Assembly (NCBI RefSeq): GCF_002930645.1
Contig: NZ_PSNW01000002.1
Span: 372,001 to 436,000, forward strand
DNA length: 64,000 nt
Origin: Solimonas fluminis
GTDB taxonomy: Bacteria > Pseudomonadota > Gammaproteobacteria > Nevskiales > Nevskiaceae
Reading direction: 5' to 3'
Shown: piece after piece, positions 1-64,000 of the stretch
How the letters are laid out: every line of letters begins with the position of its first letter
Numbering within the stretch: the first letter of the stretch is position 1
The notes under the pieces: model-generated
Database searches by the model: none
What the model saw: the letters and a program-made list of their open reading frames with translations, nothing else
What the model was told of the DNA's origin: nothing
Program-made: the position numbers and the translations under genes

Positions 1-1775
<1,775 letters not shown>

Positions 1776-1885
1776 CGCTGCTGCCATCGCTTTCGGCAGC
1801 CGGCTTGCACGCGGCAAACCGGATACACTCCAGGCATTCCCTCTCCATGCGAGAGGACACGGAGTTGTTAGGGGGAGGCACCATT

Positions 1886-1927
1886 GCCGCCACGTTCCGC
1901 CAACAGGGGACGGGCGGCGATTTTTTT
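1886..1927 (+). terminator. Intrinsic terminator after the first RoxA-like gene
   Basis: GCCGCC (1886-1891) pairs with GGCGGC (1913-1918), and inside it CGTTCC (1893-1898) pairs with GGGACG, giving a stem of about 12 bp with one bulge. After two bases it runs into seven Ts (1921-1927). It is oriented to stop plus-strand transcription from the first oxygenase gene before the convergent TetR gene. Confidence 0.75.
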
Positions 1928-1957
1928 GGCGGGGCGGGACAGCCTCCCCGGCCGTCG

Positions 1958-2608
1958 CTACGCCGCCCTTGCCTGCCTCACCACCACCTGCCGCACATAG
2001 GGCCCGAGGTAGCGCAGCATCGCGCGCGTGGCCTCCTCCCGGTAGGCATCCGTGACGTGCCCGTGCAGCAGCACGGAATGGCGCAGGCAGGTCGTGCCCA
2101 GCTCCACCGCCAGCACCATCACGTCCACCGGCTCGCGCGGCAGCGCGATGCCGGCATCGGCAAACAGCCGCTGCGACAGGCTGCCGAGGTGGTCGATGGT
2201 CATGGCCTGCGCGCGGTAGGTCTCGTCGGTCTGCGCGCCGCCCAGGATCAGCATCCGCGCCACCGGACGCTCGTTGTGGAAGCGCGCGGCGGCGTCCACG
2301 GTCAGGCGCACCTGCTCCTTCCAGGAGATGCCCGGATGCTCGGCCGGCAGGGCCAGCAGCCGTTCCTCCAGGGCCTGCAACTCGCGCCGGGCCAGCTCGT
2401 TGAGCACCGAGTACGGCGTCGGGAAGAAGTTGTAGATGCTGGCCCGCGTGAAGCCCAGGCGCTGCGCCAGCGCGGGGATCGAGAAGGCCGAAATCCCTTC
2501 TTCGGTCAGCAGTTTGCGCGCCTCGTCCAGCACCAGGCCAAAGCGCGCCTGGCCGCGCTGCTGCGAGGGCGCTCGGGGGGCGGAGAGGCCGGCCTGGAGG
2601 TCGTTCAT
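1958..2608 (-). CDS. TetR/AcrR family transcriptional regulator
   Basis: A 216-residue repressor-type protein. The N-terminal helix-turn-helix runs roughly over residues 20-70 (ISAFSIPALAQRLGFTRASIYNFF), followed by an all-helical ligand-binding domain without a recognised subfamily. The ATG at 2608 was chosen because upstream in-frame codons run into the divergent promoter region with its operator-like repeats. The gene lies between the first and second RoxA-like genes and is divergent from the second. That makes local control of the oxygenases, and of itself, the simplest role. The inducer is unknown; polymer-derived isoprenoid aldehydes or ketones would fit if the neighbours are true rubber oxygenases. 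Confidence 0.85.
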   Translation of the reverse strand: MNDLQAGLSAPRAPSQQRGQARFGLVLDEARKLLTEEGISAFSIPALAQRLGFTRASIYNFFPTPYSVLNELARRELQALEERLLALPAEHPGISWKEQVRLTVDAAARFHNERPVARMLILGGAQTDETYRAQAMTIDHLGSLSQRLFADAGIALPREPVDVMVLAVELGTTCLRHSVLLHGHVTDAYREEATRAMLRYLGPYVRQVVVRQARAA

Positions 2609-2639
2609 GGAGCAAGGATACCCGCCTTGACCACAAAAG

Positions 2640-2680
2640 CCTACAAATGTATGGTTTCGCCATAAACCTACAAATGTAGG
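2640..2680. promoter_or_regulatory. Paired operator-like repeats between tetR and the second RoxA-like gene
   Basis: CCTACAAATGTA occurs at 2640 and again at 2667 (27 bp apart), each followed by an (T/G)GGTTTC extension. The second copy is an inverted repeat, CCTACA-AA-TGTAGG; the first has one mismatch in the right arm. The AT-rich setting, the spacing of under three helical turns and the divergent genes on both sides suggest two TetR dimer sites. No convincing -35/-10 pair was assigned. Confidence 0.6.
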
Positions 2681-2741
2681 GTTTCTGGTTGGGCGGCTCG
2701 CCAAGAGGCCGACGCCGGACCCCCGGTCGGGAGGAGAGACG

Positions 2742-4811
2742 ATGCGGCAAGCCTGGATGGTGGCGGTGCTCTGCGGCGGCCTGGCGCTGTCGGCCTGCTC
2801 GCGCAGCGATGCGCCCGGCGCGGCGGCCGGCGGCCGCGAGGACACCGGGGGCGGGACGGAGCCGCCGGTGCAGGAGCGCGCGCTGCTCGGCAGCACCCAT
2901 GCACGCTCCTTCATGGACGAGTTCTGCGAAGGGCAGCCGGACACGGCGACGCTGCCGCAGGACCCGCGCGAGCTGATCCGCCCCGGCGTGAACCAGGGCC
3001 GGGCGGTGGCCTTCAACGCCTGGTGGCAGGACTGCACCGGCCCGTCCAGCAACCCGCGGCGCAAGCCGCAGAACTGCGGCGAGTACCGCCGCCGCGCGCA
3101 GGCCGGCGAGGCGCTGATGCGCACGGGCCTGGCGATGAGCTTCCACGGCCGCGGCCTGGTCAGCGCCAGCTCCTACAACAACCTCTGGCAGCGCTGGGGC
3201 CTTGCCGCGCGGCCGGCGGATTTCGACGCGCAGGCGCGGCGCCGCTACGGCCTGCCCCAGGCGTCCTTCCCCAATCCCTATCCGCTGCCGGACGAGGACC
3301 CGCTGGCCAGCAACGGCGGCTCCGGCGAACTGCCCGCGGGCCTCACGCAGGTGAAGGACGCGGACGGCCACTACACCGGCACCATCGGCATCACCTGCGA
3401 CATCTGCCACAGCGGCGAGCTGGACGTGGCCGGCAAGGACTTCGTCTCCGGCCTGGGCGCCAACACGGCAGACATGCAGCTGCTGCTGTCGGACCTGCTG
3501 ATCCCGCTGCTGCCCATCGGCCTCAACGACACGCGCGGCGTGACCAACGCGGAAGGACTCTCGGGCCTGCTGATCGGCCTTCTCGACATCGACTCGCTGG
3601 GCCTGCGTCCGGAAAGCACGCTGCTGATGCAGCTGCCCGGCAACACCTCCGGCGCGGGCGACACCAAGATGCCGGCCTGGTGGAACGCCAGCCACCGGCC
3701 GCGCAAGTTCTGGGACGGCGGCTTCTCCTACGACGCGGCGCGGCTCGACAGCGCCATCCTCAACCTGCTGCGGCCGCTGGAGTCGCCGCTGGGCATGGAC
3801 AAGGAGCACAACCGCCGGCAGCGCGAGATCATCGAGACGCAGAGCATCGACACGCAGGCCTACATCGAGTCGCTGCGTTCGCCGCCATACCCGGGAACGG
3901 TGAACGAGCCGCTGGCGCAGGCGGGTGCGATCCTGTTCCACGCCAAGGACCTCTGGGCCTCGGGCAAGAACGGCGACATTCCCCGGCCGCCCACCAACGG
4001 CTCCTGCGCCGGCTGCCACGGCGTGTACTCGGAGCGCTACGCCCACGATCCGGCCTTCCTCGAGGATCCGCGGCTGCGCGGCATGGCCGGCTATATCGCG
4101 CCCATCGAGCAGATCCGCACCGACCGGCAGCGGCTGGATGGTTTCACCAAGCCGCTGCTGGAGTTGATGAGCAGCTCCTGGTTCTCGTACCCCGAGGGCT
4201 CGGAAGGCTACGTGGCGCCGGACCAGAAGAACGCGCTGCAGGAGCGCCTGGACGATTTCGCCGTGTTCACCGGCACGCGCGTGAAGGGGGCCTGCACCTG
4301 GCAGGGCGCCCTGCCGGAGGACGCGGTGGGCTACCTCTCCCCGCCGCTGCACGGCATCTGGGCAACGGCGCCCTACCTGCACAACGCTTCGGTTCCGGAT
4401 GTCTGGAGCCTGCTGGATCCGGACGCCCGTCCCGCGGTGTGGCGCCGACAGCTCACGGCGGAGCTGGGCGAGCAGGGCCTGGAGACCGGCGCGGCCGCCT
4501 ACGATGCCGACCGCCTGGGCTGGAAGCACGACGTGCTGATCTGCGGCGCGGGCGGCCTGCCCTATGTGTCCTGCGAGCCGGAAAACGCGCCGCCGGCCCT
4601 CACCGCGCTGGTGGAATTCATCAACACCGTGCCGGGCACGCTCAACAGCCTCGGCTACCAGGTCACGCCGCCGCTGGGCCGTGCCGCGGTGCAGGAGCGG
4701 ATGATCTTCAACAGCCATCAGTTCGCCAAGAGCAACGGCGGGCATGATTTCACGCGCGCGCTGAGCGACACCGAGCGGCGCGCGATCATCGAGTACCTGA
4801 AGACGCTGTAG
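2742..4811 (+). CDS. RoxA-like dihaem cytochrome oxygenase, copy 2 (lipoprotein)
   Basis: A 689-residue dihaem cytochrome of the RoxA/LatA rubber-oxygenase family, close to the usual RoxA length. It begins with a lipoprotein signal (lipobox LSAC near residue 20), unlike the cleavable signal peptide expected for secreted RoxA. Haem motifs are CDICH (219-223) and CAGCH (422-426, followed by GVYSERYA). The conserved APYLHNAS, the late GHDF and the terminal EYLKTL are all present. The start ATG follows a good Shine-Dalgarno (GGGAGGAGAG). The gene sits directly downstream of the putative TetR operators. The family reaction is oxidative double-bond cleavage of polyisoprene. Lipid anchoring suggests action at the outer membrane or cell surface. 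The substrate is unproven. Confidence 0.85.
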   Translation: MRQAWMVAVLCGGLALSACSRSDAPGAAAGGREDTGGGTEPPVQERALLGSTHARSFMDEFCEGQPDTATLPQDPRELIRPGVNQGRAVAFNAWWQDCTGPSSNPRRKPQNCGEYRRRAQAGEALMRTGLAMSFHGRGLVSASSYNNLWQRWGLAARPADFDAQARRRYGLPQASFPNPYPLPDEDPLASNGGSGELPAGLTQVKDADGHYTGTIGITCDICHSGELDVAGKDFVSGLGANTADMQLLLSDLLIPLLPIGLNDTRGVTNAEGLSGLLIGLLDIDSLGLRPESTLLMQLPGNTSGAGDTKMPAWWNASHRPRKFWDGGFSYDAARLDSAILNLLRPLESPLGMDKEHNRRQREIIETQSIDTQAYIESLRSPPYPGTVNEPLAQAGAILFHAKDLWASGKNGDIPRPPTNGSCAGCHGVYSERYAHDPAFLEDPRLRGMAGYIAPIEQIRTDRQRLDGFTKPLLELMSSSWFSYPEGSEGYVAPDQKNALQERLDDFAVFTGTRVKGACTWQGALPEDAVGYLSPPLHGIWATAPYLHNASVPDVWSLLDPDARPAVWRRQLTAELGEQGLETGAAAYDADRLGWKHDVLICGAGGLPYVSCEPENAPPALTALVEFINTVPGTLNSLGYQVTPPLGRAAVQERMIFNSHQFAKSNGGHDFTRALSDTERRAIIEYLKTL

Positions 4812-4961
4812 CCGTCGGCGGCCATGACCAGGGGTGTCCTGCCATTCGATCCCTGCGGGAGCCGGCTTGCTGGCGACGGGTTTCGTACGCGGGTATCTTC
4901 AATGCCAAAGGCGCCAGCCGGTGAGGACCGGCATGTCGCCCAGTCACCCGAGGACTGACAC

Positions 4962-7355
4962 ATGAAAACCCAAGTGGGCCTTCGCGTCGCCGCCGTCCTG
5001 CTCCCGGCCCTGCTGCTGGCCGCCTGCGGCGAGTACAGCGGCCGCAGCAACGGTGTTTCCGGCGGCGGTAACTCGCCCCGCAGCATGGGCGAACTCTTCA
5101 GCGGCCAGGTGCAGCCGCGCCTGGACTTCTGCCGCAGCTGCCACATCGACGGCGGCGCCGGCGACGTCGAGGACGGGCAGGACTTCATGCTCCATCCCAC
5201 CGACAAGTCGCAGGACATGGCCTTGCTGCGGCTGAGCTGGGAGCGCCTGGGCAGGAACAACCCCACCTCGCGCATCCTGCTGATGGCCTCGGGCCAGGAA
5301 ACCCCGCACAGCGGCGGCGCGCCCTGGCCGGTGGGCAGCGACGCCTACAAGGCCATGGACGTGCTGCTCAAGTGCTTCGAGGACGAGAGTGCCTGCGCCG
5401 GCTTGCTGAGCAGCATCGGCGGCGGCGCGGTGGTGGAGCGGCCGCTGCTGGGCAGCCGCCGCGGTGGGCACTACTGGTTCGACTACTGCGAGGGCAAGCC
5501 GGACAATACCGAGGTGCCGCCGGACCCGCGCGAGCTCGTGACGCCGGGCGTCAATGCCGGCAAGGCCGTGTACATGAACGCCTGGTGGCAGACCTGCCAG
5601 GAGGACAACCACCCGGGCACCTGCGGCGAACTGCGCGCGCGCTCCGAGCGCGGCTACCCGCTGGTGGCCAGCGACGGCGAGGTGGGCGCCGGCCATTTCT
5701 TCGGCGGCAACTATCCGACGGCGTTCTATGCCTTCGACGCGGAGCTCTACAACCAGATGTGGGACCGCGTCTGGAAGCTGGACGCGCGCCCGCAGAATTT
5801 CGACGAACTGGTGGCGGAGCGCTGGGGCATGCCGCTCTCGCCCACGCCCAATCCCTATCCGCTGCCGGACGAAGATCCCAATGATCCGCTCAAGCCCGGC
5901 GGCAGCGGCCAGTTGCCGATGGGCGTCACGCAGCTGCGCAACGAGGACGGCAGCTGGACCGGCAAGCTCAACGTCACCTGCAGCATCTGCCACGGCGGCG
6001 GCGTGGGCGACAAGGGCGACGGCCCCGGCCTGGGCGCGATGTACGGCACCAACTCGCTGTCCGATATCACCGTGATGTTCAGCGATCTCGCGCGGCTGGC
6101 GCCGCAACAGAGCGCGCTGGCGCTGATCTCGCAGAACAAGGTGCGCGGCACCGGCAACATCACCAACTTCCAGCTCTTCGGTACGCTGACGATCACCGAC
6201 GTGCCGGGCCTGCCCGGCTATCTCTCCATCCAGACGCAGCCTTCCACCGGCACCGAGGATCCGCCGGTCTGGTGGAACGTGGGCAGCCGCTCCGCCAAGT
6301 TCTTCGACGGCGGCCAGGTGATGGATGCCAAGCGCATCGAGCTGTCCTTCCACTTCCCCAACACGCCGTTCCACTTCGACATGGCGGCGGACAAGCAATG
6401 GATTCTCGACCACCAGCAGGACAGCGATGCCTGGATCATGTCGCTGAAGTCCCCTGCCTGGCCGGAGAACAAGCTCGGCGAGATCGACACCGCGCTGGCG
6501 CAACAGGGCGCGATCCTGTTCCACAGCAAGGACCTCTGGGCTGCCAAGCTCAACAATCCGGTGCCGAAGCCGCCGGGAGGCAACGGCTCCTGCGCGAGCT
6601 GCCACGGCGCCTATTCGCCGCGCTTCGTGCACGACCCGGCCTACCTCGACACGCCGCTGCTGGAAGGCATCGCCGCCAACATCGTGCCCATCGAGGTGAT
6701 CGGCACCGACCGCCGACGCCTCGACGGCAACAGCCAGCTCGTGGCCCTGGCCGCGCGCAGCAACTGGTTCGCCTACAACGACGGCGAGAAGAACGAGAAC
6801 GGCGTATCGCTCTGCGCGGACTGGAACGACACCGCGCTGCGCGGCGACCGCAAGCTGGGCTACCTCGCGCCGCCGCTCTACGGCGTCTGGGCGACGGCGC
6901 CGTACTTCCACAACGGTGCGGTGCCCAACCTCTGGCAGGTGCTGCAGCCCGCCGACCGCCCCGCGATCTGGCGGCGACTGTCCAAGCCGGCGCCGGCCGG
7001 GCTGGAGGGCAAGGTGGTGATGGGCTTCGACTCCGCGCTGGCCACCGGCTACGACAGCACCGACATCGGCTGGAAGTACGAGACCCTGAGCTGCGGCGTG
7101 GGCTCCATGCCCTTCATCGACTGCCAGGACGACCCCGACGGCGCCACCATCCAGGATGCGCTCTCACTGGTCTGGGCCAACGGCGGCCTGGCCTGGAACC
7201 TGATCAACGCCCCGATCCTGACCGACGCCCAGGTGGAGGACCGCAAGGTCTACAACAGCTTCTACTACAGCCAGGACAAGGGCGGCCACGAGTTCACCCG
7301 CGTGCTGACGGACCAGGAGAGAAGGGCGCTGATCGAGTACATGAAGACGCTGTGA
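4962..7355 (+). CDS. RoxA-like trihaem cytochrome oxygenase, copy 3 (lipoprotein with extra haem domain)
   Basis: A 797-residue paralogue about 110 residues longer than its neighbour. After a lipobox (LLAAC) there is an added N-terminal cytochrome module with CRSCH (57-61) and an HSGGAPW...Y segment typical of small electron-transfer haem domains. The RoxA-like body follows, with CSICH (340-344), CASCH (544-548, then GAYSPRFV), APYFHNGA, a late GHEF and terminal EYMKTL. The third haem could pass electrons to or from the oxygenase core. This arrangement is not that of the classical dihaem RoxA. The ATG follows a GAGGA-type ribosome site. A 150-bp gap without an obvious terminator separates it from copy 2, so co-transcription is likely. 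Confidence 0.85.
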   Translation: MKTQVGLRVAAVLLPALLLAACGEYSGRSNGVSGGGNSPRSMGELFSGQVQPRLDFCRSCHIDGGAGDVEDGQDFMLHPTDKSQDMALLRLSWERLGRNNPTSRILLMASGQETPHSGGAPWPVGSDAYKAMDVLLKCFEDESACAGLLSSIGGGAVVERPLLGSRRGGHYWFDYCEGKPDNTEVPPDPRELVTPGVNAGKAVYMNAWWQTCQEDNHPGTCGELRARSERGYPLVASDGEVGAGHFFGGNYPTAFYAFDAELYNQMWDRVWKLDARPQNFDELVAERWGMPLSPTPNPYPLPDEDPNDPLKPGGSGQLPMGVTQLRNEDGSWTGKLNVTCSICHGGGVGDKGDGPGLGAMYGTNSLSDITVMFSDLARLAPQQSALALISQNKVRGTGNITNFQLFGTLTITDVPGLPGYLSIQTQPSTGTEDPPVWWNVGSRSAKFFDGGQVMDAKRIELSFHFPNTPFHFDMAADKQWILDHQQDSDAWIMSLKSPAWPENKLGEIDTALAQQGAILFHSKDLWAAKLNNPVPKPPGGNGSCASCHGAYSPRFVHDPAYLDTPLLEGIAANIVPIEVIGTDRRRLDGNSQLVALAARSNWFAYNDGEKNENGVSLCADWNDTALRGDRKLGYLAPPLYGVWATAPYFHNGAVPNLWQVLQPADRPAIWRRLSKPAPAGLEGKVVMGFDSALATGYDSTDIGWKYETLSCGVGSMPFIDCQDDPDGATIQDALSLVWANGGLAWNLINAPILTDAQVEDRKVYNSFYYSQDKGGHEFTRVLTDQERRALIEYMKTL

Positions 7356-7514
7356 GGGACCAGGCAACAGGGGACCCCTCACGAGGCTACCCGGCACGAA
7401 CGGATTGTCGTGAGTTCGGAGATTCCTATTTGATATCAGCTGGTTAAGAATGGCCGGCCCGGCCCTTGCGAGCGTCTCGGCTAGAATGCGCCCCTCTTTT
7501 AGGCCCTGAACGCC

Positions 7515-8258
7515 ATGGAATTCCTGACCTCTCCCGAACTCTGGATCGCCCTGATCACCCTGGCCGCGCTCGAAATCGTGCTCGGCATCGACAACATCAT
7601 TTTCCTGTCGATCATGGCGAACAAGCTGCCGGAGCATCAGCGCGCCCGCGCCCGCACCATCGGCCTGGCCGGCGCCTGCCTCACGCGCATCGCGCTGCTG
7701 ATGTCGCTGGCCTGGGTGGCACGCCTGACCGAGCCGTTGTTCCATGTCGGCGACTTCGGCGTATCCGGCCGCGCCATCATCCTGATCGGCGGCGGCCTGT
7801 TCCTGCTGGGCAAGAGCGCGCTGGAGATCCACGAGTCGGTGGAGGGCGACGGACACGGCCCGGACGACGTGATCGGCAAGGTGGCCAGCGTCAGCTTCGC
7901 CTCCATCATCGTGCAGATCATGATCCTGGACATCGTGTTCTCGCTGGACTCGGTGATCACCGCCGTGGGCATGACCAACAACATCCCGGTCATGGTGGCC
8001 GCCATCGTCATCGCCATCGGCGTGATGATGTTCTTCTCCGGCGCGGTGGGCCGCTTCGTGGAGCGCCATCCCACCATCAAGATCCTGGCGCTGTCCTTCC
8101 TGATCATGATCGGCATGGTGCTGATCGGCGAGGGCATGGGCTTCCACGTGCCCAAGGCCTACGTCTATGTCGCCATGGGCTTCTCCGTCGCCGTCGAGAT
8201 GCTCAACATCCGCATGCGCGGCAAGATCGAAAAGAAGGAATCGCAGGTCGAGCTGTAA
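7515..8258 (+). CDS. TerC family integral membrane protein
   Basis: A 247-residue multi-pass membrane protein of the TerC/YoaE/YkoY family. Characterised relatives export metals, often Mn2+, or support metalation of exported proteins. Conserved acidic membrane residues are present: E20 and D26 in EIVLGIDN, and D139 and D145 in [10 protein letters not shown]. Hydrophobic segments cover nearly the whole chain apart from a short acidic loop near residues 110-118. The ATG at 7515 gives the expected EFLTSPELW start. No yybP-ykoY element is visible upstream. hisC begins 13 bases after the stop, but a functional link is not obvious. Confidence 0.85.
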
Positions 8259-8271
8259 GAGAGGGAATGCG

Positions 8272-9333
8272 ATGAGCCGTTTCTGGAGCGCCGTGGTCCA
8301 TGGCCTGACGCCCTATGTGCCGGGCGAGCAGCCCAAGATCGCGGACCTGATCAAGCTCAACACCAACGAGAACCCCTACCCGCCCTCGCCCAAGGCGATG
8401 GCGGCGATGGCGGCGGCGGTGAACGAGGCCCTGCGCCTGTATCCGGACCCGAACGCGGATGCGCTCAAGGGCGCCATCGCCGGATTCCACGGGCTGAAGG
8501 CCGCGCAGGTGTTCGTCGGCAACGGCTCCGACGAGGTGCTGGCCTTCGTGTTCCAGGGGCTGCTGAAGCACGAGCGGCCGATCCTGTTCCCGGACATCAC
8601 CTACAGCTTCTACCCGGTGTACTGCGGGCTCTACGGCGTGGCGTTCACCAAGGTCCCGCTGGACCCGGCCTTCCGCATCCGCGTGGCGGACTACGCGCAG
8701 CCCAACGGCGGCGTGATCCTGCCCAACCCGAACGCGCCCACCGGCTGCCTGCTGCCCCTGGCCGATATCGAGACGCTGCTCCGCGCCAACGCCGGCTCCG
8801 TGGTGGTGGTGGACGAGGCCTACATCGACTTCGGCGGCGAGTCCGCCGCGGCGCTGGTGGACCGCTACCCCAACCTGCTGGTGGTGCAGACCCTGTCCAA
8901 GTCGCGTTCGCTCGCCGGCATGCGCGTGGGCTACGCGCTGGGCCATCCGGAGCTGATCGAAGGCCTGGAGCGCATCAAGAACAGCTTCAACTCCTACCCG
9001 CTGGACCGCGTGGCCCAGGCCGGCGCGACGGCGGCCATGGAAGACCGCGAGTACTTCGACCGGACCCGCGGTGCGGTGATCGCCAGCCGCGAACGGCTGG
9101 CGGCGCAGCTCGCGACACTGGGTTTCGAGGTGCTGCCGTCGGCCGCCAACTTCGTGTTCGCGCGCCACCCCGGACATGACGCCGCGCAGCTCGCGGCGGC
9201 GCTGCGCGAGCGCAAGATCATCGTGCGGCACTTCAAGTCGGCCCGCATCGAGCAGTTCCTGCGCATCACCATCGGCACGGATGAGCAATGCGGGGCGCTG
9301 GTGACGGCGCTGCGGGACATCCTGAAGGGCTAG
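8272..9333 (+). CDS. hisC: Histidinol-phosphate aminotransferase
   Basis: A 353-residue class I/II PLP-dependent aminotransferase. It matches HisC in length and in the early [12 protein letters not shown] motif. The PLP-binding Lys is K210 in [12 protein letters not shown]. It converts imidazole-acetol phosphate and glutamate to histidinol phosphate in histidine synthesis. The gene is not in a his operon here. Stand-alone HisC copies of this type can also act on aromatic amino acids, so aromatic aminotransferase is the main alternative. ATG 8272 was chosen over upstream in-frame codons because it follows AGAGAGGG and lies just beyond the terC stop. Confidence 0.85.
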
Positions 9334-9343
9334 TTTTTTACAT

Positions 9344-9397
9344 GTGGGAGCGGCTTCAGCCGCGATCTCCGGAAATCGCGGCTGAAGCCGCTCCCAC
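9344..9397. repeat. REP-type palindrome
   Basis: A perfect 23-bp inverted repeat with an 8-base loop. The left arm (9344-9366) begins GTGGGAGCGGCTTCAGCC and the right arm (9375-9397) ends GGCTGAAGCCGCTCCCAC. This is the REP sequence type common in Pseudomonas and Xanthomonas relatives. It sits between hisC and the next gene with no T-tract, so it is a REP rather than a classical terminator. Related copies lie at 26731 and 29017. Confidence 0.85.
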
Positions 9398-9416
9398 GGA
9401 AGAAAGGCCCGGCGCT

Positions 9417-9905
9417 ATGATTCCCCCGCGGCATCCCGCCGCGTCCCGGATGCTGCCCATGTCCGCCGGTTCCGCCCAGGCCGCCGCCATCGACGAAGCC
9501 CGCCGCATCTATGCGACGGCGCCCTACATCCAGAACCTCGGTGCCCAGGTGGTGGAGGCCGGACCGGGCCGCCTCGTCGCGGAATTCCCGCTGGCGCCGC
9601 ACCTCACCCAGCACCATGGCCTGCTGCATGCCGGGGCCGCCGCCACGCTGGCGGACCATACGGCGGGCGCCGCGGCCACCACGCTGCTGCAGCCCGGCCA
9701 GGCGGTGCTGACGGTGGAGTTCAAGATCAACGTCCTGCGGCCCGGCCGCGCCCCGCGCTACCGCTGCGAATCCGAGGTGCTCAAGCCCGGACGCCGCATC
9801 AGCGTGGTGGAGTCCTCGGTCTGGGGTGTCTTCGACGACGGCCGGCGCGAACTGCAGTCCAAGGCCACGGTCACACTGGCCGTGGTGGACGCGGAGGGCA
9901 TCTGA
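9417..9905 (+). CDS. PaaI-type hot-dog thioesterase
   Basis: A 162-residue hot-dog fold protein with the PaaI-like signature QHHGLLHAGAAATLADHTAG (around residues 64-83), which carries the HG and acidic residues used for acyl-CoA thioester hydrolysis. The natural acyl-CoA is unknown. ATG 9417 lies about ten bases after GAAAGG. ATGs slightly downstream (MLPM, MSAG) are alternatives, and the first twelve or so residues look dispensable. The alkyltransferase-like gene follows after two bases, so the two are probably co-transcribed. Confidence 0.75.
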   Translation: MIPPRHPAASRMLPMSAGSAQAAAIDEARRIYATAPYIQNLGAQVVEAGPGRLVAEFPLAPHLTQHHGLLHAGAAATLADHTAGAAATTLLQPGQAVLTVEFKINVLRPGRAPRYRCESEVLKPGRRISVVESSVWGVFDDGRRELQSKATVTLAVVDAEGI

Positions 9906-9907
9906 AC

Positions 9908-10246
9908 ATGGGCAAGCTGCAGGAAGACTTCGAGAAGATCTGGGCCACCATCCGCCGCGTGCCGCTGGGCCGCGTCGCCACCTACGGCCAGATCGCTGCC
10001 GAGGCCGGCTTCGTCAGGCGTCCCCGCCTCACCGCCCAGGCCCTGGCGCATGTGCCGCCGGGCATGGAGATTCCCTGGCACCGCATCATCAACGCCCAGG
10101 GCAAGAGCTCCATGCCCGAAGGCAGCCGCGGCAACCGCGAGCAGCTCAAGCGGCTGAAGAACGAGGGCGTGAAGATCGTGAAGGGCAAGATCGACCTCGA
10201 GGTCTACCGCTGGCGGCCGCGTTCGCTGGCGCCGCTGCTGGACTGA
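9908..10246 (+). CDS. atl: Alkyltransferase-like protein (ATL)
   Basis: A 112-residue protein of the O6-alkylguanine-DNA alkyltransferase C-terminal fold. The acceptor Cys of PCHR is replaced by Trp: PWHR at residues 56-59, W57. The early RVPLGRVATYGQIA is the DNA-binding part of the fold. ATLs bind and flip O6-alkylguanine without repairing it and hand the lesion to nucleotide excision repair (UvrA pathway). A true alkyltransferase with PCHR is encoded separately at 28476. The product is cytoplasmic. Confidence 0.85.
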   Translation: MGKLQEDFEKIWATIRRVPLGRVATYGQIAAEAGFVRRPRLTAQALAHVPPGMEIPWHRIINAQGKSSMPEGSRGNREQLKRLKNEGVKIVKGKIDLEVYRWRPRSLAPLLD

Positions 10247-10273
10247 GCCTGATTTCGATTCAAGAAAACCTGA

Positions 10274-11035
10274 CTAAGCAGTACCCATTTCAGCGTCGGC
10301 TCTCGCCTGAAGTCGAGCGACTCTTACCATCGCTGCGAAATCCTTACTAGAGTCGAAGTCTCGTGTGATCGCAACCGGCTCGAGACGTGCGCCAAGAGAC
10401 AGCTGCTGGAAATTTCGACCGAACTTTCGATTGTCAGCCTTTATGTATGCGACAGTCCGGCCGAAGTAAAACCTATAGGCACGTACTTGATTCCACTTTT
10501 CGGGTAGTGGGTCCATCATTGCATCAGCAAGGCTTTCTCGTTCTTTACTGACTTGCCAACGAGAAAGAAGTGAGGAGAATCTGTGAGCCTCGGGATGCGT
10601 GGGATCAAGAAATGCGGCTTTTGCCATCTCCTCCAACGGCCCGAGGCGAACATTGGAATAGTAATCTTGCCCGGACACAGATGCTCGCCAAAGCGTACCT
10701 ACTAAGAATTTCTGAAGCAGAGTTTGATCTATTCCTTTTCCAGTGAAGGCAACTATCCGACCATGACGGATCACAGGTTCGAAGAGCGAGTCGAATTCTT
10801 GAATTAGAATTTTCGCGCCATAGTTGTCGGGAGCTGCGAACAAACCTTCGCACTCGGCACAAAGAATGTTTGAGTCGTAAACTCCTATGGGGGACTTCTT
10901 TTTGAAATGTCCCTTACGACTCGATACCAAGATAGGAGTTTCTCCTGGCACTTTTAGCTGTCGAAAGAATGCTTCGGGGATGATATGGGCTTTTATAAGC
11001 CTTCTATCGGCGCCACAGAATTTGCATAGCGGCAT
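10274..11035 (-). CDS. Orphan treble-clef / HNH-like protein on a low-GC insert
   Basis: A 253-residue protein of unknown function. The N-terminus has a metal-binding pattern, C4-x2-C7, H17 in KAHIIPE, and C59-x2-C62 in ILCAECEG. This resembles the treble-clef or HNH nuclease fold (Cys pairs around a central His). The rest is mixed alpha/beta without recognised motifs. Base composition is clearly more AT-rich than the flanking genes, the strand is opposite to its neighbours, and the lower-GC stretch continues to about 11300. These features indicate acquisition by transfer. A nuclease or nucleic-acid-binding role, for instance in defence, is possible but not shown. No mobile-element partner is visible. 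Confidence 0.6.
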   Translation of the reverse strand: MPLCKFCGADRRLIKAHIIPEAFFRQLKVPGETPILVSSRKGHFKKKSPIGVYDSNILCAECEGLFAAPDNYGAKILIQEFDSLFEPVIRHGRIVAFTGKGIDQTLLQKFLVGTLWRASVSGQDYYSNVRLGPLEEMAKAAFLDPTHPEAHRFSSLLSRWQVSKERESLADAMMDPLPEKWNQVRAYRFYFGRTVAYIKADNRKFGRNFQQLSLGARLEPVAITRDFDSSKDFAAMVRVARLQARADAEMGTA

Positions 11036-11308
11036 ACGTCATCTCCGAAAGTGGGTCCTACGATCTACCCACACGCTAATTACCAGCAGGAGTGAAGCTG
11101 CGCAAGAAATTCTAAGCGGTTGCTGGCAGCACCCCCCCCCTGCCGTTCGGTGGTGTCCAGTCCTTGCGAAGAGCTTTCAATCTAATGAGCGCGATCTATG
11201 CGCCCATTGCCAAGCGCCCTAGGGCTATGAAAGGCTGAGCGTCTCATCTAGGCATCCTGCTCTAGATTGCTTGAATAGCCGTTAGGCGTCAGAGGAATAA
11301 GGACTTTA

Positions 11309-11737
11309 ATGAGCGCCCGCGCCGGATACCCGCACTTCCAGCCCATCACCACCCGCTGGAAGGACAACGACATCTACGGTCACGTCAACAACGTCGAGTA
11401 CTACAGCTACTTCGACACCGTCATCAACACCTTCCTGATCCGCCAGGGCGGGCTGGACATCCACAGGGGCCCCAACATCGGTCTCTGCGTGGAATCGCAC
11501 TGCCGCTTCGACGCGCCGCTGGAGTTCCCCGAGACGGTCAACGCCGGCCTGCGCGTGGTGAAGCTGGGCAACTCCAGCGTGCGCTACGAGATCGGCCTGT
11601 TCCGCGAGGACGACGACAAGCCGGCGGCCGAAGGCTGGTTCGTCCACGTCTTCGTGGACCGCGAGACGCGCCGCCCCGCACCGTTGCCCGAGACCCTGCG
11701 TGCCGCGCTGCAGAAGCTGTCCAAGGAGTCCGCATGA
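11309..11737 (+). CDS. 4HBT/YbgC-type acyl-CoA thioesterase
   Basis: A 142-residue hot-dog thioesterase with the 4-hydroxybenzoyl-CoA thioesterase motif [12 protein letters not shown] (W17-N28). The motif contains the catalytic Asp (D21 by family alignment) and the GHVN turn. The likely reaction is hydrolysis of an acyl- or aroyl-CoA in the cytoplasm. Its TGA overlaps the ATG of the alcohol dehydrogenase gene in an ATGA junction, so the two products are translationally coupled and may act on one pathway. The 273-bp gap upstream (11036-11308) shares the low-GC composition and holds no other gene. Confidence 0.8.
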
Positions 11738-12858
11738 AAGTTCGTGCCGCCGTGCTGCGCCAGATGGGCCTGCCTGCCCCTTACGCGCAGTCCAAGCCCC
11801 TGGTGATCGAGACCGTGGAGCTGGACCCGCCGGGCCCCGGCGAGATCCTGGTCAAGGTGCTGGCCGCGGGCCTCTGCCATTCCGACCTGTCGGTGATCGA
11901 CGGCTCGCGCCCGCGCGTAATGCCCATGGTCATGGGCCACGAGGCCGCCGGCGAGGTGGTGCAGGCCGGCGAGGGCGTGACGGACCTCAAGCCCGGTGAC
12001 CGCGTGGTGTTCTCCTTCGTGCCGGTCTGTGGCCACTGCCTGCCCTGCGCCAGCGGCCGCCCTGCGCTCTGCGAGCCCGGCGCCAAGGCCAATGTCGCCG
12101 GCACGCTGCTGTCCGGCGAGCGCCGCTGGCATGACGCGGAGCCGCTTAACCATCACCTGGGCGTGTCGGCCTTTGCCGACCACACCGTGGTGTCGGCCCG
12201 CTCGGCGGTGAAGATCGACCCTGCCCTGAAGCCCGAGATCGCGGCGCTGTTCGGCTGCGCGGTGATGACCGGCATGGGCGCCGTGGTGAACACCGCCCGC
12301 GTGTCCCCCGGCGAGAGCGTGGCGGTGTTCGGCCTGGGCGGCGTCGGCCTGTCCGCCGTGCTCGGCGCCAAGGCCGCCGGCGCCTATCCGCTGGTGGCGG
12401 TGGACGTGGTGCCGCAGAAGCTGGAGCTCGCCCGCGAATTGGGCGCCACCCACTGCATCCAGGCCGGCCCCGGCGTGGACGTGGCGGCGCTGATCAAGGA
12501 AGCGACGGCCGGCGGCGTGCATCACGCCATCGAGAGCGTCGGCCACGAGCAGGTGCTGGCCCAGGCCTACGCCGCCACCCGCCGCGGCGGCACCACGATC
12601 ACCGTGGGCCTGCCGCATCCGTCCAAGCAGTTCTCCATCTCCGCCGTAAGCCTGGTGGCGGAAGAACGCACGGTGAAGGGCTCGTACCTGGGCTCCTGTG
12701 TGCCCACCCGAGACATCCCGCGCTTCATCGCCCTGCATCAGGCCGGGCAACTGCCGGTGGAGAAGCTGCTGACGCAGACTATCCGGCTGGAGGAGATCAA
12801 CGAGGCCTTCGACAAGCTGGCGGCGGGGCTGGCGGTAAGACAGGTGGTGGTGTTCTGA
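11734..12858 (+). CDS. Zinc-dependent alcohol dehydrogenase
   Basis: A 374-residue medium-chain dehydrogenase. The catalytic-zinc ligands are C48 in GLCHSD and the His of MGHEAAGEV. The structural zinc site has four Cys at 99, 102, 105 and 113 (CGHCLPC...C). The Rossmann motif [18 protein letters not shown] lies in the middle of the chain. It oxidises an alcohol, or reduces an aldehyde, with NAD(H). Length and two zinc sites match the class III-like aryl/alkyl alcohol dehydrogenases. The substrate cannot be told from sequence. It is coupled to the thioesterase upstream. Confidence 0.85.
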
Positions 12859-12885
12859 GGCCTGGCAGGAATTGAAGGGCCTGGC

Positions 12886-12976
12886 CGTTCATGCTTCGAC
12901 AGGCTCAGCACGAACGGGTGTTATTGGCGGTCCTTGCTATCCAAATCCGTTCGTACTGAGCTTGTCGAAGTGCGGG
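12886..12976. repeat. Inverted pair of dispersed TTCGACAGGCTCAG-type repeats (left of GIY-YIG gene)
   Basis: A copy reading CTTCGACAGGCTCAGCACG (within 12886-12917) is followed by an inverted copy CGTACTGAGCTTGTCGAAG (within 12947-12976). Such dispersed repeats are frequent in proteobacterial intergenic DNA and often appear as FALSLSKGER in conceptual translations. This pair overlaps the 3' end of the GIY-YIG reading frame. Confidence 0.8.
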
Positions 12977-13340
12977 CGGATTTGGAGCGCGCCAGACGGG
13001 AGACGTCTGCCCAGTCGCCTCGGATCAACGCTCGCTTCTTGTCCCGGCTCCAGCCCTTGATCTGCTGCTCCGCAGCCAGGGCTTCCTCCCGGCTCGCGAA
13101 ATCCTGCGACCAGGCCAGTTTCACCGGGCGCTTGTCCAGGGTGTAGCAGCCTGGAATCTCTCCGGCCTGATGCTGGCCGATGCGGCGCTCAAGCTCGTCG
13201 GTGTGGCCCGTGTAGTAGGAGCCGTCGGCGCACTGCAGGATGTAGGTCCAGAAGGCGATGAGCTGAGGTCCGGTGGGCGGCCGTTCACCCTTCGACAGGC
13301 TCAGGGCGAACGGCAGGAGTGTTCGGTCAAGTGTAGCCAA
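12921..13340 (-). CDS. GIY-YIG nuclease family protein framed by repeats
   Basis: The core (FWTYILQCADGSYYTGHT... through AAEQQIKGW) is a single GIY-YIG domain of the small UPF0213/YhbQ type, with TYI and YTG as the two signature segments and a following Arg. Such proteins are presumed DNA endonucleases. The frame extends from a TTG at 13340. Its first about 26 codons are translated repeat DNA (FALSLSKGER), and the C-terminus also ends in repeat. No ATG or GTG occurs close before the domain. Either the TTG or a non-canonical codon is used, or the start was damaged by repeat insertion. The domain itself looks intact. Confidence 0.6.
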   Translation of the reverse strand: MATLDRTLLPFALSLSKGERPPTGPQLIAFWTYILQCADGSYYTGHTDELERRIGQHQAGEIPGCYTLDKRPVKLAWSQDFASREEALAAEQQIKGWSRDKKRALIRGDWADVSRLARSKSARTSTSSVRTDLDSKDRQ

Positions 13341-13386
13341 GGCTAGAGGAATCCGTTCGTGCTGAGCCTGTCGAAGTACGGGCGGA
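13281..13386. repeat. Inverted pair of dispersed TTCGACAGGCTCAG-type repeats (right of GIY-YIG gene)
   Basis: One copy (13281-13313) contains CTTCGACAGGCTCAGGGCGA and an inverted copy (13353-13386) contains CGTGCTGAGCCTGTCGAAG. This is the same repeat family as 12886-12976, so the GIY-YIG gene is bracketed by two inverted-repeat units. The left copy of this pair supplies the N-terminal codons of that reading frame. Confidence 0.8.
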
Positions 13387-13441
13387 TTCAGAGCACCGAA
13401 GCCAGCCGCGGCCCTCCGCGCTAAAGGGCTAAAATACCCGC

Positions 13442-15766
13442 ATGGATTTCCTCCCCCCCACCGACCCCCGCGTCGTCGCCCTCACCCGCGACCTGAACCC
13501 CGCCCAGCGCGAGGCGGTGACGGCGCCGCCGGAGCACCGGCTGGTGCTGGCGGGCGCCGGCTCCGGCAAGACGCGGGTGCTGACGCACCGCGTGGCCTGG
13601 CTGATCGCGGTGGAAGGCGTCTCGCCGCAGTCGATCCTGGCGGTGACCTTCACCAACAAGGCCGCCAACGAAATGCGCGGCCGCATCGAGCAGCTGATCA
13701 ACGTGCCGGTGCGCTCGATGTGGGTCGGCACCTTCCACGGCATCGCGCACCGCATGCTGCGCCTGCACTGGAAGGAGGCCAGGCTGCCGCAGAACTTCCA
13801 GATCCTGGATGCGGACGACCAGCAGCGCCTGGTCAAGCGCGTGATCAAGGCACTGGACCTGGACGAGGACAAATACCCGGCCAAGGCCCTCACGGGCTGG
13901 ATCAATGCCCGCAAGGAAGAGGCCGAGCGCCCGGAGCACATCCAGGACACCGGCGACTTTGCGATGCGCCAGTTCGTGCGCGTCTACACCGCCTACGAGG
14001 AGCAGTGCCGCCGCAGCGGGCTGGTGGACTTCGCGGAGCTGCTGCTGCGCGCCTACGAGCTCTGCCGCGACAACCCGGATATCCAGCGCCACTACCGCAC
14101 GCGCTTCCGCCACGTGCTGGTCGACGAGTTCCAGGACACCAACAAGCTGCAGTACGACTGGCTGCGCGTGCTGGCCGGCGATCGCGGCGTGCTGTTCGCG
14201 GTGGGCGACGATGACCAGTCGGTCTACTCCTGGCGCGGCGCGCGCGTGGAGAACATGCTGCACCTGCAGCGCGACTTCCTCGGCACCGAGGTGGTGCGCC
14301 TGGAGCAGAACTACCGCTCCACCGGCACCATCCTGCGCGCGGCCAACGGGCTGATCGCGAAGAACAGCGGGCGCCTGGGCAAGAACCTGTGGACCGACGG
14401 CGGCGACGGCGAGGCGATCCAGCTCTACGCCGCCTTCAACGAGTACGACGAGGCCGAATTCGTCGTCAACCGCATCCGCGACGGCGTGGAAGGACGCCGC
14501 CGCTACAGCGATCACGCGATCCTCTACCGCACCGGCGCGCAGTCGCGCGTGGTGGAAGAAATCCTGATCCGCAACCGCATGCCGTACCGCATCACCGGCG
14601 GCCTGAAGTTCTTCGAGCGCCAGGAAATCAAGGACGCGCTGGCCTTCCTGCGGCTGCTGCACATCCGTGACGACGACACCAGCTTCGAGCGCGCGGTGGG
14701 AACGCCGCCGCGCGGCATCGGCGCCACCACCGTCGAGAAGCTGCGCCTCTGGGCGCGCGAGCAGGACATCTCGCTGTGGGCGGCGGCCAAGCTCGGCCAG
14801 CAGCACCTGGGGCGCTCCGCCAACGCGGTGAACCAGTTCATGGCGCTGATCGACGCGATCGCGGCCGAGGGCAAGGACCTGCCGCTGTCGCAGCTCACCG
14901 AGCTGGTGATCGCGCGTACCGGCCTGCGCGACCACTACCGCAAGGAGAAAGGCGAGCAGGCCGAATCGCGCCTGGAGAACCTGGACGAACTGGTCAGCGC
15001 CGCGCGCGGCTTCGAGCTGCTGCCGTTGCCGCAGGGCGATGACCAGCTGCCCGAGATGGACCCCTTGACCAATTTCCTGGCGCATGCGGCGCTGGAGGCC
15101 GGCGAGCAGCAGGCCGGACCCGGCGAGGAGAGCGTGCAGCTGATGACGCTGCACGCGGCCAAGGGCCTGGAGTTCCCGGTGGTGTTCCTGGTGGGCGTGG
15201 AGAACGGCCTGTTCCCCAACATGCGCTCGATCGAGGAGGGCAACATCGAGGAAGAGCGCCGCCTGTGCTACGTCGGCATCACCCGTGCCCGCGAGCAGCT
15301 CTACGTGTCCTACGCCGAGGTGCGCCGCGTGCACGGCGTGGAGCAGATCGGCAGCCCCTCGCAGTTCCTCAAGGAAATCCCTTCCGAGACGCTGCAGGAG
15401 ACGCGGCCCCGCGCCCAGGTGCTGCGCCCGGCCTTCATCGCGCGCGAGTCCGGCTATGGCGGCGGTGGCTATTCCCGAGGTGGCGGCGGCTACGGCAACA
15501 GCGGCGGCGGCCGCGGCGGCGACGAGTACCCGCGCGGCGGCTACGCCGGCTACGACCGCCAGAACGCGGCGCGTACCCTGCTCAAGGAAAGCAGCATCGG
15601 CCCCGGCGGCTTCTCGCTGGGCCAGCGCGTGAAGCATGCCAAGTTCGGCGAGGGCACCATCCTGAGCTTCGACGGCGATGGCGACCGCGCGCGCGCCGAG
15701 GTGAAGTTCAAGACCGCCGGGAACAAGTGGCTGCTGTTGTCGGTCGCAAACCTGCAGGCGCTTTAG
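13442..15766 (+). CDS. uvrD: UvrD/PcrA-type superfamily 1A DNA helicase
   Basis: A 774-residue 3'-5' DNA helicase of nucleotide excision and mismatch repair. Motif I is LAGAGSGKT (K43), motif II is VDEFQDTN (D228, E229), and motif III GDDDQSVYSWRGA and later SF1 motifs (LEQNYRST, TLHAAKGLEF, VGITRAREQLYV) are all present. The C-terminal Tudor-like RNA-polymerase contact domain (RVKHAKFGEG...) closes the protein. Oddity: residues about 669-708 form a glycine-rich linker with SRGGGG and GRGG repeats, making the protein longer than the 720-residue E. coli UvrD. ATG 13442 matches the family start. Confidence 0.93.
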   Translation: MDFLPPTDPRVVALTRDLNPAQREAVTAPPEHRLVLAGAGSGKTRVLTHRVAWLIAVEGVSPQSILAVTFTNKAANEMRGRIEQLINVPVRSMWVGTFHGIAHRMLRLHWKEARLPQNFQILDADDQQRLVKRVIKALDLDEDKYPAKALTGWINARKEEAERPEHIQDTGDFAMRQFVRVYTAYEEQCRRSGLVDFAELLLRAYELCRDNPDIQRHYRTRFRHVLVDEFQDTNKLQYDWLRVLAGDRGVLFAVGDDDQSVYSWRGARVENMLHLQRDFLGTEVVRLEQNYRSTGTILRAANGLIAKNSGRLGKNLWTDGGDGEAIQLYAAFNEYDEAEFVVNRIRDGVEGRRRYSDHAILYRTGAQSRVVEEILIRNRMPYRITGGLKFFERQEIKDALAFLRLLHIRDDDTSFERAVGTPPRGIGATTVEKLRLWAREQDISLWAAAKLGQQHLGRSANAVNQFMALIDAIAAEGKDLPLSQLTELVIARTGLRDHYRKEKGEQAESRLENLDELVSAARGFELLPLPQGDDQLPEMDPLTNFLAHAALEAGEQQAGPGEESVQLMTLHAAKGLEFPVVFLVGVENGLFPNMRSIEEGNIEEERRLCYVGITRAREQLYVSYAEVRRVHGVEQIGSPSQFLKEIPSETLQETRPRAQVLRPAFIARESGYGGGGYSRGGGGYGNSGGGRGGDEYPRGGYAGYDRQNAARTLLKESSIGPGGFSLGQRVKHAKFGEGTILSFDGDGDRARAEVKFKTAGNKWLLLSVANLQAL

Positions 15767-15790
15767 CTTGCCTGCAAGCAGGAGGTTGCC

Positions 15791-15979
15791 ATGGGCGCTG
15801 AATTCTTCTGGGTTGCCGTGCTGGTGGTCATCCTGCTGGCGGGGCCCTTCGCGACCCTGCGCGCCGTCTCCGCGTATCGCCTGCGGGTCAGCGAGTCGGT
15901 GAAGAAGCGCCAGAAGGAAATGGAAGCGAAGGAAAAGGCCGAGGAAGGCAGCGGCGACAAGCCGCGCGGGTTCTGGTGA
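15791..15979 (+). CDS. Small single-pass membrane protein, unknown function
   Basis: A 62-residue protein with a hydrophobic segment at about residues 5-24, then a Lys/Glu-rich cytoplasmic tail (KKRQKEMEAKEKAEE) likely to be helical. A Shine-Dalgarno (AGGAGG) precedes the ATG. Its TGA overlaps the GTG start of mtfA (GTGA), so it is the first gene of a two-gene unit. No family was recognised. Confidence 0.65.
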   Translation: MGAEFFWVAVLVVILLAGPFATLRAVSAYRLRVSESVKKRQKEMEAKEKAEEGSGDKPRGFW

Positions 15980-16800
15980 GCGACGCGCAGGGCCTGATCG
16001 GCTTGCTCGTCGTCGCCGGCCTCGTGCTGGCGCTGTGGCGCCTGTTCCGGCCGGCGCCGCTGGCCGCGCAGCCGCTGCCGGAGCACTGGCAGGCGCGCCT
16101 GGCGGAGCTGGTGCCGCCTTCCGCCTGGGTGCCGCCCGGGCTGCGCGCCCTGTACGAATCCCGCGTCGAGACCTTCCTGAAGACCAAGCGCTTCGTGCCC
16201 TGCGGCGGCCTTGAGCAGGTCGGCGACGAGCAGCGCCTGGCCATCGCCGGTTATGCCGGCCTGCTGCTGCTGCGGCCGGACGCGCAGGTGTTTCCCGAGC
16301 TGCGCAGCGTGCTGCTCTACCCCGACGCCTTCCTGGTGCCGCAGACCGAGCCCGACGAAATGGGCCTGGTGCCGGACGACCCGGAGGAGCGCCTGGGCGA
16401 ATCCTGGGCCGGCGAGCGCGTGCTGCTGTCCTGGACCGATGTCGAGGCGGCGCAGCTGGGCGACAGCGTCAACGTGGTGGTGCACGAGTTCGCCCACCAG
16501 CTCGACGACGAGCACCACGGCGGCGATGGCGCGCCGCGCCTGCAGGACTACGGCCGCTGGTCGGAGATCATGCAGAAGGAGTACGCCCGACTGCAGCGCC
16601 ACCGCCGCCCGCCGGTGCTGGACCCCTACGGCGCGGAAAGCCCCGGCGAGTTCTTCGGCGTGGTCACGGAAGCCTTCTTCCAGCGGCCGCAGGAACTGCA
16701 GCGGCATCATGCCGAGCTGTATGCGCTGCTGGCGGATTACTACCGGCTGGATCCGGTGGCTGCCTTGCAGGGGGCCGTGGCGGAAGGAGCCCCCTCATGA
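15976..16800 (+). CDS. mtfA: MtfA-type zinc metallopeptidase (M90)
   Basis: A 274-residue protein with an N-terminal membrane segment (about 5-22) and the zinc-peptidase motif HEFAH (H170-H174). A later EFFGVVTEAFF segment holds the expected third-ligand region. In E. coli, MtfA binds the glucose repressor Mlc and has aminopeptidase activity. The added membrane anchor is common in other proteobacterial members. The start is a GTG overlapping the stop of the preceding small gene. Its target in this organism is unknown. Confidence 0.8.
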   Translation: MSDAQGLIGLLVVAGLVLALWRLFRPAPLAAQPLPEHWQARLAELVPPSAWVPPGLRALYESRVETFLKTKRFVPCGGLEQVGDEQRLAIAGYAGLLLLRPDAQVFPELRSVLLYPDAFLVPQTEPDEMGLVPDDPEERLGESWAGERVLLSWTDVEAAQLGDSVNVVVHEFAHQLDDEHHGGDGAPRLQDYGRWSEIMQKEYARLQRHRRPPVLDPYGAESPGEFFGVVTEAFFQRPQELQRHHAELYALLADYYRLDPVAALQGAVAEGAPS

Positions 16801-16812
16801 GCACCGCCCCGA

Positions 16813-16930
16813 CCGTTCGTGCCGAGTAGCCTCGTGACCCCGAGCGCCGCGAAGCGGCTTATCGAGGGGGAGCGTGCGTATCGAGGCAGGGTGGCGTACC
16901 TCGATACGCGGCGCTACTCGGTGTGAGCGG
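16813..16930. repeat. Dispersed inverted repeat with CCGTTC / GAGCGG ends (copy 1)
   Basis: An imperfect palindromic block: CCGTTCGTGCCGAGTAGC at the left and GCTACTCGGTGTGAGCGG at the right, with CTTATCGAGG and CCTCGATACG inside. A shorter related copy is at 20292-20381. It follows mtfA in a gene-free gap of 237 bp. Confidence 0.75.
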
Positions 16931-16979
16931 TTCGGTGGCGAATCCAGGATAAAGCGGGTTGGTGTCCACGATGACCACG

Positions 16980-17039
16980 GACCTCATGACGCTAGGATCC
17001 CCCGCGCACAGCGCGGGGGGCCCTCCACGCTATGAGGTC
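16980..17039. repeat. Long GC-rich hairpin at the 3' end of the SPOR gene
   Basis: The outer arms pair GACCTCAT (16980-16987) with ATGAGGTC (17032-17039), and the inner arms pair CCCCCGCGC with GCGCGGGGG around a 3-base loop; the middle is imperfect. It overlaps the last codon of the SPOR-protein gene on the minus strand. There is no T-tract. It probably protects the 3' end of that transcript or acts as a weak bidirectional stop. Confidence 0.6.
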
Positions 17040-17643
17040 ACTTTACCTTCACCACCATCGCCTGGATGCCGTTGTCTTCCAGGCGGTTGCTGATGATCTG
17101 CACCTTGCCGAAGTCCTTCAGCGGGCCGACGCGGACGCGGTAGAAGGTGTCGGAGCCGTCGATGGTGACGGTCTCGATGCGGGACTCGATGCCGAGCAGC
17201 GCCAGCGTGGCCTTCTGTTTGTCGGCTTCCTCGCGGTCGCGGTAGGAGGCGACCTGGATGACGTAGGTCGAGCCGTCGCCGGCGGCGGGAGTCTTGGCGG
17301 CTTCCTTGTCGCCGCGCGGCACCACCACTTCCTCGCTGGGCAGCAGCTCGTAGAAGGTGAAGCGTGCCTTCTCCTTGGGCGGCAGCTTCACCGTCTCCTT
17401 CGGTTCCTTCTTCGGCTTGGCGGCAGGCCCTGCTGCCGGTTCTTCCGTGATCTCGCCCGCCGGCTGCGCGCTGGGCATGCCGCCGGCCGGACGCTTGATG
17501 TAGACGAAGGCCGCCACCACCAGGCCGATGGCCAGGCCGAAGATCAGCCAGACCCAGCCGGGCATGCCGCCGCCACCGCCGCCACCGCGGCCCTTGGCCT
17601 GCCGGCCGCCGCGCTTCGGCGAGTGTGCGTAATCGCGTGCCAT
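17038..17643 (-). CDS. SPOR-domain cell-division protein (FtsN-like)
   Basis: A 201-residue bitopic inner-membrane protein. It has a basic, glycine-rich cytoplasmic tail, a transmembrane segment (about 28-48), a Pro/Lys/Glu-rich periplasmic linker and a C-terminal SPOR domain (about 125-201, YVIQVASYRDREEADKQKATL...). SPOR domains bind denuded glycan strands at the septum. The gene starts immediately after the argS stop with no spacing. An argS-SPOR/FtsN order is common in gammaproteobacteria and supports an FtsN-like role. The chain is shorter than E. coli FtsN (319 residues). Confidence 0.85.
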   Translation of the reverse strand: MARDYAHSPKRGGRQAKGRGGGGGGGMPGWVWLIFGLAIGLVVAAFVYIKRPAGGMPSAQPAGEITEEPAAGPAAKPKKEPKETVKLPPKEKARFTFYELLPSEEVVVPRGDKEAAKTPAAGDGSTYVIQVASYRDREEADKQKATLALLGIESRIETVTIDGSDTFYRVRVGPLKDFGKVQIISNRLEDNGIQAMVVKVK

Positions 17644-19443
17644 TTATTCAGCGACCTCTTCGCGGTACATCTTCTCGGGGGCGCTGACGCCCAGGATGCC
17701 CAAGGCATTGCGCAGCACCTGCGCCACGGCGCTGATCAGCGCCAGGCGGGCGTTCTGCAGCTCGGCATCGTCCTCCACCAGGAAGCGGTGCACGTTGTAG
17801 TAGCTGTGCAGGCCCTCGGCCAGTTCCTTGAGGAAGAACACCAGCGTATGCGGCGTGTAGTCGGCGGCGGCGCGGCGCAGCGTCTCGGGGTAGCGGTTGA
17901 GCAGCGTCAGCAGGGCCTTCTCGTGCTCGTTGTCCAGGCGCTGCAGCGCGGCGACCCCGGCGGCGGGGTCGAACTTGCCGCCCTTCTCGGCCAGCTGGTC
18001 GAACACGCGGCAGATGCGCGCATGCGCGTACTGCACGTAGAACACCGGGTTCTCGGTGGTCTGCGAGCGGGCCAGGTCGATGTCGAATTCCAGGTGCTGC
18101 TCGTGTCCGCGCATCAGGTAGAAGAAGCGCGTGGCGTCGGTGCCGGCCTCGTCGATCAGGTCCTGCAGCGTGACGAAGTTGCCGCTGCGCTTGCCCATGC
18201 GCCCGGACGACAGCGTGACGAACTGGATCAGCTGGACGTTGAGCGCGTCCTTGCGGCCGGTGAGGGCCTCGATGGCGGCGCGCACACGGGCGATGTAGCC
18301 GTGGTGGTCGGCGCCCCAGACGTCCATCAGCAGGTTCCAGCCCCGGTCGAGCTTGTCGACGTGGTAGGCCAGGTCGTTGCAGAAGTAGGTGGCGGCGCCG
18401 TCGGCCTTCACCAGCACGCGGTCCTTCTCGTCGCCGTAGGCCTCGGTCTTCATCCAGACCGCGCCGTCCTTGTCGTAGACCAGGCCCTGGTCGCGCAGGC
18501 GCTTGATGGCCTTCTCCACGAAGCCGCTCTTCACCAGCTCGGCCTCGGAGGACCACTGGTCGAAGCCGACGTTGAAGTCGGACAGGGTCTTGCGGATCAC
18601 GCCGAGCTGGTCGTCCAGCGCGATGCGCTGCAGCTGGGCATAGCCCTCGCCCAGCAGGCTGCGCGCGCGCTGGATCAGCGTGTCGGCGTAGGCTTCCTGC
18701 TGCAGCTTGATCTCTTCCTTCTGCTTGTCGCTGGCGCCCTCCGGCACCACCGGCTCGGCGGCCAGGCCGTCGAGCACCGCATCAGCCCCGCGCTTGAGCG
18801 CGTCGCCGTGGGCGTCCTTCACCTTCTGCGCGGTGCGGCGGATGTAGTCGGCCGGGTAGCCGCGCTTGGGGAAGGGCAGCGTCACGCCGCAGAGTTCCAG
18901 GTAGCGGATCCATACCGAGATCGCGAGGATGTCCACCTGGCGGCCGGCATCGTTGATGTAGTACTCGCGCCAGACGGTCCAGCCGGTGGCGGCCAGCAGG
19001 TTGCAGATGCTGTCGCCGTAGGCGGCGCCGCGGCCGTGGCCGACGTGCATCGGGCCGGTAGGGTTGGCGGAGACGAACTCCACCATGATCTTCCCCGCCT
19101 TGCCGCTGCGGTCGGTGCCGTAGTCGGCGCCCTGCTTCAGCACCTCGGCGACCACCGCCTGGAAGGCCGACTGGTTCAGGAAGAAGTTGATGAAGCCGGG
19201 GCCGGCGATCTCCACCTTGGCCACCTGGGCCGAGGAAGGCAGCTTCTGCACCAGCTTCTCGGCGACGGCGCGCGGCGGCTGCCCCAGCGGCTTGGCCAGC
19301 TGCAGGGCGAGGTTGGTCTGGAAGTCGCCGAACTTGGCGTCCTTGGTGGCATCCAGCTGGATGGCCGGGGCGGCGTCGGTGCCGGCCTCGGCCAGCAGCG
19401 CGTCGAGGGCGGCGCGCAGCAGGTCGTGCAAATGGGCTTTCAT
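17644..19443 (-). CDS. argS: Arginyl-tRNA synthetase
   Basis: A 599-residue class I aminoacyl-tRNA synthetase. The N-terminal Add-1 domain is followed by the catalytic HIGH variant HVGH in SANPTGPMHVGHGRGA. The KMSKS-equivalent region is SSGRMGKRSGNFVTL, where the Lys is displaced as usual for ArgRS. The C-terminal anticodon-binding domain is complete (ALGILGVSAPEKM). It charges tRNA-Arg in the cytoplasm. It is followed with zero spacing by the SPOR gene and is divergent from the manganese-riboswitch-controlled exporter. Confidence 0.95.
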   Translation of the reverse strand: MKAHLHDLLRAALDALLAEAGTDAAPAIQLDATKDAKFGDFQTNLALQLAKPLGQPPRAVAEKLVQKLPSSAQVAKVEIAGPGFINFFLNQSAFQAVVAEVLKQGADYGTDRSGKAGKIMVEFVSANPTGPMHVGHGRGAAYGDSICNLLAATGWTVWREYYINDAGRQVDILAISVWIRYLELCGVTLPFPKRGYPADYIRRTAQKVKDAHGDALKRGADAVLDGLAAEPVVPEGASDKQKEEIKLQQEAYADTLIQRARSLLGEGYAQLQRIALDDQLGVIRKTLSDFNVGFDQWSSEAELVKSGFVEKAIKRLRDQGLVYDKDGAVWMKTEAYGDEKDRVLVKADGAATYFCNDLAYHVDKLDRGWNLLMDVWGADHHGYIARVRAAIEALTGRKDALNVQLIQFVTLSSGRMGKRSGNFVTLQDLIDEAGTDATRFFYLMRGHEQHLEFDIDLARSQTTENPVFYVQYAHARICRVFDQLAEKGGKFDPAAGVAALQRLDNEHEKALLTLLNRYPETLRRAAADYTPHTLVFFLKELAEGLHSYYNVHRFLVEDDAELQNARLALISAVAQVLRNALGILGVSAPEKMYREEVAE

Positions 19444-19521
19444 CAGCGTTGAATCAGGTGTTTAAGGTGCGAATTGTAGCCGGCCCCGGCCCCAAGGATG
19501 GGCTTCGGGGTCCTATTGGGG

Positions 19522-19527
19522 TATGAT
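19522..19527 (+). promoter_or_regulatory. Probable -10 element of the manganese-exporter transcript
   Basis: TATGAT (5 of 6 to TATAAT) lies 14 bases before the conserved GGGGAGTAGC of the riboswitch. This is where transcription of a yybP-ykoY leader should begin. No good -35 hexamer is visible, so the assignment rests on position. Confidence 0.45.
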
Positions 19528-19534
19528 CGCGACC

Positions 19535-19675
19535 GTTTTTGGGGAGTAGCGCCTCGCGCAAGCGAGGGGATGCGTCAACATACTTGGCCCTCATGGCCAT
19601 GGTGCATCCAGCCTTTCCGGCATGCGAGACCAAGACAGCCATGCTGCGCCGCCGGGCGCCTGCGTGGGTGTCTTG
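19535..19675 (+). ncRNA. yybP-ykoY manganese riboswitch
   Basis: The leader of the UPF0016 gene carries the diagnostic blocks of the yybP-ykoY class in order: TTTTGGGGAGTAGC (19537-19550), GTCAACATACTT (19574-19585) and GCGAGACCAAGAC (19624-19636). The class senses Mn2+ and usually controls Mn exporters. Directly overlapping the last block, CAAGACA (19631) pairs with TGTCTTG (ending 19675), with CCATGC/GCGTGG and GCGCC/GGCGC stacked inside. This long hairpin is the probable expression platform. It lacks a T-run and lies about 30 bases before the GTG start, so translational control is more likely than termination. Confidence 0.85.
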
Positions 19676-19707
19676 CGTCCATCTCGCGCCCGGCCGGAGT
19701 ATCCAAA

Positions 19708-20283
19708 GTGGAAGCCTTTTTCGTCTCGACCGGCGCCGTGTTCCTCGGCGAGATCGGTGACAAGACCCAGCTGCTCGCCCTGCTGCTCGCCAGCCGTTTC
19801 CCGCATCGCCCCTGGGCGCTGATCGCGGGCATCCTCGTCGCCACCCTGTTCAACCATGCCCTGGCGGGCCTGGCCGGCCAGTGGCTGCGCGGCCTGCTGG
19901 ACCCGGCCTGGCTGCCCTGGATCGTCGGCTTCTCCTTCATCGGCGTGGGCCTGTGGGCGCTGAAGCCCGATACCGTCGAGCAGGACGAGGCCGAGCGCGC
20001 CGGCCGCAGCGTGTTCTGGATCACCACGCTCTGCTTCTTCCTGGCCGAGATCGGCGACAAGACCCAGGTTGCCACCACCGTGCTGGCGGTGAAGTACGAG
20101 GCCTTGGCGGCAGTGGTCGCGGGCACCACCACCGGCATGCTGCTGGCGGACGTGCCAGTGGTGTTCCTGGGCGCGGCCCTGGCGTCCAGGCTGCCGCTGA
20201 AGCCGATCCGGTTCGCGGCGGCGGGCCTGTTCGTGGTGCTGGGCGTGCTGACGCTGGTGTTTGGGCGGAGCCTGGCGCACTAA
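19708..20283 (+). CDS. UPF0016/GDT1-type manganese exporter
   Basis: A 191-residue membrane protein made of two related three-helix halves, each with the family motif E-x-G-D-K-T-Q: E15-Q21 and E114-Q120. This is the TMEM165/Gdt1/MneA family, which exports Mn2+ (or exchanges Ca2+/Mn2+) at the inner membrane. The GTG start at 19708 puts the first motif at the expected distance and has GGAG upstream. The Mn2+-sensing leader strongly supports manganese efflux as the role. Confidence 0.85.
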   Translation: MEAFFVSTGAVFLGEIGDKTQLLALLLASRFPHRPWALIAGILVATLFNHALAGLAGQWLRGLLDPAWLPWIVGFSFIGVGLWALKPDTVEQDEAERAGRSVFWITTLCFFLAEIGDKTQVATTVLAVKYEALAAVVAGTTTGMLLADVPVVFLGAALASRLPLKPIRFAAAGLFVVLGVLTLVFGRSLAH

Positions 20284-20291
20284 CTCCCGAA

Positions 20292-20381
20292 CCGTTCATG
20301 CCGAGTGCCGCGAAGCGGTGTATCGAGGCCCGCGCGGCACCTCGATACGCAACGCTTCGCGGCGCTACTCGGTGTGAACGG
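20292..20381. repeat. Dispersed inverted repeat with CCGTTCA / TGAACGG ends (copy 2)
   Basis: A block from CCGTTCATGCCGAGTGCC to GCTACTCGGTGTGAACGG with GTATCGAGG/CCTCGATAC inside, related to 16813-16930 but shorter. It fills the gap between the converging exporter and priA genes. Confidence 0.75.
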
Positions 20382-20392
20382 GTGGGGGCTTG

Positions 20393-22582
20393 CTAGAAAA
20401 GGTCCGCCGGATCCACGTCCACCGACCAGCGGACCTTCCTGGCTTCCGGCAATCCGTCCAGCCGCGTGACGCAGGCGGCCAGCAGTTTCTGCAGGGCGGC
20501 GCGGCTGCCGGACTGCAGCAGGAGCTGGGCGCGGGTGAAGCCGCCGCGGCGCTCCATCAGCGCCGGCACCGGGTCGGACAGCATCACGCCGTCGGCATGC
20601 GGGGCCAGCAGCTCGCGGGCGGCGGCGAGGAAGCGCAGGGGCAGTTCCGCCTCCATGGACTCGGCGCGCAGCAGGGCCAGGTGCGAGTACGGCGGCAGGC
20701 CGGCGGCCTCGCGCTCGGCCAGCAGCAGCTCGGCCAGGGCGGGATAGCCGCCCCGCATCAATTGCTGAAGGGCCGGGTGCTCCGGCTCGTGGGTCTGCAG
20801 CAGGACCTCCGCGGGCGGAGCGGCGTCGCCCTGGATGCCGGCGCTGCGGCCGGCGCGGCCCGCCACCTGGGTGACGAGCTGGCCCATGCGCTCCACGGCG
20901 CGGAAGTCGGCGCCGTACAGGGCCTGGTCGGCGCTGACGATGCCCACCAGCGACAGGCCGGGGAAGTCATGGCCCTTGGCCAGGATCTGGGTGCCGACCA
21001 GGATCCGGATGTCGCCGCTGCGGATGCCGGCAAGCAGCTGTTCCAGTTCGCCTTTCTTGGCTAGGCGATCGGAGTCGAAGCGCTCGGTGCGCACCATCGG
21101 GAAGCGGTTGCGCAGGGCGTCCTCGATGCGCTCGGTGCCCTCGCCGACCGGCTGCAGGTTCTTGCCGCCGCAGCTCGCGCAGGCGCTGGGCGCGGGTTGC
21201 TGCGCACCGCAGTGGTGGCAGATCAGCCGGCGGCGGCCGCGGTGCAGGGTCATGCGCGCATCGCAGTGCGCGCAGGGGGCGATCCAGCCGCAGTCGTGGC
21301 ACAGCAGCATCGGCGCGTAGCCGCGGCGGTTGATGAACAGCAGGGCCTGGCCGCCGGCGTCGAGGTGCTGCTGCACCTTGTCGAGCAGCGGCGCCGACAG
21401 GCCGTGCTGCAGCGTCTGCCCGCGCAGGTCCAGCGCGCGCACCTGCGGCGGGGCGCCGCGGCCGACGCGTGCGGACAGCTCGATGCGGCGGTAGCGGCCC
21501 GTCCGGGCGTTGTGCAGGGTTTCCAGCGCCGGGGTGGCGCTGCCCAGGATCAGCGGGATGCCCAGGCGCTGGGCGCGCAGCACGGCGACGTCGCGGGCCG
21601 AGTAGCGGAAGCCTTCCTGCTGCTTGTAGGAGGGGTCGTGCTCCTCGTCGATCACGATCAGCTCCAGCCGGGCGAAGGGCAGGAACACGGCGGAGCGGGT
21701 GCCCACCACGACGCGCGCGGCGCCGCTGCGGGCGCGCAGCCAGCTTTTGGTCCGTTCGCCCTCGCTCATGCCGGAGTGGAAGGCGGCCACGCCCTCGCCG
21801 AAGCGCTGCTGCAGCCGCGCGACCAGCTGCGGCGTCAGGCCGATCTCGGGGGCCAGCACCAGGGCCTGGCCGCCGCGCTCCAGCACTTCCGCCACCCGGC
21901 GCAGGTAGAGCTCGGTCTTGCCGCTGCCGGTGACGCCCTGCAGCAGGGCCACGTCGAAGCCGCCGGTGGCCTGCAACGCGGTCCATGCTGCACTCTGCTC
22001 GGGGGTGAGCTCCGGCGGTGTTTCGGCCAGCGTGAACGGCAGGGCAGCGGCCGGCACCGTCTCCACCCAGCCCGATTCCAGGGCGGTGGCCAGGGCCGGG
22101 CCGCGCGGCAGGGCGGAGCGCGGTTGCGGGCCGGGACCCAGGGCCTGCAGCAGGCTGCGCAGGGCCTTCTTGCGGCTGGGCAGTTCCGCCAGGGCGGCGG
22201 AGCCGGAGCGGGTCAGGCGCAGGCCGGCGTCGTCCGGCAGCCGGGCCGGCTGGCCGCGGCGCAGGTTGCCCGGCAGCAGCGCCCAGATCACCTCGCCCGG
22301 CGGGTGCCGGTAGTAGTCCGCCGCCCAGCGCGCCAGGCCCAGCATTTCGCGCGGCAGCAGGGTCTCTTCGTCCAGCAGCTCCTCGACATGGCGGTACTGC
22401 GCCAGGTCACCCCCCGCCTCGCGCGGCGCTTCCAGCGCCACCCCCACCAGCTGCCGGCGCCCGAACGGCACCTTGACGCGCATGCCTGGCTGCAGCCGTC
22501 CGCGCAGCCGCGCCGGCACCAGGTAATCGAAGGTCTTGTAGAGCGGCACCGGGACGGCAACCGCCACCAATTCGAGGCTCAC
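20393..22582 (-). CDS. priA: Primosomal replication-restart helicase PriA
   Basis: A 729-residue DEAH-type helicase, the usual PriA length. It has an N-terminal 3'-DNA-binding domain (FDYLVPARLRGRLQPGMRVKVPFG), Walker A GVTGSGKTE, the IDEEHD box and the paired-zinc cysteine cluster (CHDCGWIAPCAHC ... CHHC ... CASC). The C-terminal helicase motifs (LVGTQILAKGHDFPGLSLVG, QVAGRAGR) are intact. It reloads the replisome at stalled forks. A consensus DnaA box lies just upstream of its start. Confidence 0.95.
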   Translation of the reverse strand: MSLELVAVAVPVPLYKTFDYLVPARLRGRLQPGMRVKVPFGRRQLVGVALEAPREAGGDLAQYRHVEELLDEETLLPREMLGLARWAADYYRHPPGEVIWALLPGNLRRGQPARLPDDAGLRLTRSGSAALAELPSRKKALRSLLQALGPGPQPRSALPRGPALATALESGWVETVPAAALPFTLAETPPELTPEQSAAWTALQATGGFDVALLQGVTGSGKTELYLRRVAEVLERGGQALVLAPEIGLTPQLVARLQQRFGEGVAAFHSGMSEGERTKSWLRARSGAARVVVGTRSAVFLPFARLELIVIDEEHDPSYKQQEGFRYSARDVAVLRAQRLGIPLILGSATPALETLHNARTGRYRRIELSARVGRGAPPQVRALDLRGQTLQHGLSAPLLDKVQQHLDAGGQALLFINRRGYAPMLLCHDCGWIAPCAHCDARMTLHRGRRRLICHHCGAQQPAPSACASCGGKNLQPVGEGTERIEDALRNRFPMVRTERFDSDRLAKKGELEQLLAGIRSGDIRILVGTQILAKGHDFPGLSLVGIVSADQALYGADFRAVERMGQLVTQVAGRAGRSAGIQGDAAPPAEVLLQTHEPEHPALQQLMRGGYPALAELLLAEREAAGLPPYSHLALLRAESMEAELPLRFLAAARELLAPHADGVMLSDPVPALMERRGGFTRAQLLLQSGSRAALQKLLAACVTRLDGLPEARKVRWSVDVDPADLF

Positions 22583-22588
22583 GGAGGC

Positions 22589-22597
22589 TGTGGATAA
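22589..22597 (-). promoter_or_regulatory. DnaA box in the priA leader
   Basis: TTATCCACA on the minus strand (TGTGGATAA on plus) is a perfect high-affinity DnaA box, seven bases upstream of the priA start codon. A single box suggests DnaA control of the promoter, not an origin. The remaining gap to 22870 holds only short palindromes (for example TCAAGGCTTGA near 22735) and no gene. Confidence 0.5.
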
Positions 22598-22870
22598 ATT
22601 TGGGGATAGTTCCGGCTAGTAAATCTGGCTCATGTCGAGGCGGGCTAGCGTCATCTTTGCGGCTCTGCAACTTCGAAAATAAGCATATTCAATTCAGTAA
22701 CTTCTACCGACATTACTGCATTGTGAAGCTGTCAAGGCTTGACCGCCGCCCGAATTCGGGCGCACTGGTGTTGTGCATAAGCATGTTGCACTGCACCGAA
22801 ACTCGGCCGGTCAACCGGTTCGCGGTTGGCACGTTTTATCTCGTACCACAGCCCGCAGGGAGATTGTCCC

Positions 22871-23278
22871 ATGAGAACCCCAGTATCCGCCGTTTTCGGC
22901 CTGATGACGCTGGCCTTTTCCGCCACCCCGGTCCTGGCCGACAGCCCGGCGAACAAGCGCCTGGATGCCAAGGGCGAGCGCATCGAGGAGCGCCTGGACC
23001 GCCGGGGCGACCGCCGCGACGAGCGTCTCGACGCCAAGGGCGAGCGCATCGAAAACCGCCTGGACCGCCGCGCCGACCGCGCCGAGGCCCATGGCAACGA
23101 GGCCCGGGCCGAGCGCCTGGAAAACAAGGGCGACCGTATCGAGGACCGCCTGGATCGTCGCGGCGACCATGCCGATGAGCGCCTGGACCGCAAGGGGGAG
23201 CGCGTCGAGAACCGCCTGGACGCCAAGGGTGACCGCATTGAACGCCGCCGTGACCGTCGACGCGACGCTGACCAGTAA
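22871..23278 (+). CDS. Exported highly charged heptad-like repeat protein
   Basis: A 135-residue protein with a signal peptide (cleavage after PVLA near residue 22). The mature part consists almost wholly of repeats of the type RLDRRGDRRDERLDAKGERIE, with a period near 13-14 residues. Alternating Asp/Glu and Arg/Lys predict a single long, highly charged helix. It probably resides in the periplasm. No family function was recognised. ATG 22871 was chosen because it begins the signal peptide. The sigma-factor gene follows, so co-regulation is possible. Confidence 0.7.
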   Translation: MRTPVSAVFGLMTLAFSATPVLADSPANKRLDAKGERIEERLDRRGDRRDERLDAKGERIENRLDRRADRAEAHGNEARAERLENKGDRIEDRLDRRGDHADERLDRKGERVENRLDAKGDRIERRRDRRRDADQ

Positions 23279-23288
23279 ACTCGGCGGG

Positions 23289-23834
23289 GTGAGCACCGCC
23301 GATCTCCAGTCCCTCGACGCTTTCCTGGCGTCGGTAGAGCGCCGTGCCTTCCGCATGGCGGAAGTCGCCACGCGCGACCGCGACGAGGCCCTGGATATCG
23401 TGCAGGACGCCATGCTGCAGCTGTCGCGGCGCTATGCGGCCCGCCCGGCGCAGGAATGGCCGGCGCTGTTCTACCGCATCGTCGAGAACCGCATCCGCGA
23501 CTGGCAGCGCCGGCAGACGGTGAAGAACCGCCTGTTCTTCTGGCGTGCCCCGGCGCGGGACGAAGAAGAGGACGAGGACCCGATGGCCTTGGTCCCGGAA
23601 CCTGGGGCGGGCCCGCAGGAAGAACTGCAGAAGGTGGAGCAGATGCGCCGCCTGGAGCAGGCCCTGCGGAGCCTGCCGGCGCGCCAGCGCGAGGCCTTCG
23701 AGCTGCGTCTCTGGGAGGGGCTCAGCGTGGAGGACACGGCGCGCGCCATGGGCTGCAGCGACGGCAGCGTCAAGACACATCTGCACCGCGCGCTCGCCGC
23801 GCTGCGCCAGGAACTGGAGGGGGTCTGGCCATGA
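23289..23834 (+). CDS. RNA polymerase sigma factor, ECF-like
   Basis: A 181-residue sigma-70 family protein. Region 2 is at about residues 12-75 (AFRMAEVATRDRDEALDIVQDAMLQL...WPALFYRIVENRIRDWQRR). Region 4 is at about 120-175 (LPARQREAFELRLWEGLSVEDTARAMGCSDGSVKTHLHRAL). The linker is unusually acidic (RDEEEDEDP). The GTG at 23289 leaves a normal short N-terminus; upstream in-frame codons read into the previous gene. Its stop overlaps the next ATG. Its neighbours match a conserved sigma / small membrane protein / DUF3106 cluster seen in proteobacteria. Confidence 0.8.
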   Translation: MSTADLQSLDAFLASVERRAFRMAEVATRDRDEALDIVQDAMLQLSRRYAARPAQEWPALFYRIVENRIRDWQRRQTVKNRLFFWRAPARDEEEDEDPMALVPEPGAGPQEELQKVEQMRRLEQALRSLPARQREAFELRLWEGLSVEDTARAMGCSDGSVKTHLHRALAALRQELEGVWP

Positions 23835-24184
23835 ACAACGAACAAGAGGAGCGGCTGGAGGCGCTGCGCCAGGCGCTGCGCGACAGCGAGCGGCTGGACA
23901 TGGTGGCCGCCGCGAAGCTGCGTGCCGCCCGTGCCCGCGCGGTCGATGCCGCCCGCCGCCCGGCCCGGCCCTGGCTCTGGGCCGTACCGGCCGCCGCCAC
24001 GGCGGTGCTGGTGGCGGCGCTGTGGCTGCCAGGGGCTCCGCCGGTGACCGGGCCACAGCCGCAGGCCGCGGGGACCGCGGTCGCGTCCGAGGCGCTCGAC
24101 GTGCTGACCGACGAGCAGTCGCCGGACTTCTACCAGGACCTGGAACTGTACGAGTGGCTGGACCGGGAGGCGGGCCGTGCTTGA
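23831..24184 (+). CDS. Putative anti-sigma-like small membrane protein (DUF3619-like)
   Basis: A 117-residue protein with a charged cytoplasmic N-terminus (about 1-45), one transmembrane helix (about 48-66, PWLWAVPAAATAVLVAALWL) and an acidic periplasmic tail (LTDEQSPDFYQDLELYEWL). ATGA coupling to the sigma gene and this topology fit an anti-sigma factor, although no zinc-binding motif is present. Assignment to DUF3619 is by gene order and shape. Confidence 0.6.
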   Translation: MNNEQEERLEALRQALRDSERLDMVAAAKLRAARARAVDAARRPARPWLWAVPAAATAVLVAALWLPGAPPVTGPQPQAAGTAVASEALDVLTDEQSPDFYQDLELYEWLDREAGRA

Positions 24185-24374
24185 GGGCCTGCTGCTGCTG
24201 GCCGCCGCGGCGCTGCCGCCCAAGGCCGCCGCGCCGAGCGCGGAGCTGCTGGAGTTCCTGGCCGAGTGGCCGGACGAGGCGGCACAAGGCCTGTTCGACC
24301 AGCGGGCCGGGGCTTCGGGAAAGGACAAGGAACAGGATGAACGCCAGGAGAAGCCCGATGCGAAGCGTCGCTAG
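24177..24374 (+). CDS. Small hypothetical protein in the sigma cluster
   Basis: A 65-residue protein starting at a GTG that overlaps the previous gene by eight bases. It has a short hydrophobic N-terminus (LEGLLLLAAAALP), then ELLEFLAEWPDEA, then a very charged tail. Proteins with an ELLEFL segment often stand between the anti-sigma-like gene and the DUF3106 gene in related clusters. The stop lies inside the start region of the next gene. The function is unknown. Confidence 0.55.
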   Translation: MLEGLLLLAAAALPPKAAAPSAELLEFLAEWPDEAAQGLFDQRAGASGKDKEQDERQEKPDAKRR

Positions 24375-24855
24375 CCTCGTCGCCCTGCTGGGCCTGCTGT
24401 GGCTGGGCCCGGGGCAGGCGGCCACGGACTGGGCGCAGCTCAGCCCCGCCCAGCGCGAGGTGCTGGAACCGATGCGCGAGCAGTGGGCGGCCCTGCCCGG
24501 CGAGAAGCAGGACCGCCTCGCCCGCGGCGCGGAGCGCTGGACCCAGCTCAGCCCGGAGCAGCGCGAGCATGCGCGCCAGCGCCTGGAGCACTGGCGCCAG
24601 ATGTCGCCGGAGGAGCGCCAGCAGATGCGCGACAAGCGCGACCGCTTCCGCCGCCTGACGCCGGAGCAGCGCGAGCGCCTGCGCGAGCGCGCCGAGCAGT
24701 TCCGCCGGCTGCCGCCGGAGGAGCAGGAGCGCATCCGCCAGCGCTTCCGCGAACTGCGTGAACAGCACCGGCCGCCGGGCGAGGAGGAGCGCAGGCTGCT
24801 GGGCTGCGAACCGGGCGAGCCCTGCAAGCCGCCGAAGGACCGGCGACCACGCTAA
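24358..24855 (+). CDS. DUF3106 domain exported protein
   Basis: A 165-residue exported protein with a signal peptide (about residues 1-21) followed by repeated LSPEQRE/LTPEQRERLR units of the DUF3106 type that form a charged coiled helix (WRQMSPEERQQMRDKRDRF...). ATG 24358 was preferred because AGGAG lies eight bases upstream; ATG 24337 is in frame and possible. Its biochemical role is unknown. The helical charged repeats resemble periplasmic metal- or stress-sensing proteins such as CpxP/Spy, but that is analogy only. Confidence 0.75.
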   Translation: MRSVASLVALLGLLWLGPGQAATDWAQLSPAQREVLEPMREQWAALPGEKQDRLARGAERWTQLSPEQREHARQRLEHWRQMSPEERQQMRDKRDRFRRLTPEQRERLRERAEQFRRLPPEEQERIRQRFRELREQHRPPGEEERRLLGCEPGEPCKPPKDRRPR

Positions 24856-25033
24856 GGGATGCCACACCGGCGGGACGGCAACTCCCTCGTTGACCCCCGG
24901 CCCGGCCCTCCGCGGCCGGGCGTCCAGCGGGGCAAATGCCCACTGCAGGTTCGCCTCTTCCGCATCACCCGCCGCGGTGAATCCCCATGGCCGTCAAGCC
25001 GGCGGCTTGGGCGGCAGGTGTAAGCTGTGCGCC

Positions 25034-25855
25034 ATGCCTGAGTTCATCGCCGCCGCCTACGCCGACCCGCGCTTCGTCTGGGTGGGCCTCGCCACGGTCC
25101 TGCTCAGCGCCTTCGGCTTCCTGGCCTTCGCGCTGCCGCTGACGGCGCTGGCGGCGCGCGACCCGGCCTGGGCACGGCGCTGGAAGATCCAGAACCCGCG
25201 CGGTGCCTCTGCCCTGTCGCAGGAAGAGGCGGAGCGCCGCGGCATCCTGGTGCAGGGGCCGCGCATGCTGCGCGAGTCGCTATGGGCCTGGGCGCGCAAC
25301 AACCTCTGCATGCTGGCCGTCACCCTCGCCGCCTGGCCGCTGATGAGCCTGTCGGGCGTGCATCTCGGACCGGTTCCCGCCGGCTGGTGGTGGCTGTTCC
25401 CGCTGCAGCTGCTGTTCTGCATCTACCTGGACGACTTCCTCTACTACTGGATGCACCGCGCGATGCACACGCGCTGGCTGCTGTCGAACGTGCACGGCCG
25501 GCATCACCGCGTGCTGGCGCCCTGGGCCGTCACCGGCCATTACATGCATCCGGTGGAGTACGTGCTGACCGGATCGCTGGCCTTCCTCGGGCCTTCGCTG
25601 CTCGGTGCGCATGTCGCCCTGCTGTGGACCTGGATCCTGTTCCGGCAATGGGAGGCGGCCGAGGGCCATTGCGGCTACGCCTTCCCCTGGTCGCCGACGC
25701 GCTGGCTGCCGTTCTCCGACGGCGCGCTGCACCACGATGCCCACCATGCGCGCGTGCGCGGCAACTACGCCGGCTTCCTCGGACTCTGGGACCGGCGCTT
25801 CCGCACCGAAGTGCGCGGCTACGACGAGATGCTGCAAGGCTGGAAGTCGCGTTGA
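25034..25855 (+). CDS. Sterol desaturase / fatty acid hydroxylase family membrane protein
   Basis: A 273-residue di-iron membrane hydroxylase. The histidine clusters expected for iron binding are H141-H145 (HRAMH), H154-H158 (HGRHH) and H233-H238 (HHDAHH), set between four hydrophobic regions. The family hydroxylates or desaturates lipids, sterols or carotenoids with O2. The substrate is unknown. The TGA overlaps a TTG that probably starts the following transporter gene. Confidence 0.85.
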   Translation: MPEFIAAAYADPRFVWVGLATVLLSAFGFLAFALPLTALAARDPAWARRWKIQNPRGASALSQEEAERRGILVQGPRMLRESLWAWARNNLCMLAVTLAAWPLMSLSGVHLGPVPAGWWWLFPLQLLFCIYLDDFLYYWMHRAMHTRWLLSNVHGRHHRVLAPWAVTGHYMHPVEYVLTGSLAFLGPSLLGAHVALLWTWILFRQWEAAEGHCGYAFPWSPTRWLPFSDGALHHDAHHARVRGNYAGFLGLWDRRFRTEVRGYDEMLQGWKSR

Positions 25856-26721
25856 GCCGCCGGCTGTCGCCCCTGACGGCCCTGCTGGGCGGCGCGTCCC
25901 TGATCGGCCTGGCGCCGATCTTCGTGCGCCTGGCCGACGTGGGCCCTACCGCGGTCGCCTTCTGGCGCGTGGCGCTGGCGGCACCGGTGTTCGCGCTGCT
26001 GATGATGCGCAAGGAGGGCTTCGGCGCGGCCAGGGCCCGCTCGCTGGGCTGGCTGGTCCTGGCCGGCCTGTTCTTTGTCGGCGACCTTGCCGTCTGGCAC
26101 CAGTCGATCCTGTGGACCTCGGTGGCCAACTCCACGCTGCTGACCAACCTCGCGCCGGTCTGGGTGACGCTGGCGGCCTGGCTGCTGTGGCAGGAGCGGG
26201 TCAACGCGGCTTTCGCCGGCGGCATCCTGCTGGCATTGCTGGGCGCGCTGCTGCTGATGGCCGACAGCCTGGAGGTATCGCGACAGACGCTGATCGGCGA
26301 CCTGCTGGCGGTGCTCACCTCGCTGTTCTATGCCGGCTACCTGCTGGTGCTGAGCCGCCAGCGGCGGCTGCACTCGACGCTGGCGGTGATGTTCTGGACC
26401 AGCGCCAGCGCGGCAGTGGTACTGCTGCCGCTGGCCCTGCTGATGGGCGAAACGATCCTGCCGGCGTCCGCGCAGGGCTGGGCGGTGCTGGCCGGCCTGG
26501 CGCTGCTGTCGCATGCGATGGGCCAGGGCCTGATCGCCTACGGCTTCGCGCACCTGCCGGCCTCGTTCTCGTCGGTCAGCCTGCTGCTGCAGCCGCTGGC
26601 CGCCGGTGCCTTTGCCTGGCTGCTGCTGGGCGAGCATTTTGGCGTGCAGCAGGCGCTGGGCGGCGCGGTGGTGCTGGCGGGCATCCTGTGGTGCCGCCGG
26701 GCCATGAAAGATGATGGTTGA
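25852..26721 (+). CDS. EamA/DMT family transporter
   Basis: A 289-residue protein with ten predicted hydrophobic segments and two EamA repeats (about 10-135 and 150-285). It belongs to the drug/metabolite transporter superfamily that exports amino acids or other small metabolites across the inner membrane. The TTG at 25852 overlaps the stop of the hydroxylase gene (TTGA) and gives the normal N-terminus; no ATG exists before the first helix. The substrate is not predictable. Confidence 0.8.
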   Translation: MSRRLSPLTALLGGASLIGLAPIFVRLADVGPTAVAFWRVALAAPVFALLMMRKEGFGAARARSLGWLVLAGLFFVGDLAVWHQSILWTSVANSTLLTNLAPVWVTLAAWLLWQERVNAAFAGGILLALLGALLLMADSLEVSRQTLIGDLLAVLTSLFYAGYLLVLSRQRRLHSTLAVMFWTSASAAVVLLPLALLMGETILPASAQGWAVLAGLALLSHAMGQGLIAYGFAHLPASFSSVSLLLQPLAAGAFAWLLLGEHFGVQQALGGAVVLAGILWCRRAMKDDG

Positions 26722-26730
26722 AAAGCCGTT

Positions 26731-26753
26731 GTGGGAGCGGCTTCAACCGCGAT
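26731..26753 (+). repeat. Single REP half-site
   Basis: GTGGGAGCGGCTTCAACC and the following five bases match the left arm of the REP at 9344 with one change. No inverted partner is present. It directly abuts a broken gene fragment on the other strand. Confidence 0.75.
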
Positions 26754-26756
26754 CCT

Positions 26757-26913
26757 TCATGGCACGGTCCTCCGAAGGCCAGCGTGTACAGCGGCAAGCC
26801 GTCCAGAGCGCACCACGGCGGGCATCGCGGTGGTGATGGCGAGGTACTCGAAGCCGATCCGCGAGATCGGCGCGACGATGCCGGTGGCCAGCGCGCGGTA
26901 GGGGGCGCGACAT
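26757..26913 (-). pseudogene. N-terminal fragment of an MFS transporter, frameshifted and truncated
   Basis: Read across frames, the minus strand encodes YRALATGIVAPISRIGF, EYLAITTAMPAVV and then DGLPLYTLAFG. This is the first transmembrane helix and following loop of a major facilitator (TAMP...LDGLPLY pattern). The putative ATG (26913) is out of frame with it by one base. A second, 2-base shift separates AVVR from the DGLPLY part. The homology stops at the REP half-site. No remainder of the transporter is in the window. Confidence 0.6.
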
Positions 26914-26924
26914 CAGGCCCTGGT

Positions 26925-27914
26925 TCACGGCTCGCGCCCGATGCGCAGCACCAGCTTGCCGCGGACGTGGCCGGTCTCGATCTCGCGGTGCGCGGCCGCG
27001 GCGTCCTCCAGCGGGTAGCGGCCGGAGACGTGCACGCGCAGCTGGCCCTGGGCCTGCAGCTGCAGCAGTTCGGCCAGGCGTGCCGCGGAGCGCTGGCTGC
27101 GCACCGCCTGCACGCCGAAGAGCTCGGCCTTGATGAAATCCACCAGCGTGACGATGCGGCGGCGCTGGCGCACCAGCTCCACCGATACGTACAGGGCCTG
27201 GCCGCCGGCGGCGTCCAGCGCCGCGTCGATTCCTTGCGGCGCCATCGCGCGCAGGCGTTCCAGCAGCCCGGCGCCATACTCCACCGGCTCGGCGCCGAGC
27301 ACGCGCAGGTAGTCGTGGTTGCGCGTGCTGGCGGTGCCGATCACGCGCAGGCCGCGCGCCCGCGCGAGCTGCACCGCCATGCTGCCGACGCCGCCGGCGG
27401 CACCGTGCACCAGCAGCGTCTCGCCGCGCTTCAGCGCCAGCGCTTCCAGCGCGGTATGCGCGGTCTGCCCGGAGGCGGACAGCGCCGCCGCTTCGTCCCA
27501 GGACAGGATCGAGGGCTTGTGCAGCAACTGCGCGGCCGGCACCACGACGTACTCGGCGCAGGCATTGAGCAGCGTCCAGCCCAGCACCGCCTCGCCGTGC
27601 CGGAAATGCCCGATCCCCTCGCCGACGCGATCCACCAGGCCCGAGAATTCGTTGCCCGGCGTCACCGGCAGGCGGGAGGTGAAGGCGCCGCCCTGCGCGA
27701 AGAAGCCGCGGCGCAGGGCCGCGTCCACCGGCTGCAGGCCGGCGGCGATCACGCGCACGCGCAACTCGCCGGGACCCGGCTCCGGCAGCGGGCGGCGGCC
27801 GATCTTCAGCACCTCGGGTCCGCCGTATTCCTCGATCAGCAGAGCGCGCATGGCGGCGGGAGCCGCGGGGCACGAGGCAGCGGCCTTCAGGCGGACAACG
27901 ACGGGGCTGTTCAT
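26925..27914 (-). CDS. NADPH:quinone oxidoreductase-like zinc-free dehydrogenase
   Basis: A 329-residue medium-chain dehydrogenase of the quinone oxidoreductase type. It has an N-terminal GroES-like domain and the nucleotide-binding motif LLVHGAAGGVGSMAVQLAR in the middle. It lacks the zinc cysteines. It is expected to reduce quinones or enones with NADPH in the cytoplasm. It is divergent from soxR with a perfect SoxR box between them, so it is a likely direct SoxR target activated by redox-cycling compounds. ATG 27914 was taken; ATG 27851 (MRALLIEEYG) matches the usual family start and is an alternative. Confidence 0.82.
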   Translation of the reverse strand: MNSPVVVRLKAAASCPAAPAAMRALLIEEYGGPEVLKIGRRPLPEPGPGELRVRVIAAGLQPVDAALRRGFFAQGGAFTSRLPVTPGNEFSGLVDRVGEGIGHFRHGEAVLGWTLLNACAEYVVVPAAQLLHKPSILSWDEAAALSASGQTAHTALEALALKRGETLLVHGAAGGVGSMAVQLARARGLRVIGTASTRNHDYLRVLGAEPVEYGAGLLERLRAMAPQGIDAALDAAGGQALYVSVELVRQRRRIVTLVDFIKAELFGVQAVRSQRSAARLAELLQLQAQGQLRVHVSGRYPLEDAAAAHREIETGHVRGKLVLRIGREP

Positions 27915-27948
27915 GCTTGACCTCTTCAGGGCTGGGGATCAGCATAGA

Positions 27949-27968
27949 ACCTCAACTTAAGTTGAGGT
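27949..27968. promoter_or_regulatory. SoxR box
   Basis: ACCTCAACTTAAGTTGAGGT is a perfect 20-bp palindrome of the SoxR-binding type (CCTCAA...TTGAGG). It lies 7 bases before soxR and 34 bases before the divergent oxidoreductase start. SoxR would control the oxidoreductase and probably its own gene from this site. Confidence 0.88.
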
Positions 27969-27975
27969 CAAGGAC

Positions 27976-28428
27976 ATGCCTTCTCCCTTCGACGAGCTCA
28001 GCGTGGGCCAGGTCGCCAAGCGCAGCGGCGTCGCCGTTTCCACGCTGCACTTCTACGAGAGCCGGGGGCTGATCCGCAGCCGCCGCAATGCCGGCAACCA
28101 GCGCCGCTACACGCGCGACACGCTGCGCCATATCGCGATCATCCGCGTGGCGCAGCGCGTGGGCATCCCCCTGGAGACCATCGGCGCGGCGCTGGCGAAG
28201 CTGCCGGAAGGACGCACGCCGACGCTGGCGGACTGGACGCGGCTGTCGCGCAGCTGGCGCGAGGAGCTCGATGCGCGCATCGAGCAGCTGACGCAGCTGC
28301 GCGACCAGCTCACCGACTGCATCGGCTGCGGCTGCCTGTCCATCGAGCGCTGCCGCCTGCGCAACCCCTACGACAAGCTGGCGGCCGAGGGTCCCGGGCC
28401 CCGGCGGCTCCTGAAGCCGAAGGACTGA
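27976..28428 (+). CDS. soxR: Redox-sensitive transcriptional activator SoxR
   Basis: A 150-residue MerR-family regulator. The N-terminal winged helix ([25 protein letters not shown]) is followed by the dimerisation helix and the [2Fe-2S] ligands C115, C118, C120 and C126 ([12 protein letters not shown]). This is the exact C-x2-C-x-C-x5-C spacing of SoxR. Oxidation of the cluster by redox-active compounds activates transcription. There is no soxS here. The adjacent quinone oxidoreductase is the evident target, as in non-enteric bacteria. Confidence 0.93.
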
Positions 28429-28475
28429 GCAAGATCCGGCAAGTATTCCCGCCAGAACGGGTACAGACTGTGGCC

Positions 28476-29009
28476 ATGAACGAGGGACTCTGCCTGTTCG
28501 ACACCCCCATCGGCCGCTGCGGCATCGCCTGGGGCGAGCGCGGCCTGCTCGCCACGCAGCTGCCGGAAGCCAGCGACCGCCACACGCTGGCACGCCTGCG
28601 GCGGCGCCACCCGGCCCTGCAGGAAGCGCTGCCTCCCCCGGCGGTGCAAGCCGCCATCGGCGGCATCGTCGCGCTGCTCGGCGGCGAGCCCCGGGACTTG
28701 ATGGAGGTCGCGCTGGACCTGGAGGGCCTGCAGGATTTCGCGTTGCGGGTCTATGAGCTGGCCCGCGCGATCCCGCCGGGGCAGACGCGGACCTACGGCG
28801 AGCTGGCGACGGCGCTGGGCGATCCGGCCGCGGCGCGGGCGGTGGGCCGGGCGCTGGGCGCCAACCCGTTTCCCATCGTCGTTCCCTGCCACCGCATCCT
28901 CGGTGCGGGCGAGTGGAGCGGCGGCTTTTCCGCGCACGGCGGCGTGGAAACCAAGAAGAAGCTGCTGCGCATCGAGGCGGGCGGCAAAGGGCAGCAGGAT
29001 CTGTTCTGA
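28476..29009 (+). CDS. ogt: Methylated-DNA--protein-cysteine methyltransferase
   Basis: A 177-residue O6-alkylguanine-DNA alkyltransferase with the active-site VVPCHRIL motif (C138), the helix-turn-helix [22 protein letters not shown], and the closing [18 protein letters not shown] typical of Ogt. It repairs O6-methylguanine by irreversible transfer to the Cys. It starts at ATG 28476; a GTG two codons earlier is possible. It complements the non-catalytic ATL encoded at 9908. Confidence 0.9.
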
Positions 29010-29016
29010 AAGGCCT

Positions 29017-29076
29017 GCGGGAGCGGCGCAAGTCGCGATTTTCGCGCAAGAAGATCGCGGCTCGCGTCGCTCCCGC
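29017..29076. repeat. REP-type palindrome (diverged)
   Basis: GCGGGAGCGGCGCAAGTCGCGA (left) and ATCGCGGCTCGCGTCGCTCCCGC (right) form an imperfect inverted repeat related to the 9344 REP. It follows the ogt stop by seven bases. Confidence 0.7.
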
Positions 29077-29139
29077 GAGCGCATCGGCCTTGACCCGCAT
29101 GCCCCGCAGGCGTGTACTGGCCTCCCAGGATTCCCGACC

Positions 29140-29985
29140 ATGACAGCCACGACCGTATTCGAAAGCGCATCGCTGGCGGTGACGGACTACCGCTGCGGTG
29201 CCGGCCCGCAGGACCGGCCGTTCACCGAGCTGCACGGCGCCTACTCGGTGTCCTATGTGCGGCGCGGCAGCTTCGGGCTGCACAGCCGCGGCAGCCGCTT
29301 CGAGCTGGTGGCCGGTTCGGTGATGATCGGCCGGCCTGGCGACGAGTACCTCTGCACCCACGATCACCATGTCTGCGGCGACGAGTGCCTGTCGTTCCGC
29401 CTGTCCGCGGCGCTGGTGGATTCGCTCGGCGGCGGGCTCAAGCCCTGGGGCCAGATCGGCCTGCCGCCGCTGCCGCAGCTGGTGGTGCTGGGCGAACTGG
29501 CCCAGGCCGCCGCCGCAGGCGGCAGCGATGTCGGCGTGGACGAGGCGGGCCTGCTGTTCGCCGCGCGTTTCGTCGAGCTGGTGGGCGGATCGCGGCGCAA
29601 GCCGCCGGAGGCCGCGCCACGCGACCGCCGGCGCGCCGTCGAGGCGGCGTTGTGGCTGGACGAGAACTCGGCGGGCGAGGTGGACCTGGAGCGGGCCGCG
29701 CGCGAGGCCGGCCTGAGCCCGTTCCACTTCCTGCGCCTGTTCGCCAAGGTACTGGGCGTGACGCCGCACCAGTACCTGCTGCGCGCGCGTCTGCGCCGTG
29801 CCGCTCGGCTGTTGGCCGAGGAAGAGCGCTCCATCACCGACGTGGCGCTGGACGTGGGTTTCGGCGATCTTTCCAACTTCGTGCGCAGCTTCCACCGCGC
29901 CGCCGGCGTCTCGCCCCGCGGCTTCCGCCTGGCGGCGCAGGGCGACCGCAAGATTTTCCAAGAGAAGATCGCCGTCCGTGCCTAG
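29140..29985 (+). CDS. AraC family transcriptional regulator
   Basis: A 281-residue regulator with an N-terminal cupin-like sensor (about 1-110, with [13 protein letters not shown]) and a C-terminal double helix-turn-helix (about 180-281, [31 protein letters not shown] ... [20 protein letters not shown]). ATG 29140 is the first start after the REP. It precedes the VOC and DUF3237 genes by about 30 bases in the same direction and may regulate or be co-transcribed with them. The effector is unknown. Confidence 0.85.
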
Positions 29986-30016
29986 TCTGGTCTCCACCCA
30001 TCAAGGAGACCACGAC

Positions 30017-30388
30017 ATGTACGACCACCTCGGTTTGAGAGTGAGGAACCTGGGCGCCAGCCTGCGCTTCTACGAGGCGGCGCTGGCGCCGCTGGGCCAT
30101 GGCGTCTGCATGCAGGACGATCATGGCGCCGGCATCGGCCCGGCGGGCGAGCCGGCGCTGTGGCTGCATGCACAGGCCCGCACCGCCGGCTCCGGCGTGC
30201 ACGTCGCCTTTCGCGCGCCGGACCGCGCGGCGGTGGATCGCTTCCATCGCGACGGCCTCGAGGCGGGCGGACGCGACAACGGCGCGCCGGGCCTGCGCCT
30301 GGACTACGGCCCGCATTACTACGCGGCCTTCCTGATCGACCCTGACGGCAACAATGTCGAGGCGCTTTGCCTGAGGGCCGGGTCATGA
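30017..30388 (+). CDS. VOC/glyoxalase superfamily protein
   Basis: A 123-residue protein of the vicinal-oxygen-chelate fold, starting MYDHLGLRVRNLGASLRFYEAAL and ending YYAAFLIDPDGNNVEALC. These are the usual beginning and end of single-domain glyoxalase/dioxygenase-like proteins. The reaction is unknown. An AAGGAG ribosome site precedes the ATG. Its TGA overlaps the start of the DUF3237 gene. Confidence 0.82.
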   Translation: MYDHLGLRVRNLGASLRFYEAALAPLGHGVCMQDDHGAGIGPAGEPALWLHAQARTAGSGVHVAFRAPDRAAVDRFHRDGLEAGGRDNGAPGLRLDYGPHYYAAFLIDPDGNNVEALCLRAGS

Positions 30389-30864
30389 CGCAGCAGGCCA
30401 CCACGCTGCCCGGCTGCGAGTACCTCTTCACGCTGCACAGCCCCACCGGCGGCCTGCCGCAGGCCATCGATGCCTCGCTGACGATCTACCAGGCCGGCCC
30501 CGGCGGCTGGGCGCGTGGCCCCAGGCTGGAGGCGCAGATCCTCGCGCCGACCGGCGACTGGCTGCGCGCCATGCCCGGCGGCAGCCTGCGCGTGGATGCG
30601 CGCATGACGCTGCAGGCCAGCGACGGGGCGCTGATCCACGCCAGCTACGGCGGCGTCATCGGCATTGCGCCGGAGAACTTCGCGCGCATGGGCGGCGGGG
30701 GCACGCTGACGGCGCAGGAGATGTATTTCTTCACCACGCCCTGCTTCCAGACCGCGCACCCGGAGTACGCCTGGCTCAACCGGGTGCAGGCGGTCGGCCG
30801 GGCGGTGGAACTGAAGGGCGGGCCGGAGGGCTACGTGCGCTACGAGGTGTTCGCGCTGCGCTGA
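30385..30864 (+). CDS. DUF3237 family protein
   Basis: A 159-residue protein matching DUF3237 in pattern: LEAQILAPTGDWLR, GSLRVDARMTLQASDGALIHASYGG and the late FFTTPCFQTAHPEYAWLNRVQAVG. The function is unknown; the fold is a small beta-barrel. It is coupled to the VOC gene (ATGA), suggesting work in the same catabolic step. Confidence 0.78.
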   Translation: MTQQATTLPGCEYLFTLHSPTGGLPQAIDASLTIYQAGPGGWARGPRLEAQILAPTGDWLRAMPGGSLRVDARMTLQASDGALIHASYGGVIGIAPENFARMGGGGTLTAQEMYFFTTPCFQTAHPEYAWLNRVQAVGRAVELKGGPEGYVRYEVFALR

Positions 30865-30891
30865 TCCGGGCGGATCGGTTAGGCTGGCTGC

Positions 30892-31467
30892 ATGAGAACA
30901 CCCGTCACGCTGTTCCTGCTGGCCGCCAACATCGCCATCTTCGTGCTGCAGACGCAGGCGCCGGACGGCCTGATCCCACGCTATGCGCTATGGCCGCTAG
31001 GCGAGGGCTTCCAGCCCTGGCAGGTGCTCAGCAGCGCCTTCCTGCACGGCAGCCTGCTGCACCTGGGCGTGAACATGCTGGGCATCTGGACCTTCGGCCG
31101 CGAGCTGGAATCCGCGATGGGCTCGCTGCGCTACCTGTGGCTCTATGCGGTGAGCGTGCTCGCGGCGGCGGCGACGCAGCTGGTCGCGGTGAGCTTCGGC
31201 GATCCGGTGCCCACGGTCGGGGCCTCGGGTGGCCTGTTCGGCCTGCTGGCGGCCTATGCGATCCTGTTCCCGCACCGCAAGCTGATCCTGCTGTTCCCGC
31301 CGATCCCGCTGCCGGCGCCACTGTTCGTGCTGCTCTACGCCGCCTTCGAACTGTACGCGGGCGTCACCGGCACGCTGTCCGGCGTGGCGCACTTCGCGCA
31401 CCTGGGCGGTCTGGTCGGCGGGCTGCTGGTGCTGCGCGGTCGCCGCCGGCGGCTCAGGTCACGATGA
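30892..31467 (+). CDS. Rhomboid family intramembrane serine protease
   Basis: A 191-residue six-helix membrane protein. The catalytic Ser is S112 in VGASGGLFG and the catalytic His is H170 in HFAHLGG, giving the rhomboid Ser-His dyad. The conserved HLGVNMLGIW loop-helix is also present. It cleaves transmembrane segments of unknown clients in the inner membrane. Its last 14 bases overlap the convergent NTF2-like gene. Confidence 0.85.
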   Translation: MRTPVTLFLLAANIAIFVLQTQAPDGLIPRYALWPLGEGFQPWQVLSSAFLHGSLLHLGVNMLGIWTFGRELESAMGSLRYLWLYAVSVLAAAATQLVAVSFGDPVPTVGASGGLFGLLAAYAILFPHRKLILLFPPIPLPAPLFVLLYAAFELYAGVTGTLSGVAHFAHLGGLVGGLLVLRGRRRRLRSR

Positions 31468-31906
31468 CCTTGCTGCGCTCCAGCCGCGTCGAGACGATCT
31501 TCCAGCCCTCGGGCCCGAGCCGGTAGCGGTCGTGGTACCAGCCCCAGCCGTTCAGCGTGGCGAACGGCAGGCGCGCCAGGCCCGCGTCCTGCACCCAGAT
31601 GCGGTCGTTCATCGGCCAGCGCGCCTGTGCCTCGGTGTCGGACAGCAGCTCGATCTCCGGCATGAAGCCCATGTGCATGGTGATGCTGCCCTGCAGCATG
31701 TAGACCGTGTTCTCGGCGAAGGCATCGGGGTCGCGGCGGTGGAATGCCGGGTCGCGCGTAGGCGATTCCGAGCGGAAGTCGGTCTCGGCGCCGTCGGCGA
31801 AGACCGAGCGCAGCAGCGCGGCATCCTTGCTGTCCACGCCGCGGAAGTAGCGCGCCTTCAGCGCCTTGATCTCCTCCAGGGCGAGCAGCCTTTGCAGTTC
31901 CGTCAT
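31454..31906 (-). CDS. SnoaL/NTF2-like protein
   Basis: A 150-residue protein with the cone-shaped NTF2-like fold pattern: an N-terminal helix (TELQRLLALEEIKALKARYFRGVDSKD), DLLRSVFADGAETD-type middle segment, and a closing WKIVSTRLERSKVIV strand. Family members are hydratases, isomerases, dehydrases or ligand binders. No catalytic role can be fixed. The ATG at 31906 is the only start before the helix. The gene is transcribed towards the rhomboid gene. Confidence 0.75.
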   Translation of the reverse strand: MTELQRLLALEEIKALKARYFRGVDSKDAALLRSVFADGAETDFRSESPTRDPAFHRRDPDAFAENTVYMLQGSITMHMGFMPEIELLSDTEAQARWPMNDRIWVQDAGLARLPFATLNGWGWYHDRYRLGPEGWKIVSTRLERSKVIVT

Positions 31907-32090
31907 GCGGGCTCCGATGCCAGGGCTTGGCTTGGGCAGGTGGGGCCACCATGCCAGCCGGCCCGGCGGCGCGCGTAGTCCGGATGCCGTAGGGGCCGGA
32001 CTGTCGCCGGCCGCCGATGCGAGCTGACCTAGCCCCGGCGGTATAGCGTTGCGGGGGCGGTCCTTTGTAGGTCTACAGGGGAGAACGGGC

Positions 32091-32228
32091 ATGCTCAAGT
32101 ACTTCCGCCACATCACGCAATACATGAACGCGATGGCGCAGCTGCTGGCGGCGGGCCTGCCCGCCGCGGCGGTGATGGAGGCCTTCAAGGGGCCGCTGAT
32201 CGTGCACCGCCCGCCGGCGGCGGCCTGA
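32091..32228 (+). CDS. Possible small protein (45 residues)
   Basis: A short frame reading MLKYFRHITQYMNAM and ending IVHRPPAAA, with GGGGAGA eight bases before the ATG. The middle is amphipathic and Ala/Met-rich, so membrane association is possible. It occupies an otherwise gene-free 332-bp gap between two minus-strand genes. Support is the ribosome site and the non-biased residue composition only. Confidence 0.4.
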   Translation: MLKYFRHITQYMNAMAQLLAAGLPAAAVMEAFKGPLIVHRPPAAA

Positions 32229-32238
32229 GGCCGGATGC

Positions 32239-33267
32239 TCAGGCGTCTTCGCGGCTTTCGCGGAAGCTGCTGGGGCTGATGCCGCTGTCGCGCTTGAAGG
32301 CGCGGGTGAAGTTGGCCACGTCGCGGTAGCCGAGCTGGTAGGCGATCTGCGTGACGCTGAGCTCGCCGCCACGCAGCAGCGCGCAGGCCTTCTCGTGGCG
32401 CACGCGCTTGGAAATCTCCAGGAAGCGGCTGCCCTCCCGTCCCAGCTGCCGGTCCAGGCTGCGCACCGATTGGTTGACCAGGCGGGCGAGGTCCGCCAGG
32501 GAGGGCATGCCCTCCTGCGACTCGCGCAGCATCATCGTGACCCACTCCGTCATCAGGCCCGATTGGGTGGCGTTGCGCAGCAACTGCTCGCAGCGGCCTT
32601 CCGCCATCTTGAGCGCATTGGCGTCGGCCATCGGCAGGTTCTGCGCCACCGTGCCGATGTCCAGCACCATCCGCGCCCCGGGCAGGGGCTCGGAACCGAA
32701 ATGGAAGCGGGCCGGGCGCAGTTCGCGGTACCGCGTGACGTTGCCGGGCTCGGCATAGGAGACGTGGATGTCGTAGCCCGTCAGCGCGGGACCGGCGAGC
32801 CCCTTCACCTGCTCGTGGGTGCTGACCACCACCACCTCCAGCATGAACTGCAGCGCGGCAGGCGACAGGTTCACGACAGGCTGGAAGCGCAGCTCGGCCT
32901 GCTCGCGGCCGCGGACGTACTGCATCCGGAAGGTCGGGGTGATCAGCCGGTAGTAGCGCGCGGCGAGCTGCGCGGCGTAGTCGATCGTGGGGCTGGTCAG
33001 GATGCCGTAGCCGAGGATTTCGTGGCTGCTGGGCTTGATCCCGCGGCCCATCTCGAAGCTGAGATCGCTCCTGCCGGTCACGCGATGGACCTCGGCGACC
33101 AGGCTTTCCAGCTGCGGAACCGTGATCGTGGCATCGGGCCCATGGATCTGCGTGGGCCAGATGCCGGCGGCATGAAGGATGGCGTCCACGTCGAAGCCGC
33201 GATCCTTGAGCAGGTCGCAGAGCGTCGCGAAGTAGCGTGCCGGCATCCGCGTGACGGCGGCGGTCAT
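32239..33267 (-). CDS. AraC family regulator (OruR/ArgR-like arrangement)
   Basis: A 342-residue regulator with an N-terminal arabinose-binding-like sensor domain (about 10-200, IKPSSHEILGYGILTSPTIDYAAQLAARYYRL) and a C-terminal AraC helix-turn-helix pair (about 245-335, SVRSLDRQLGREGSRFLEISKRVRHEKA, IAYQLGYRDVANFTRAFKRDSGISPSSFR). It is divergent from the M24/SDR/wax-synthase genes. GTCATGG-N8-CCATGAC (33263-33284) overlaps its own start and could be an operator. Control of the divergent lipid-type operon is the likely role. Confidence 0.85.
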   Translation of the reverse strand: MTAAVTRMPARYFATLCDLLKDRGFDVDAILHAAGIWPTQIHGPDATITVPQLESLVAEVHRVTGRSDLSFEMGRGIKPSSHEILGYGILTSPTIDYAAQLAARYYRLITPTFRMQYVRGREQAELRFQPVVNLSPAALQFMLEVVVVSTHEQVKGLAGPALTGYDIHVSYAEPGNVTRYRELRPARFHFGSEPLPGARMVLDIGTVAQNLPMADANALKMAEGRCEQLLRNATQSGLMTEWVTMMLRESQEGMPSLADLARLVNQSVRSLDRQLGREGSRFLEISKRVRHEKACALLRGGELSVTQIAYQLGYRDVANFTRAFKRDSGISPSSFRESREDA

Positions 33268-33329
33268 GGCTGGCCATCCATGACAGCATCTTGGCAGAAA
33301 ATGACAAGAGGCAGGAAGGCCCCCTGCCG

Positions 33330-34277
33330 ATGATGGCGCCTCGATTTCCCCAATGGGTGGAGCGCCTCATGAAATTCGACCGGTTCGATCTCGCGGAGCT
33401 GCAGGGCTTTCGCGCCACGCAAAGACTCGCCTACGACTGTGTGCAGGCCGTCGAGGCGCAACTGCGCCCCGGCATGACGGAACTCGAAGCCTGTGCGCTG
33501 ATGAAGAGCTACCTGACGGAGCGGGGCATCGACCAGATGTTCCACGAGCCCTTCGCCTGGTTCGGCGACCGAACCGCATTCCGCGACATCCTCCGCGACC
33601 AGGACTTCCTGCCGAGCGACCGCCGCCTGGAGAAGGGCATGCCGGTGATCCTGGACATCGCGCCCATCCGCGAGGGCTACACCGCCGACATCGGGTTTTC
33701 CACCAGCCTCGGCGGCAACGAGGAAGTGGACCGGCTGCAGCAGGTGCTGATGGAGGCGCGCGACTTCATCCTGCAATCGGTGCGCGCGCGCAAGACCTTC
33801 CGCCAGATCTACCGCGAACTGGACGGCCTGTTGGCCTCGCATGGCCTGCTGAATGTCCACCGCGCCTATCCCGAGCGCGTGCTGGCGCACCGGGTGTTCC
33901 GCTACGAGCATTCGCGCGCGCAGCAGTTCCTGCAGCGCTTTCGCGTGATGGGTTTCGGCCTGCCGAGCTATGTCTACGTGCTGGGCAAGTCGGCGCTGGC
34001 CCGGCTGGCGCCGCGCTGGTTCGAGTCGCCGCTGTGGAACGACGGGCCGGAATCCGACCATGCGCCCTCGCCGGGACTGTGGGCGGTGGAGCCGCACCTG
34101 GCCACGCCCAACTACCGCGTCGGTGCCAAGTGGGAGGAGATCCTGGTGGTAACGGCCGACGATGCCTACTGGCTCGACGAAGAGGTGCCGCATTGCCTGC
34201 TGGCACGCCGCAAGGGCTGGTGGCCCGCGGCAAAGGCCGCGCCGCGTGCCCGCAATCGTGAAGGAGCGCCGGCATGA
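33330..34277 (+). CDS. M24 family (aminopeptidase P-like) protein
   Basis: A protein of about 315 residues with the pita-bread fold of M24 peptidases. LDIAPIREGYTADIGFS carries two Asp metal ligands, VEPHLATPNYRVGAKWEEILVV carries late Glu ligands, and a His-containing AHRVFRYEHS lies between. The family includes Xaa-Pro aminopeptidases, creatinases and non-peptidase hydrolases, so the reaction is open. ATG 33330 was taken; ATG 33369 (MKFDRF) has a GGAG upstream and may be the true start. It overlaps the SDR gene by four bases. Confidence 0.75.
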   Translation: MMAPRFPQWVERLMKFDRFDLAELQGFRATQRLAYDCVQAVEAQLRPGMTELEACALMKSYLTERGIDQMFHEPFAWFGDRTAFRDILRDQDFLPSDRRLEKGMPVILDIAPIREGYTADIGFSTSLGGNEEVDRLQQVLMEARDFILQSVRARKTFRQIYRELDGLLASHGLLNVHRAYPERVLAHRVFRYEHSRAQQFLQRFRVMGFGLPSYVYVLGKSALARLAPRWFESPLWNDGPESDHAPSPGLWAVEPHLATPNYRVGAKWEEILVVTADDAYWLDEEVPHCLLARRKGWWPAAKAAPRARNREGAPA

Positions 34278-35092
34278 AGAGATTCGAGAGGCGCGTCGTG
34301 CTGGTGACCGGCGCGGGCAGCGGCATCGGCCGTGCCACCGCGCAGGCCTTCGCGGCGCGTGGTGCGCTGGTCATCGCCGCCGGCCTCGGCGAAAGCGGGC
34401 TGGCGGAGACGCAGGCGTCGATCGTCCGGGCCGGCGGTCGCTGCGAAACCCACCCGGCCGACGTCTCCGACGAGAGCGCCATGCATGCCCTGGCGAAGGC
34501 CGTGCATCAGCGCCATGACGCCGTGGACGTGCTGGTCAACAACGCCGGCATCGGCGCCGCGGGGCGCTTCCTCGGCACCACGCCGGCGACCTGGGACCGG
34601 GTCTGGGCGGTCAATGTCCGCGGCGTGATGCTGGGCTGCAAGCTGTTCCTGCCGGCGATGATCGCCCGGCGCCAGGGGCATGTCGTCAACATCGCCTCCA
34701 TGGCGGGCTACTTCGCTTCGCCGGAAATGCCGGTGTACGCCGCGTCGAAATCCGCGGTCATCGGCTTCTCCGAATCGTTGCGCGCGGACCTGGCGGACAA
34801 GGGGGTCGGCGTCAGCGCCATCTGTCCGGGCATCGTGAACACCAACATCATCGCCACCACCACGGCCGAGGGCAGCGCGGCGCCCTGGCAGGCCGGTGCC
34901 GTGGACTTCTACCGCAGGCGCAACTATCCACCCTCCCGGGTGGCCCAGGCCATCGTGCAGGCGGTGGAAGACAACGCGGCGCTGGTGCCGGTCACGCCGG
35001 AGGCCTGGATCGGCTACCACCTCAAGCGCCTGGTCCCCGGTGCGGCCCGCGCGCTCGCCGCACGGCCGCTGCCCTTCATGAAAACGCCGTGA
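34274..35092 (+). CDS. Short-chain dehydrogenase/reductase
   Basis: A 272-residue classical SDR with cofactor motif TGAGSGIG near residues 12-19, structural NNAG, and catalytic Ser in NIASMAG with Y155 and K159 (YAASK). It is NAD(P)-dependent. The C-terminal extension (YHLKRLVPGAARALAARP) resembles SDRs that act on long-chain substrates near membranes. The ATG overlaps the M24 stop (ATGA). The position next to a wax-ester synthase suggests a fatty aldehyde or acyl substrate, by context only. Confidence 0.85.
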   Translation: MKRFERRVVLVTGAGSGIGRATAQAFAARGALVIAAGLGESGLAETQASIVRAGGRCETHPADVSDESAMHALAKAVHQRHDAVDVLVNNAGIGAAGRFLGTTPATWDRVWAVNVRGVMLGCKLFLPAMIARRQGHVVNIASMAGYFASPEMPVYAASKSAVIGFSESLRADLADKGVGVSAICPGIVNTNIIATTTAEGSAAPWQAGAVDFYRRRNYPPSRVAQAIVQAVEDNAALVPVTPEAWIGYHLKRLVPGAARALAARPLPFMKTP

Positions 35093-35126
35093 TCGCGCGA
35101 CCGAACGATACCCGCCGAGCCCTGAC

Positions 35127-36506
35127 ATGACCCAGAAGATTCCCGCCATCGATGCGGCCTTCCTGCACATGGAAAGCCACGACACCCCCATGCACGTCGC
35201 CGGGCTGCAGATTTTCTCGCTCCCGGCCGGCGCGGGTCCGGACTACCTGCGCCGCCTGGTGGCGGAACTGAAGGCTCCGCGCGAGCTGTCGGCGCCCTGG
35301 AACCTGCGGCTTCGGCCGTCGGCGCTGTCGCGCCTGACCCCGGCCTGGGAAGAGGATCACGACGTGGACCTGGACTACCACGTGCGGCATCTGGCCCTGC
35401 CGCAACCCGGCGGCGAGCGCGAGCTGGGCGTGCTGGTATCGCGCCTGCACAGCCACCGCCTCAACCGTCGCCGCCCGCTGTGGGAATGCCACGTCATCGA
35501 GGGGCTGGAGAACCACCGCTTCGCCCTCTACACCAAGATCCACCACGCACTGGTGGACGGTGTCACCACCATGCGCCTGCTGATGCAGGCGCTGGCGGAG
35601 AATCCGCACGGCCCCCTCGTGCCGCCCTGGGCTGCGCAGGCGCGAATGCCGCCACCCGCGCCCACTGCGCCCAGAGCCCTGCAACGGCGGGCCGCCACTG
35701 CTGCTGGGGCCCTGCAGGGGCTGGCGCGCATGGCGGGGCAAGCCGGCCGCGAGGCGGGCTCGCTGGTCGCGCCCTACGCCGCCCCGCGCTCGCCGCTCAA
35801 CGGCCGCGTCACCGGGCAGCGACGCCTGGCAACGCAGCAGTTCGAGATGGCGCGCATCAAGCGCCTGGCGCGCGCCGCCGAGGCGACGCTCAATGACGTG
35901 GTGCTGGCCCTGTGCAGCGCGGCCCTGCGTCGCTTCCTCAAGGACGCCAACACGCTGCCGGCCCAGCCGCTGGTGGCGGCGATTCCGGTGAGCATGCGGC
36001 CCCCGGGCGACGCGACCGACGGCAACGCCGTGAGCCTGATGCTCGCGCGCCTGGGCACCGACATCGCCGATCCGGCCGCCAGGCTGGCGGCGATCCGCGA
36101 AGGCACGCAGCGCGCCAAGGATCACCTGCGCACGATGACGACGGACGCTCAGGCCCTGTACAGCAGCCTGTTCGCCGCGCCATTCGCGCTGCAGACGCTG
36201 GCAGGCCTGACGGGCCGCACGCGGCCGTTCTTCAACGTCACGGTATCCAACGTGCCGGGACCGGCCGGTCGGCTGTTCCTGGGCGATGCCCGGCTGGAGG
36301 CGATGTACCCGGTATCGATCGCCGCCCATGGCCAGGCGCTCAACATCACCTGCACCAGCTATGCCGGAAGCCTCAACTTCGGCCTGCTCGGCTGCCGCGA
36401 CAGCCTGCCGCACCTGCAGCGCCTGGCCGTGTACATGGCCGACGCCATGGCCGAGCTCGAGGAGCAGTTCGGCCTGCCCGCGGATATCCCCCGCGCCGCC
36501 GCCTGA
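35127..36506 (+). CDS. Wax ester synthase / diacylglycerol acyltransferase (WS/DGAT)
   Basis: A 459-residue bifunctional O-acyltransferase of normal length. The active-site motif HHALVDG (H139-G145) is present, as are the conserved N-terminal DAAFLHMESHDTPMHVAGL, the VTVSNVPGP block (about residues 371-379) and the terminal AVYMADAMAELEEQFG. It joins acyl-CoA to fatty alcohols or diacylglycerol to make wax esters or triacylglycerol at the inner-membrane face. A 34-bp gap separates it from the SDR gene, so it is probably in the same operon. Confidence 0.9.
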   Translation: MTQKIPAIDAAFLHMESHDTPMHVAGLQIFSLPAGAGPDYLRRLVAELKAPRELSAPWNLRLRPSALSRLTPAWEEDHDVDLDYHVRHLALPQPGGERELGVLVSRLHSHRLNRRRPLWECHVIEGLENHRFALYTKIHHALVDGVTTMRLLMQALAENPHGPLVPPWAAQARMPPPAPTAPRALQRRAATAAGALQGLARMAGQAGREAGSLVAPYAAPRSPLNGRVTGQRRLATQQFEMARIKRLARAAEATLNDVVLALCSAALRRFLKDANTLPAQPLVAAIPVSMRPPGDATDGNAVSLMLARLGTDIADPAARLAAIREGTQRAKDHLRTMTTDAQALYSSLFAAPFALQTLAGLTGRTRPFFNVTVSNVPGPAGRLFLGDARLEAMYPVSIAAHGQALNITCTSYAGSLNFGLLGCRDSLPHLQRLAVYMADAMAELEEQFGLPADIPRAAA

Positions 36507-36552
36507 GGAAGAAAGCATGAATCCCGATGACGCCCGACCAAGGAGAACCCTC

Positions 36553-37029
36553 ATGATGATGTACGAAACCGTGAACACCGGCCTGATCGACGTCGAATCC
36601 CTGCCCTGGGTGCCGTTCACGCCCTACAGCCCGGACGTGCTGCTCAAGTACATCAAGCTGGATCCGGTGCGCGGCGAGATGGTCGTGCTGCTCAAGGCGC
36701 CGGGCGGCATGCAGATGCCGCGCCATCACCATACCGGCACGGTGATCGTCTACACGCTCAGCGGGCAGTGGAAGTACCGCGAGCACGACTGGGTGGCCAC
36801 GCCGGGCAGCGTGGTGTACGAGACCGCGTCCACCGAGCACACGCCGGTGGCGATGCCGGAGGGCGGCGAGGTCCTGGCGCTCAACATCATCGTCGGCGAA
36901 CTGGTCTACCTGGACCAGGAGGATCGCGTCATCGCCATCGAGAACTGGAAGACCTCGATGCAGCGCTACCTGGCCTACTGCCAGGCCAATGGCATCGAGC
37001 CGCAGGACCTGACGGCCTTCAGCGGCTGA
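36553..37029 (+). CDS. Cupin-fold protein (dihydroxyacetophenone dioxygenase-like)
   Basis: A 158-residue cupin resembling the 2,4'-dihydroxyacetophenone dioxygenase family. The metal-binding motif is MPRHHHTGTVIVYTLSGQWKY, with a later ETASTEHTPV. The real substrate is unknown. AAGGAG lies before the ATGATGATG run, fixing the start at 36553; an upstream ATG at 36517 is less likely. It is last in the M24-SDR-WS/DGAT run and converges with the lysR gene at six bases. Confidence 0.78.
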   Translation: MMMYETVNTGLIDVESLPWVPFTPYSPDVLLKYIKLDPVRGEMVVLLKAPGGMQMPRHHHTGTVIVYTLSGQWKYREHDWVATPGSVVYETASTEHTPVAMPEGGEVLALNIIVGELVYLDQEDRVIAIENWKTSMQRYLAYCQANGIEPQDLTAFSG

Positions 37030-37035
37030 GCGCCT

Positions 37036-37941
37036 TCAGTCCTCGTGCAGCGCGTCGAAGCGCTGCGCGAGGAAGTCCAGCAGCGCGCGCACCGACGGCA
37101 GCAGTCCGCGCTTCGACGGGTATACCGCGTGGATGACGTGCTTCTTCGGCGCCCAGCCGGGCAGCACCTGCGCGAGCCGGCCGGCGCGGATTTCGTCGAT
37201 CACCACCAGCGTCGGCAACTGCACGATGCCGACGCCGGCGATGGCGGCGGTGCGCAGGGCGACCATGTCGTCGGTGACCAGGCGCGGGTGGTGATGGATG
37301 GCGGCCTCGCTGCCGTCGGGGCCGATCAGGCGCCAGACGTGGCCGGGCTTCGCGGGGCCCAGGTCCAGCGTCGGCAAGCGGTGCAGTTCGGGCGGTGCCG
37401 CCACCGGCCCCTGGCGCTGCAGCAGCATGGGGCTCGCCACCAGGCACTGGCTGCGCTGCGCCAGTATCTTCAACACCAGGTCGCTGTCCTCCAGCGGCGG
37501 ATAGCGCACGCGGATGGCGACGTCGAAGCCTTCGGCGATCACGTCGACGCGGCGGTTGGTCGCTTCCACGTGCAGCTCCACGCGCGGGTTCTGCAGCATG
37601 AAATCGGCCAGCATCGTACCCACGCGCGTATGCAGCAGGGCCACCGGGCAGCTCAGGCGCACCACGCCGCAGGGGTCCGAGCGCGTCATCGCCACGGAAT
37701 CCTGCGCCGCCTCCGCCTCCACCAGCATGGCCTTGCAGTGCGCGTAGTAGGTCTGCCCGATCTCGGTCACCGAGAAGCGCCGCGAGGAGCGCTGGATCAG
37801 GCGCACGCCGAGCCGGTCCTCGAGCAGCGCGATGCGCCGGCTGAGCTTGGACTTGGGTTGGCCCAGGGCCCGGCCAGCCGGCGCGAAGCCGCCGTGATCC
37901 ACCACCTGGGCATAGAAATAGAGATCGTTCAGGTCCTGCAT
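37036..37941 (-). CDS. LysR family transcriptional regulator
   Basis: A 301-residue LysR-type regulator with an N-terminal winged helix (about 1-60, FAPAGRALGQPKSKLSRRIALLEDRLG) and a periplasmic-binding-protein-like effector domain (about 90-295). It is divergent from the pirin and YcaC genes, an order seen in many proteobacteria, so it probably activates them. The inverted repeat at 37953-37970 lies 12 bases before its start. Confidence 0.88.
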   Translation of the reverse strand: MQDLNDLYFYAQVVDHGGFAPAGRALGQPKSKLSRRIALLEDRLGVRLIQRSSRRFSVTEIGQTYYAHCKAMLVEAEAAQDSVAMTRSDPCGVVRLSCPVALLHTRVGTMLADFMLQNPRVELHVEATNRRVDVIAEGFDVAIRVRYPPLEDSDLVLKILAQRSQCLVASPMLLQRQGPVAAPPELHRLPTLDLGPAKPGHVWRLIGPDGSEAAIHHHPRLVTDDMVALRTAAIAGVGIVQLPTLVVIDEIRAGRLAQVLPGWAPKKHVIHAVYPSKRGLLPSVRALLDFLAQRFDALHED

Positions 37942-37952
37942 TGCCCGCTCAT

Positions 37953-37970
37953 CGTTCCGACAATGGAACG
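37953..37970. promoter_or_regulatory. Candidate LysR-type operator
   Basis: CGTTCC-N6-GGAACG is a perfect inverted repeat in the 129-bp region between the divergent lysR and pirin genes. TATAGA (37976-37981) follows and could be a -10. Binding by the adjacent regulator is inferred from position and symmetry. Confidence 0.55.
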
Positions 37971-38070
37971 CTGAGTATAGAAATCGCCGTCTACCGGGGC
38001 CAGCGTCCCGAATCTACCTTGTCCGTCATCGGAAAGGGCCTCGCCGAGGCCCCGAAAGCGGAGAAAGGTC

Positions 38071-38946
38071 ATGAAGAAGATCCTTGGCGTCTACAGCACC
38101 CCGGGCCGGCACTGGGTCGGCGACGGCTTTCCGGTGCGCTCGCTGTTCTCCTACCAGAGCCATGGCGAGCAGCTGAGCCCCTTCCTGCTGCTGGATTACG
38201 CCGGCCCGGCGCCGTTCGCGCCCACCGCGCACCGCCGCGGCGTCGGCGAGCACCCGCACCGCGGTTTCGAGACCGTGACCATCGTCTACCAGGGCGAGCT
38301 GGAGCACCGCGATTCCACCGGTGCCGGCGGCCGTATCGGCCCCGGCGACGTTCAGTGGATGACCGCCGGGTCCGGAATCCTGCACGAGGAGTTCCATTCC
38401 GAGGCCTTTGCCAGCAGCGGCGGCACGCTGGAGATGGTGCAGCTCTGGGTCAACCTGCCAGCCAGGGACAAGATGACCGCGCCCGGCTACCAGACCCTGC
38501 TGGACCGCGACATCCCGGCGGTGGAGCTGCCCGAGGGCGCCGGCCGCGTCCGCGTGATCGCCGGTGCGTACGGCGACCGCAAGGGACCGGCGCGGACCTT
38601 CAGCCCGATGGACGTCTGGGACCTGCGCCTGAACGCCCGCGGCATCGTCCGCCTGCCGGTGGCCGCCGGCCGCACGCTGGCCCTGGTGGTGCTGCGCGGC
38701 ACCGTCGAGGTCAACGGCGCGGAGATCGCCCGCGAAGGCCAGCTGGTGGTGCTGGACCGTGAAGGCGCCGACCTGCTGCTGGAGGCCAACAACGACGCTT
38801 CGCTGCTGCTGCTCAGCGGCGAGCCGCTGAACGAGCCGATCCGCGGCTACGGCCCCTTCGTGATGAACACGGAAGGCCAGATCGCCGAGGCGATCGAGGA
38901 CTTCAACAGCGGCAACTTCGGAAAGATCGCGCCGGCGACGGCGTAA
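38071..38946 (+). CDS. Pirin family bicupin protein
   Basis: A 291-residue pirin. The N-terminal cupin holds the iron ligands in HPHRGFETVT (H61, H63) and the downstream HEEFHSE segment. The C-terminal cupin closes the protein. Bacterial pirins are iron-containing and some have quercetinase activity or bind metabolic enzymes; the role here is unknown. The ATG is preceded by GGAGAAAGG. A terminator-like hairpin separates it from ycaC. Confidence 0.88.
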   Translation: MKKILGVYSTPGRHWVGDGFPVRSLFSYQSHGEQLSPFLLLDYAGPAPFAPTAHRRGVGEHPHRGFETVTIVYQGELEHRDSTGAGGRIGPGDVQWMTAGSGILHEEFHSEAFASSGGTLEMVQLWVNLPARDKMTAPGYQTLLDRDIPAVELPEGAGRVRVIAGAYGDRKGPARTFSPMDVWDLRLNARGIVRLPVAAGRTLALVVLRGTVEVNGAEIAREGQLVVLDREGADLLLEANNDASLLLLSGEPLNEPIRGYGPFVMNTEGQIAEAIEDFNSGNFGKIAPATA

Positions 38947-38950
38947 CCCC

Positions 38951-38987
38951 GGCCCTGGGACCGATGCGGTCCCGGGGCCTTCTTTGT
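38951..38987 (+). terminator. Intrinsic terminator or attenuator between pirin and ycaC
   Basis: GGCCCTGGGACC (38951-38962) pairs with GGTCCCGGGGCC (38968-38979) over 12 positions with one G-T pair and a 5-base loop. TTCTTTGT follows. It should end, at least in part, transcription from the pirin gene. Confidence 0.65.
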
Positions 38988-39019
38988 CATCGCTTCATCC
39001 CAAACCCAGGAGTCACTCC

Positions 39020-39646
39020 ATGAGCAAACCCTACGTCCGCCTCGACAAGAACAACGCCGCCGTGCTGCTGGTGGACCACCAGGCCGGCCTGCTGTCGCTG
39101 GTGCGCGACATCGATCCCGACAAGTTCAAGAACAACGTGCTGGCGCTGGCCGACCTCGCCAGGTACTTCAAGCTGCCGACCATCCTGACCACCAGCTTCG
39201 AGACCGGCCCGAACGGCCCGCTGGTGCCGGAACTGAAGCAGATGTTCCCGGACGCGCCCTACATCGCCCGCCCCGGCAACATCAATGCCTGGGACAACGA
39301 GGACTTCGTCAAGGCGGTGAAGGCCACCGGCAAGAAGCAACTGATCATCGCCGGCGTAGTGACCGAGGTCTGCGTGGCCTTCCCCGCGCTGTCGGCGCTG
39401 GAAGAGGGCTACGAGGTGTTCGTGGTCACCGACGCCTCGGGCACCTTCAACGAGATCACGCGCCACTCCGCCTGGGATCGCATGTCGCAGGCCGGCGCGC
39501 AGCTGATGACCTGGTTCGGCACGGCCTGCGAGCTGCACCGCGACTGGCGCAACGACATCCCGGGCCTGGCCGCGCTGTTCTCGGCGCACATCCCCGACTA
39601 CCGCAACCTCATCACCAGCTACGACGCGCTGACGGCGAAATCGTAA
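39020..39646 (+). CDS. ycaC: YcaC-type isochorismatase-like hydrolase
   Basis: A 208-residue cysteine hydrolase with the same length as E. coli YcaC. The catalytic residues sit at the same numbers: D19 in LLVDHQAG and C118 in GVVTEVCV, with a Lys between. YcaC proteins form ring-shaped oligomers; the physiological substrate is unknown. ATG 39020 follows CAGGAGT. The neighbouring pirin and LysR genes form the usual three-gene context. Confidence 0.87.
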   Translation: MSKPYVRLDKNNAAVLLVDHQAGLLSLVRDIDPDKFKNNVLALADLARYFKLPTILTTSFETGPNGPLVPELKQMFPDAPYIARPGNINAWDNEDFVKAVKATGKKQLIIAGVVTEVCVAFPALSALEEGYEVFVVTDASGTFNEITRHSAWDRMSQAGAQLMTWFGTACELHRDWRNDIPGLAALFSAHIPDYRNLITSYDALTAKS

Positions 39647-39657
39647 GCACATCGACC

Positions 39658-39681
39658 GGCGGCGCCCGCGCGGGCGCCGCC
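39658..39681. repeat. GC-rich perfect palindrome after ycaC
   Basis: A 24-bp perfect palindrome beginning GGCGGCGCCCGC and ending GCGGGCGCCGCC. It lies 11 bases after the ycaC stop. There is no T-tract. It probably acts as a 3'-end stabilising hairpin or Rho-assisted stop. Confidence 0.6.
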
Positions 39682-39817
39682 GCAGGCCGTGGTGCGGAAC
39701 CAGGAGGCGCTGGACTCGCTGCGCAAGTAAGGCGGTGACGCCGATGGCCGGGGCGGACCGCATCAGCTCCGGCCGCTCCTATACTCCGCGCCGCTACCGA
39801 CCACGGGGGAGCCCGGC

Positions 39818-40297
39818 ATGGTCGAGGATTCGGAGATGAAGTACCTGCGCCGCTGCGTGGAGCTGGCGGAGGAGGCGCTGGAGGCCGGCGACCAGCCCTT
39901 CGGGTCGGTGCTGGTCGCGGCGGACGGACGCACCCTGTTCGAGGACCGCAACCGCGTAGGGGGTGGCGACCATACCCGCCACCCGGAGCTCGAGATTGCG
40001 CGCTGGGCCGCGGCGAACCTGAGCCCCGACGCCAGGAAGCGGGCCACGGTCTACACCTCCACCGAGCATTGCCCGATGTGCGCCGCGGCGCATGGCTGGG
40101 TGGGGCTGGGGCGCATCGTCTACATCAGCTCCGCCGGACAGCTCGGGCAGTGGCTGGGCGCATGGGGCGTGCCGGAAGCTCCCATCCGCTTCCTGCGCAT
40201 TGGCGAGCTGGTGCCGGGGCTGGCAGTGGAAGGGCCCGTGCCGGAACTGGTAGGGCCGCTGCGGGAATTGCATCGCCGTTTTCATGGAGCCGCCTGA
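39818..40297 (+). CDS. Cytidine/guanine-type nucleoside deaminase
   Basis: A 159-residue zinc deaminase of the CDA fold. Zinc ligands are H55 in HPE (with catalytic E57) and C85 and C88 in EHCPMC. HPE replaces the more usual HAE. The family includes guanine, cytosine, cytidine and tRNA-adenosine deaminases; the substrate cannot be fixed. ATG 39818 follows GGGGGAG. No operon partner is evident. Confidence 0.8.
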   Translation: MVEDSEMKYLRRCVELAEEALEAGDQPFGSVLVAADGRTLFEDRNRVGGGDHTRHPELEIARWAAANLSPDARKRATVYTSTEHCPMCAAAHGWVGLGRIVYISSAGQLGQWLGAWGVPEAPIRFLRIGELVPGLAVEGPVPELVGPLRELHRRFHGAA

Positions 40298-40392
40298 GGC
40301 GGCGAATGGGGGCACGTGGCTGAGCGCGCATTCGCCCGGCGCCTGGCGTGGAAAATGCCCGACGCTGCGGCGGCCGTAGGGGAGATTTATCC

Positions 40393-40422
40393 TTGCGACG
40401 CCGCCGAGCCTGTCCGTATAAG
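40393..40422 (+). promoter_or_regulatory. Putative sigma-70 promoter of the SH3 protein gene
   Basis: TTGCGA (40393-40398) and TATAAG (40417-40422) are 18 bases apart, with a start codon 31 bases further on. The -10 matches five of six consensus positions. Confidence 0.5.
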
Positions 40423-40452
40423 ATCGGTGGGGGGATCCAGGGAGGGGAAACC

Positions 40453-41013
40453 ATGGCCATGCTGTTCGCCATCGCCACGGTCGTTGCTGCCGCGCTTCTG
40501 GTCGCGCTGCTCTGGCGCGAGATCGGCGGCATCCGCGACGAGTTCTTTCAGAAAGTGCGCAGCCGCTTGCTGCAGCGGTTGGGCATCGTGGCCACCGCGG
40601 CGAGCATCGCGGCCGCGGGCGTGATCGCCACGCAGGCCGTGCTGCTGGATCGACAGGCGGCCAGCCATCGTGCGGCGGAGGCCGAACTCGCCGGACTCAA
40701 GCTGGACCTCGCCCGACTGCAGCGCCTCGCGCTGCGTGCCGCCCGCACCGCGCACAAGCCGGCACAGGACCTTGCGCAGGCGACGGCGGAGCCGGCGGCT
40801 CCCAGGCGCGCGCCGCATGCCTATGTCGCCGCCAGCAGCGCGGTGGTGCGCAACAGTCCCGGCCAGCACAGGCTCTTCACCCTCCAGCGCGGGACCGAGG
40901 TGAAGCTGCTGGGCGATGCGCAGGAGATCGACGGCCGCGCCTGGCAGGAGATCGCCATCGGCGACGGCCGCCAGGGCTGGATCGCGGCCTCGCTGCTGGA
41001 GCCGGCGACCTAG
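40453..41013 (+). CDS. Membrane-anchored bacterial SH3-domain protein
   Basis: A 186-residue protein with hydrophobic segments at about 4-20 and 46-62, a helical stretch (AAEAELAGLKLDLARLQRLALRA) and a C-terminal SH3b domain (about 125-183, AYVAASSAVVRNSPGQ...LLGDAQEIDGRAWQEIAIGDGRQGWIAASLL). SH3b domains bind cell-wall peptides or act as protein contacts. The function is unknown. ATG 40453 was chosen because GGAGGGGAAA lies directly before it. Confidence 0.75.
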   Translation: MAMLFAIATVVAAALLVALLWREIGGIRDEFFQKVRSRLLQRLGIVATAASIAAAGVIATQAVLLDRQAASHRAAEAELAGLKLDLARLQRLALRAARTAHKPAQDLAQATAEPAAPRRAPHAYVAASSAVVRNSPGQHRLFTLQRGTEVKLLGDAQEIDGRAWQEIAIGDGRQGWIAASLLEPAT

Positions 41014-41068
41014 GATCCGCCGCCGTTGCCGACGGCGGCGGGCCGGTGCGGCGACAGGACTTCCGCGC

Positions 41069-41097
41069 TTGAAGTATTTAGCTAGGACTCCTATTTT
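41069..41097 (+). promoter_or_regulatory. marR promoter with operator between -35 and -10
   Basis: TTGAAG (41069-41074) and TATTTT (41092-41097) are 17 bases apart. Between and just touching the -10 lies the inverted repeat TAGGA-C-TCCTA (41083-41093). The layout predicts autorepression by the MarR protein encoded eight bases downstream, which would leave a very short leader. Confidence 0.55.
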
Positions 41098-41104
41098 AGT
41101 AGGC

Positions 41105-41737
41105 ATGGCTACCAGCAGCGACCAGCGGCGACAGGCAGCGGCGGGGCTGGACCAGCTCGCCTCGCTGGTCCGCGCGCAGTCCTGGCGCAAGGACCTGCCG
41201 CCCACGCAGGCGGCGGTGCTGCGCGTGCTGGAAAGCGTTTCCGCCGGCCAGCGGGCACGGCAGCTGGCGGAGCGCCTGGGCATTTCGGCTGCCAGCCTCA
41301 GCGACTCGCTGAAGGCGCTGGAGGCCAAGGGCTGGATCGAGCGCCTGCCGGACCCGGCGGATGGGCGCGCGGCCATCATCCGCCTGAGCGCCCAGGGCAA
41401 GGCCCTGGCGCAGGAGCTGCTGGGCGGTGAGGGCGGCATGGCGGCCCTGCTCAAGCGCCTGGGTGCCGAGGACCTGGGGGCGCTGCTGCGCATCACGCAG
41501 CTGCTGGTGTTCGAGGCGCAGCAGCAGGGCCTGGCCAGCGGGCCGCGCACCTGCCTGGGCTGCCGCTTCTTCCAGCCCCATGCCAGCGGTGACCGCGACA
41601 AGCCGCACTTCTGCGGCTTCATCCGGAAGCCCTTCGGCGATCCCGAGCTGCGCGTGGACTGCGCGGAGCAGGAAGCGGGAACCAGGCAGCAGCTCGCCGC
41701 GAACGCGCGGCGCTTCAGGCAGGCGATGCCCGCCTGA
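41105..41737 (+). CDS. MarR family regulator with C-terminal cysteine cluster
   Basis: A 210-residue protein. Residues about 10-135 are a MarR winged helix (ARQLAERLGISAASLSDSLKALEAKGWIERLPDPADGRA). The extra C-terminus has four Cys, C150, C153, C170 and C186 (C-x2-C-x16-C-x15-C, GPRTCLGCRFF...HFCGF...DCAEQE). This pattern is suited to zinc or an iron-sulfur cluster and suggests metal- or redox-sensing. Ordinary MarR proteins are about 140-150 residues. ATG 41105 sits close after its promoter. No target other than itself is evident. Confidence 0.8.
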   Translation: MATSSDQRRQAAAGLDQLASLVRAQSWRKDLPPTQAAVLRVLESVSAGQRARQLAERLGISAASLSDSLKALEAKGWIERLPDPADGRAAIIRLSAQGKALAQELLGGEGGMAALLKRLGAEDLGALLRITQLLVFEAQQQGLASGPRTCLGCRFFQPHASGDRDKPHFCGFIRKPFGDPELRVDCAEQEAGTRQQLAANARRFRQAMPA

Positions 41738-41945
41738 GCGGAGGGCAGCCGCGGGTCATTTGCGCCACGGCAGGTCCATCACCGTTCCATCCGGCAGGCT
41801 CACCGTGCGCCCATCGGCAGCGCCGCGGCAAACTCGCTTTCGGCCGGCGAAGAGTCGATGCCGTTCTTTGCGGCCGCAGCGCCGGAGGCCACCGCGCCGC
41901 CGTATAATTCGATGATTCATAACGCCTTCGATCCGCCCCTGCCAG

Positions 41946-41973
41946 GGAACCTTTTCCCGCGCCCATTCGTGTA
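41946..41973 (+). promoter_or_regulatory. ECF-type promoter A (upstream of the sigma gene)
   Basis: GGAACC (41946-41951) and CGTGTA (41968-41973) with exactly 16 bases between, and TTTTCCC following the -35. Identical hexamers and spacing occur at 42503 and 46480. GGAAC-type -35 with CGT-type -10 elements are characteristic of ECF sigma factors. This indicates autoregulation of the gene starting at 41982. Confidence 0.78.
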
Positions 41974-41981
41974 TATAACGT

Positions 41982-42548
41982 ATGGTCTCCCTGATCCCCT
42001 TCCCGGGCCGAGCTGCCGCCGCCGGGCGTTTTGAGCGCCTGTTGCGGCCTCAGCTATCGGGGATGTACCGGCTGGCCTATCACCTGACGGGCTCCCGCGA
42101 CGATGCCGAGGACCTGGTGCAGGAGGTCTGCACTCGCCTCTACCCGCGCCTGGAGGAACTCGAGAAGATCGAGGTCCTGGGGCCCTGGCTGGCCCGGGTG
42201 GTCTACAACCAGTTCGTCGACCAGCGGCGCCGGCGCGACAACAGTCCGGTGGAATGCGTCGGCGAACTGCCCGAACAGGCCTCGGAACTGCCGGGCCCCG
42301 AAGAACTCACGGACTCCCAGCTGCAGCAGGAGCACATCCTGCAGGCGCTGTTCCGGCTGTCCGACGAGCACCGTGCCCTGATCGCCTGGCACGACATCGA
42401 GGGTTATACGCTGGAAGAGCTGGCCGGCCGCGAGGGCCTGGCGATCGGCACGCTCAAGTCCCGGTTGCATCGCGCCCGGGCGCATCTGCGAAAGCTGCTG
42501 GGGGAACCATTTTCCCCTGCCATCCGTGTAAGGGAAACAGGAGACTGA
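41982..42548 (+). CDS. ECF RNA polymerase sigma factor
   Basis: A 188-residue ECF sigma factor. Region 2 is at about residues 25-95 (MYRLAYHLTGSRDDAEDLVQEVCTRLYPRL...ARVVYNQFVDQRRRR). Region 4 is at about 120-170 (FRLSDEHRALIAWHDIEGYTLEELAGREGLAIGTLKSRLHRARAHLRKLL). The start is only eight bases after the -10 of promoter A and has no Shine-Dalgarno, so its mRNA is probably leaderless. The last codons contain promoter B. A zinc anti-sigma gene follows directly, and the signal is presumably an envelope cue. Confidence 0.9.
   Translation: MVSLIPFPGRAAAAGRFERLLRPQLSGMYRLAYHLTGSRDDAEDLVQEVCTRLYPRLEELEKIEVLGPWLARVVYNQFVDQRRRRDNSPVECVGELPEQASELPGPEELTDSQLQQEHILQALFRLSDEHRALIAWHDIEGYTLEELAGREGLAIGTLKSRLHRARAHLRKLLGEPFSPAIRVRETGD
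42503..42530 (+). promoter_or_regulatory. ECF-type promoter B (inside the sigma gene, before the anti-sigma gene)
   Basis: GGAACC (42503-42508) and CGTGTA (42525-42530), 16 bases apart, with ATTTTCCC after the -35. It lies inside the 3' coding end of the sigma gene. The start would fall about 12 bases before the anti-sigma GTG, after which AGGAGA serves as ribosome site. It gives separate, sigma-dependent expression of the downstream genes. Confidence 0.75.
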
Positions 42549-42549
42549 C

Positions 42550-43218
42550 GTGGACTGTTCCGACTTCCGCTCGCAACTCGACGAATATCTGGACGGCCGG
42601 CTGGTGGCCGGCCACGAGGCCTGCGTGCGCCACCTGGAGGGTTGCCCGGATTGCAGGAGTCGCGTCGCGTCGGAACGGCGCCTGCGCGAGGCACTGAGGC
42701 AACTGCCTACCCCGATGCCGCGGGGCTCATTCGAAGACCGAGTGTTGCGAACCGCCATGCGGGCGGCACCCAGCCCGCGACGCGGAGCCTGGGTCCGCTA
42801 TGCCGCTGCGGCGGCACTGCTGCTGGCGGTGGCGGGCGGGATTCTCTCGTTGCGGATGCCGCCGCAGGCGGAGGCGACGCTGGCCACCGTGCCGGCGGGC
42901 GGCCACGCCGAGCCTCGTACCGTACGCCTGGTGCTCACCGCGCCGCGCGCCCTGCCGGGTGCGCAAATACGCCTGGAGTTGCCCGACCACAGCGAGTTCG
43001 CGGCCTACAAGGGACAGCGCGTACTGGAGTGGACCGCCGATCTTGTCGAGGGCCCGAACCTGCTGGAAGTGACCATCCATGGCCCGGGCAAGGGCGTGGC
43101 GCTGGCCACGGTCAGCTACCGCGGTTCGCAGCGGACACTGCCGCTCCCGCTGGAATCCACCGCGCAGACCCGTACCCGAAACGAGCCCGAACTTTCCTCG
43201 GAGTACCAGCATGCCTAG
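42550..43218 (+). CDS. Zinc-binding anti-sigma factor
   Basis: A 222-residue transmembrane anti-sigma factor. The N-terminal ZAS domain has H28-x3-C32-x2-C35 (HLEGCPDC). A transmembrane helix is at about 80-98 (YAAAAALLLAVAGGILSL). The periplasmic domain of about 115 residues is beta-rich (VRLVLTAPRALPGAQIRLELPDHSEF) and would sense the signal. The GTG start is two bases after the sigma stop, with AGGAGA upstream. The last eight bases overlap the lipoprotein gene. It is expected to hold the ECF sigma factor inactive at the inner membrane. Confidence 0.85.
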   Translation: MDCSDFRSQLDEYLDGRLVAGHEACVRHLEGCPDCRSRVASERRLREALRQLPTPMPRGSFEDRVLRTAMRAAPSPRRGAWVRYAAAAALLLAVAGGILSLRMPPQAEATLATVPAGGHAEPRTVRLVLTAPRALPGAQIRLELPDHSEFAAYKGQRVLEWTADLVEGPNLLEVTIHGPGKGVALATVSYRGSQRTLPLPLESTAQTRTRNEPELSSEYQHA

Positions 43219-44101
43219 CTATAAGAATCCGCGAGCCCTGCCGGCTGCCGTTGTCCTCGCGGCGGCGCTTGCCGCCTGCGGTGGGGGCGGCGGCAGTGGC
43301 GATACAGGGACGGTCAATCTTGGAGTGACCGACGCGCCGGTCGATTCCGCGACCGCCGTGGTCGTGGAGTTCTCCGGGGTGGAGGCCAAGCCGCAGGGCG
43401 GTCGCGCGCTTTCCTTCGATTTCCCAGCGCCGCGCCAGATCGATCTGCTGGCGCTGCAGGGCGGCGATAGCGCCTTGCTGCTGGAGGGCGTGGTGCTGCC
43501 CGCCGGCCCCTACGAGTGGCTGCGCCTCAAGGTCAATGCCGGGCGGGAGGCGTCGGACTCCTACATCGACCTGGATGACGGCAGCCGCCATGCGCTGTTC
43601 ATTCCCAGCGGCAACCAGAGCGGCCTGAAGCTCAATGGCGGCTTCACCGTGGCAGCCGACACCACCAGCAATTTCACCATCGACTTCGACCTGCGCAAGT
43701 CGGTGCACAACCCCGCGGGCCTGGATGGGGACTACATCCTGAGGCCTTCGCTGCGCATCGTGGACGACAGCAAGGTGGGGACCCTGGCCGGCACGGTCGG
43801 CGCGGAAAGCCTCGCCGCCGAGAACTGCACCCCGGCGGTCTATGTCTATAGCGGTGCGGGCGTCACGCCCGATGACGAAGGTTCTGCTGCCGCTCCGCTG
43901 AGTAGTGCTTCACTGACCCTCGATGCCGAGAGCGGTGACTACCGCTACGTCGTGGCGTACCTGCCGGTCGGCAGCTATACCGTGGCCTTCACCTGCGACG
44001 CGGCCGATGATGATCCGGCGACCGAGGATGTGCTGGCCTTCTCCGCACCGGCGGATGCCGTGATCGTCGCGGGCCAGACCACGACCGTCGATTTTCCCTG
44101 A
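43211..44101 (+). CDS. DUF4382 lipoprotein
   Basis: A 296-residue lipoprotein: signal peptide with lipobox LAAC, followed by a glycine linker (GGGGGSG), then a DUF4382 domain (VNLGVTDAPVDSATAVVVEFSGVEA ... FDLRKSVHNP...YILRPSLRIVDDS). A C-terminal beta-sandwich with carboxypeptidase-like repeat character follows (GTLAGTVGAESLAA...YLPVGSYTVAFTCDA). The location is probably the outer membrane or cell surface. The function of DUF4382 is unknown. It is translationally coupled to the anti-sigma gene. Confidence 0.82.
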   Translation: MPSYKNPRALPAAVVLAAALAACGGGGGSGDTGTVNLGVTDAPVDSATAVVVEFSGVEAKPQGGRALSFDFPAPRQIDLLALQGGDSALLLEGVVLPAGPYEWLRLKVNAGREASDSYIDLDDGSRHALFIPSGNQSGLKLNGGFTVAADTTSNFTIDFDLRKSVHNPAGLDGDYILRPSLRIVDDSKVGTLAGTVGAESLAAENCTPAVYVYSGAGVTPDDEGSAAAPLSSASLTLDAESGDYRYVVAYLPVGSYTVAFTCDAADDDPATEDVLAFSAPADAVIVAGQTTTVDFP

Positions 44102-44156
44102 AGCCCGGGTTTGGATTGACATACAGTCTGCCCTGAGTTGAAGCTAAGGAGTGTCC

Positions 44157-44816
44157 GTGCGCAAGATCATGTTCGCCCTCGCCATCGCAGCCGGCCACTT
44201 GGCCAGCGCGGTGGCGCGTGCCGAAGATCCACTCGAAGGCCTCGAGATGGATGTGATCGAGCCCGGCGAAACCCCGACCGGAGGAATGTTCCGCATCGCC
44301 CTGCCGGGCGCATCGAGCCCCCATTCCGGCAAGGACGGGCAGGGGCAGTCGGCCTCTGCCCCGGGCCGCGAGCGCGGCAACGGCAACGGCCTCGGCAACA
44401 GCTTTGGCCAGGACACAGCCGAGCAGGCGCGCAGCCAGCACGGCAATTCCGGCCGCGGAGGCGGCAAGGGCCCAGGCAACAACAACGGCCAAGGCCCCGG
44501 AAACAACAACGGCCAGGGGCCAGGCAACAACAATGGACAAGGGCCAGGCAACAACAACGGCCAGGGCCCGGGCAATAACAACGGCCAAGGCCCCGGAAAC
44601 AACAACGGCCAGGGGCCAGGCAACAACAATGGACAAGGGCCAGGCAACAACAACGGCCAGGGTCCGGGCAATAACAACGGCCAAGGCCCCGGAAACAGCA
44701 ACGGCCAGGGTCCGGGAAGCAACAATGGACAAGGTTCGGGCTCGAACAATGGCAACGGCAACGCCAAAAGTCAGGCCCCCATTGGCGGCAATGACAAGCG
44801 GGGTGCGCGGCGCTAA
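44157..44816 (+). CDS. Exported Gly/Asn-rich GPGNNNGQ-repeat protein
   Basis: A 219-residue protein with a signal peptide (RKIMFALAIAAGHLASAVARA), a short unique segment (EDPLEGLEMDVIEPGETPTGGMFRIALPG), and then a long low-complexity region dominated by about eleven copies of the octapeptide GPGNNNGQ. The end is NAKSQAPIGGNDKRGARR. The GTG at 44157 was chosen because AAGGAG lies five bases upstream. It is likely an extracellular or surface structural protein, perhaps cargo of the barrel protein encoded next; that is inference. Confidence 0.75.
   Translation: MRKIMFALAIAAGHLASAVARAEDPLEGLEMDVIEPGETPTGGMFRIALPGASSPHSGKDGQGQSASAPGRERGNGNGLGNSFGQDTAEQARSQHGNSGRGGGKGPGNNNGQGPGNNNGQGPGNNNGQGPGNNNGQGPGNNNGQGPGNNNGQGPGNNNGQGPGNNNGQGPGNNNGQGPGNSNGQGPGSNNGQGSGSNNGNGNAKSQAPIGGNDKRGARR
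44461..44760 (+). repeat. 24-bp tandem repeats with a 96-bp higher-order unit
   Basis: The GPGNNNGQ codons form 24-bp units with distinct synonymous spellings. Four consecutive unit types beginning at 44489 recur in the same order at 44585, exactly 96 bases later, so a four-unit block was duplicated recently. Later units drift (GNSNGQ, GSNNGQ, GSGSNNG). Confidence 0.85.
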
Positions 44817-44825
44817 TCTCGGCGC

Positions 44826-46148
44826 ATGACAGTGTCAGCCCAGGAACGAGACTTCCCAAGCCAGCCTGCATTTCCACCTGTCGGCTGGTTTTTTTTGCGC
44901 CCTGTGCTGCTGGCGCTCGCCCTGCTGGGCAGCATTCCGGCGCGCGCGGGTGCGCCCGAGGACTATGCGGCCGGCGTGAAGGCCTACCGCGCCGGCGAAA
45001 CCGAAGAGGCCCTGCGGCTGTTCCAGGGTGCCTTCGCCGCCGGCCTGGCGACGCCCACGCTGCGTTTCAATATCGCTCTTTGCCAGTACCGCCTGCGCCG
45101 CTATGCCGAGGCGCAGGAGCAGTTCCTGAGCCTGACCCGCGACGAGGACTTCAGGGCTGCGGCCGAGTATCACCTGGGCCTCATTGCCTTCCAGCAGGGC
45201 CGCAGCGACGACGCCCTGCAGCACCTCAACACGGCGCAGGCCCTCGACCCGATCCTGGAGGATCGAGTCGACCTGGCGCGCGCGCGCATCACCGGCCGGC
45301 CGGAATCGCCGACCACGTCCTGGTACCTTCGCGCCATGGGGGGCTACGACAGCAATGTGGAACTCGTACCGGATGACGAGGCCCTGGGCCTGTCGCCGCG
45401 TGCCGACGGCTTCTCGGAGGCGCTGGGCAGTATCGAGCACCGGCGCGGCGCCTGGCGCTATGGCGGTTCGCTATACCAGCGCAGCTACTTCCAGCTCGAT
45501 GACAGCAACCAGCTTGGCCTCCAGCTGAACGCCTCTCGCAATTTCATTGCCGGACGCTGGGCCTTCGAGCTCGGCGGCGGCGGTTCCGCCGTGCGCCTGG
45601 GCGGCGAGCGTCTGCAGGAACTTGCCGGCCTGCAGTTCAGCGGCCTGTACCGCGGCAGCGGGACGTGGCAGCCGCGCATCGGCCTGGGCGTGGATCATGT
45701 CACGGCCCCCGAGCGCTTCGATTACCTGGAAGGCTGGCGTGCGCGGCTGGAGCTCTCCGCCATCGCCAGCCGCTTCTTCGCCAGCTATGCGCTGGAGTAC
45801 AACGACCGCGAAGATGAGGCGTTAGGCGACGAGTTCTTCAGCCAGTCGCCAGTGCGCCATGGCTTGTACGCCGCCTGGCAGCCCACCTGGTTTGCCCCGG
45901 TGGAGACCGAGATCGTTGCCGAGTTGCGCTACAGCCGCTATGCCGACGAAGACCTCTACCAGGATGGTACGGAGCTGCGCAGCGAACGCCGCGAGGAAAT
46001 GCTGGCGGGGCTCGGGCTCTACCTGCGGTTCCCCTATACGCTGGGACTGAGGCCGCGCCTGGGAATCTTCGCCTCCAGCAATCGCAGCAGCATCGAAGCC
46101 CTGGAGTACGAGAAGCTGGAGCTTACCGGGGGCTTCGAGTACTTCTGA
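44826..46148 (+). CDS. TPR plus outer-membrane beta-barrel protein (Slam/DUF560-like arrangement)
   Basis: A 440-residue exported protein. After a signal peptide (hydrophobic core about 22-40, ending PARAGA) come three to four TPR-like helical repeats (about 45-155, YAAGVKAYRAGETEEALRLF..., HLGLIAFQQGRSDDALQHLNTAQALDP). A beta-barrel (about 165-440) starts at MGGYDSNVEL and ends in an aromatic F (GGFEYF), as outer-membrane barrels do. Length and architecture resemble surface lipoprotein assembly modulators (Slam, DUF560), which export neighbouring lipoproteins or soluble proteins. The DUF4382 lipoprotein and the repeat protein upstream are possible clients. Membership in DUF560 is not proven. 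Confidence 0.7.
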   Translation: MTVSAQERDFPSQPAFPPVGWFFLRPVLLALALLGSIPARAGAPEDYAAGVKAYRAGETEEALRLFQGAFAAGLATPTLRFNIALCQYRLRRYAEAQEQFLSLTRDEDFRAAAEYHLGLIAFQQGRSDDALQHLNTAQALDPILEDRVDLARARITGRPESPTTSWYLRAMGGYDSNVELVPDDEALGLSPRADGFSEALGSIEHRRGAWRYGGSLYQRSYFQLDDSNQLGLQLNASRNFIAGRWAFELGGGGSAVRLGGERLQELAGLQFSGLYRGSGTWQPRIGLGVDHVTAPERFDYLEGWRARLELSAIASRFFASYALEYNDREDEALGDEFFSQSPVRHGLYAAWQPTWFAPVETEIVAELRYSRYADEDLYQDGTELRSERREEMLAGLGLYLRFPYTLGLRPRLGIFASSNRSSIEALEYEKLELTGGFEYF

Positions 46149-46479
46149 CCCGGTGTCGGCAGCACCGACTGCCCCAGCCTGAGTGCCGGCGATCCGCAGG
46201 CCCATGGTCCGGCTGTGTCCTGCCCTCCCAGGGCCGAAGCGGGCCCTGCACCCCGACGCCCGGCACCCCCCCCCGCTGAATCCGGGGCCCGCCATGCCCG
46301 GCGCAGCCTCCGCGGGGCGCTCCTAGCCCAGGATTCTTCGCCGCCGATGCCGCAGCCGGTCCACCGGGGCTTCCCACTGGGCTGACCGGAGCCTCCGGAC
46401 GTTCGCCGTGGCCCCCTACCCGGTTCGCCCCCGTGCCCTGGCTCCGCTCTCCGTTTGCCGCCCCATGCGAGCAGCCGAT

Positions 46480-46507
46480 GGAACCTTTTTCCCTTTCCGT
46501 TCGTGTA
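46480..46507 (+). promoter_or_regulatory. ECF-type promoter C (orphan, upstream of minor pilins)
   Basis: GGAACC (46480-46485), TTTTTCCC, and CGTGTA (46502-46507) with 16 bases between, the same as promoters A and B. It points towards the pilE-fimT operon, whose first start codon is about 510 bases downstream. No gene begins nearer, so it drives either a long leader or an RNA. Confidence 0.65.
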
Positions 46508-46639
46508 GCTGGATACGGGCAAAAGCCTCAAGGGCTTTCATCCGGGGGCTCTGTCGACCGGGTTGGCGCGCGCAAAGCGTTCGGGTCCGGTGGACAGATG
46601 GGGGGATTGCAAGCTTATTTTCTGTAGAGTGATTAAAAA

Positions 46640-46830
46640 TATCAGGACAAATACCGTTCTCATGAAAAATGAGGGCGAAAGTACTTACTTTGTCCGTATT
46701 TAAAGCCTAGTCAGCTGCATAAGAATTGCTCTCATTGCGACAAGAAAGGAAAGCATGGTCTAAGGCTTTAAAGACCGGGAACGCCCGCCAGTGGCGAGTT
46801 CATGGAACTGCTAAAACGATAATACTTCTC
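46640..46830 (+). ncRNA. Candidate structured RNA or leader
   Basis: Nested inverted repeats are visible. GGACAAA (46645) pairs with TTTGTCC (ending 46695), enclosing CTCAT-GAAAA-ATGAG. TTTAAAGCCTAG (46699) pairs with CTAAGGCTTTAAA (ending about 46772). GAAC...CGCC-AGT-GGCG...GTTC forms a hairpin near 46778-46800. Several unpaired GGA triplets occur. The AT-rich composition differs from the whole surrounding region. It may be a small RNA or the 5' leader of the pilin operon; no known family was matched. Confidence 0.4.
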
Positions 46831-47020
46831 ATCATCCAGCAAACCGAAAATTAAGTCGCGATACTTCAACGGTATTCGTTATCTTTCCAGATGAAAGGCA
46901 CTGGAAATGTGATTAAATGGATGGCGGCTGACTGTCAGGATCGGTGGATCGGGGGCTAGACTCTGCCGACCTGGGTAAAGCAGCAGGGATGTGGGGGTAA
47001 ACCTGGCTTTGGGGGAAGGC

Positions 47021-47416
47021 ATGCGGCGGCGCATCTTGGGCGTGACACTGATCGAACTGGTGGTGGTCGTGGCCATCATCGGCATCCTGGCGGCCATCGC
47101 CTTGCCCAGTTACCAGAGCTTCGTCATTCGCGGCCGGCGAGCAGAAGCCAAGACCGAGATCATGGAAATCGCCAACCGGGAGCAGCAATTCCTGCTGGCA
47201 CATCGCGCCTATGCTTCCAAGGCGGAGATCGAGGGCAGCGGGTACGCCCTGCCCAGCACACTGACCCCGTACTACAGCTACAGCATTACGGTGGGGTCCA
47301 CGGGAGCGCCATCCTTCCTGATCACCTTCACCCCGAGCGGCGCCCAGGCATCGGACGGGCCGCTGACCTTGAATCACCAGGGCATCAAGACCCCGGCGGA
47401 CAAATGGAAGAAGTGA
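47021..47416 (+). CDS. pilE: Type IV minor pilin, PilE-like
   Basis: A 131-residue prepilin. The leader MRRRILG is followed by the cleavage/methylation motif [23 protein letters not shown], with V instead of the usual F at +1 and E at +5. The helix then leads to a small globular domain ([18 protein letters not shown]...FLITFTPSG) of the PilE/ComP-like minor pilin type. It is inserted in the inner membrane and processed by PilD. It is the first gene of the minor pilin operon; its end overlaps pilV by 13 bases. Confidence 0.85.
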
Positions 47417-47970
47417 AGGCCTCTCCTCTGCGTCAGTCCGGCACCACCATGATCGAGGTCCTGGTGACGCTCATCATCGTGTCGATCGGACTGCTGGGCC
47501 TGGCGCAGCTGCAGTCCAAGATGCAGCTGTCGGACATGGAGGCCTACCAGCGGGCGCAGGCGCTGATGCTGGTGAAGGACATGGCCAGCAGCATCGCGGC
47601 CAACCGGAAGGCGGCGGCCAGCTATGTCACGACAGCCCCGCTAGGGGCGGGCATGACGTGCCCGGTCCCATCGGCGATTCCCACTCGGCAGGAGCGCGAT
47701 CGCGCTCAGTGGTGCCGCTTCCTGCAGGGCGTTGCAGAGCGACAGAACACAACGGATCGGGGAGCCATGATCGGCGCACGTGGCTGCGTTACGGCCCTCG
47801 GAGGAGATGCCTACCTGGTGACGGTTGCATGGCAGGGGCTGCTCCCCATTGCCGCGCCTCCCGCAGGGGTCGCCTGCGGTGCCGGACAATACAACGACGG
47901 TGCGGCCTGCACCAGCGATCGCTGTCGCCGTGTGGAAACCATGGTCGTGCGGCTCGGCACATTGATTTGA
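47404..47970 (+). CDS. pilV: Type IV pilus modification protein PilV
   Basis: A 188-residue minor pilin. The prepilin-like segment is [26 protein letters not shown]. It carries the PilV pattern ETM/IEVLV with a GLLGLA turn, followed by a globular domain with paired cysteines. It forms part of the priming complex at the pilus tip with PilW, PilX and PilY1. The start overlaps the pilE end. Confidence 0.85.
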
Positions 47971-48008
47971 GTGTGCGACCAGGCACGGCTCGCGCGATGG
48001 GCGCTCTC

Positions 48009-49460
48009 ATGAAAAAAGCAAAAAAAATTTCGGGCTTCACCATAGTCGAGCTCATGGTGAGCATGGCGATATCGCTTGTGATCCTGGGGGCTCTCGTCTC
48101 GCTGTTCGTCAGCACCTCGCGCGTGAGCAGCGAGATGGCCAAGGTCAGCGGCCTGATCGAGAACGGGCGATTCGCAGTCCAGATCATCGAAAGCGACCTC
48201 GTGCATGCCGGGTACTGGGGAGGATATGTTCCTCAATTCGACGATCTCGGTTCAGTCGGGGTTCCCAATGACGTGCCCACCGCCGTGCCGAACCCTTGCA
48301 CGACCTACGCCAATTGGGACCGGAACTTCCGGATCAACCTGATGGGAATTCCAGTGCAGGCCTGGGGGGCCACCATGCCCAGCGGAGCCGGCTGTGCTGC
48401 GTTTCCCGCGAAACGGGCCGGCACCGACACCCTGCTGGTGCGGCATGCCGATATGTGCATCGCTGGTTCGGCCAATTGCCCGCAAGTAGCAGGGCGTCTC
48501 TACTTCCAGAGCCCATTGTGCGACACCCAGCGAAACGCGGCAGCGCTCCAGCAAGTCGCCTCGGTGGATGCCGCTTTCAATCCCAACAACATCGTGTTCA
48601 CCCCCGCAAGCTCGAGCAGCACCGATGATGCCTACGTCGGCATGATGCTGCGGACCTCCGGCGGCACGGGGGCCGGGCAGTACCGGTTGATAACGGACTA
48701 CGACGGCAGCAGCCGCACCGCCGCCATCAGTCCGAACTGGAGTCCAGCGCCCAGCGTGGACATCTACTCGAACCCCACGACCTACTCGTTCGAATATCTC
48801 CTGCGCCCCGCAGCTTCGGCGACGGAAGTGTTTCCGCTACGCCAGGGAAATTGCCTCACGGCAGCACCGATGCGGCGCTACATATCGAACATCTACTACG
48901 TCACGGATGCCAGCCATCCGGACCGGCCGGGAGAGACCATTCCCACCCTGGTCCGCTCCCAGTTCGACGGAAGTTCGGGGGCCGTACAGCAGGCACCGGA
49001 AATGCTGGTCGAGGGCATCGAGCAGTTCCGAATCGAGTTAGGCATCGATGACACGATGACGCGTTGTTCGCCCGCGACGGCGGTCAACTACGGGGCCGCC
49101 CGCAGCAATGTCGAGCCTTCAACCTGCACCTCGAACGCGGGCAACAGCTACGCCAACACGCTGCCGATCAATCGGGGCGACGGCGCTCCGGACCGGTACA
49201 AGCGCTGTACCGACGCGAATCCCTGTACGGCACAGGAACTGGCCAATACGGTCAGTGTCCGCATCTACGTGCTGGCACGCAGCCGCGACCAGACCCCCGC
49301 CTACACCGACGCGAAGTCGTACTGCCTCGGTGAGCTCTCGGGTGCCGGCACCTGTCCGGCGGAAAGCCTCGTGCCTGCCGCCAACGACCACTATACGAGG
49401 CATGTATTTGCCAGCACGGTGCGGCTTGTCAACGTCTCCGCGCGCAGGGAAACGCCATGA
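48009..49460 (+). CDS. pilW: Type IV pilus assembly protein PilW
   Basis: A 483-residue minor pilin, larger than usual. The leader MKKAKKISG precedes FTIVELMVSMAISLVILGALVSLFV. The long globular domain has several cysteines (for example NPCTTYANW, CAAFPAKR, CIAGSANCP). ATG 48009 gives a normal nine-residue leader; ATG 47997 adds four residues. It is a component of the pilus-tip initiation complex. Its last four bases overlap pilX. Confidence 0.85.
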   Translation: MKKAKKISGFTIVELMVSMAISLVILGALVSLFVSTSRVSSEMAKVSGLIENGRFAVQIIESDLVHAGYWGGYVPQFDDLGSVGVPNDVPTAVPNPCTTYANWDRNFRINLMGIPVQAWGATMPSGAGCAAFPAKRAGTDTLLVRHADMCIAGSANCPQVAGRLYFQSPLCDTQRNAAALQQVASVDAAFNPNNIVFTPASSSSTDDAYVGMMLRTSGGTGAGQYRLITDYDGSSRTAAISPNWSPAPSVDIYSNPTTYSFEYLLRPAASATEVFPLRQGNCLTAAPMRRYISNIYYVTDASHPDRPGETIPTLVRSQFDGSSGAVQQAPEMLVEGIEQFRIELGIDDTMTRCSPATAVNYGAARSNVEPSTCTSNAGNSYANTLPINRGDGAPDRYKRCTDANPCTAQELANTVSVRIYVLARSRDQTPAYTDAKSYCLGELSGAGTCPAESLVPAANDHYTRHVFASTVRLVNVSARRETP

Positions 49461-49987
49461 TCCGATCGTCGAAATCCGCGCAGCGGGGTGCCGTGCTGGC
49501 CGTGGGCCTGATCATGCTGGTCATGATCACGCTCGTCATCGTGGGCTCGTTCTCCATGAGCTCGGTGAATGTCAAGGCCGTGGGCAACATGCAGACCCGC
49601 GACGAGGCGATTGCGGCAACGAACGAAGCGATCGAAAGGCTCATCAGTTCGACGACGGATGGTTCGGGCACCACGGTGGACTTCACGACCAACCCCATCG
49701 CGCAGGGCTACAACATCGATATCGACAACGACGGCACCTCCGACTATCAGGTGAACTTCGCCGCGCCAGCCTGCCTGACCGCCGCGCAGGTGGCGGCGAC
49801 CAATCCGCCGCCCAGCAGCATCATCCTGGGCGACTCCTTCAATGTCGTCGCTGCAAATTACTTCCGCTCCGTATGGGAGCTTGTCGCAACCGCGACCGAC
49901 CTGCGCAACAGCGGGGTCTCGGTGCGAATACACCAGGGCGTGGTCGTACTGATCAACCAGGCGCGTCGCACCGCGTCCTGCCCCTAA
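49457..49987 (+). CDS. pilX: Type IV pilus minor pilin PilX
   Basis: A 176-residue PilX-type protein. The N-terminus RSSKSAQRGAVLAVGLIMLVMITLVIV is typical of PilX (QRGA(A/V)L...), with Gly at the processing site but without the Glu at +5 of major pilins. A small globular domain follows. It is coupled to pilW (ATGA). It works with PilV, PilW and PilY1 in priming pilus assembly. Confidence 0.83.
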   Translation: MIRSSKSAQRGAVLAVGLIMLVMITLVIVGSFSMSSVNVKAVGNMQTRDEAIAATNEAIERLISSTTDGSGTTVDFTTNPIAQGYNIDIDNDGTSDYQVNFAAPACLTAAQVAATNPPPSSIILGDSFNVVAANYFRSVWELVATATDLRNSGVSVRIHQGVVVLINQARRTASCP

Positions 49988-50003
49988 CCGACGGGAATCT
50001 GTC

Positions 50004-53000
50004 ATGAATGCACGCATTCTGAAGACTGTAGTGACTATCGCCCTGGCTTGTGTGCCGTGGGTGTCCTCGGCCGAGGACATCGACCTGTTTACCGGAGCCA
50101 CGCCCCCGAGCGGAGCCAACCTTCCCAACGTCTTGTTTGTCGTGGACAACACCGCAAACTGGACACAGCCGTTCACGAACGAAATGTCGGCCCTGGCGCA
50201 GACATTCGCCGGAATGCCGGAGAACAAGTTCCGCGTCGGCATCATGTTCGCGACGGAGACCGGCGGGTTCGACAACAATGTCGGCGGTGGCTACGTCCGT
50301 GCGGCGGTGCGCACCATGGACAACGCCAACAAGCTCAAGTACCAGACCTTGATCAATGCTCTCGATGTCGGCTACGACAAGGGCAATGCCGGCTTTTCGG
50401 GCGTGCAGATGGCCGAGGTGTACCGTTACTTCAGCGGCGGCGCGCCTTATGCGGGAAACCAGAAGGCGAAAACCGACTATACCGGCAATGCCTGTTACGA
50501 ATGCCAGAAGCAGATGACGGCAGCCCAAAAGTCCGCCAATGCAGCGGTCTATGCCCTGAGCGGCAATGCCCTGAACTCGAAGAACGCCACGGCCTACAAC
50601 TCTCCCGTTCCGACCGCCAACTGTGCTCCCAGAAACTACATCATCTACATCAGCAATGGTCCCAATCAGGAGGCGGCAGCGCAGGACGCCATCGCGAACA
50701 ACATGCTGACGCAGGCCGGGGGAGCGACGAGCATGATCCCGCTTTCCCCGAACGGTTCGCAGGAAAACCCGGCGGACGAATGGGCACGCTTCATGAAGCA
50801 AAGCCCTCTTGGGGTAACCACATTCACCATCGACGTCGATCCGGTGACCAATGGCCAGGGGCCGGGCTGGACGGCCCTGCTCAAGAGCATGGCCAACGTC
50901 AGCGGCGGCAAGTACACCGCGGTAAGTTCCGGCGCCGGCTCCAGCGCGATCGTCGATGCGATCAACGACATCCTCTCGCAAATCCAGTCTGTGAATACTG
51001 TTTTCGCGTCGGTCAGCCTGCCTGTCAGCGTGAACACGCAGGGCAGCTACCTGAACCAGGTCTATGTCGGCATGTTCCGTCCGGATGGCAATGCCCTGCC
51101 CCGGTGGACCGGCAACCTGAAGCAATACAAGCTGCAATTGGATGGAGACCAGTTGCGACTGGTCGATGCTACCGGTTCGCGGGCGGTGAATACGTCCACG
51201 GGCTTCATTACCGAGTGCGCCCGCTCCTACTGGACCCCCAGCACCATCGACGCCTACTGGACCTTCAAGCCACTGGGTAATTGCATTGCTCCTGCGGGTC
51301 AACCCGTCGATTACTACAAAAATTCCAACAGTCCCGACGGCAACGTGGTGGAGAAGGGCGGACAGGCTTATGTCCTGCGCCAGGCAAGTCCCACGGCGCG
51401 TCAGCTCAAGACCTGCAGCAGCGCCTTCTCGTCTTGCCAGACCACGCTGACGAACTTCGATACGGCCAACTCGGCGCTCACGAGTTCGGACCTGTCGGCG
51501 ACCGTCGCCTCTCCTCGCGATGCCCTCATCAACTGGGCGCGCGGCAATGATGTACAGGATGAGAACACCAACGCCAACTACACCGAAGCGCGACCCTCGG
51601 TGCATGGCGACGTCGTGCATTCACGGCCTGTCGCCGTGAACTTCGGCACTGACGCCTTGCCCAAGATCAGCGTGTTCTACGGCGGCAACGACGGAATACT
51701 GCGATCCATCAACGGCAACCGCAGCGGGTCCATCGGCTCGGTGCCGGCCGGCGGCGAGATGTGGGGCTTCCTGCCTCCCGAGTCCTACCGGCTCATCCGG
51801 CGCAATTACGAGAACACGGAGCAGATCAGCTATCCGGGCATCACCGGCGCGCCGAAGGCCTATGGCCCCGATGGTCCGGTGTCCAGCTATGCCGACGGCA
51901 GCAATCGCTGGATCTACGCGACGATGCGGCGTGGCGGCCGGGTCCTGTACTCGTTCAACGTCGGTTCCTCGAACCAGGCCGATGTCACGTTGAAATGGAA
52001 GCGCGGTTGTCCCAACCTGACCAACGACAGCGGCTGCGATACCAGCGACACTTCATGGAGCCGCATCGGACAGACCTGGGCCGCCCCGGTGGTGGCAAAG
52101 GTCGCGGGCTATGGCAACGGCAGCTCCCCGGTTCTCTTCCTGAGCGGCGGATACGATACCTGCGAGGATGCCGATCCGCGGGCCTGCAGTTCGAGCCGGA
52201 AGGGCAACATCGTCTATGTCCTGAATGCCGACACCGGGTCGGTGCTGACCACGTTCAACACGGCGGCAGGCGTGATCGCCGACGTGGCGGTTGTCCCCGA
52301 TGCGGTTACCGGCCTGGCCACCTACGCGTACGTGGCCGACCTTGAAGGCAATATCTACCGGATCAACATGGGGACGCAGGCGCCCTCGGCCTGGACGATC
52401 ATCAAGATTGCCTCCCTGGGCTGCAGCACGGCGGCCAGTTCCTGCACCGCGGGGCGCAAGTTCATGTTCACACCGGACGTCGTGCGCAGCGGCGACGAAT
52501 TCATCCTGCTGCTGGGCTCCGGCGATCGCGAGAAGCCCTTGCTGCAGTACAGCAGCGCGGCGTCTGTCGAGAATTACTTCTTCATGCTGCGCGACAAGCC
52601 CACGGATGCCAATTGGCTGGCGAACGAGCCCAGCAGCTGCAATGGAACGATCTGCCTCGGCTCGCTGATATCGATCCCAAGCGGGTCGACTACCGCGCCT
52701 ACGCCTGCCCAGCTGGCGAGCAAGAAGGGCTGGTACCTGGGCCTGCGTGCGACCGAGCAAGTGGTTACGGCGTCCCTGACCATCTTCGGCACGGTCAGCT
52801 TCAGCACCCACCAGCCTCAGCAGCCCAGTGCCAATGCCTGCACGAGCGCGCTGGGTACTACGCGCCTGTACAGCCTGTCCTACAAGGACGGTTCACCGGG
52901 GCAGGGCCAAACCGAGCGCTCTGCTGTGCTGCCGCCTGTTGGGTTGCCGCCGTCCCCGGTGGCCGGCATCGTCAAGCTGGATGACGGGCGCCTGGAAGCC

Positions 53001-53111
53001 TTCTGCATCGGCTGCGACAAGGACTCTCCGCTGGAGGCCAAGCGGCCGCCGTTGCCGTCCCTCTCCCTGCCGCGTGAACCTCGGCGACGGCTCTTCTGGT
53101 ACATCGAATGA
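50004..53111 (+). CDS. pilY1: PilY1-type pilus-tip adhesin
   Basis: A 1035-residue exported protein. A signal peptide (cleavage after VSSA, about residue 23) precedes a von Willebrand A-like N-terminal part (NVLFVVDNTANW ... RNYIIYISNGPN ... TFTIDVDP). The C-terminal half is the PilY1 beta-propeller (KISVFYGGNDGILRSINGN, GGRVLYSFNVG, YVADLEGNIYRINMG). It acts as pilus-tip adhesin and regulator of extension and retraction. It is the largest gene in the operon; the stop overlaps the upstream alternative start of fimT. Confidence 0.9.
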   Translation: MNARILKTVVTIALACVPWVSSAEDIDLFTGATPPSGANLPNVLFVVDNTANWTQPFTNEMSALAQTFAGMPENKFRVGIMFATETGGFDNNVGGGYVRAAVRTMDNANKLKYQTLINALDVGYDKGNAGFSGVQMAEVYRYFSGGAPYAGNQKAKTDYTGNACYECQKQMTAAQKSANAAVYALSGNALNSKNATAYNSPVPTANCAPRNYIIYISNGPNQEAAAQDAIANNMLTQAGGATSMIPLSPNGSQENPADEWARFMKQSPLGVTTFTIDVDPVTNGQGPGWTALLKSMANVSGGKYTAVSSGAGSSAIVDAINDILSQIQSVNTVFASVSLPVSVNTQGSYLNQVYVGMFRPDGNALPRWTGNLKQYKLQLDGDQLRLVDATGSRAVNTSTGFITECARSYWTPSTIDAYWTFKPLGNCIAPAGQPVDYYKNSNSPDGNVVEKGGQAYVLRQASPTARQLKTCSSAFSSCQTTLTNFDTANSALTSSDLSATVASPRDALINWARGNDVQDENTNANYTEARPSVHGDVVHSRPVAVNFGTDALPKISVFYGGNDGILRSINGNRSGSIGSVPAGGEMWGFLPPESYRLIRRNYENTEQISYPGITGAPKAYGPDGPVSSYADGSNRWIYATMRRGGRVLYSFNVGSSNQADVTLKWKRGCPNLTNDSGCDTSDTSWSRIGQTWAAPVVAKVAGYGNGSSPVLFLSGGYDTCEDADPRACSSSRKGNIVYVLNADTGSVLTTFNTAAGVIADVAVVPDAVTGLATYAYVADLEGNIYRINMGTQAPSAWTIIKIASLGCSTAASSCTAGRKFMFTPDVVRSGDEFILLLGSGDREKPLLQYSSAASVENYFFMLRDKPTDANWLANEPSSCNGTICLGSLISIPSGSTTAPTPAQLASKKGWYLGLRATEQVVTASLTIFGTVSFSTHQPQQPSANACTSALGTTRLYSLSYKDGSPGQGQTERSAVLPPVGLPPSPVAGIVKLDDGRLEAFCIGCDKDSPLEAKRPPLPSLSLPREPRRRLFWYIE

Positions 53112-53140
53112 GGAGCCCTCTGAATCCGCGAGTTTCCGCC

Positions 53141-53674
53141 ATGTCCCGAAAAGAGCCGGCGCGTGGATTCTCGCTGATGGAACTGCTCATCACCATCGCC
53201 GTCATCGGGATCCTGATGGGTATCGCCATCCCTTCCTTCCGGCAGGCCGCCCTTGCCTCCGAACTGCGAGCGACCGCGAACAGCCTGCTGGTCGCCACCG
53301 TCGCGGCCCGCAGCGAGGCCATCAAGCGCAACGCGGTTGTCGCGCTGTGTCCGTCCTCCAATGGCAGCAGCTGCGGCGGGACATGGGAGCAGGGCTGGAT
53401 CGTCAGTTGTGCCACCAGCGACAACATCAACTGCACGGCGGGAGGAAGCAACCGCCTGGTGCTGCAGGCCGAGGGCAGCGCCGCCGCGGGCGTCCGGGTC
53501 ATCGCCCAGGGAGGAGCTACGACCCTGAACTTTGATCCTACGGGAGCCGCTGCAACGGCGCAGGTGTTCAAGATCTGCCGGGAGCGTCCGCTGGGCAACC
53601 AAGAGCGCGTGCTGACGCTCACGGCCACCGGCCGGGGCAGCATCACCAAGACGACCACCGGCGCCTGTCCGTAG
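53141..53674 (+). CDS. fimT: GspH/FimT family pseudopilin
   Basis: A 177-residue prepilin. The leader MSRKEPARG precedes FSLMELLITIAVIGILMGIAIPSFRQ, followed by a GspH/FimT-type beta domain with four cysteines. ATG 53141 gives a nine-residue leader; ATG 53108, overlapping the pilY1 stop, would give twenty. FimT homologues bind DNA at pilus tips in some bacteria; this has not been shown here. Confidence 0.85.
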   Translation: MSRKEPARGFSLMELLITIAVIGILMGIAIPSFRQAALASELRATANSLLVATVAARSEAIKRNAVVALCPSSNGSSCGGTWEQGWIVSCATSDNINCTAGGSNRLVLQAEGSAAAGVRVIAQGGATTLNFDPTGAAATAQVFKICRERPLGNQERVLTLTATGRGSITKTTTGACP

Positions 53675-53749
53675 CGCCGCCGCTACTGCAATGGCCCCGT
53701 GGTCAGGCGCCGCGACCGCCGAACGCAACGGAAGCCTTGAGCGCTCCGC

Positions 53750-54490
53750 TTACCGCCGGTTCACGCCCTCGTCCTTCAGCGAGAACGGCGTGAAGTCGGT
53801 GTCGGTGTCGAAGGTATCCACGCCCTCGGCCTTCTTCAGGCGGTTCACCACGAAGTAGGTCAGCGGCGTCATCGCCACTTCCACGCCGAGCTTGAAGGCG
53901 AAGTTGAAGGCGATCACGGCGAGCAGGGCGTCGTTGGTCCATATGCCGTAGAAGGCCAGCGGGTAGAAGATCAGCGAATCCACGCCCTGGCCGCAGAAGG
54001 TGCTGCCGATGGTGCGCATCCACAGGTGGCGGCCGCCGAAGCGCACCTTCATGCGCGCCATGACGTAGGAGTTGACGAAGTCGCCGGCCCAGTAGGCCAG
54101 CATGCTGGCGGCCACGATGCGCCAGGTATTGCCGAACACCACTTCCAGCGCCGGCTGCAGGGTGGCGTTCCAGGGCTCGTGGGGGCTGGGCGTCATGCCG
54201 ACGACGATGGCGGACATCAGCGTGGCGAACAGCATGGCGGCGAAGCCGGCCCAGATGGCGCGGCGGGCGCGGGCATAGCCGTAGACCTCGGTGAGCACGT
54301 CGCCGAAGATGTAGCCGATGGGGAAGAACAGGTTGCCGGCACCGAAGGCGAACTCGCCGATGAAGGGCAGCGTGACGGTGCAGACCTTGCCCGGCCCGAT
54401 CAGGTTGGAGCAGAGCAGCACCGCGACCATGCCGCCGAGCAGGAAGTCGTAGTACTTGAAGCCCTGTGCCGGTACGGCCTGCGTGTTCAT
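53750..54490 (-). CDS. yhhQ: Queuosine precursor transporter (YhhQ/VUT family)
   Basis: A 246-residue inner-membrane protein of the vitamin uptake transporter group. It has six hydrophobic helices and the family segments FPIGYIFGDVLTEVYGYARAR, WAGDFVNSYVMARMK and GSTFCGQGVDSLIFYPLAF. It imports queuosine precursors such as preQ0 or preQ1 for tRNA modification. No preQ1 riboswitch pattern is seen upstream of the ATG at 54490. Confidence 0.85.
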   Translation of the reverse strand: MNTQAVPAQGFKYYDFLLGGMVAVLLCSNLIGPGKVCTVTLPFIGEFAFGAGNLFFPIGYIFGDVLTEVYGYARARRAIWAGFAAMLFATLMSAIVVGMTPSPHEPWNATLQPALEVVFGNTWRIVAASMLAYWAGDFVNSYVMARMKVRFGGRHLWMRTIGSTFCGQGVDSLIFYPLAFYGIWTNDALLAVIAFNFAFKLGVEVAMTPLTYFVVNRLKKAEGVDTFDTDTDFTPFSLKDEGVNRR

Positions 54491-54580
54491 CGTCGCCCCT
54501 GGAGTCAGTCGGGGTTCAGCTTACACCGGGATGCTGGTGGGCCCCACAGGCGCGGCGCCGTTGCCCGCTACACTTCGACG

Positions 54581-55621
54581 ATGACCGACGTTTCCACCCC
54601 TGCCCCTGCCGCGCCCTCTCCCTCCGCACCGCGGCTGGAACGCTGGCTGTGGCGTTGCCGGCGCTGGTGGGCGCCGGCCAACTTCGCGCTGGGCGTGGGC
54701 AGCTTCTTCCTGATCAACCGGCAGGAGGTCATGGGCCTGTGGCTGGCGGGCTTCCTGCTGCTGGGCTGGCTGATGATCCTGGCGGAGGGCACGCTGGGGC
54801 AGTGGCTGGCGCGGCTGCGGCCGCAATGGGGCCATGCCTCGCCCTGGCTGCTGCGTTTCGTCACGCAGGGCATCCACCAGGAAACCTTCTTCTTCTCCCT
54901 GCCCTTCCTGCTGCACACCACCACCTGGACTTCGATACAGGCGCTGTTCACGGCGGCGGTGCTGCTGGCGGCGCTGGCATCCTGCTGGGACCCGGTCTAC
55001 CACCACCGGATGACCGGGCGACCCTCGGTGTTCCTGGCCTACCACGCGCTGTCGGTCTACGTGGCGACGCTGATCCTGCTGCCCACCTTCGTGCACCTGA
55101 CCACCACCGAGACGCTGGCCTGGGCGGCGGCGGCGGTAGCGGTGCTGGCGGTGCCGAGCCTGGCGCAGCTGATCCCGCAGCGCCGGCTGCGTCACTGGCT
55201 GGCGTCCTTCGCCGGGGCTGCCGGCCTGGGCCTGCTGGCCTGGCTCTACGGTCCCTGGGTGCCGCCGGTGACGCTATGGATCAACCAGGGCGTGATCAGC
55301 CGGCAGGTGGACGAGCCGGCGCGCGAGCCGGGCCCGCCGCTGCGCGAGATCAGCGCGGCCGATCTCAACGCCGGCGGCTTGTATGCCTACAGCGCCATCC
55401 GCGCGCCGCGCGGCCTGCGCGAGCAGGTCTTCCACCGCTGGCTGCACGAGGGCCGGGAAGTGGACCGCATCCCGCTGCACATCGAGGGCGGCCGCGAGCA
55501 GGGTTACCGCGCCTGGACGCGCAAGACCGGCTTCCCGGCGGACAGCACGGGCGACTGGAAGGTGCAGGTGATCACCGACGGCGGGCAGCTGATCGGGGAG
55601 ATGCGCTTCCGCGTGCGGTGA
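54581..55621 (+). CDS. Membrane protein with DUF5924 and DUF2914 domains
   Basis: A 346-residue protein. The N-terminal two thirds (about 20-240) hold seven or so hydrophobic helices of the DUF5924 type. The C-terminal about 100 residues (LREISAADLNAGGLYAYSAIRAPRGL...VFHRWLHEGREVDRIPLHIEGG) form the soluble DUF2914 domain, expected in the periplasm. The function is unknown. ATG 54581 was taken, with a proline-rich cytoplasmic start. Confidence 0.75.
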   Translation: MTDVSTPAPAAPSPSAPRLERWLWRCRRWWAPANFALGVGSFFLINRQEVMGLWLAGFLLLGWLMILAEGTLGQWLARLRPQWGHASPWLLRFVTQGIHQETFFFSLPFLLHTTTWTSIQALFTAAVLLAALASCWDPVYHHRMTGRPSVFLAYHALSVYVATLILLPTFVHLTTTETLAWAAAAVAVLAVPSLAQLIPQRRLRHWLASFAGAAGLGLLAWLYGPWVPPVTLWINQGVISRQVDEPAREPGPPLREISAADLNAGGLYAYSAIRAPRGLREQVFHRWLHEGREVDRIPLHIEGGREQGYRAWTRKTGFPADSTGDWKVQVITDGGQLIGEMRFRVR

Positions 55622-55630
55622 AGGGCGGCG

Positions 55631-56110
55631 CTACGGGCGGCGGTGCAGGCCCATGAGGGCGAAGAAGGTCCGCGGGCCGTCCTGCTTCGAGGAGGGCGCG
55701 CGGTAGCAGCCCATCGCCCCCAGGTGCTTCACCGCGATGGCCGCCAGCTCCCAGGCCATGGCCTCGTCCTCGATCTCGAAGGCGTGGTCGCGCCCGAAGA
55801 TCTCGTAGCCCGTCAGTTCCTCGAGCGCCCGGAGCCGGCTCGCGCGTTCCCGCAGCGGCGCCAGCAGGCTCGGGTTGGCCCAGGCCCACATCCAGGTGTT
55901 GGATCGCGGGGAGTAGCTGCCGGCCTCGATGACCTCGGCCTCCAGGGCGAGACGGTCGTCGGCGTCGAAGAACTGCAGGCGGCCGATGTTCTGGTCGAAC
56001 CACCAGCGCGCGAACTTCCCGATGCCGTGCCGGTCGGCCAGCGCCTGCTGCTTGTCGTGCAGCTCGTCGTGGGCCGCATCGACGAAAGCCTCGAACTCCT
56101 CTTCCGTCAT
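55631..56110 (-). CDS. DUF6882-like hypothetical protein
   Basis: A 159-residue soluble protein with a helical N-terminus (TEEEFEAFVDAAHDELHDKQQALADRHG) and the pattern ARWWFDQNIGRLQFFDADDR ... GSYSPRSNTWMWAWANPSL, as in the DUF6882 group. The function is unknown. It has a neighbour 14 bases upstream on the same strand, so the two may be co-transcribed. Confidence 0.65.
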   Translation of the reverse strand: MTEEEFEAFVDAAHDELHDKQQALADRHGIGKFARWWFDQNIGRLQFFDADDRLALEAEVIEAGSYSPRSNTWMWAWANPSLLAPLRERASRLRALEELTGYEIFGRDHAFEIEDEAMAWELAAIAVKHLGAMGCYRAPSSKQDGPRTFFALMGLHRRP

Positions 56111-56124
56111 GCGTCCGCTCCGGG

Positions 56125-56466
56125 TCAGCGGACGTCGAGCTTGCCCAGCTTCATCAGCCGCGAGCGCACCGCGCCGTTGGTGCGCTCGTGCGCGGCGGCG
56201 AGCTGCTTGGGCGTGCTGCCGGACTCGAAGGCGGCGACCAGGGCCTGGTCTTCCTCGGGCGTCCAGGGCCTGCCGGTGGCGGCGGGCAGCTTCTGGTGCT
56301 TGCGGGCGGCGTTGGCGGCCTGCTGCAGGGCGGTGACGGCGAGCCCCAGCGCCCGGATCACGTCCGGCTGCTGGTAGGGGCTTTCGGGAGAAAAGACTTC
56401 GCCGGTGGCGGGATCGGTGCCGGCGGCGAGGGCGCGGACGATGTTGAGGGCTTGGGTGGGTTCCAT
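56125..56466 (-). CDS. Small SANT/Myb-like putative DNA-binding protein
   Basis: A 113-residue protein. The C-terminal about 50 residues read RPWTPEEDQALVAAFESG followed by STPKQLAAAHERTNGAVRSR, a Myb/SANT-like three-helix pattern with spaced tryptophan and hydrophobic positions. The N-terminal part is helical. DNA binding is suggested but unproven. The gene stands between the DUF6882-like gene and the efflux repressor. Confidence 0.6.
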   Translation of the reverse strand: MEPTQALNIVRALAAGTDPATGEVFSPESPYQQPDVIRALGLAVTALQQAANAARKHQKLPAATGRPWTPEEDQALVAAFESGSTPKQLAAAHERTNGAVRSRLMKLGKLDVR

Positions 56467-56516
56467 GGCGCGGAATGCTGCCGTGGCCCGCGCCGCGCTG
56501 CAACATCAAGCGGCCC

Positions 56517-57149
56517 TCAGGCCGGCTTCTGCAGCGCCGGGTTGCTGCGCAGGGTCTCGATCACCACGTCCACGCAGCGCTCCATGTGCTCGGCCAGGTC
56601 GAAGGACTGCGGCGCCAGCAGCCAGTTGCTGAGCAGGCCGGCCAGGGTGCCGTGCGCCATCACCGCGGCCAGCGGGATGTCCAGGTCCGGGGAGAGCTGC
56701 CCCTGCGCCACGGCCCGGGTCAGCAGCCCGGTGATCTGTTCGGCGGCTTCGGCGTGGCCGGCCAGCAGGCGCTCACGGATGCCGCCGCTCTCCTCCACGA
56801 TCTCGCAGCGGTGGAAGATGATGTCGAGGATCGGCTGCCAGTCGCCCACGGCGTTGTACAGCACCACCAGCCAGGTGATGCGCAGTTCGCCCAGGGGATC
56901 GTCCTCCTGGATCATCTGGCGGCCCTCGCAGACCACCTCGGTGGGCAGGCGCACGCGCTCGCAGAGGGCGTCGAACAGGTCGGCCTTGTTCTTGAAGTGG
57001 CCGTAGACCGCGCCGCGGGTCACGCCCGCCAGTTCGGCCACGTCGGACAGCGAGGGGCGCGATACCCCCCGGGCGTGAAAGACCTGGACTGCGGCATCCA
57101 GGATGCGTTCGCGGGTTTCCAGTGCCTCTTCCTTGCTGCGCTTGGCCAT
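56517..57149 (-). CDS. AcrR/TtgR-type TetR repressor of the RND pump
   Basis: A 210-residue TetR-family repressor. The N-terminal helix-turn-helix is SLSDVAELAGVTRGAVYGHFKNKADLF, and the C-terminal domain is of the MAATS/AcrR efflux-repressor type (GELRITWLVVLYNAVGDWQPILDIIFHRCEIVEE). It is divergent from the RND operon. The 18-bp palindrome at 57255-57272 lies inside the pump promoter, so drug-relieved repression of the pump is very likely. Confidence 0.9.
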   Translation of the reverse strand: MAKRSKEEALETRERILDAAVQVFHARGVSRPSLSDVAELAGVTRGAVYGHFKNKADLFDALCERVRLPTEVVCEGRQMIQEDDPLGELRITWLVVLYNAVGDWQPILDIIFHRCEIVEESGGIRERLLAGHAEAAEQITGLLTRAVAQGQLSPDLDIPLAAVMAHGTLAGLLSNWLLAPQSFDLAEHMERCVDVVIETLRSNPALQKPA

Positions 57150-57249
57150 CGGCCTTCAATCCTCGATCACGGCTCGCCACAGGGTCCCGGCCCCGGCTGG
57201 CGGGCGGGCCCCTCCCTGTTGCGGCTGTACAACGGGCAGGGATCGTCAT

Positions 57250-57277
57250 TTTACATTCATTCATGAATGAATATAAT
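57250..57277 (+). promoter_or_regulatory. RND pump promoter with embedded TetR operator
   Basis: TTTACA (57250-57255) and TATAAT (57272-57277), 16 bases apart, form a strong sigma-70 promoter. The perfect palindrome ATTCATTCATGAATGAAT (57255-57272) fills the spacer exactly and touches both hexamers. A bound repressor would block RNA polymerase. Confidence 0.85.
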
Positions 57278-57309
57278 GGCCCTGTCCCCCCAGTCCCCAA
57301 GTGCGCATC

Positions 57310-58485
57310 ATGAAAGGTCCCCGTCTTCTCCGCACCACTCCGTTTGCAGTAGGGATGGCCGCGTTCGCAATCAGCGCCCTGGCGGCCTGCACCCGGGCCG
57401 AGGCGCCCCCGGCACCGGCAGCTCCGGAAGTGGGCGTGCTGACCGTGGCCGCCAGTGCCATTCCCCTGGTGGCGGAACTGCCGGGCCGGGTCGAGGCCTC
57501 CCGGGTGGCCGAGGTCCGGGCGCGGGCGGCCGGCATCGTGCTGAAGCGCGAGTTCGAGGAAGGCAGCGAGGTGAGGGCCGGCGATCGCCTGTTCCAGATC
57601 GACCCCGCGCCGCTGCGCGCCGCCCAGGCCAGTGCCCGGGCCAGCCTGTCGCGCGCCCAGGCCACGCTGAAGCTGGCCCGGCTCAAGGCCGAGCGCTATG
57701 CCTCCCTGGTGGAGACCCGCGCCATCAGCCAGCAAGAATACGACGACGCCGTGGCCGCCCGGGAACTGGCCCAGGCCGACGTGAACCTGGCCGAGGCGGC
57801 GCTGGAAACCGCCAGCCTGAACCTGGGCTATGCCACCGTCACGGCACCGATCCGCGGCCGCATCGGCCGTGCGGCGGTCACCGAAGGAGCCCTGGTGGGC
57901 CAGAACGAGGCCACGCCGCTGGCCACGGTGCAGCAGATCGACCCGGTCTACGTGAACCTGACCCAGTCCAGCAGCGACGCCCTGCGCCTGAAGCGCGCAC
58001 TGGAAAGCGGCAGCGCGGCGGAGGATGGCGCGGCGCAGGTGACGATCCTCACCGAGGACGGCCGCGAGCATCCGCTGCCGGGCCGCCTGCTGTTCAGCGA
58101 GGTCAGCGTCGACGAGGGCACCGGCACCATCGCGCTGCGCGCCGAGGTGCCCAACCCCGACCGCAGCCTGCTGCCCGGCATGTACGTGCGCGCCCGCCTG
58201 CAGCAGGCGGTGGCGCGCGACGCCATCACGGTGCCGCAGCAGGCCGTGGTGCGCGCCGGCGACGGTGCCAGCGTCTGGGTGGTGAAGGACGGCAAGGCCG
58301 AGCGCCGCGCGGTGCAGGTCAGCGCCGCCCATGGCGACCAGTGGGTCATCGCCTCCGGCCTCGCCGCCGGCGAGCGCATCGTGGTGGATGGACTGCAGCG
58401 CGTGCAGCCGGGGGCCGACGTGAAGCCCGTGGCCTGGCCGGGCGCGCAGGTCGCGGCCACCGAACCGCCGCCGAAGACGCCCTAG
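57310..58485 (+). CDS. RND efflux periplasmic adaptor (AcrA/MexA-like lipoprotein)
   Basis: A 391-residue membrane fusion protein. Its lipobox is LAAC (near residue 27). It has a split barrel-sandwich/lipoyl domain (AELPGRVEASRVAEVRARAAGIV ... ATVTAPIRGRIGRAAVTEGALV) flanking an alpha-hairpin rich in Ala/Arg/Glu, then a beta-barrel and membrane-proximal domain. It links the inner-membrane pump to the outer-membrane channel. ATG 57310 was chosen over the GTG at 57301. It is the first gene of the operon. Confidence 0.92.
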   Translation: MKGPRLLRTTPFAVGMAAFAISALAACTRAEAPPAPAAPEVGVLTVAASAIPLVAELPGRVEASRVAEVRARAAGIVLKREFEEGSEVRAGDRLFQIDPAPLRAAQASARASLSRAQATLKLARLKAERYASLVETRAISQQEYDDAVAARELAQADVNLAEAALETASLNLGYATVTAPIRGRIGRAAVTEGALVGQNEATPLATVQQIDPVYVNLTQSSSDALRLKRALESGSAAEDGAAQVTILTEDGREHPLPGRLLFSEVSVDEGTGTIALRAEVPNPDRSLLPGMYVRARLQQAVARDAITVPQQAVVRAGDGASVWVVKDGKAERRAVQVSAAHGDQWVIASGLAAGERIVVDGLQRVQPGADVKPVAWPGAQVAATEPPPKTP

Positions 58486-58573
58486 CGGATGTCCTGAAAC
58501 CGTCCGCTCCGACCGGGCGGCCCCGGGGGGTGACGCCGGCCATCGAGGCGGCATAGCCCCAACGTAGATCACC

Positions 58574-58616
58574 AACCGCCGCCCGTACCGGGTCCGGCCC
58601 GGCGCGGGCGGCGGTT
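58574..58616 (+). repeat. Intercistronic hairpin between adaptor and pump genes
   Basis: AACCGCCGCCCG (58574-58585) pairs perfectly with CGGGCGGCGGTT (58605-58616), and CCGGG/CCCGG stack inside around a 5-base loop. There is no T-tract. It lies 20 bases before the pump start and may stabilise the upstream part of the message or tune pump synthesis. Confidence 0.65.
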
Positions 58617-58636
58617 CCTCCAGAGGTTCACAAGCC

Positions 58637-61600
58637 ATGGCCCGTTTCTTCATCGATCGCCCGATCTTCGCCTGGGTGATCTCGCTGTTCATCCTGATCG
58701 CCGGCGGCCTGGCGATCACGCAGCTGCCGATCTCGCAGTACCCGACCATCGCGCCGCCGGCGGTCGTCATCACCGCGACCTACCCCGGCGCCTCCGCCAA
58801 GATCCTGGACGAAAGCGTCACCAGCCTGATCGAGCAGGAGCTCAACGGCGCCGAGGGCCTGGAGTACGTCGAGTCCAAGAGCCAGAGCAACGGCCAGGCC
58901 ACGATCACCGCGTCCTTCCGTGTCGGCACCAACCCCGAGATCGCCTCGGTGGACGTGCAGAACCGCCTGAAGCGGGTCGAGGCGCGCCTGCCGCAGGCCG
59001 TGCGCCAGCAGGGCGTGCAGGTCAACAAGGCCACCAACAACTTCCTGCTGTTCGTGACGCTGTCGTCCAGCGACCCGAAGATCGATCCGGTGGTGCTGGG
59101 CGACTACATCTCGCGCAACGTCATCGAGAGCATCCGCCGCCTGCCCGGTGTCGGCCAGGCGCTGCTGTTCGGCACCGAGCGCGCGATGCGCGTGTGGATC
59201 GACCCGGCCAAGCTGGTGGGCCTGAACCTGACGCCGGCCGACATCGTCGCCGCCATCGAGAAGCAGAACGCCCAGGTGGCGGCCGGCATGATCGGCGGCC
59301 AGCCCTCGCCGGACACGCAGCAGATCGCCCACAGCGTCGTCGTCACCGGCCAGCTCACCACGCCCGAGGCCTTCGGCAACATCCTGCTGCGCGCCAACCC
59401 GGACGGCTCGGTGCTGCGGCTGCGCGACGTCGCCCGCGTGGAACTGGGCGGGCAGGAGTATGCCGCCACCGCGCGCCTCAACGGCCGCCCGCTGGCCGCC
59501 ATCGGCGTGCAGCTCACGCCCACCGGCAATGCCCTGGCCACGGCCGACGCGGTGCGCGAGAAGATGGAGGAGCTGAAGACCTACTTCCCCGAGGGCTTCA
59601 GCTACGACATCCCCTACGACAGCTCCGGCTTCGTGCGCATCTCGATCAAGGAGGTGGTCAAGACCCTGCTCGAGGCCGTGGTGCTGGTGTTCCTGGTGAT
59701 GTACCTGTTCCTGCAGAACCTGCGCGCCACGCTGATCCCCACCATCGTCGTGCCGGTGGCGCTGACCGGCGCCTTCGTCACCATGCTGGCGCTGGGCTTC
59801 TCGATCAACGTGCTGACCATGTTCGGACTGGTGCTGGCCATCGGCATCCTGGTGGACGACGCCATCGTGGTAGTGGAGAACGTCGAGCGCATCATGCGCG
59901 AGGAGGGCCTGTCGCCGCGCGACGCCACGGTCAAGGCCATGGGCCAGATCACCGGCGCCATCGTCGGCATCACCCTGGTGCTGACAGCCGTATTCATCCC
60001 CATGGCTTTCTTCGGCGGCTCGGTGGGTGCCATCTACAAGCAGTTCTCGCTGTCGATGGCCTCGTCGATGGTCTTCTCCGCGCTGATGGCGCTGACGCTG
60101 ACGCCGGCGCTCTGCGCCACGCTGCTCAAGCCGATCGCCCCGGGACAGCATGAGCGGCAGCGCGGCTTCTTCGGCTGGTTCAACCGCCGCTTCGAGCGCG
60201 CCACCGCCCAGTACCACGGCTCCGTGGCGCGCGTGCTGCGCCGCACCGGCCGCTACATGCTGGTCTACGCGGTGCTGCTGGTGGGCCTGGGCTGGCTGTT
60301 CCTGCGCCTGCCCAGCTCCTTCCTGCCGACCGAGGACCAGGGCTATACCCTGACCCTGGTGCAGTTGCCGCCGGGCGCCAGCATCCACCGCACCGAGCAG
60401 GTGGTGGAGCAGGTGGAGCAGTTCTTCGGCGCCGAGTCGGCGGTGTCGCGATTGGTCACGGTGGTGGGCTTCAGCTTCGCCGGCGCCGGCGAGAACGCGG
60501 CGCTGGGCTTCGCCAACCTCAAGGACTGGAGCGAGCGCAGCAAGGAGGAATCCGCGATGGCGCTGGCCGGCAAGGCCAACGGCGCGCTGTCCAGCGTGCG
60601 CGACGCGCACATCCTCAGCATCGTGCCGCCGCCGATCCCGGAACTGGGCAGCGCCACCGGCTGGGCCCTGCGCCTGCAGGACCGCGGGAGCCTGGGCCGC
60701 GACAAGCTGATCGAGGCGCGCAACCAGTTCATGGAGATGGCGCAGAAGAGTCCGGTGCTGATGAATGTCATCGTCGAGGGCCTGGAGGATGCGCCGCAGC
60801 TGCAGCTCGACGTGGACCGCGAGAAGGCCAGCGCGCTGGGCGTGTCCTTCGACGACGTCAACACCGCGCTTTCCACCGCGCTGGGGTCGGCTTACGTCAA
60901 CGACTTCCCCAGCCAGGGGCGCCAGCAGCGCGTGATCGTGCAAGCGGTGGCCGAGGCGCGCATGCAGCCGGAGGATCTGGCGGCACTGTACGTGCGCAAC
61001 GGCCGCGGCGAGATGGTGGCGTTGTCGTCCTTCGTGCAATCGCGCTGGATTCCCGGCTCGGTGCAGCTGATGCGCTACAACGGCTTCCCCACCATCGGCA
61101 TCACCGGCGACGCCGCCAGCGGCTACAGCACCGGCGAGGCCATGGCGGAGGTGGAGCGCCTGGTGGCGCAGCTGCCCAGGGGCGTGGGCTACGAATGGTC
61201 CGGCCAGTCGCGCGAGGAGAAGCTCTCCGGCGCGCAGGCACCGGCGCTGTTCCTGCTGTCCTTCCTGGCCGTATTCCTGTGCCTGGCGGCGCTCTACGAG
61301 AGCTGGTCGATTCCCTTCGCGGTGATGCTGGTGGTGCCGCTGGGCGTGCTCGGCGCGGTGCTGGGCGTGACCCTGCGCGGCATGCCGGACGACGTCTACT
61401 TCAAGGTGGGCCTGATCGCCATCATCGGCCTGTCCGCCAAGAACGCCATCCTGATCATCGAGTTCGCCAAGGACCTGCACGAGCAGGGCCGGGACCTGGT
61501 CGAGGCTACGCTGGAGGCGGTGAAGCTGCGCTTCCGCCCCATCATCATGACCTCGCTGGCCTTCATCCTCGGCGTGCTGCCGCTGGTGATCGCCGACGGC

Positions 61601-61759
61601 GCCGGCTCCGCCAGCCAGCGCGCCATCGGCACCGCCGTGATGGGCGGCATGATCGCCGCCACCGTGCTGGCCGTGTTCCTGGTGCCGGTGTTCTTCGTGG
61701 TGGTGAAGCGGCTGGTCTCGCGGCGCGCCGCACCCGCACTGGAGCCTGTCCATGAGTAA
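58637..61759 (+). CDS. RND (HAE1) multidrug efflux pump, AcrB/MexB-like
   Basis: A 1040-residue inner-membrane proton-driven pump with twelve hydrophobic helices and two large periplasmic loops. The proton-relay Asp pair is in the GILVDDAIVVVENVERIM segment of helix 4, and the start MARFFIDRPIFAWVISLFI is the standard HAE1 N-terminus. The full AcrB length is conserved. It exports hydrophobic drugs, solvents or dyes. Its last eight bases overlap the outer-membrane channel gene. Confidence 0.94.
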   Translation: MARFFIDRPIFAWVISLFILIAGGLAITQLPISQYPTIAPPAVVITATYPGASAKILDESVTSLIEQELNGAEGLEYVESKSQSNGQATITASFRVGTNPEIASVDVQNRLKRVEARLPQAVRQQGVQVNKATNNFLLFVTLSSSDPKIDPVVLGDYISRNVIESIRRLPGVGQALLFGTERAMRVWIDPAKLVGLNLTPADIVAAIEKQNAQVAAGMIGGQPSPDTQQIAHSVVVTGQLTTPEAFGNILLRANPDGSVLRLRDVARVELGGQEYAATARLNGRPLAAIGVQLTPTGNALATADAVREKMEELKTYFPEGFSYDIPYDSSGFVRISIKEVVKTLLEAVVLVFLVMYLFLQNLRATLIPTIVVPVALTGAFVTMLALGFSINVLTMFGLVLAIGILVDDAIVVVENVERIMREEGLSPRDATVKAMGQITGAIVGITLVLTAVFIPMAFFGGSVGAIYKQFSLSMASSMVFSALMALTLTPALCATLLKPIAPGQHERQRGFFGWFNRRFERATAQYHGSVARVLRRTGRYMLVYAVLLVGLGWLFLRLPSSFLPTEDQGYTLTLVQLPPGASIHRTEQVVEQVEQFFGAESAVSRLVTVVGFSFAGAGENAALGFANLKDWSERSKEESAMALAGKANGALSSVRDAHILSIVPPPIPELGSATGWALRLQDRGSLGRDKLIEARNQFMEMAQKSPVLMNVIVEGLEDAPQLQLDVDREKASALGVSFDDVNTALSTALGSAYVNDFPSQGRQQRVIVQAVAEARMQPEDLAALYVRNGRGEMVALSSFVQSRWIPGSVQLMRYNGFPTIGITGDAASGYSTGEAMAEVERLVAQLPRGVGYEWSGQSREEKLSGAQAPALFLLSFLAVFLCLAALYESWSIPFAVMLVVPLGVLGAVLGVTLRGMPDDVYFKVGLIAIIGLSAKNAILIIEFAKDLHEQGRDLVEATLEAVKLRFRPIIMTSLAFILGVLPLVIADGAGSASQRAIGTAVMGGMIAATVLAVFLVPVFFVVVKRLVSRRAAPALEPVHE

Positions 61760-63164
61760 GACGATCTTCCGCCTCGGCGCCTGGACGCTGGCCCTGGCGA
61801 TGGCCGGCTGCACGCTGGCACCGCGCTACGAGCGGCCTGCGCTGCCGGTGGCCGCGCAGTACCCGGCCGGCGACAGCGTGCCGGCCCGCGACGCCGTGGA
61901 ACTGGGCTGGCGCGAGATGTTCACCGATGCGCGCCTGCAGGCCCTGATCGCCGCCGCGCTGGAGAACAACCGCGACCTGCGCACGGCGGTGCTGAATGCC
62001 GAACGCGCCCAGGCGCTGTACCGCGTGCAGCGTGCCGGGCAACTGCCGCAGATCGACGCGCAGGGCAGCCTGACGCGCGGCCGCACGCCGGCCGACCTGA
62101 GCGCCACCGGCGCCGCCGTCACCGGCAGCGAGTACCAGGTGGGCCTGGGCATCACCGCCTTCGAGCTGGACCTGTTCGGCCGCGTGCGCAGCCTCAAGGA
62201 TGCCGCGCTGGCGGAGTACCTGGCCACGGCAGAGGCGCGCGATGCCGCGCGCATCGCGCTGATCGCCGAGGTGGCCAAGGCCTGGCTTGCGGACCTGGCA
62301 CTGCGCGAGCAGATGGACCTCGCCCGCAAGACCCTGGAGGCGCGCAGCGAGGCACTGACGCTGGCGCGCCAGCGCTACGAGGCCGGCGCCTCCTCGGCGC
62401 TGGACCTCAAGCTGGTGGAGACGCTGGTGGAGTCGGCCCGCGTGGCGGTGGCCACGCTGACGCGCCGCAGTGCCCAGGCTGGCAATGCCCTGAGCCTGGT
62501 GGTGGGCGCGCCGGTGGCGCGGGGCGAGGATGCGTCCCTGCTGTCGGACCAGCAGTTCGTCGCCGACCTGCCTGCCGGCCTGCCTTCGCAGCTGCTGGCG
62601 CAGCGTCCGGACCTGCGCGCCGCCGAACTGCGCCTGCAGTCGGCCAACGCCAGCATCGGTGCCGCGCGCGCCGCGTTCTTCCCGCGCATCTCCCTGACCG
62701 CCGGCATCGGCAGCGCCTCGCCGGAGCTGTCGGAGCTGTTCGAAGCCGGCAGCCGCAGCTGGTCCTTCGTGCCGCAGATCACGCTGCCGATCTTCGACGC
62801 CGGCCGCAACCGCGCCAACCTGCGCGTGTCGCAGGTCGACCGCGACCTGGCCGTGGCCGGCTACGAGCGCAGCATCCAGGCGGCTTTCCGTGAAGTGGCC
62901 GACGCGCTGGCGGCGCGCGGCAGCTTCGAGGAGCAGGTGGAGGCACAGGAGCGCCTGCGCCAGGGCCAGGCGGATCGCCTGCAGCTCGCCGAGCAGCGCT
63001 ACAAGGCCGGCATCGCCAGCTATCTCGATGTGCTGGATGCGCAGCGCGAATTGTTCGATGCCGAGCAGGACCTGGTGGAGGCGCGCCAGCAGCGGCTGCT
63101 GAACCTCGTGGACCTGTACCGTGCCCTGGGCGGCGGCCTGCGCGAGCGCGGCACAGGTGCCTGA
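61752..63164 (+). CDS. Outer-membrane efflux lipoprotein (OprM/NodT family)
   Basis: A 470-residue TolC-like channel lipoprotein. The signal ends in lipobox AMAGC, followed by TLAPRYERPALP. Two repeats of the outer-membrane efflux domain (about 60-260 and 280-460) have the usual coiled-coil Ala/Leu/Arg composition and YEAGASSALDL / YKAGIASYLDVLDAQR motifs. It forms the outer-membrane exit of the tripartite pump. It is translationally coupled to the pump gene. Confidence 0.93.
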   Translation: MSKTIFRLGAWTLALAMAGCTLAPRYERPALPVAAQYPAGDSVPARDAVELGWREMFTDARLQALIAAALENNRDLRTAVLNAERAQALYRVQRAGQLPQIDAQGSLTRGRTPADLSATGAAVTGSEYQVGLGITAFELDLFGRVRSLKDAALAEYLATAEARDAARIALIAEVAKAWLADLALREQMDLARKTLEARSEALTLARQRYEAGASSALDLKLVETLVESARVAVATLTRRSAQAGNALSLVVGAPVARGEDASLLSDQQFVADLPAGLPSQLLAQRPDLRAAELRLQSANASIGAARAAFFPRISLTAGIGSASPELSELFEAGSRSWSFVPQITLPIFDAGRNRANLRVSQVDRDLAVAGYERSIQAAFREVADALAARGSFEEQVEAQERLRQGQADRLQLAEQRYKAGIASYLDVLDAQRELFDAEQDLVEARQQRLLNLVDLYRALGGGLRERGTGA

Positions 63165-63176
63165 TGAAGCCCAAGC

Positions 63177-64000
63177 TCAGGGCCCCGGCGCGGCATCCTT
63201 CGCGCGGAAGACATTGGGCGAGGCCGAGGTCCACTTGCGGAAGGCGCGGCAGAAGTTGCTGGTGTCCGAGTAGCCCAGCCGTTCCGCGATCTGCTCCACC
63301 GACAGGGCCGTGCTGCGCAGCAGGCGGATGCTCTCGGCGCGGCGCGTTTCTTCCAGCAGCCGGTGGAAGCTGGTGCGGTGCTCCTTCAACTTGCGCTTGA
63401 GCGTGCGGCTGGACATGTGCAGCCGCCGCGCGATCCGTTCCAGGCCCGGATAGTCGCCCTGCGCGTCACGCAGCATCGCGCGCACCTGCCCCGGAATGTC
63501 GCCGGCGAAGCCGAGCTGCTCCAGCTCGCGCCGGCATTGCTCCTCCACCATCCGGGCCGTCACCGGATTGGCCGTGTCGGGCCGCAGGTCCAGGTAGGTC
63601 GAGCGGAAGCGCAGCTGGCTGGAGCCCATGTCGAAACGCATCGGCGGCAGGCGTTCGCGGTAGCGCGCGTAGTACGGCGGCTCCGGGCTGTCGAACCACA
63701 GCTGGATCTCCGGCATGCGATGACCCGTCAGCGCCGGCGCCACGCGCGACATGCCGACCAGGAACAGATCCAGCAGGCATTGGCGCACGGCGGCGTTGAG
63801 CGGCATCGCCTCGGAGATCTCGATGGCCGCATGCCCGCCGTCCGTGAACAGCCGCATGCGGAACATCGGCAGGCGCAGTTGCAGGAACTTCACGCTCAGC
63901 TCGATCGCCTCGCGCAGCGTGGACGAGCTGATCATCCCGTAGCCCATCAGGCCGTGCGAGGTCAGGCTGCTGTGCAGGCCGATCTCATAGCCCAGCGCCG
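63177..64000 (-). CDS. AraC family regulator with N-terminal sensor domain (5' end outside window)
   Basis: At least 274 codons of an OruR-like AraC regulator. The N-terminal sensor part (ALGYEIGLHSSLTSHGLMGYGMISSSTLREAIEL) is open to the window edge, so the start lies beyond. The C-terminal double helix-turn-helix is complete (LERIARRLHMSSRTLKRKLKEHRTSFHRLL, VEQIAERLGYSDTSNFCRAFRKWT). It converges with the efflux operon, 12 bases apart, so regulation of that operon is not implied. Confidence 0.87.
   Translation of the reverse strand, partial: ALGYEIGLHSSLTSHGLMGYGMISSSTLREAIELSVKFLQLRLPMFRMRLFTDGGHAAIEISEAMPLNAAVRQCLLDLFLVGMSRVAPALTGHRMPEIQLWFDSPEPPYYARYRERLPPMRFDMGSSQLRFRSTYLDLRPDTANPVTARMVEEQCRRELEQLGFAGDIPGQVRAMLRDAQGDYPGLERIARRLHMSSRTLKRKLKEHRTSFHRLLEETRRAESIRLLRSTALSVEQIAERLGYSDTSNFCRAFRKWTSASPNVFRAKDAAPGP

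Follow-up and report, generated by a model that had tools for sequence, protein, structure and literature searches.

In Solimonas fluminis, an autoregulated ECF sigma/anti-sigma switch appears to control a small envelope/export cassette; we put the probability of this reading at about 0.85. ECF sigma factors are abundant, yet the targets of many are not known. For the uncharacterised ECF sigma family studied here, promoter, regulon and gene partners can be read from the sequence. In dozens of related species one and the same rare promoter sequence precedes both the sigma gene and the gene of its inhibitor, which makes it very probable that the cassette turns itself on and off.

The window (the whole stretch of 64,000 nucleotides that we analysed) carries three exact matches to GGAACC-N16-CGTGTA, all on the plus strand and within 4.6 kb. 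We name them P1 (41946-41973), P2 (42503-42530) and P3 (46480-46507). An earlier, sequence-only reading had placed them at these positions and called them three identical promoters with a TTTTCCC tract behind the -35 box. The sites are confirmed, and their boxes and spacing are the same, but the spacers differ in sequence. Likewise the TTTT run is kept across relatives but the CCC behind it is not, and the family consensus is GGAACC-TTTT-N12-CGTGT(A/T)A.

The occurrence of the motif here is far above chance. P1, P2 and P3 are the only exact GGAACC/CGTGTA matches in the 4.67 Mb genome with spacers of 15-17 allowed; the reversed-pattern control gives one match genome-wide. The same search found no further exact site that would point to a large regulon elsewhere, and scanning with the 28-bp consensus at up to three mismatches added one weak, unrelated place. 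Under a matrix built from relatives, with the window sites left out, P1, P2 and P3 score 31.7, 25.3 and 32.4 bits, and the next best site in the 64 kb scores 6.7 bits.

The motif is also present at orthologous loci. We compared 81 loci, the window and 80 relatives of its sigma gene, which fall into 41 clusters at 70% identity. It lies upstream of the sigma gene, at the P1 position, in 51 of the 81 loci (24 of 41 clusters) and at the sigma/anti-sigma junction, at the P2 position, in 68 (36 of 41 clusters); 30 loci have no pattern match at P1. For the two positions, shuffles predict 0.25 and 1.3 loci, and 6 and 0 are counted on the reverse strand. Across 274 gammaproteobacterial genomes the consensus pattern matched seven times, six of them at the sigma/anti-sigma junction, and the control gave none. 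Together, genome counts, matrix scores, shuffles and the 274-genome search rule out chance occurrence. The sigma family itself is found across Gammaproteobacteria and on some contigs labelled beta- or deltaproteobacterial, and it may already carry a group number in the 2021 ECF re-classification.

P1 ends 8 nt ahead of the ATG of the sigma gene (41982-42548, plus strand), as expected of a site standing before that gene. The encoded protein of 188 residues has the composition of an ECF factor: regions 2 and 4 only, within about 180-200 residues, with Sigma70_r2 and Sigma70_r4_2 both above the gathering score. With the motif before its own gene and kept in orthologues, the factor has the sequence signature of autoregulation. 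Because P1 lies so close to the ATG, the sigma mRNA is predicted to be leaderless, starting at or beside the AUG. In 30 of the 51 loci with P1 (16 of 24 clusters) an in-frame ATG follows the -10 box at a distance of 5-11 nt; about 20 loci with P1 have longer leaders.

P2 overlaps the final codons of the sigma gene. It starts 42 nt upstream of the point where the last of these codons ends, just 5' of the anti-sigma gene (42550-43218, plus strand), where the sequence-only reading had put it. The anti-sigma protein is of the zinc-finger (ZAS) type. Its zf-HC2 domain scores above the cut-off, its HxxxCxxC motif (residues 28-35) recurs in 69 of 73 relatives, and its gene adjoins that of the sigma factor. 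A single transmembrane helix (82-100) and a periplasmic beta-sandwich (123-201) are predicted. We found no match to an RseA domain, zf-HC2 being present instead, and structural matches to the periplasmic domain were limited to generic Ig/MG-like beta-sandwiches with low TM-scores. The protein is predicted to hold the sigma factor through inhibitory binding.

Could P2 be conserved for the peptide it encodes? At 29 loci GGAAC is in frame with the sigma gene and encodes part of a C-terminal peptide, E-P-x5-R-V; if that peptide were the conserved element, P2 would be no promoter and the anti-sigma gene would be transcribed from P1 only. However, GGAAC lies in another frame inside the gene at 20 loci and beyond the stop codon at 20 more, and this shifting position argues that P2 is conserved as DNA rather than protein. 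One relative (G006) has a spacer of 15 and a different peptide, yet keeps both boxes, and the window spells the peptide with CGT and GTA, minority codons in the genes counted. These changes of frame and spacer rule out purely protein-level conservation, and we regard a P2 without promoter function as highly improbable.

We propose that P1 and P2 work as the two arms of a switch. The transmembrane zinc-finger anti-sigma would hold the sigma factor until an envelope signal frees it, and sigma-RNA polymerase would then recognise GGAACC-TTTT-N12-CGTGT(A/T)A. From P1, an mRNA beginning at or beside the AUG would yield more sigma factor, a positive feedback. P2 would yield a Shine-Dalgarno-led mRNA for the anti-sigma factor, a DUF4382 lipoprotein, a small exported repeat protein and a TPR-barrel protein, combining negative feedback with output. 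The earlier proposal of one self-amplifying envelope system is supported by the rarity of the motif, the orthologous loci and the conserved cassette, but it was incomplete: the system would be self-limiting as well, because its own inhibitor is under P2. A predicted leaderless sigma mRNA together with an intragenic anti-sigma promoter makes a testable design in which positive feedback is pitted against negative feedback.

The cassette conserved in relatives consists of the sigma factor, the zinc-finger transmembrane anti-sigma factor, a small exported 'DLDVT' protein whose tail is repetitive, and a protein joining TPRs to a 14-strand barrel; this conservation bears out the grouping of sigma, anti-sigma, repeat and barrel genes as one system. 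Among 58 loci with enough downstream sequence, the anti-sigma gene is present in 55 and the TPR-barrel gene in 53, and a regular expression found the small exported protein in 55 of 80 loci. In the window this protein ('GLEMDV/DLDVT' type, nine GPGNNNGQ repeats) is encoded at 44157-44816 on the plus strand from a GTG start. The listed open reading frame begins at 44151; the GTG at 44157 is better placed for the AAGGAG. No Pfam family matched the small protein consistently, and a literature text search for GGAACCTTTT gave only unrelated papers among the matches listed.

The lipoprotein gene (43211-44101, plus strand) encodes a DUF4382 domain (PF14321, E 7.6e-36) and a LAAC lipobox with poly-Gly after the cysteine. 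DUF4382 lipoproteins repeatedly accompany the cassette in relatives, some with a motif of their own. Moreover, one genome (G004) has the motif (26.8 bits) before a DUF4382 gene 2.4 Mb from the locus, the only one of 16 off-locus exact matches examined in relatives to match a window protein. By contrast, all 23 DUF4382 loci examined from sigma-negative genomes lack the motif. Membership of the lipoprotein, already proposed from the window, thus gains an independent tie to the motif in other genomes. Against it, the motif was absent from the DUF4382 homologue examined in each of five other sigma-positive genomes (G049, G028, G019, G025 and G043). In the window itself no separate motif stands before the DUF4382, Asn/Gly-repeat or barrel gene, so these three would depend on readthrough from P2. 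Among the papers searched, none joined DUF4382 with 'sigma factor', and the sources searched described no role for DUF4382 lipoproteins or small DLDVT proteins; the cassette gives a way to approach what both of them do.

The barrel protein (44826-46148, plus strand) combines a TPR domain with an outer-membrane barrel. Its AlphaFold model (pLDDT 89) has TPR helices at 43-156 and 14 strands at 163-439, the architecture of Slam/DUF560 proteins. The likeness to Slam/type XI secretion (DUF560, SlipAM; PMC8406197) extends from the N-terminal periplasmic TPR and 14-strand barrel to the company of lipoproteins or small exported proteins; the window barrel differs in lying under the curated Pfam cut-offs and in being, by sequence, ECF-controlled. 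TPR_Slam gives 22.4 bits against a cut-off of 35.2, and 7 of 37 relatives match SlipAM at E<=0.01 (one, L024, at 19.5 bits against a cut-off of 22). Scanning the cassette proteins found no TbpB-like cargo domain. The architecture and these sub-threshold matches suggest that the barrel may move the small protein, the lipoprotein or both to the cell surface, to which we give somewhat less than an even chance. An ordinary porin or a BcsC/PgaA-like polysaccharide exporter is a serious candidate too, if short of probable: the top Foldseek match is BcsC, the barrel is best matched in structure by OmpG and CymA, and BBP2_2 matches 21 of 37 relatives. However, the conserved cassette members include no polysaccharide gene, the small exported protein is co-conserved with the barrel, as lipoproteins repeatedly are, and several members show the weak Slam/SlipAM matches.

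A bolder extension of surface export strikes us as clearly unlikely. It would make the cassette an ECF-controlled system for surface export that is widespread and apparently undescribed, with a leaderless sigma mRNA and the inhibitor promoter inside the sigma gene. The periplasmic beta-sandwich of the anti-sigma factor would sense the export state of the Slam-like barrel of the same operon (for example, a backed-up small exported protein or lipoprotein), and export demand would set the gain of the switch.

P3 is the top-scoring site of the window and, as first noted, stands beyond the barrel gene: it lies 332 nt past the stop codon and therefore cannot drive that gene. We found no convincing gene or open reading frame directly behind it. 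Some 0.5 kb of non-coding, partly AT-rich DNA follows (46508-47020, plus strand; a candidate small RNA or long leader), then a minor-pilin operon (47021-53674, plus strand) with ComP/PilE-like, PilV, PilW, PilX, PilY1 and FimT-like genes, of which PilW, PilX, PilY1 and FimT are named by gene order and prepilin-type sequence, not by family match. P3 probably drives an additional transcript, judging from its sequence, either non-coding or of the pilin operon.

One tentative reading is that the sigma factor uses P3 to drive a small RNA or a leader RNA (46514-46780). The high score of P3, the lack of a convincing reading frame, a strong fold at 46630-46705 (z -4.3) and the precedent of an ECF factor with a small-RNA target, SigAb/SabS in Acinetobacter (PMC12153292), all point this way. 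On the other side, the DNA downstream of P3 is not conserved in the family, no RNA family or known riboswitch reached the Rfam threshold (a pair of weak 'evalue' matches being no better than chance), and no terminator-like site was found before the pilin genes. That absence suits a P3 that brings the pilin operon, next downstream on the same strand, into the regulon. We consider this doubtful: the leader would be about 0.5 kb, and no pilin gene was detected beside the cassette or at off-locus motif matches in relatives. Four relatives have the motif 27-29 nt past the barrel stop, before a gene for a small secreted acidic protein, and in two others motif-like sites past the barrel precede a different small secreted protein. 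P3 might then be the relic of an ancestral promoter for such a gene, lost here; we think this unlikely, an intact and best-scoring site being unexpected for an unused relic.

How does the switch compare with known systems? Autoregulated ECF sigma/ZAS pairs share the sigma2-plus-sigma4 protein, the adjacent zinc-finger transmembrane anti-sigma factor and a GGAAC/CGT promoter before the sigma gene; the window adds a promoter copy within the 3' end of the sigma gene, a predicted leaderless sigma mRNA, and a regulon linked with a small exported protein and a TPR-barrel. RpoE/RseA is alike in its GGAAC-type -35, membrane anti-sigma and envelope outputs, but RpoE/AlgU systems have a TCAAA-type -10 where the window has CGTGT(A/T)A, their anti-sigma is RseA-type rather than zf-HC2, and the RpoE/RseA regulon exceeds 100 genes against a tiny local regulon here. 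SigAb of Acinetobacter baumannii, described as Acinetobacter-specific, directly controls its own gene, relA and the small RNA SabS, and is regulated by AabA/AabB (PMC12153292). It resembles our system in a very small direct regulon that includes its own gene, a CGT-type -10, a run of four Ts in the spacer and tolerance of a spacer length of 16-17 bp, but its boxes are GTCAAC and CGTT against GGAACC and CGTG in the window (PMC12153292). A T-run spacer is also known from Bacillus ECF factors, in which a homopolymeric run of Ts in the spacer is cited as contributing to promoter choice (Gaballa et al. 2018, as cited in PMC6767563); the likeness, across phyla, is one of promoter.

Within the genus the locus is variable. 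Three same-genus genomes have no sigma orthologue at E<=1e-25, and two same-genus genomes keep the upstream marR gene while DNA similarity to the window ends at 41724-41725.

The window carries three exact forward-strand copies of GGAACC-N16-CGTGTA, at 41946 (P1), 42503 (P2) and 46480 (P3). These are also the only exact matches in the whole 4.67 Mb genome with spacers of 15–17 (the reversed control pattern matches once), so that the motif does not occur at random genome frequency, as the sequence-only reading had anticipated. Allowing up to three mismatches to a 28-bp consensus that includes spacer positions adds one weak place elsewhere. The three sites had been called identical; their spacer sequences differ. 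The TTTTCCC tract noted after the −35 element survives in part: the T-run is kept family-wide, the CCC is not. T-runs within ECF spacers are already known (PMC12153292; PMC6767563).

The motif is conserved at orthologous loci. Among order-level orthologues (51–38% identity), three genomes have the element both before the sigma gene and at the sigma/anti-sigma junction, and two more have it at the junction only. We then counted GGAAC-N(16–18)-CGT in 81 loci, comprising the window and 80 named relatives, mostly gammaproteobacterial MAGs. Fifty-one loci have it before the sigma gene and 68 at the junction, against 0.25 and 1.3 loci expected from shuffled windows and 6 and 0 on the reverse strand. 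Per cluster at 70% sigma identity, the counts are 24/41 and 36/41. A matrix built from 115 sites, with the window's own left out, has the consensus (A)(T/G)GGAACC-TTTT-N12-CGTGT(T/A)A and scores P1, P2 and P3 at 31.7, 25.3 and 32.4 bits; the runner-up in 64 kb reaches 6.7. As an independent test, the relatives-derived consensus pattern was run on 274 evenly drawn gammaproteobacterial genomes, giving seven matches versus none with the reversed control. Six of the seven are sigma/anti-sigma junctions of the same sigma system.

Two single loci are worth recording. L134 (genome G345, contig C3, 245617) is the only exact scan match lacking a recognisable sigma or anti-sigma neighbour. In the relative L058, a 26.8-bit motif at 3947 (−) precedes another sigma-like gene, which is oriented oppositely, ~1.6 kb upstream of sigma; this suggests a paralogous sigma factor under the same element.

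P2 sits within the final codons of the sigma gene, and conservation of the peptide therefore had to be excluded as its source. The intragenic junction GGAAC falls in frame 0 in 29 loci, frame 1 in 19 and frame 2 in one, and in 20 loci it lies past the sigma stop codon. Moreover, one genome (G006) has a spacer shorter by 1 and a different encoded peptide, with both boxes kept. These frame changes, post-stop positions and the altered spacer and peptide speak strongly against purely peptide-level conservation.

P1 lies very close to the sigma start codon. The end of CGTNNN is 5–11 nt from the first in-frame ATG in 30 of 51 loci (16/24 clusters; only ATG was counted, and a few GTG alternatives exist), and the commonest distance, 8 nt, is that of the window. 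If ECF transcription starts, as is usual, about 6–9 nt past the −10 element, the sigma mRNA would begin at or beside its AUG, and we predict that it is leaderless. In Sinorhizobium meliloti, mapped leaderless mRNAs all have AUG first (PMC3616915). The design is common, not universal, because a second set of loci has sigma leaders of 15 to over 100 nt. In the relatives L043 (8674, +) and L057 (8675, +), strong motifs (31.7 and 32.0 bits) precede the sigma match by ~330 nt; in some relatives, a long sigma leader or a small gene may occupy this gap.

Downstream of P1 lie genes for an ECF sigma factor of 188 aa (41982–42548), a zf-HC2 anti-sigma factor (42550–43218, with an SD-like AGGAG between P2 and its GTG), a DUF4382 lipoprotein (43211–44101), an exported Asn/Gly repeat protein (44157–44816) and a TPR-barrel protein (44826–46148). 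The genes overlap or are at most about 55 nt apart, and the five can thus form one operon. In the 58 loci with over 4.5 kb of downstream sequence, anti-sigma follows in 55 and TPR-barrel in 53, with the barrel upstream instead in three more. A small exported protein with a low-complexity, repetitive tail follows the anti-sigma gene in 55 of 80 loci, as matched by a regex for a DLDVT(M/I)xV or GLEMDV core; several regex-negative loci have the same core by eye. The window's Asn/Gly repeat protein belongs to this family, which no Pfam family covers.

The DUF4382 lipoprotein is a recurrent joiner outside the cassette core. In two relatives (L038, L041) its gene and sigma are divergently oriented and the lipoprotein gene has a motif to itself; in a third (L028) it lies near sigma with a motif. 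Genome G004 has the cassette without DUF4382, and a DUF4382 gene ~2.4 Mb off has the motif (26.8 bits). The motif is absent at all 23 DUF4382 loci examined in sigma-negative genomes; the homologues that were looked at in five further sigma-positive genomes lack it too. Beside the sigma gene of another relative, L062, a DUF5666 lipoprotein gene (4872–6320, −) with a divergent motif (24.9 bits) is a possible further regulon member.

The barrel protein model (mean pLDDT 89) has a TPR domain (43–156) followed by 14 strands (163–439). Foldseek matches it best to the cellulose exporter BcsC, then OmpG, and VIA-align places the barrel part with CymA and OmpG (Z about 20, 3.4–4.3 Å across 230–270 residues). 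The TPR plus 14-strand architecture is like that of Slam, the type XI secretion exporter. Slam profiles give weak matches under cut-off, and 21 of 37 relatives match BBP2_2. We therefore call the modelled protein Slam-like, not a proven Slam. The anti-sigma model has zinc-finger helices, a TM helix (82–100) and a periplasmic beta-sandwich whose closest structures are generic.

Two or three motif sites, their conservation, the operon content and the predicted folds can be read from sequence. The membrane anti-sigma would free the sigma factor; P1 firing would yield more sigma, and P2 firing would yield anti-sigma and the envelope proteins. Together they would make a switch that first amplifies and then limits itself. 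Of the proposed steps, a part played by the barrel in surface display is the least secure. Autoregulated ECF/anti-sigma pairs are of a known kind. In the literature searched, outside the formal ECF group catalogue, we found no description of this sigma family's promoter pair, nor any that ties this family to the DLDVT protein, TPR-barrel and DUF4382 lipoproteins.

P3 is the window's top-scoring site and lacks a clear target; in relatives with a third site, the site precedes small secreted proteins. In the window, P3 is followed by some 0.5 kb of non-coding DNA, with no convincing gene, no conservation in the family and no Rfam match at threshold, and then by a minor-pilin operon. P3 may drive an sRNA, for which the ECF sigma factor SigAb and its sRNA target SabS set a precedent (PMC12153292); it may instead provide a leader for the pilin operon, or may be a relic. 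Within this stretch, 46630–46780 (+) is AT-rich non-coding DNA that stands in GC-rich surroundings, lacks conservation in the family and is predicted to form a strong hairpin (z −4.3). The pilin operon (47021–53674, +) includes a pilE-like gene that shares only ~36% identity with another copy, on contig C6 of this genome; other genomes of the genus contain only comparably distant copies (35–39% identical). Elsewhere in the window, a yybP-ykoY manganese riboswitch over the Rfam gathering score (19529–19700, +) lies immediately 5′ of an ORF starting at ~19702, whose product we take to resemble a TMEM165/GDT1-type membrane protein.
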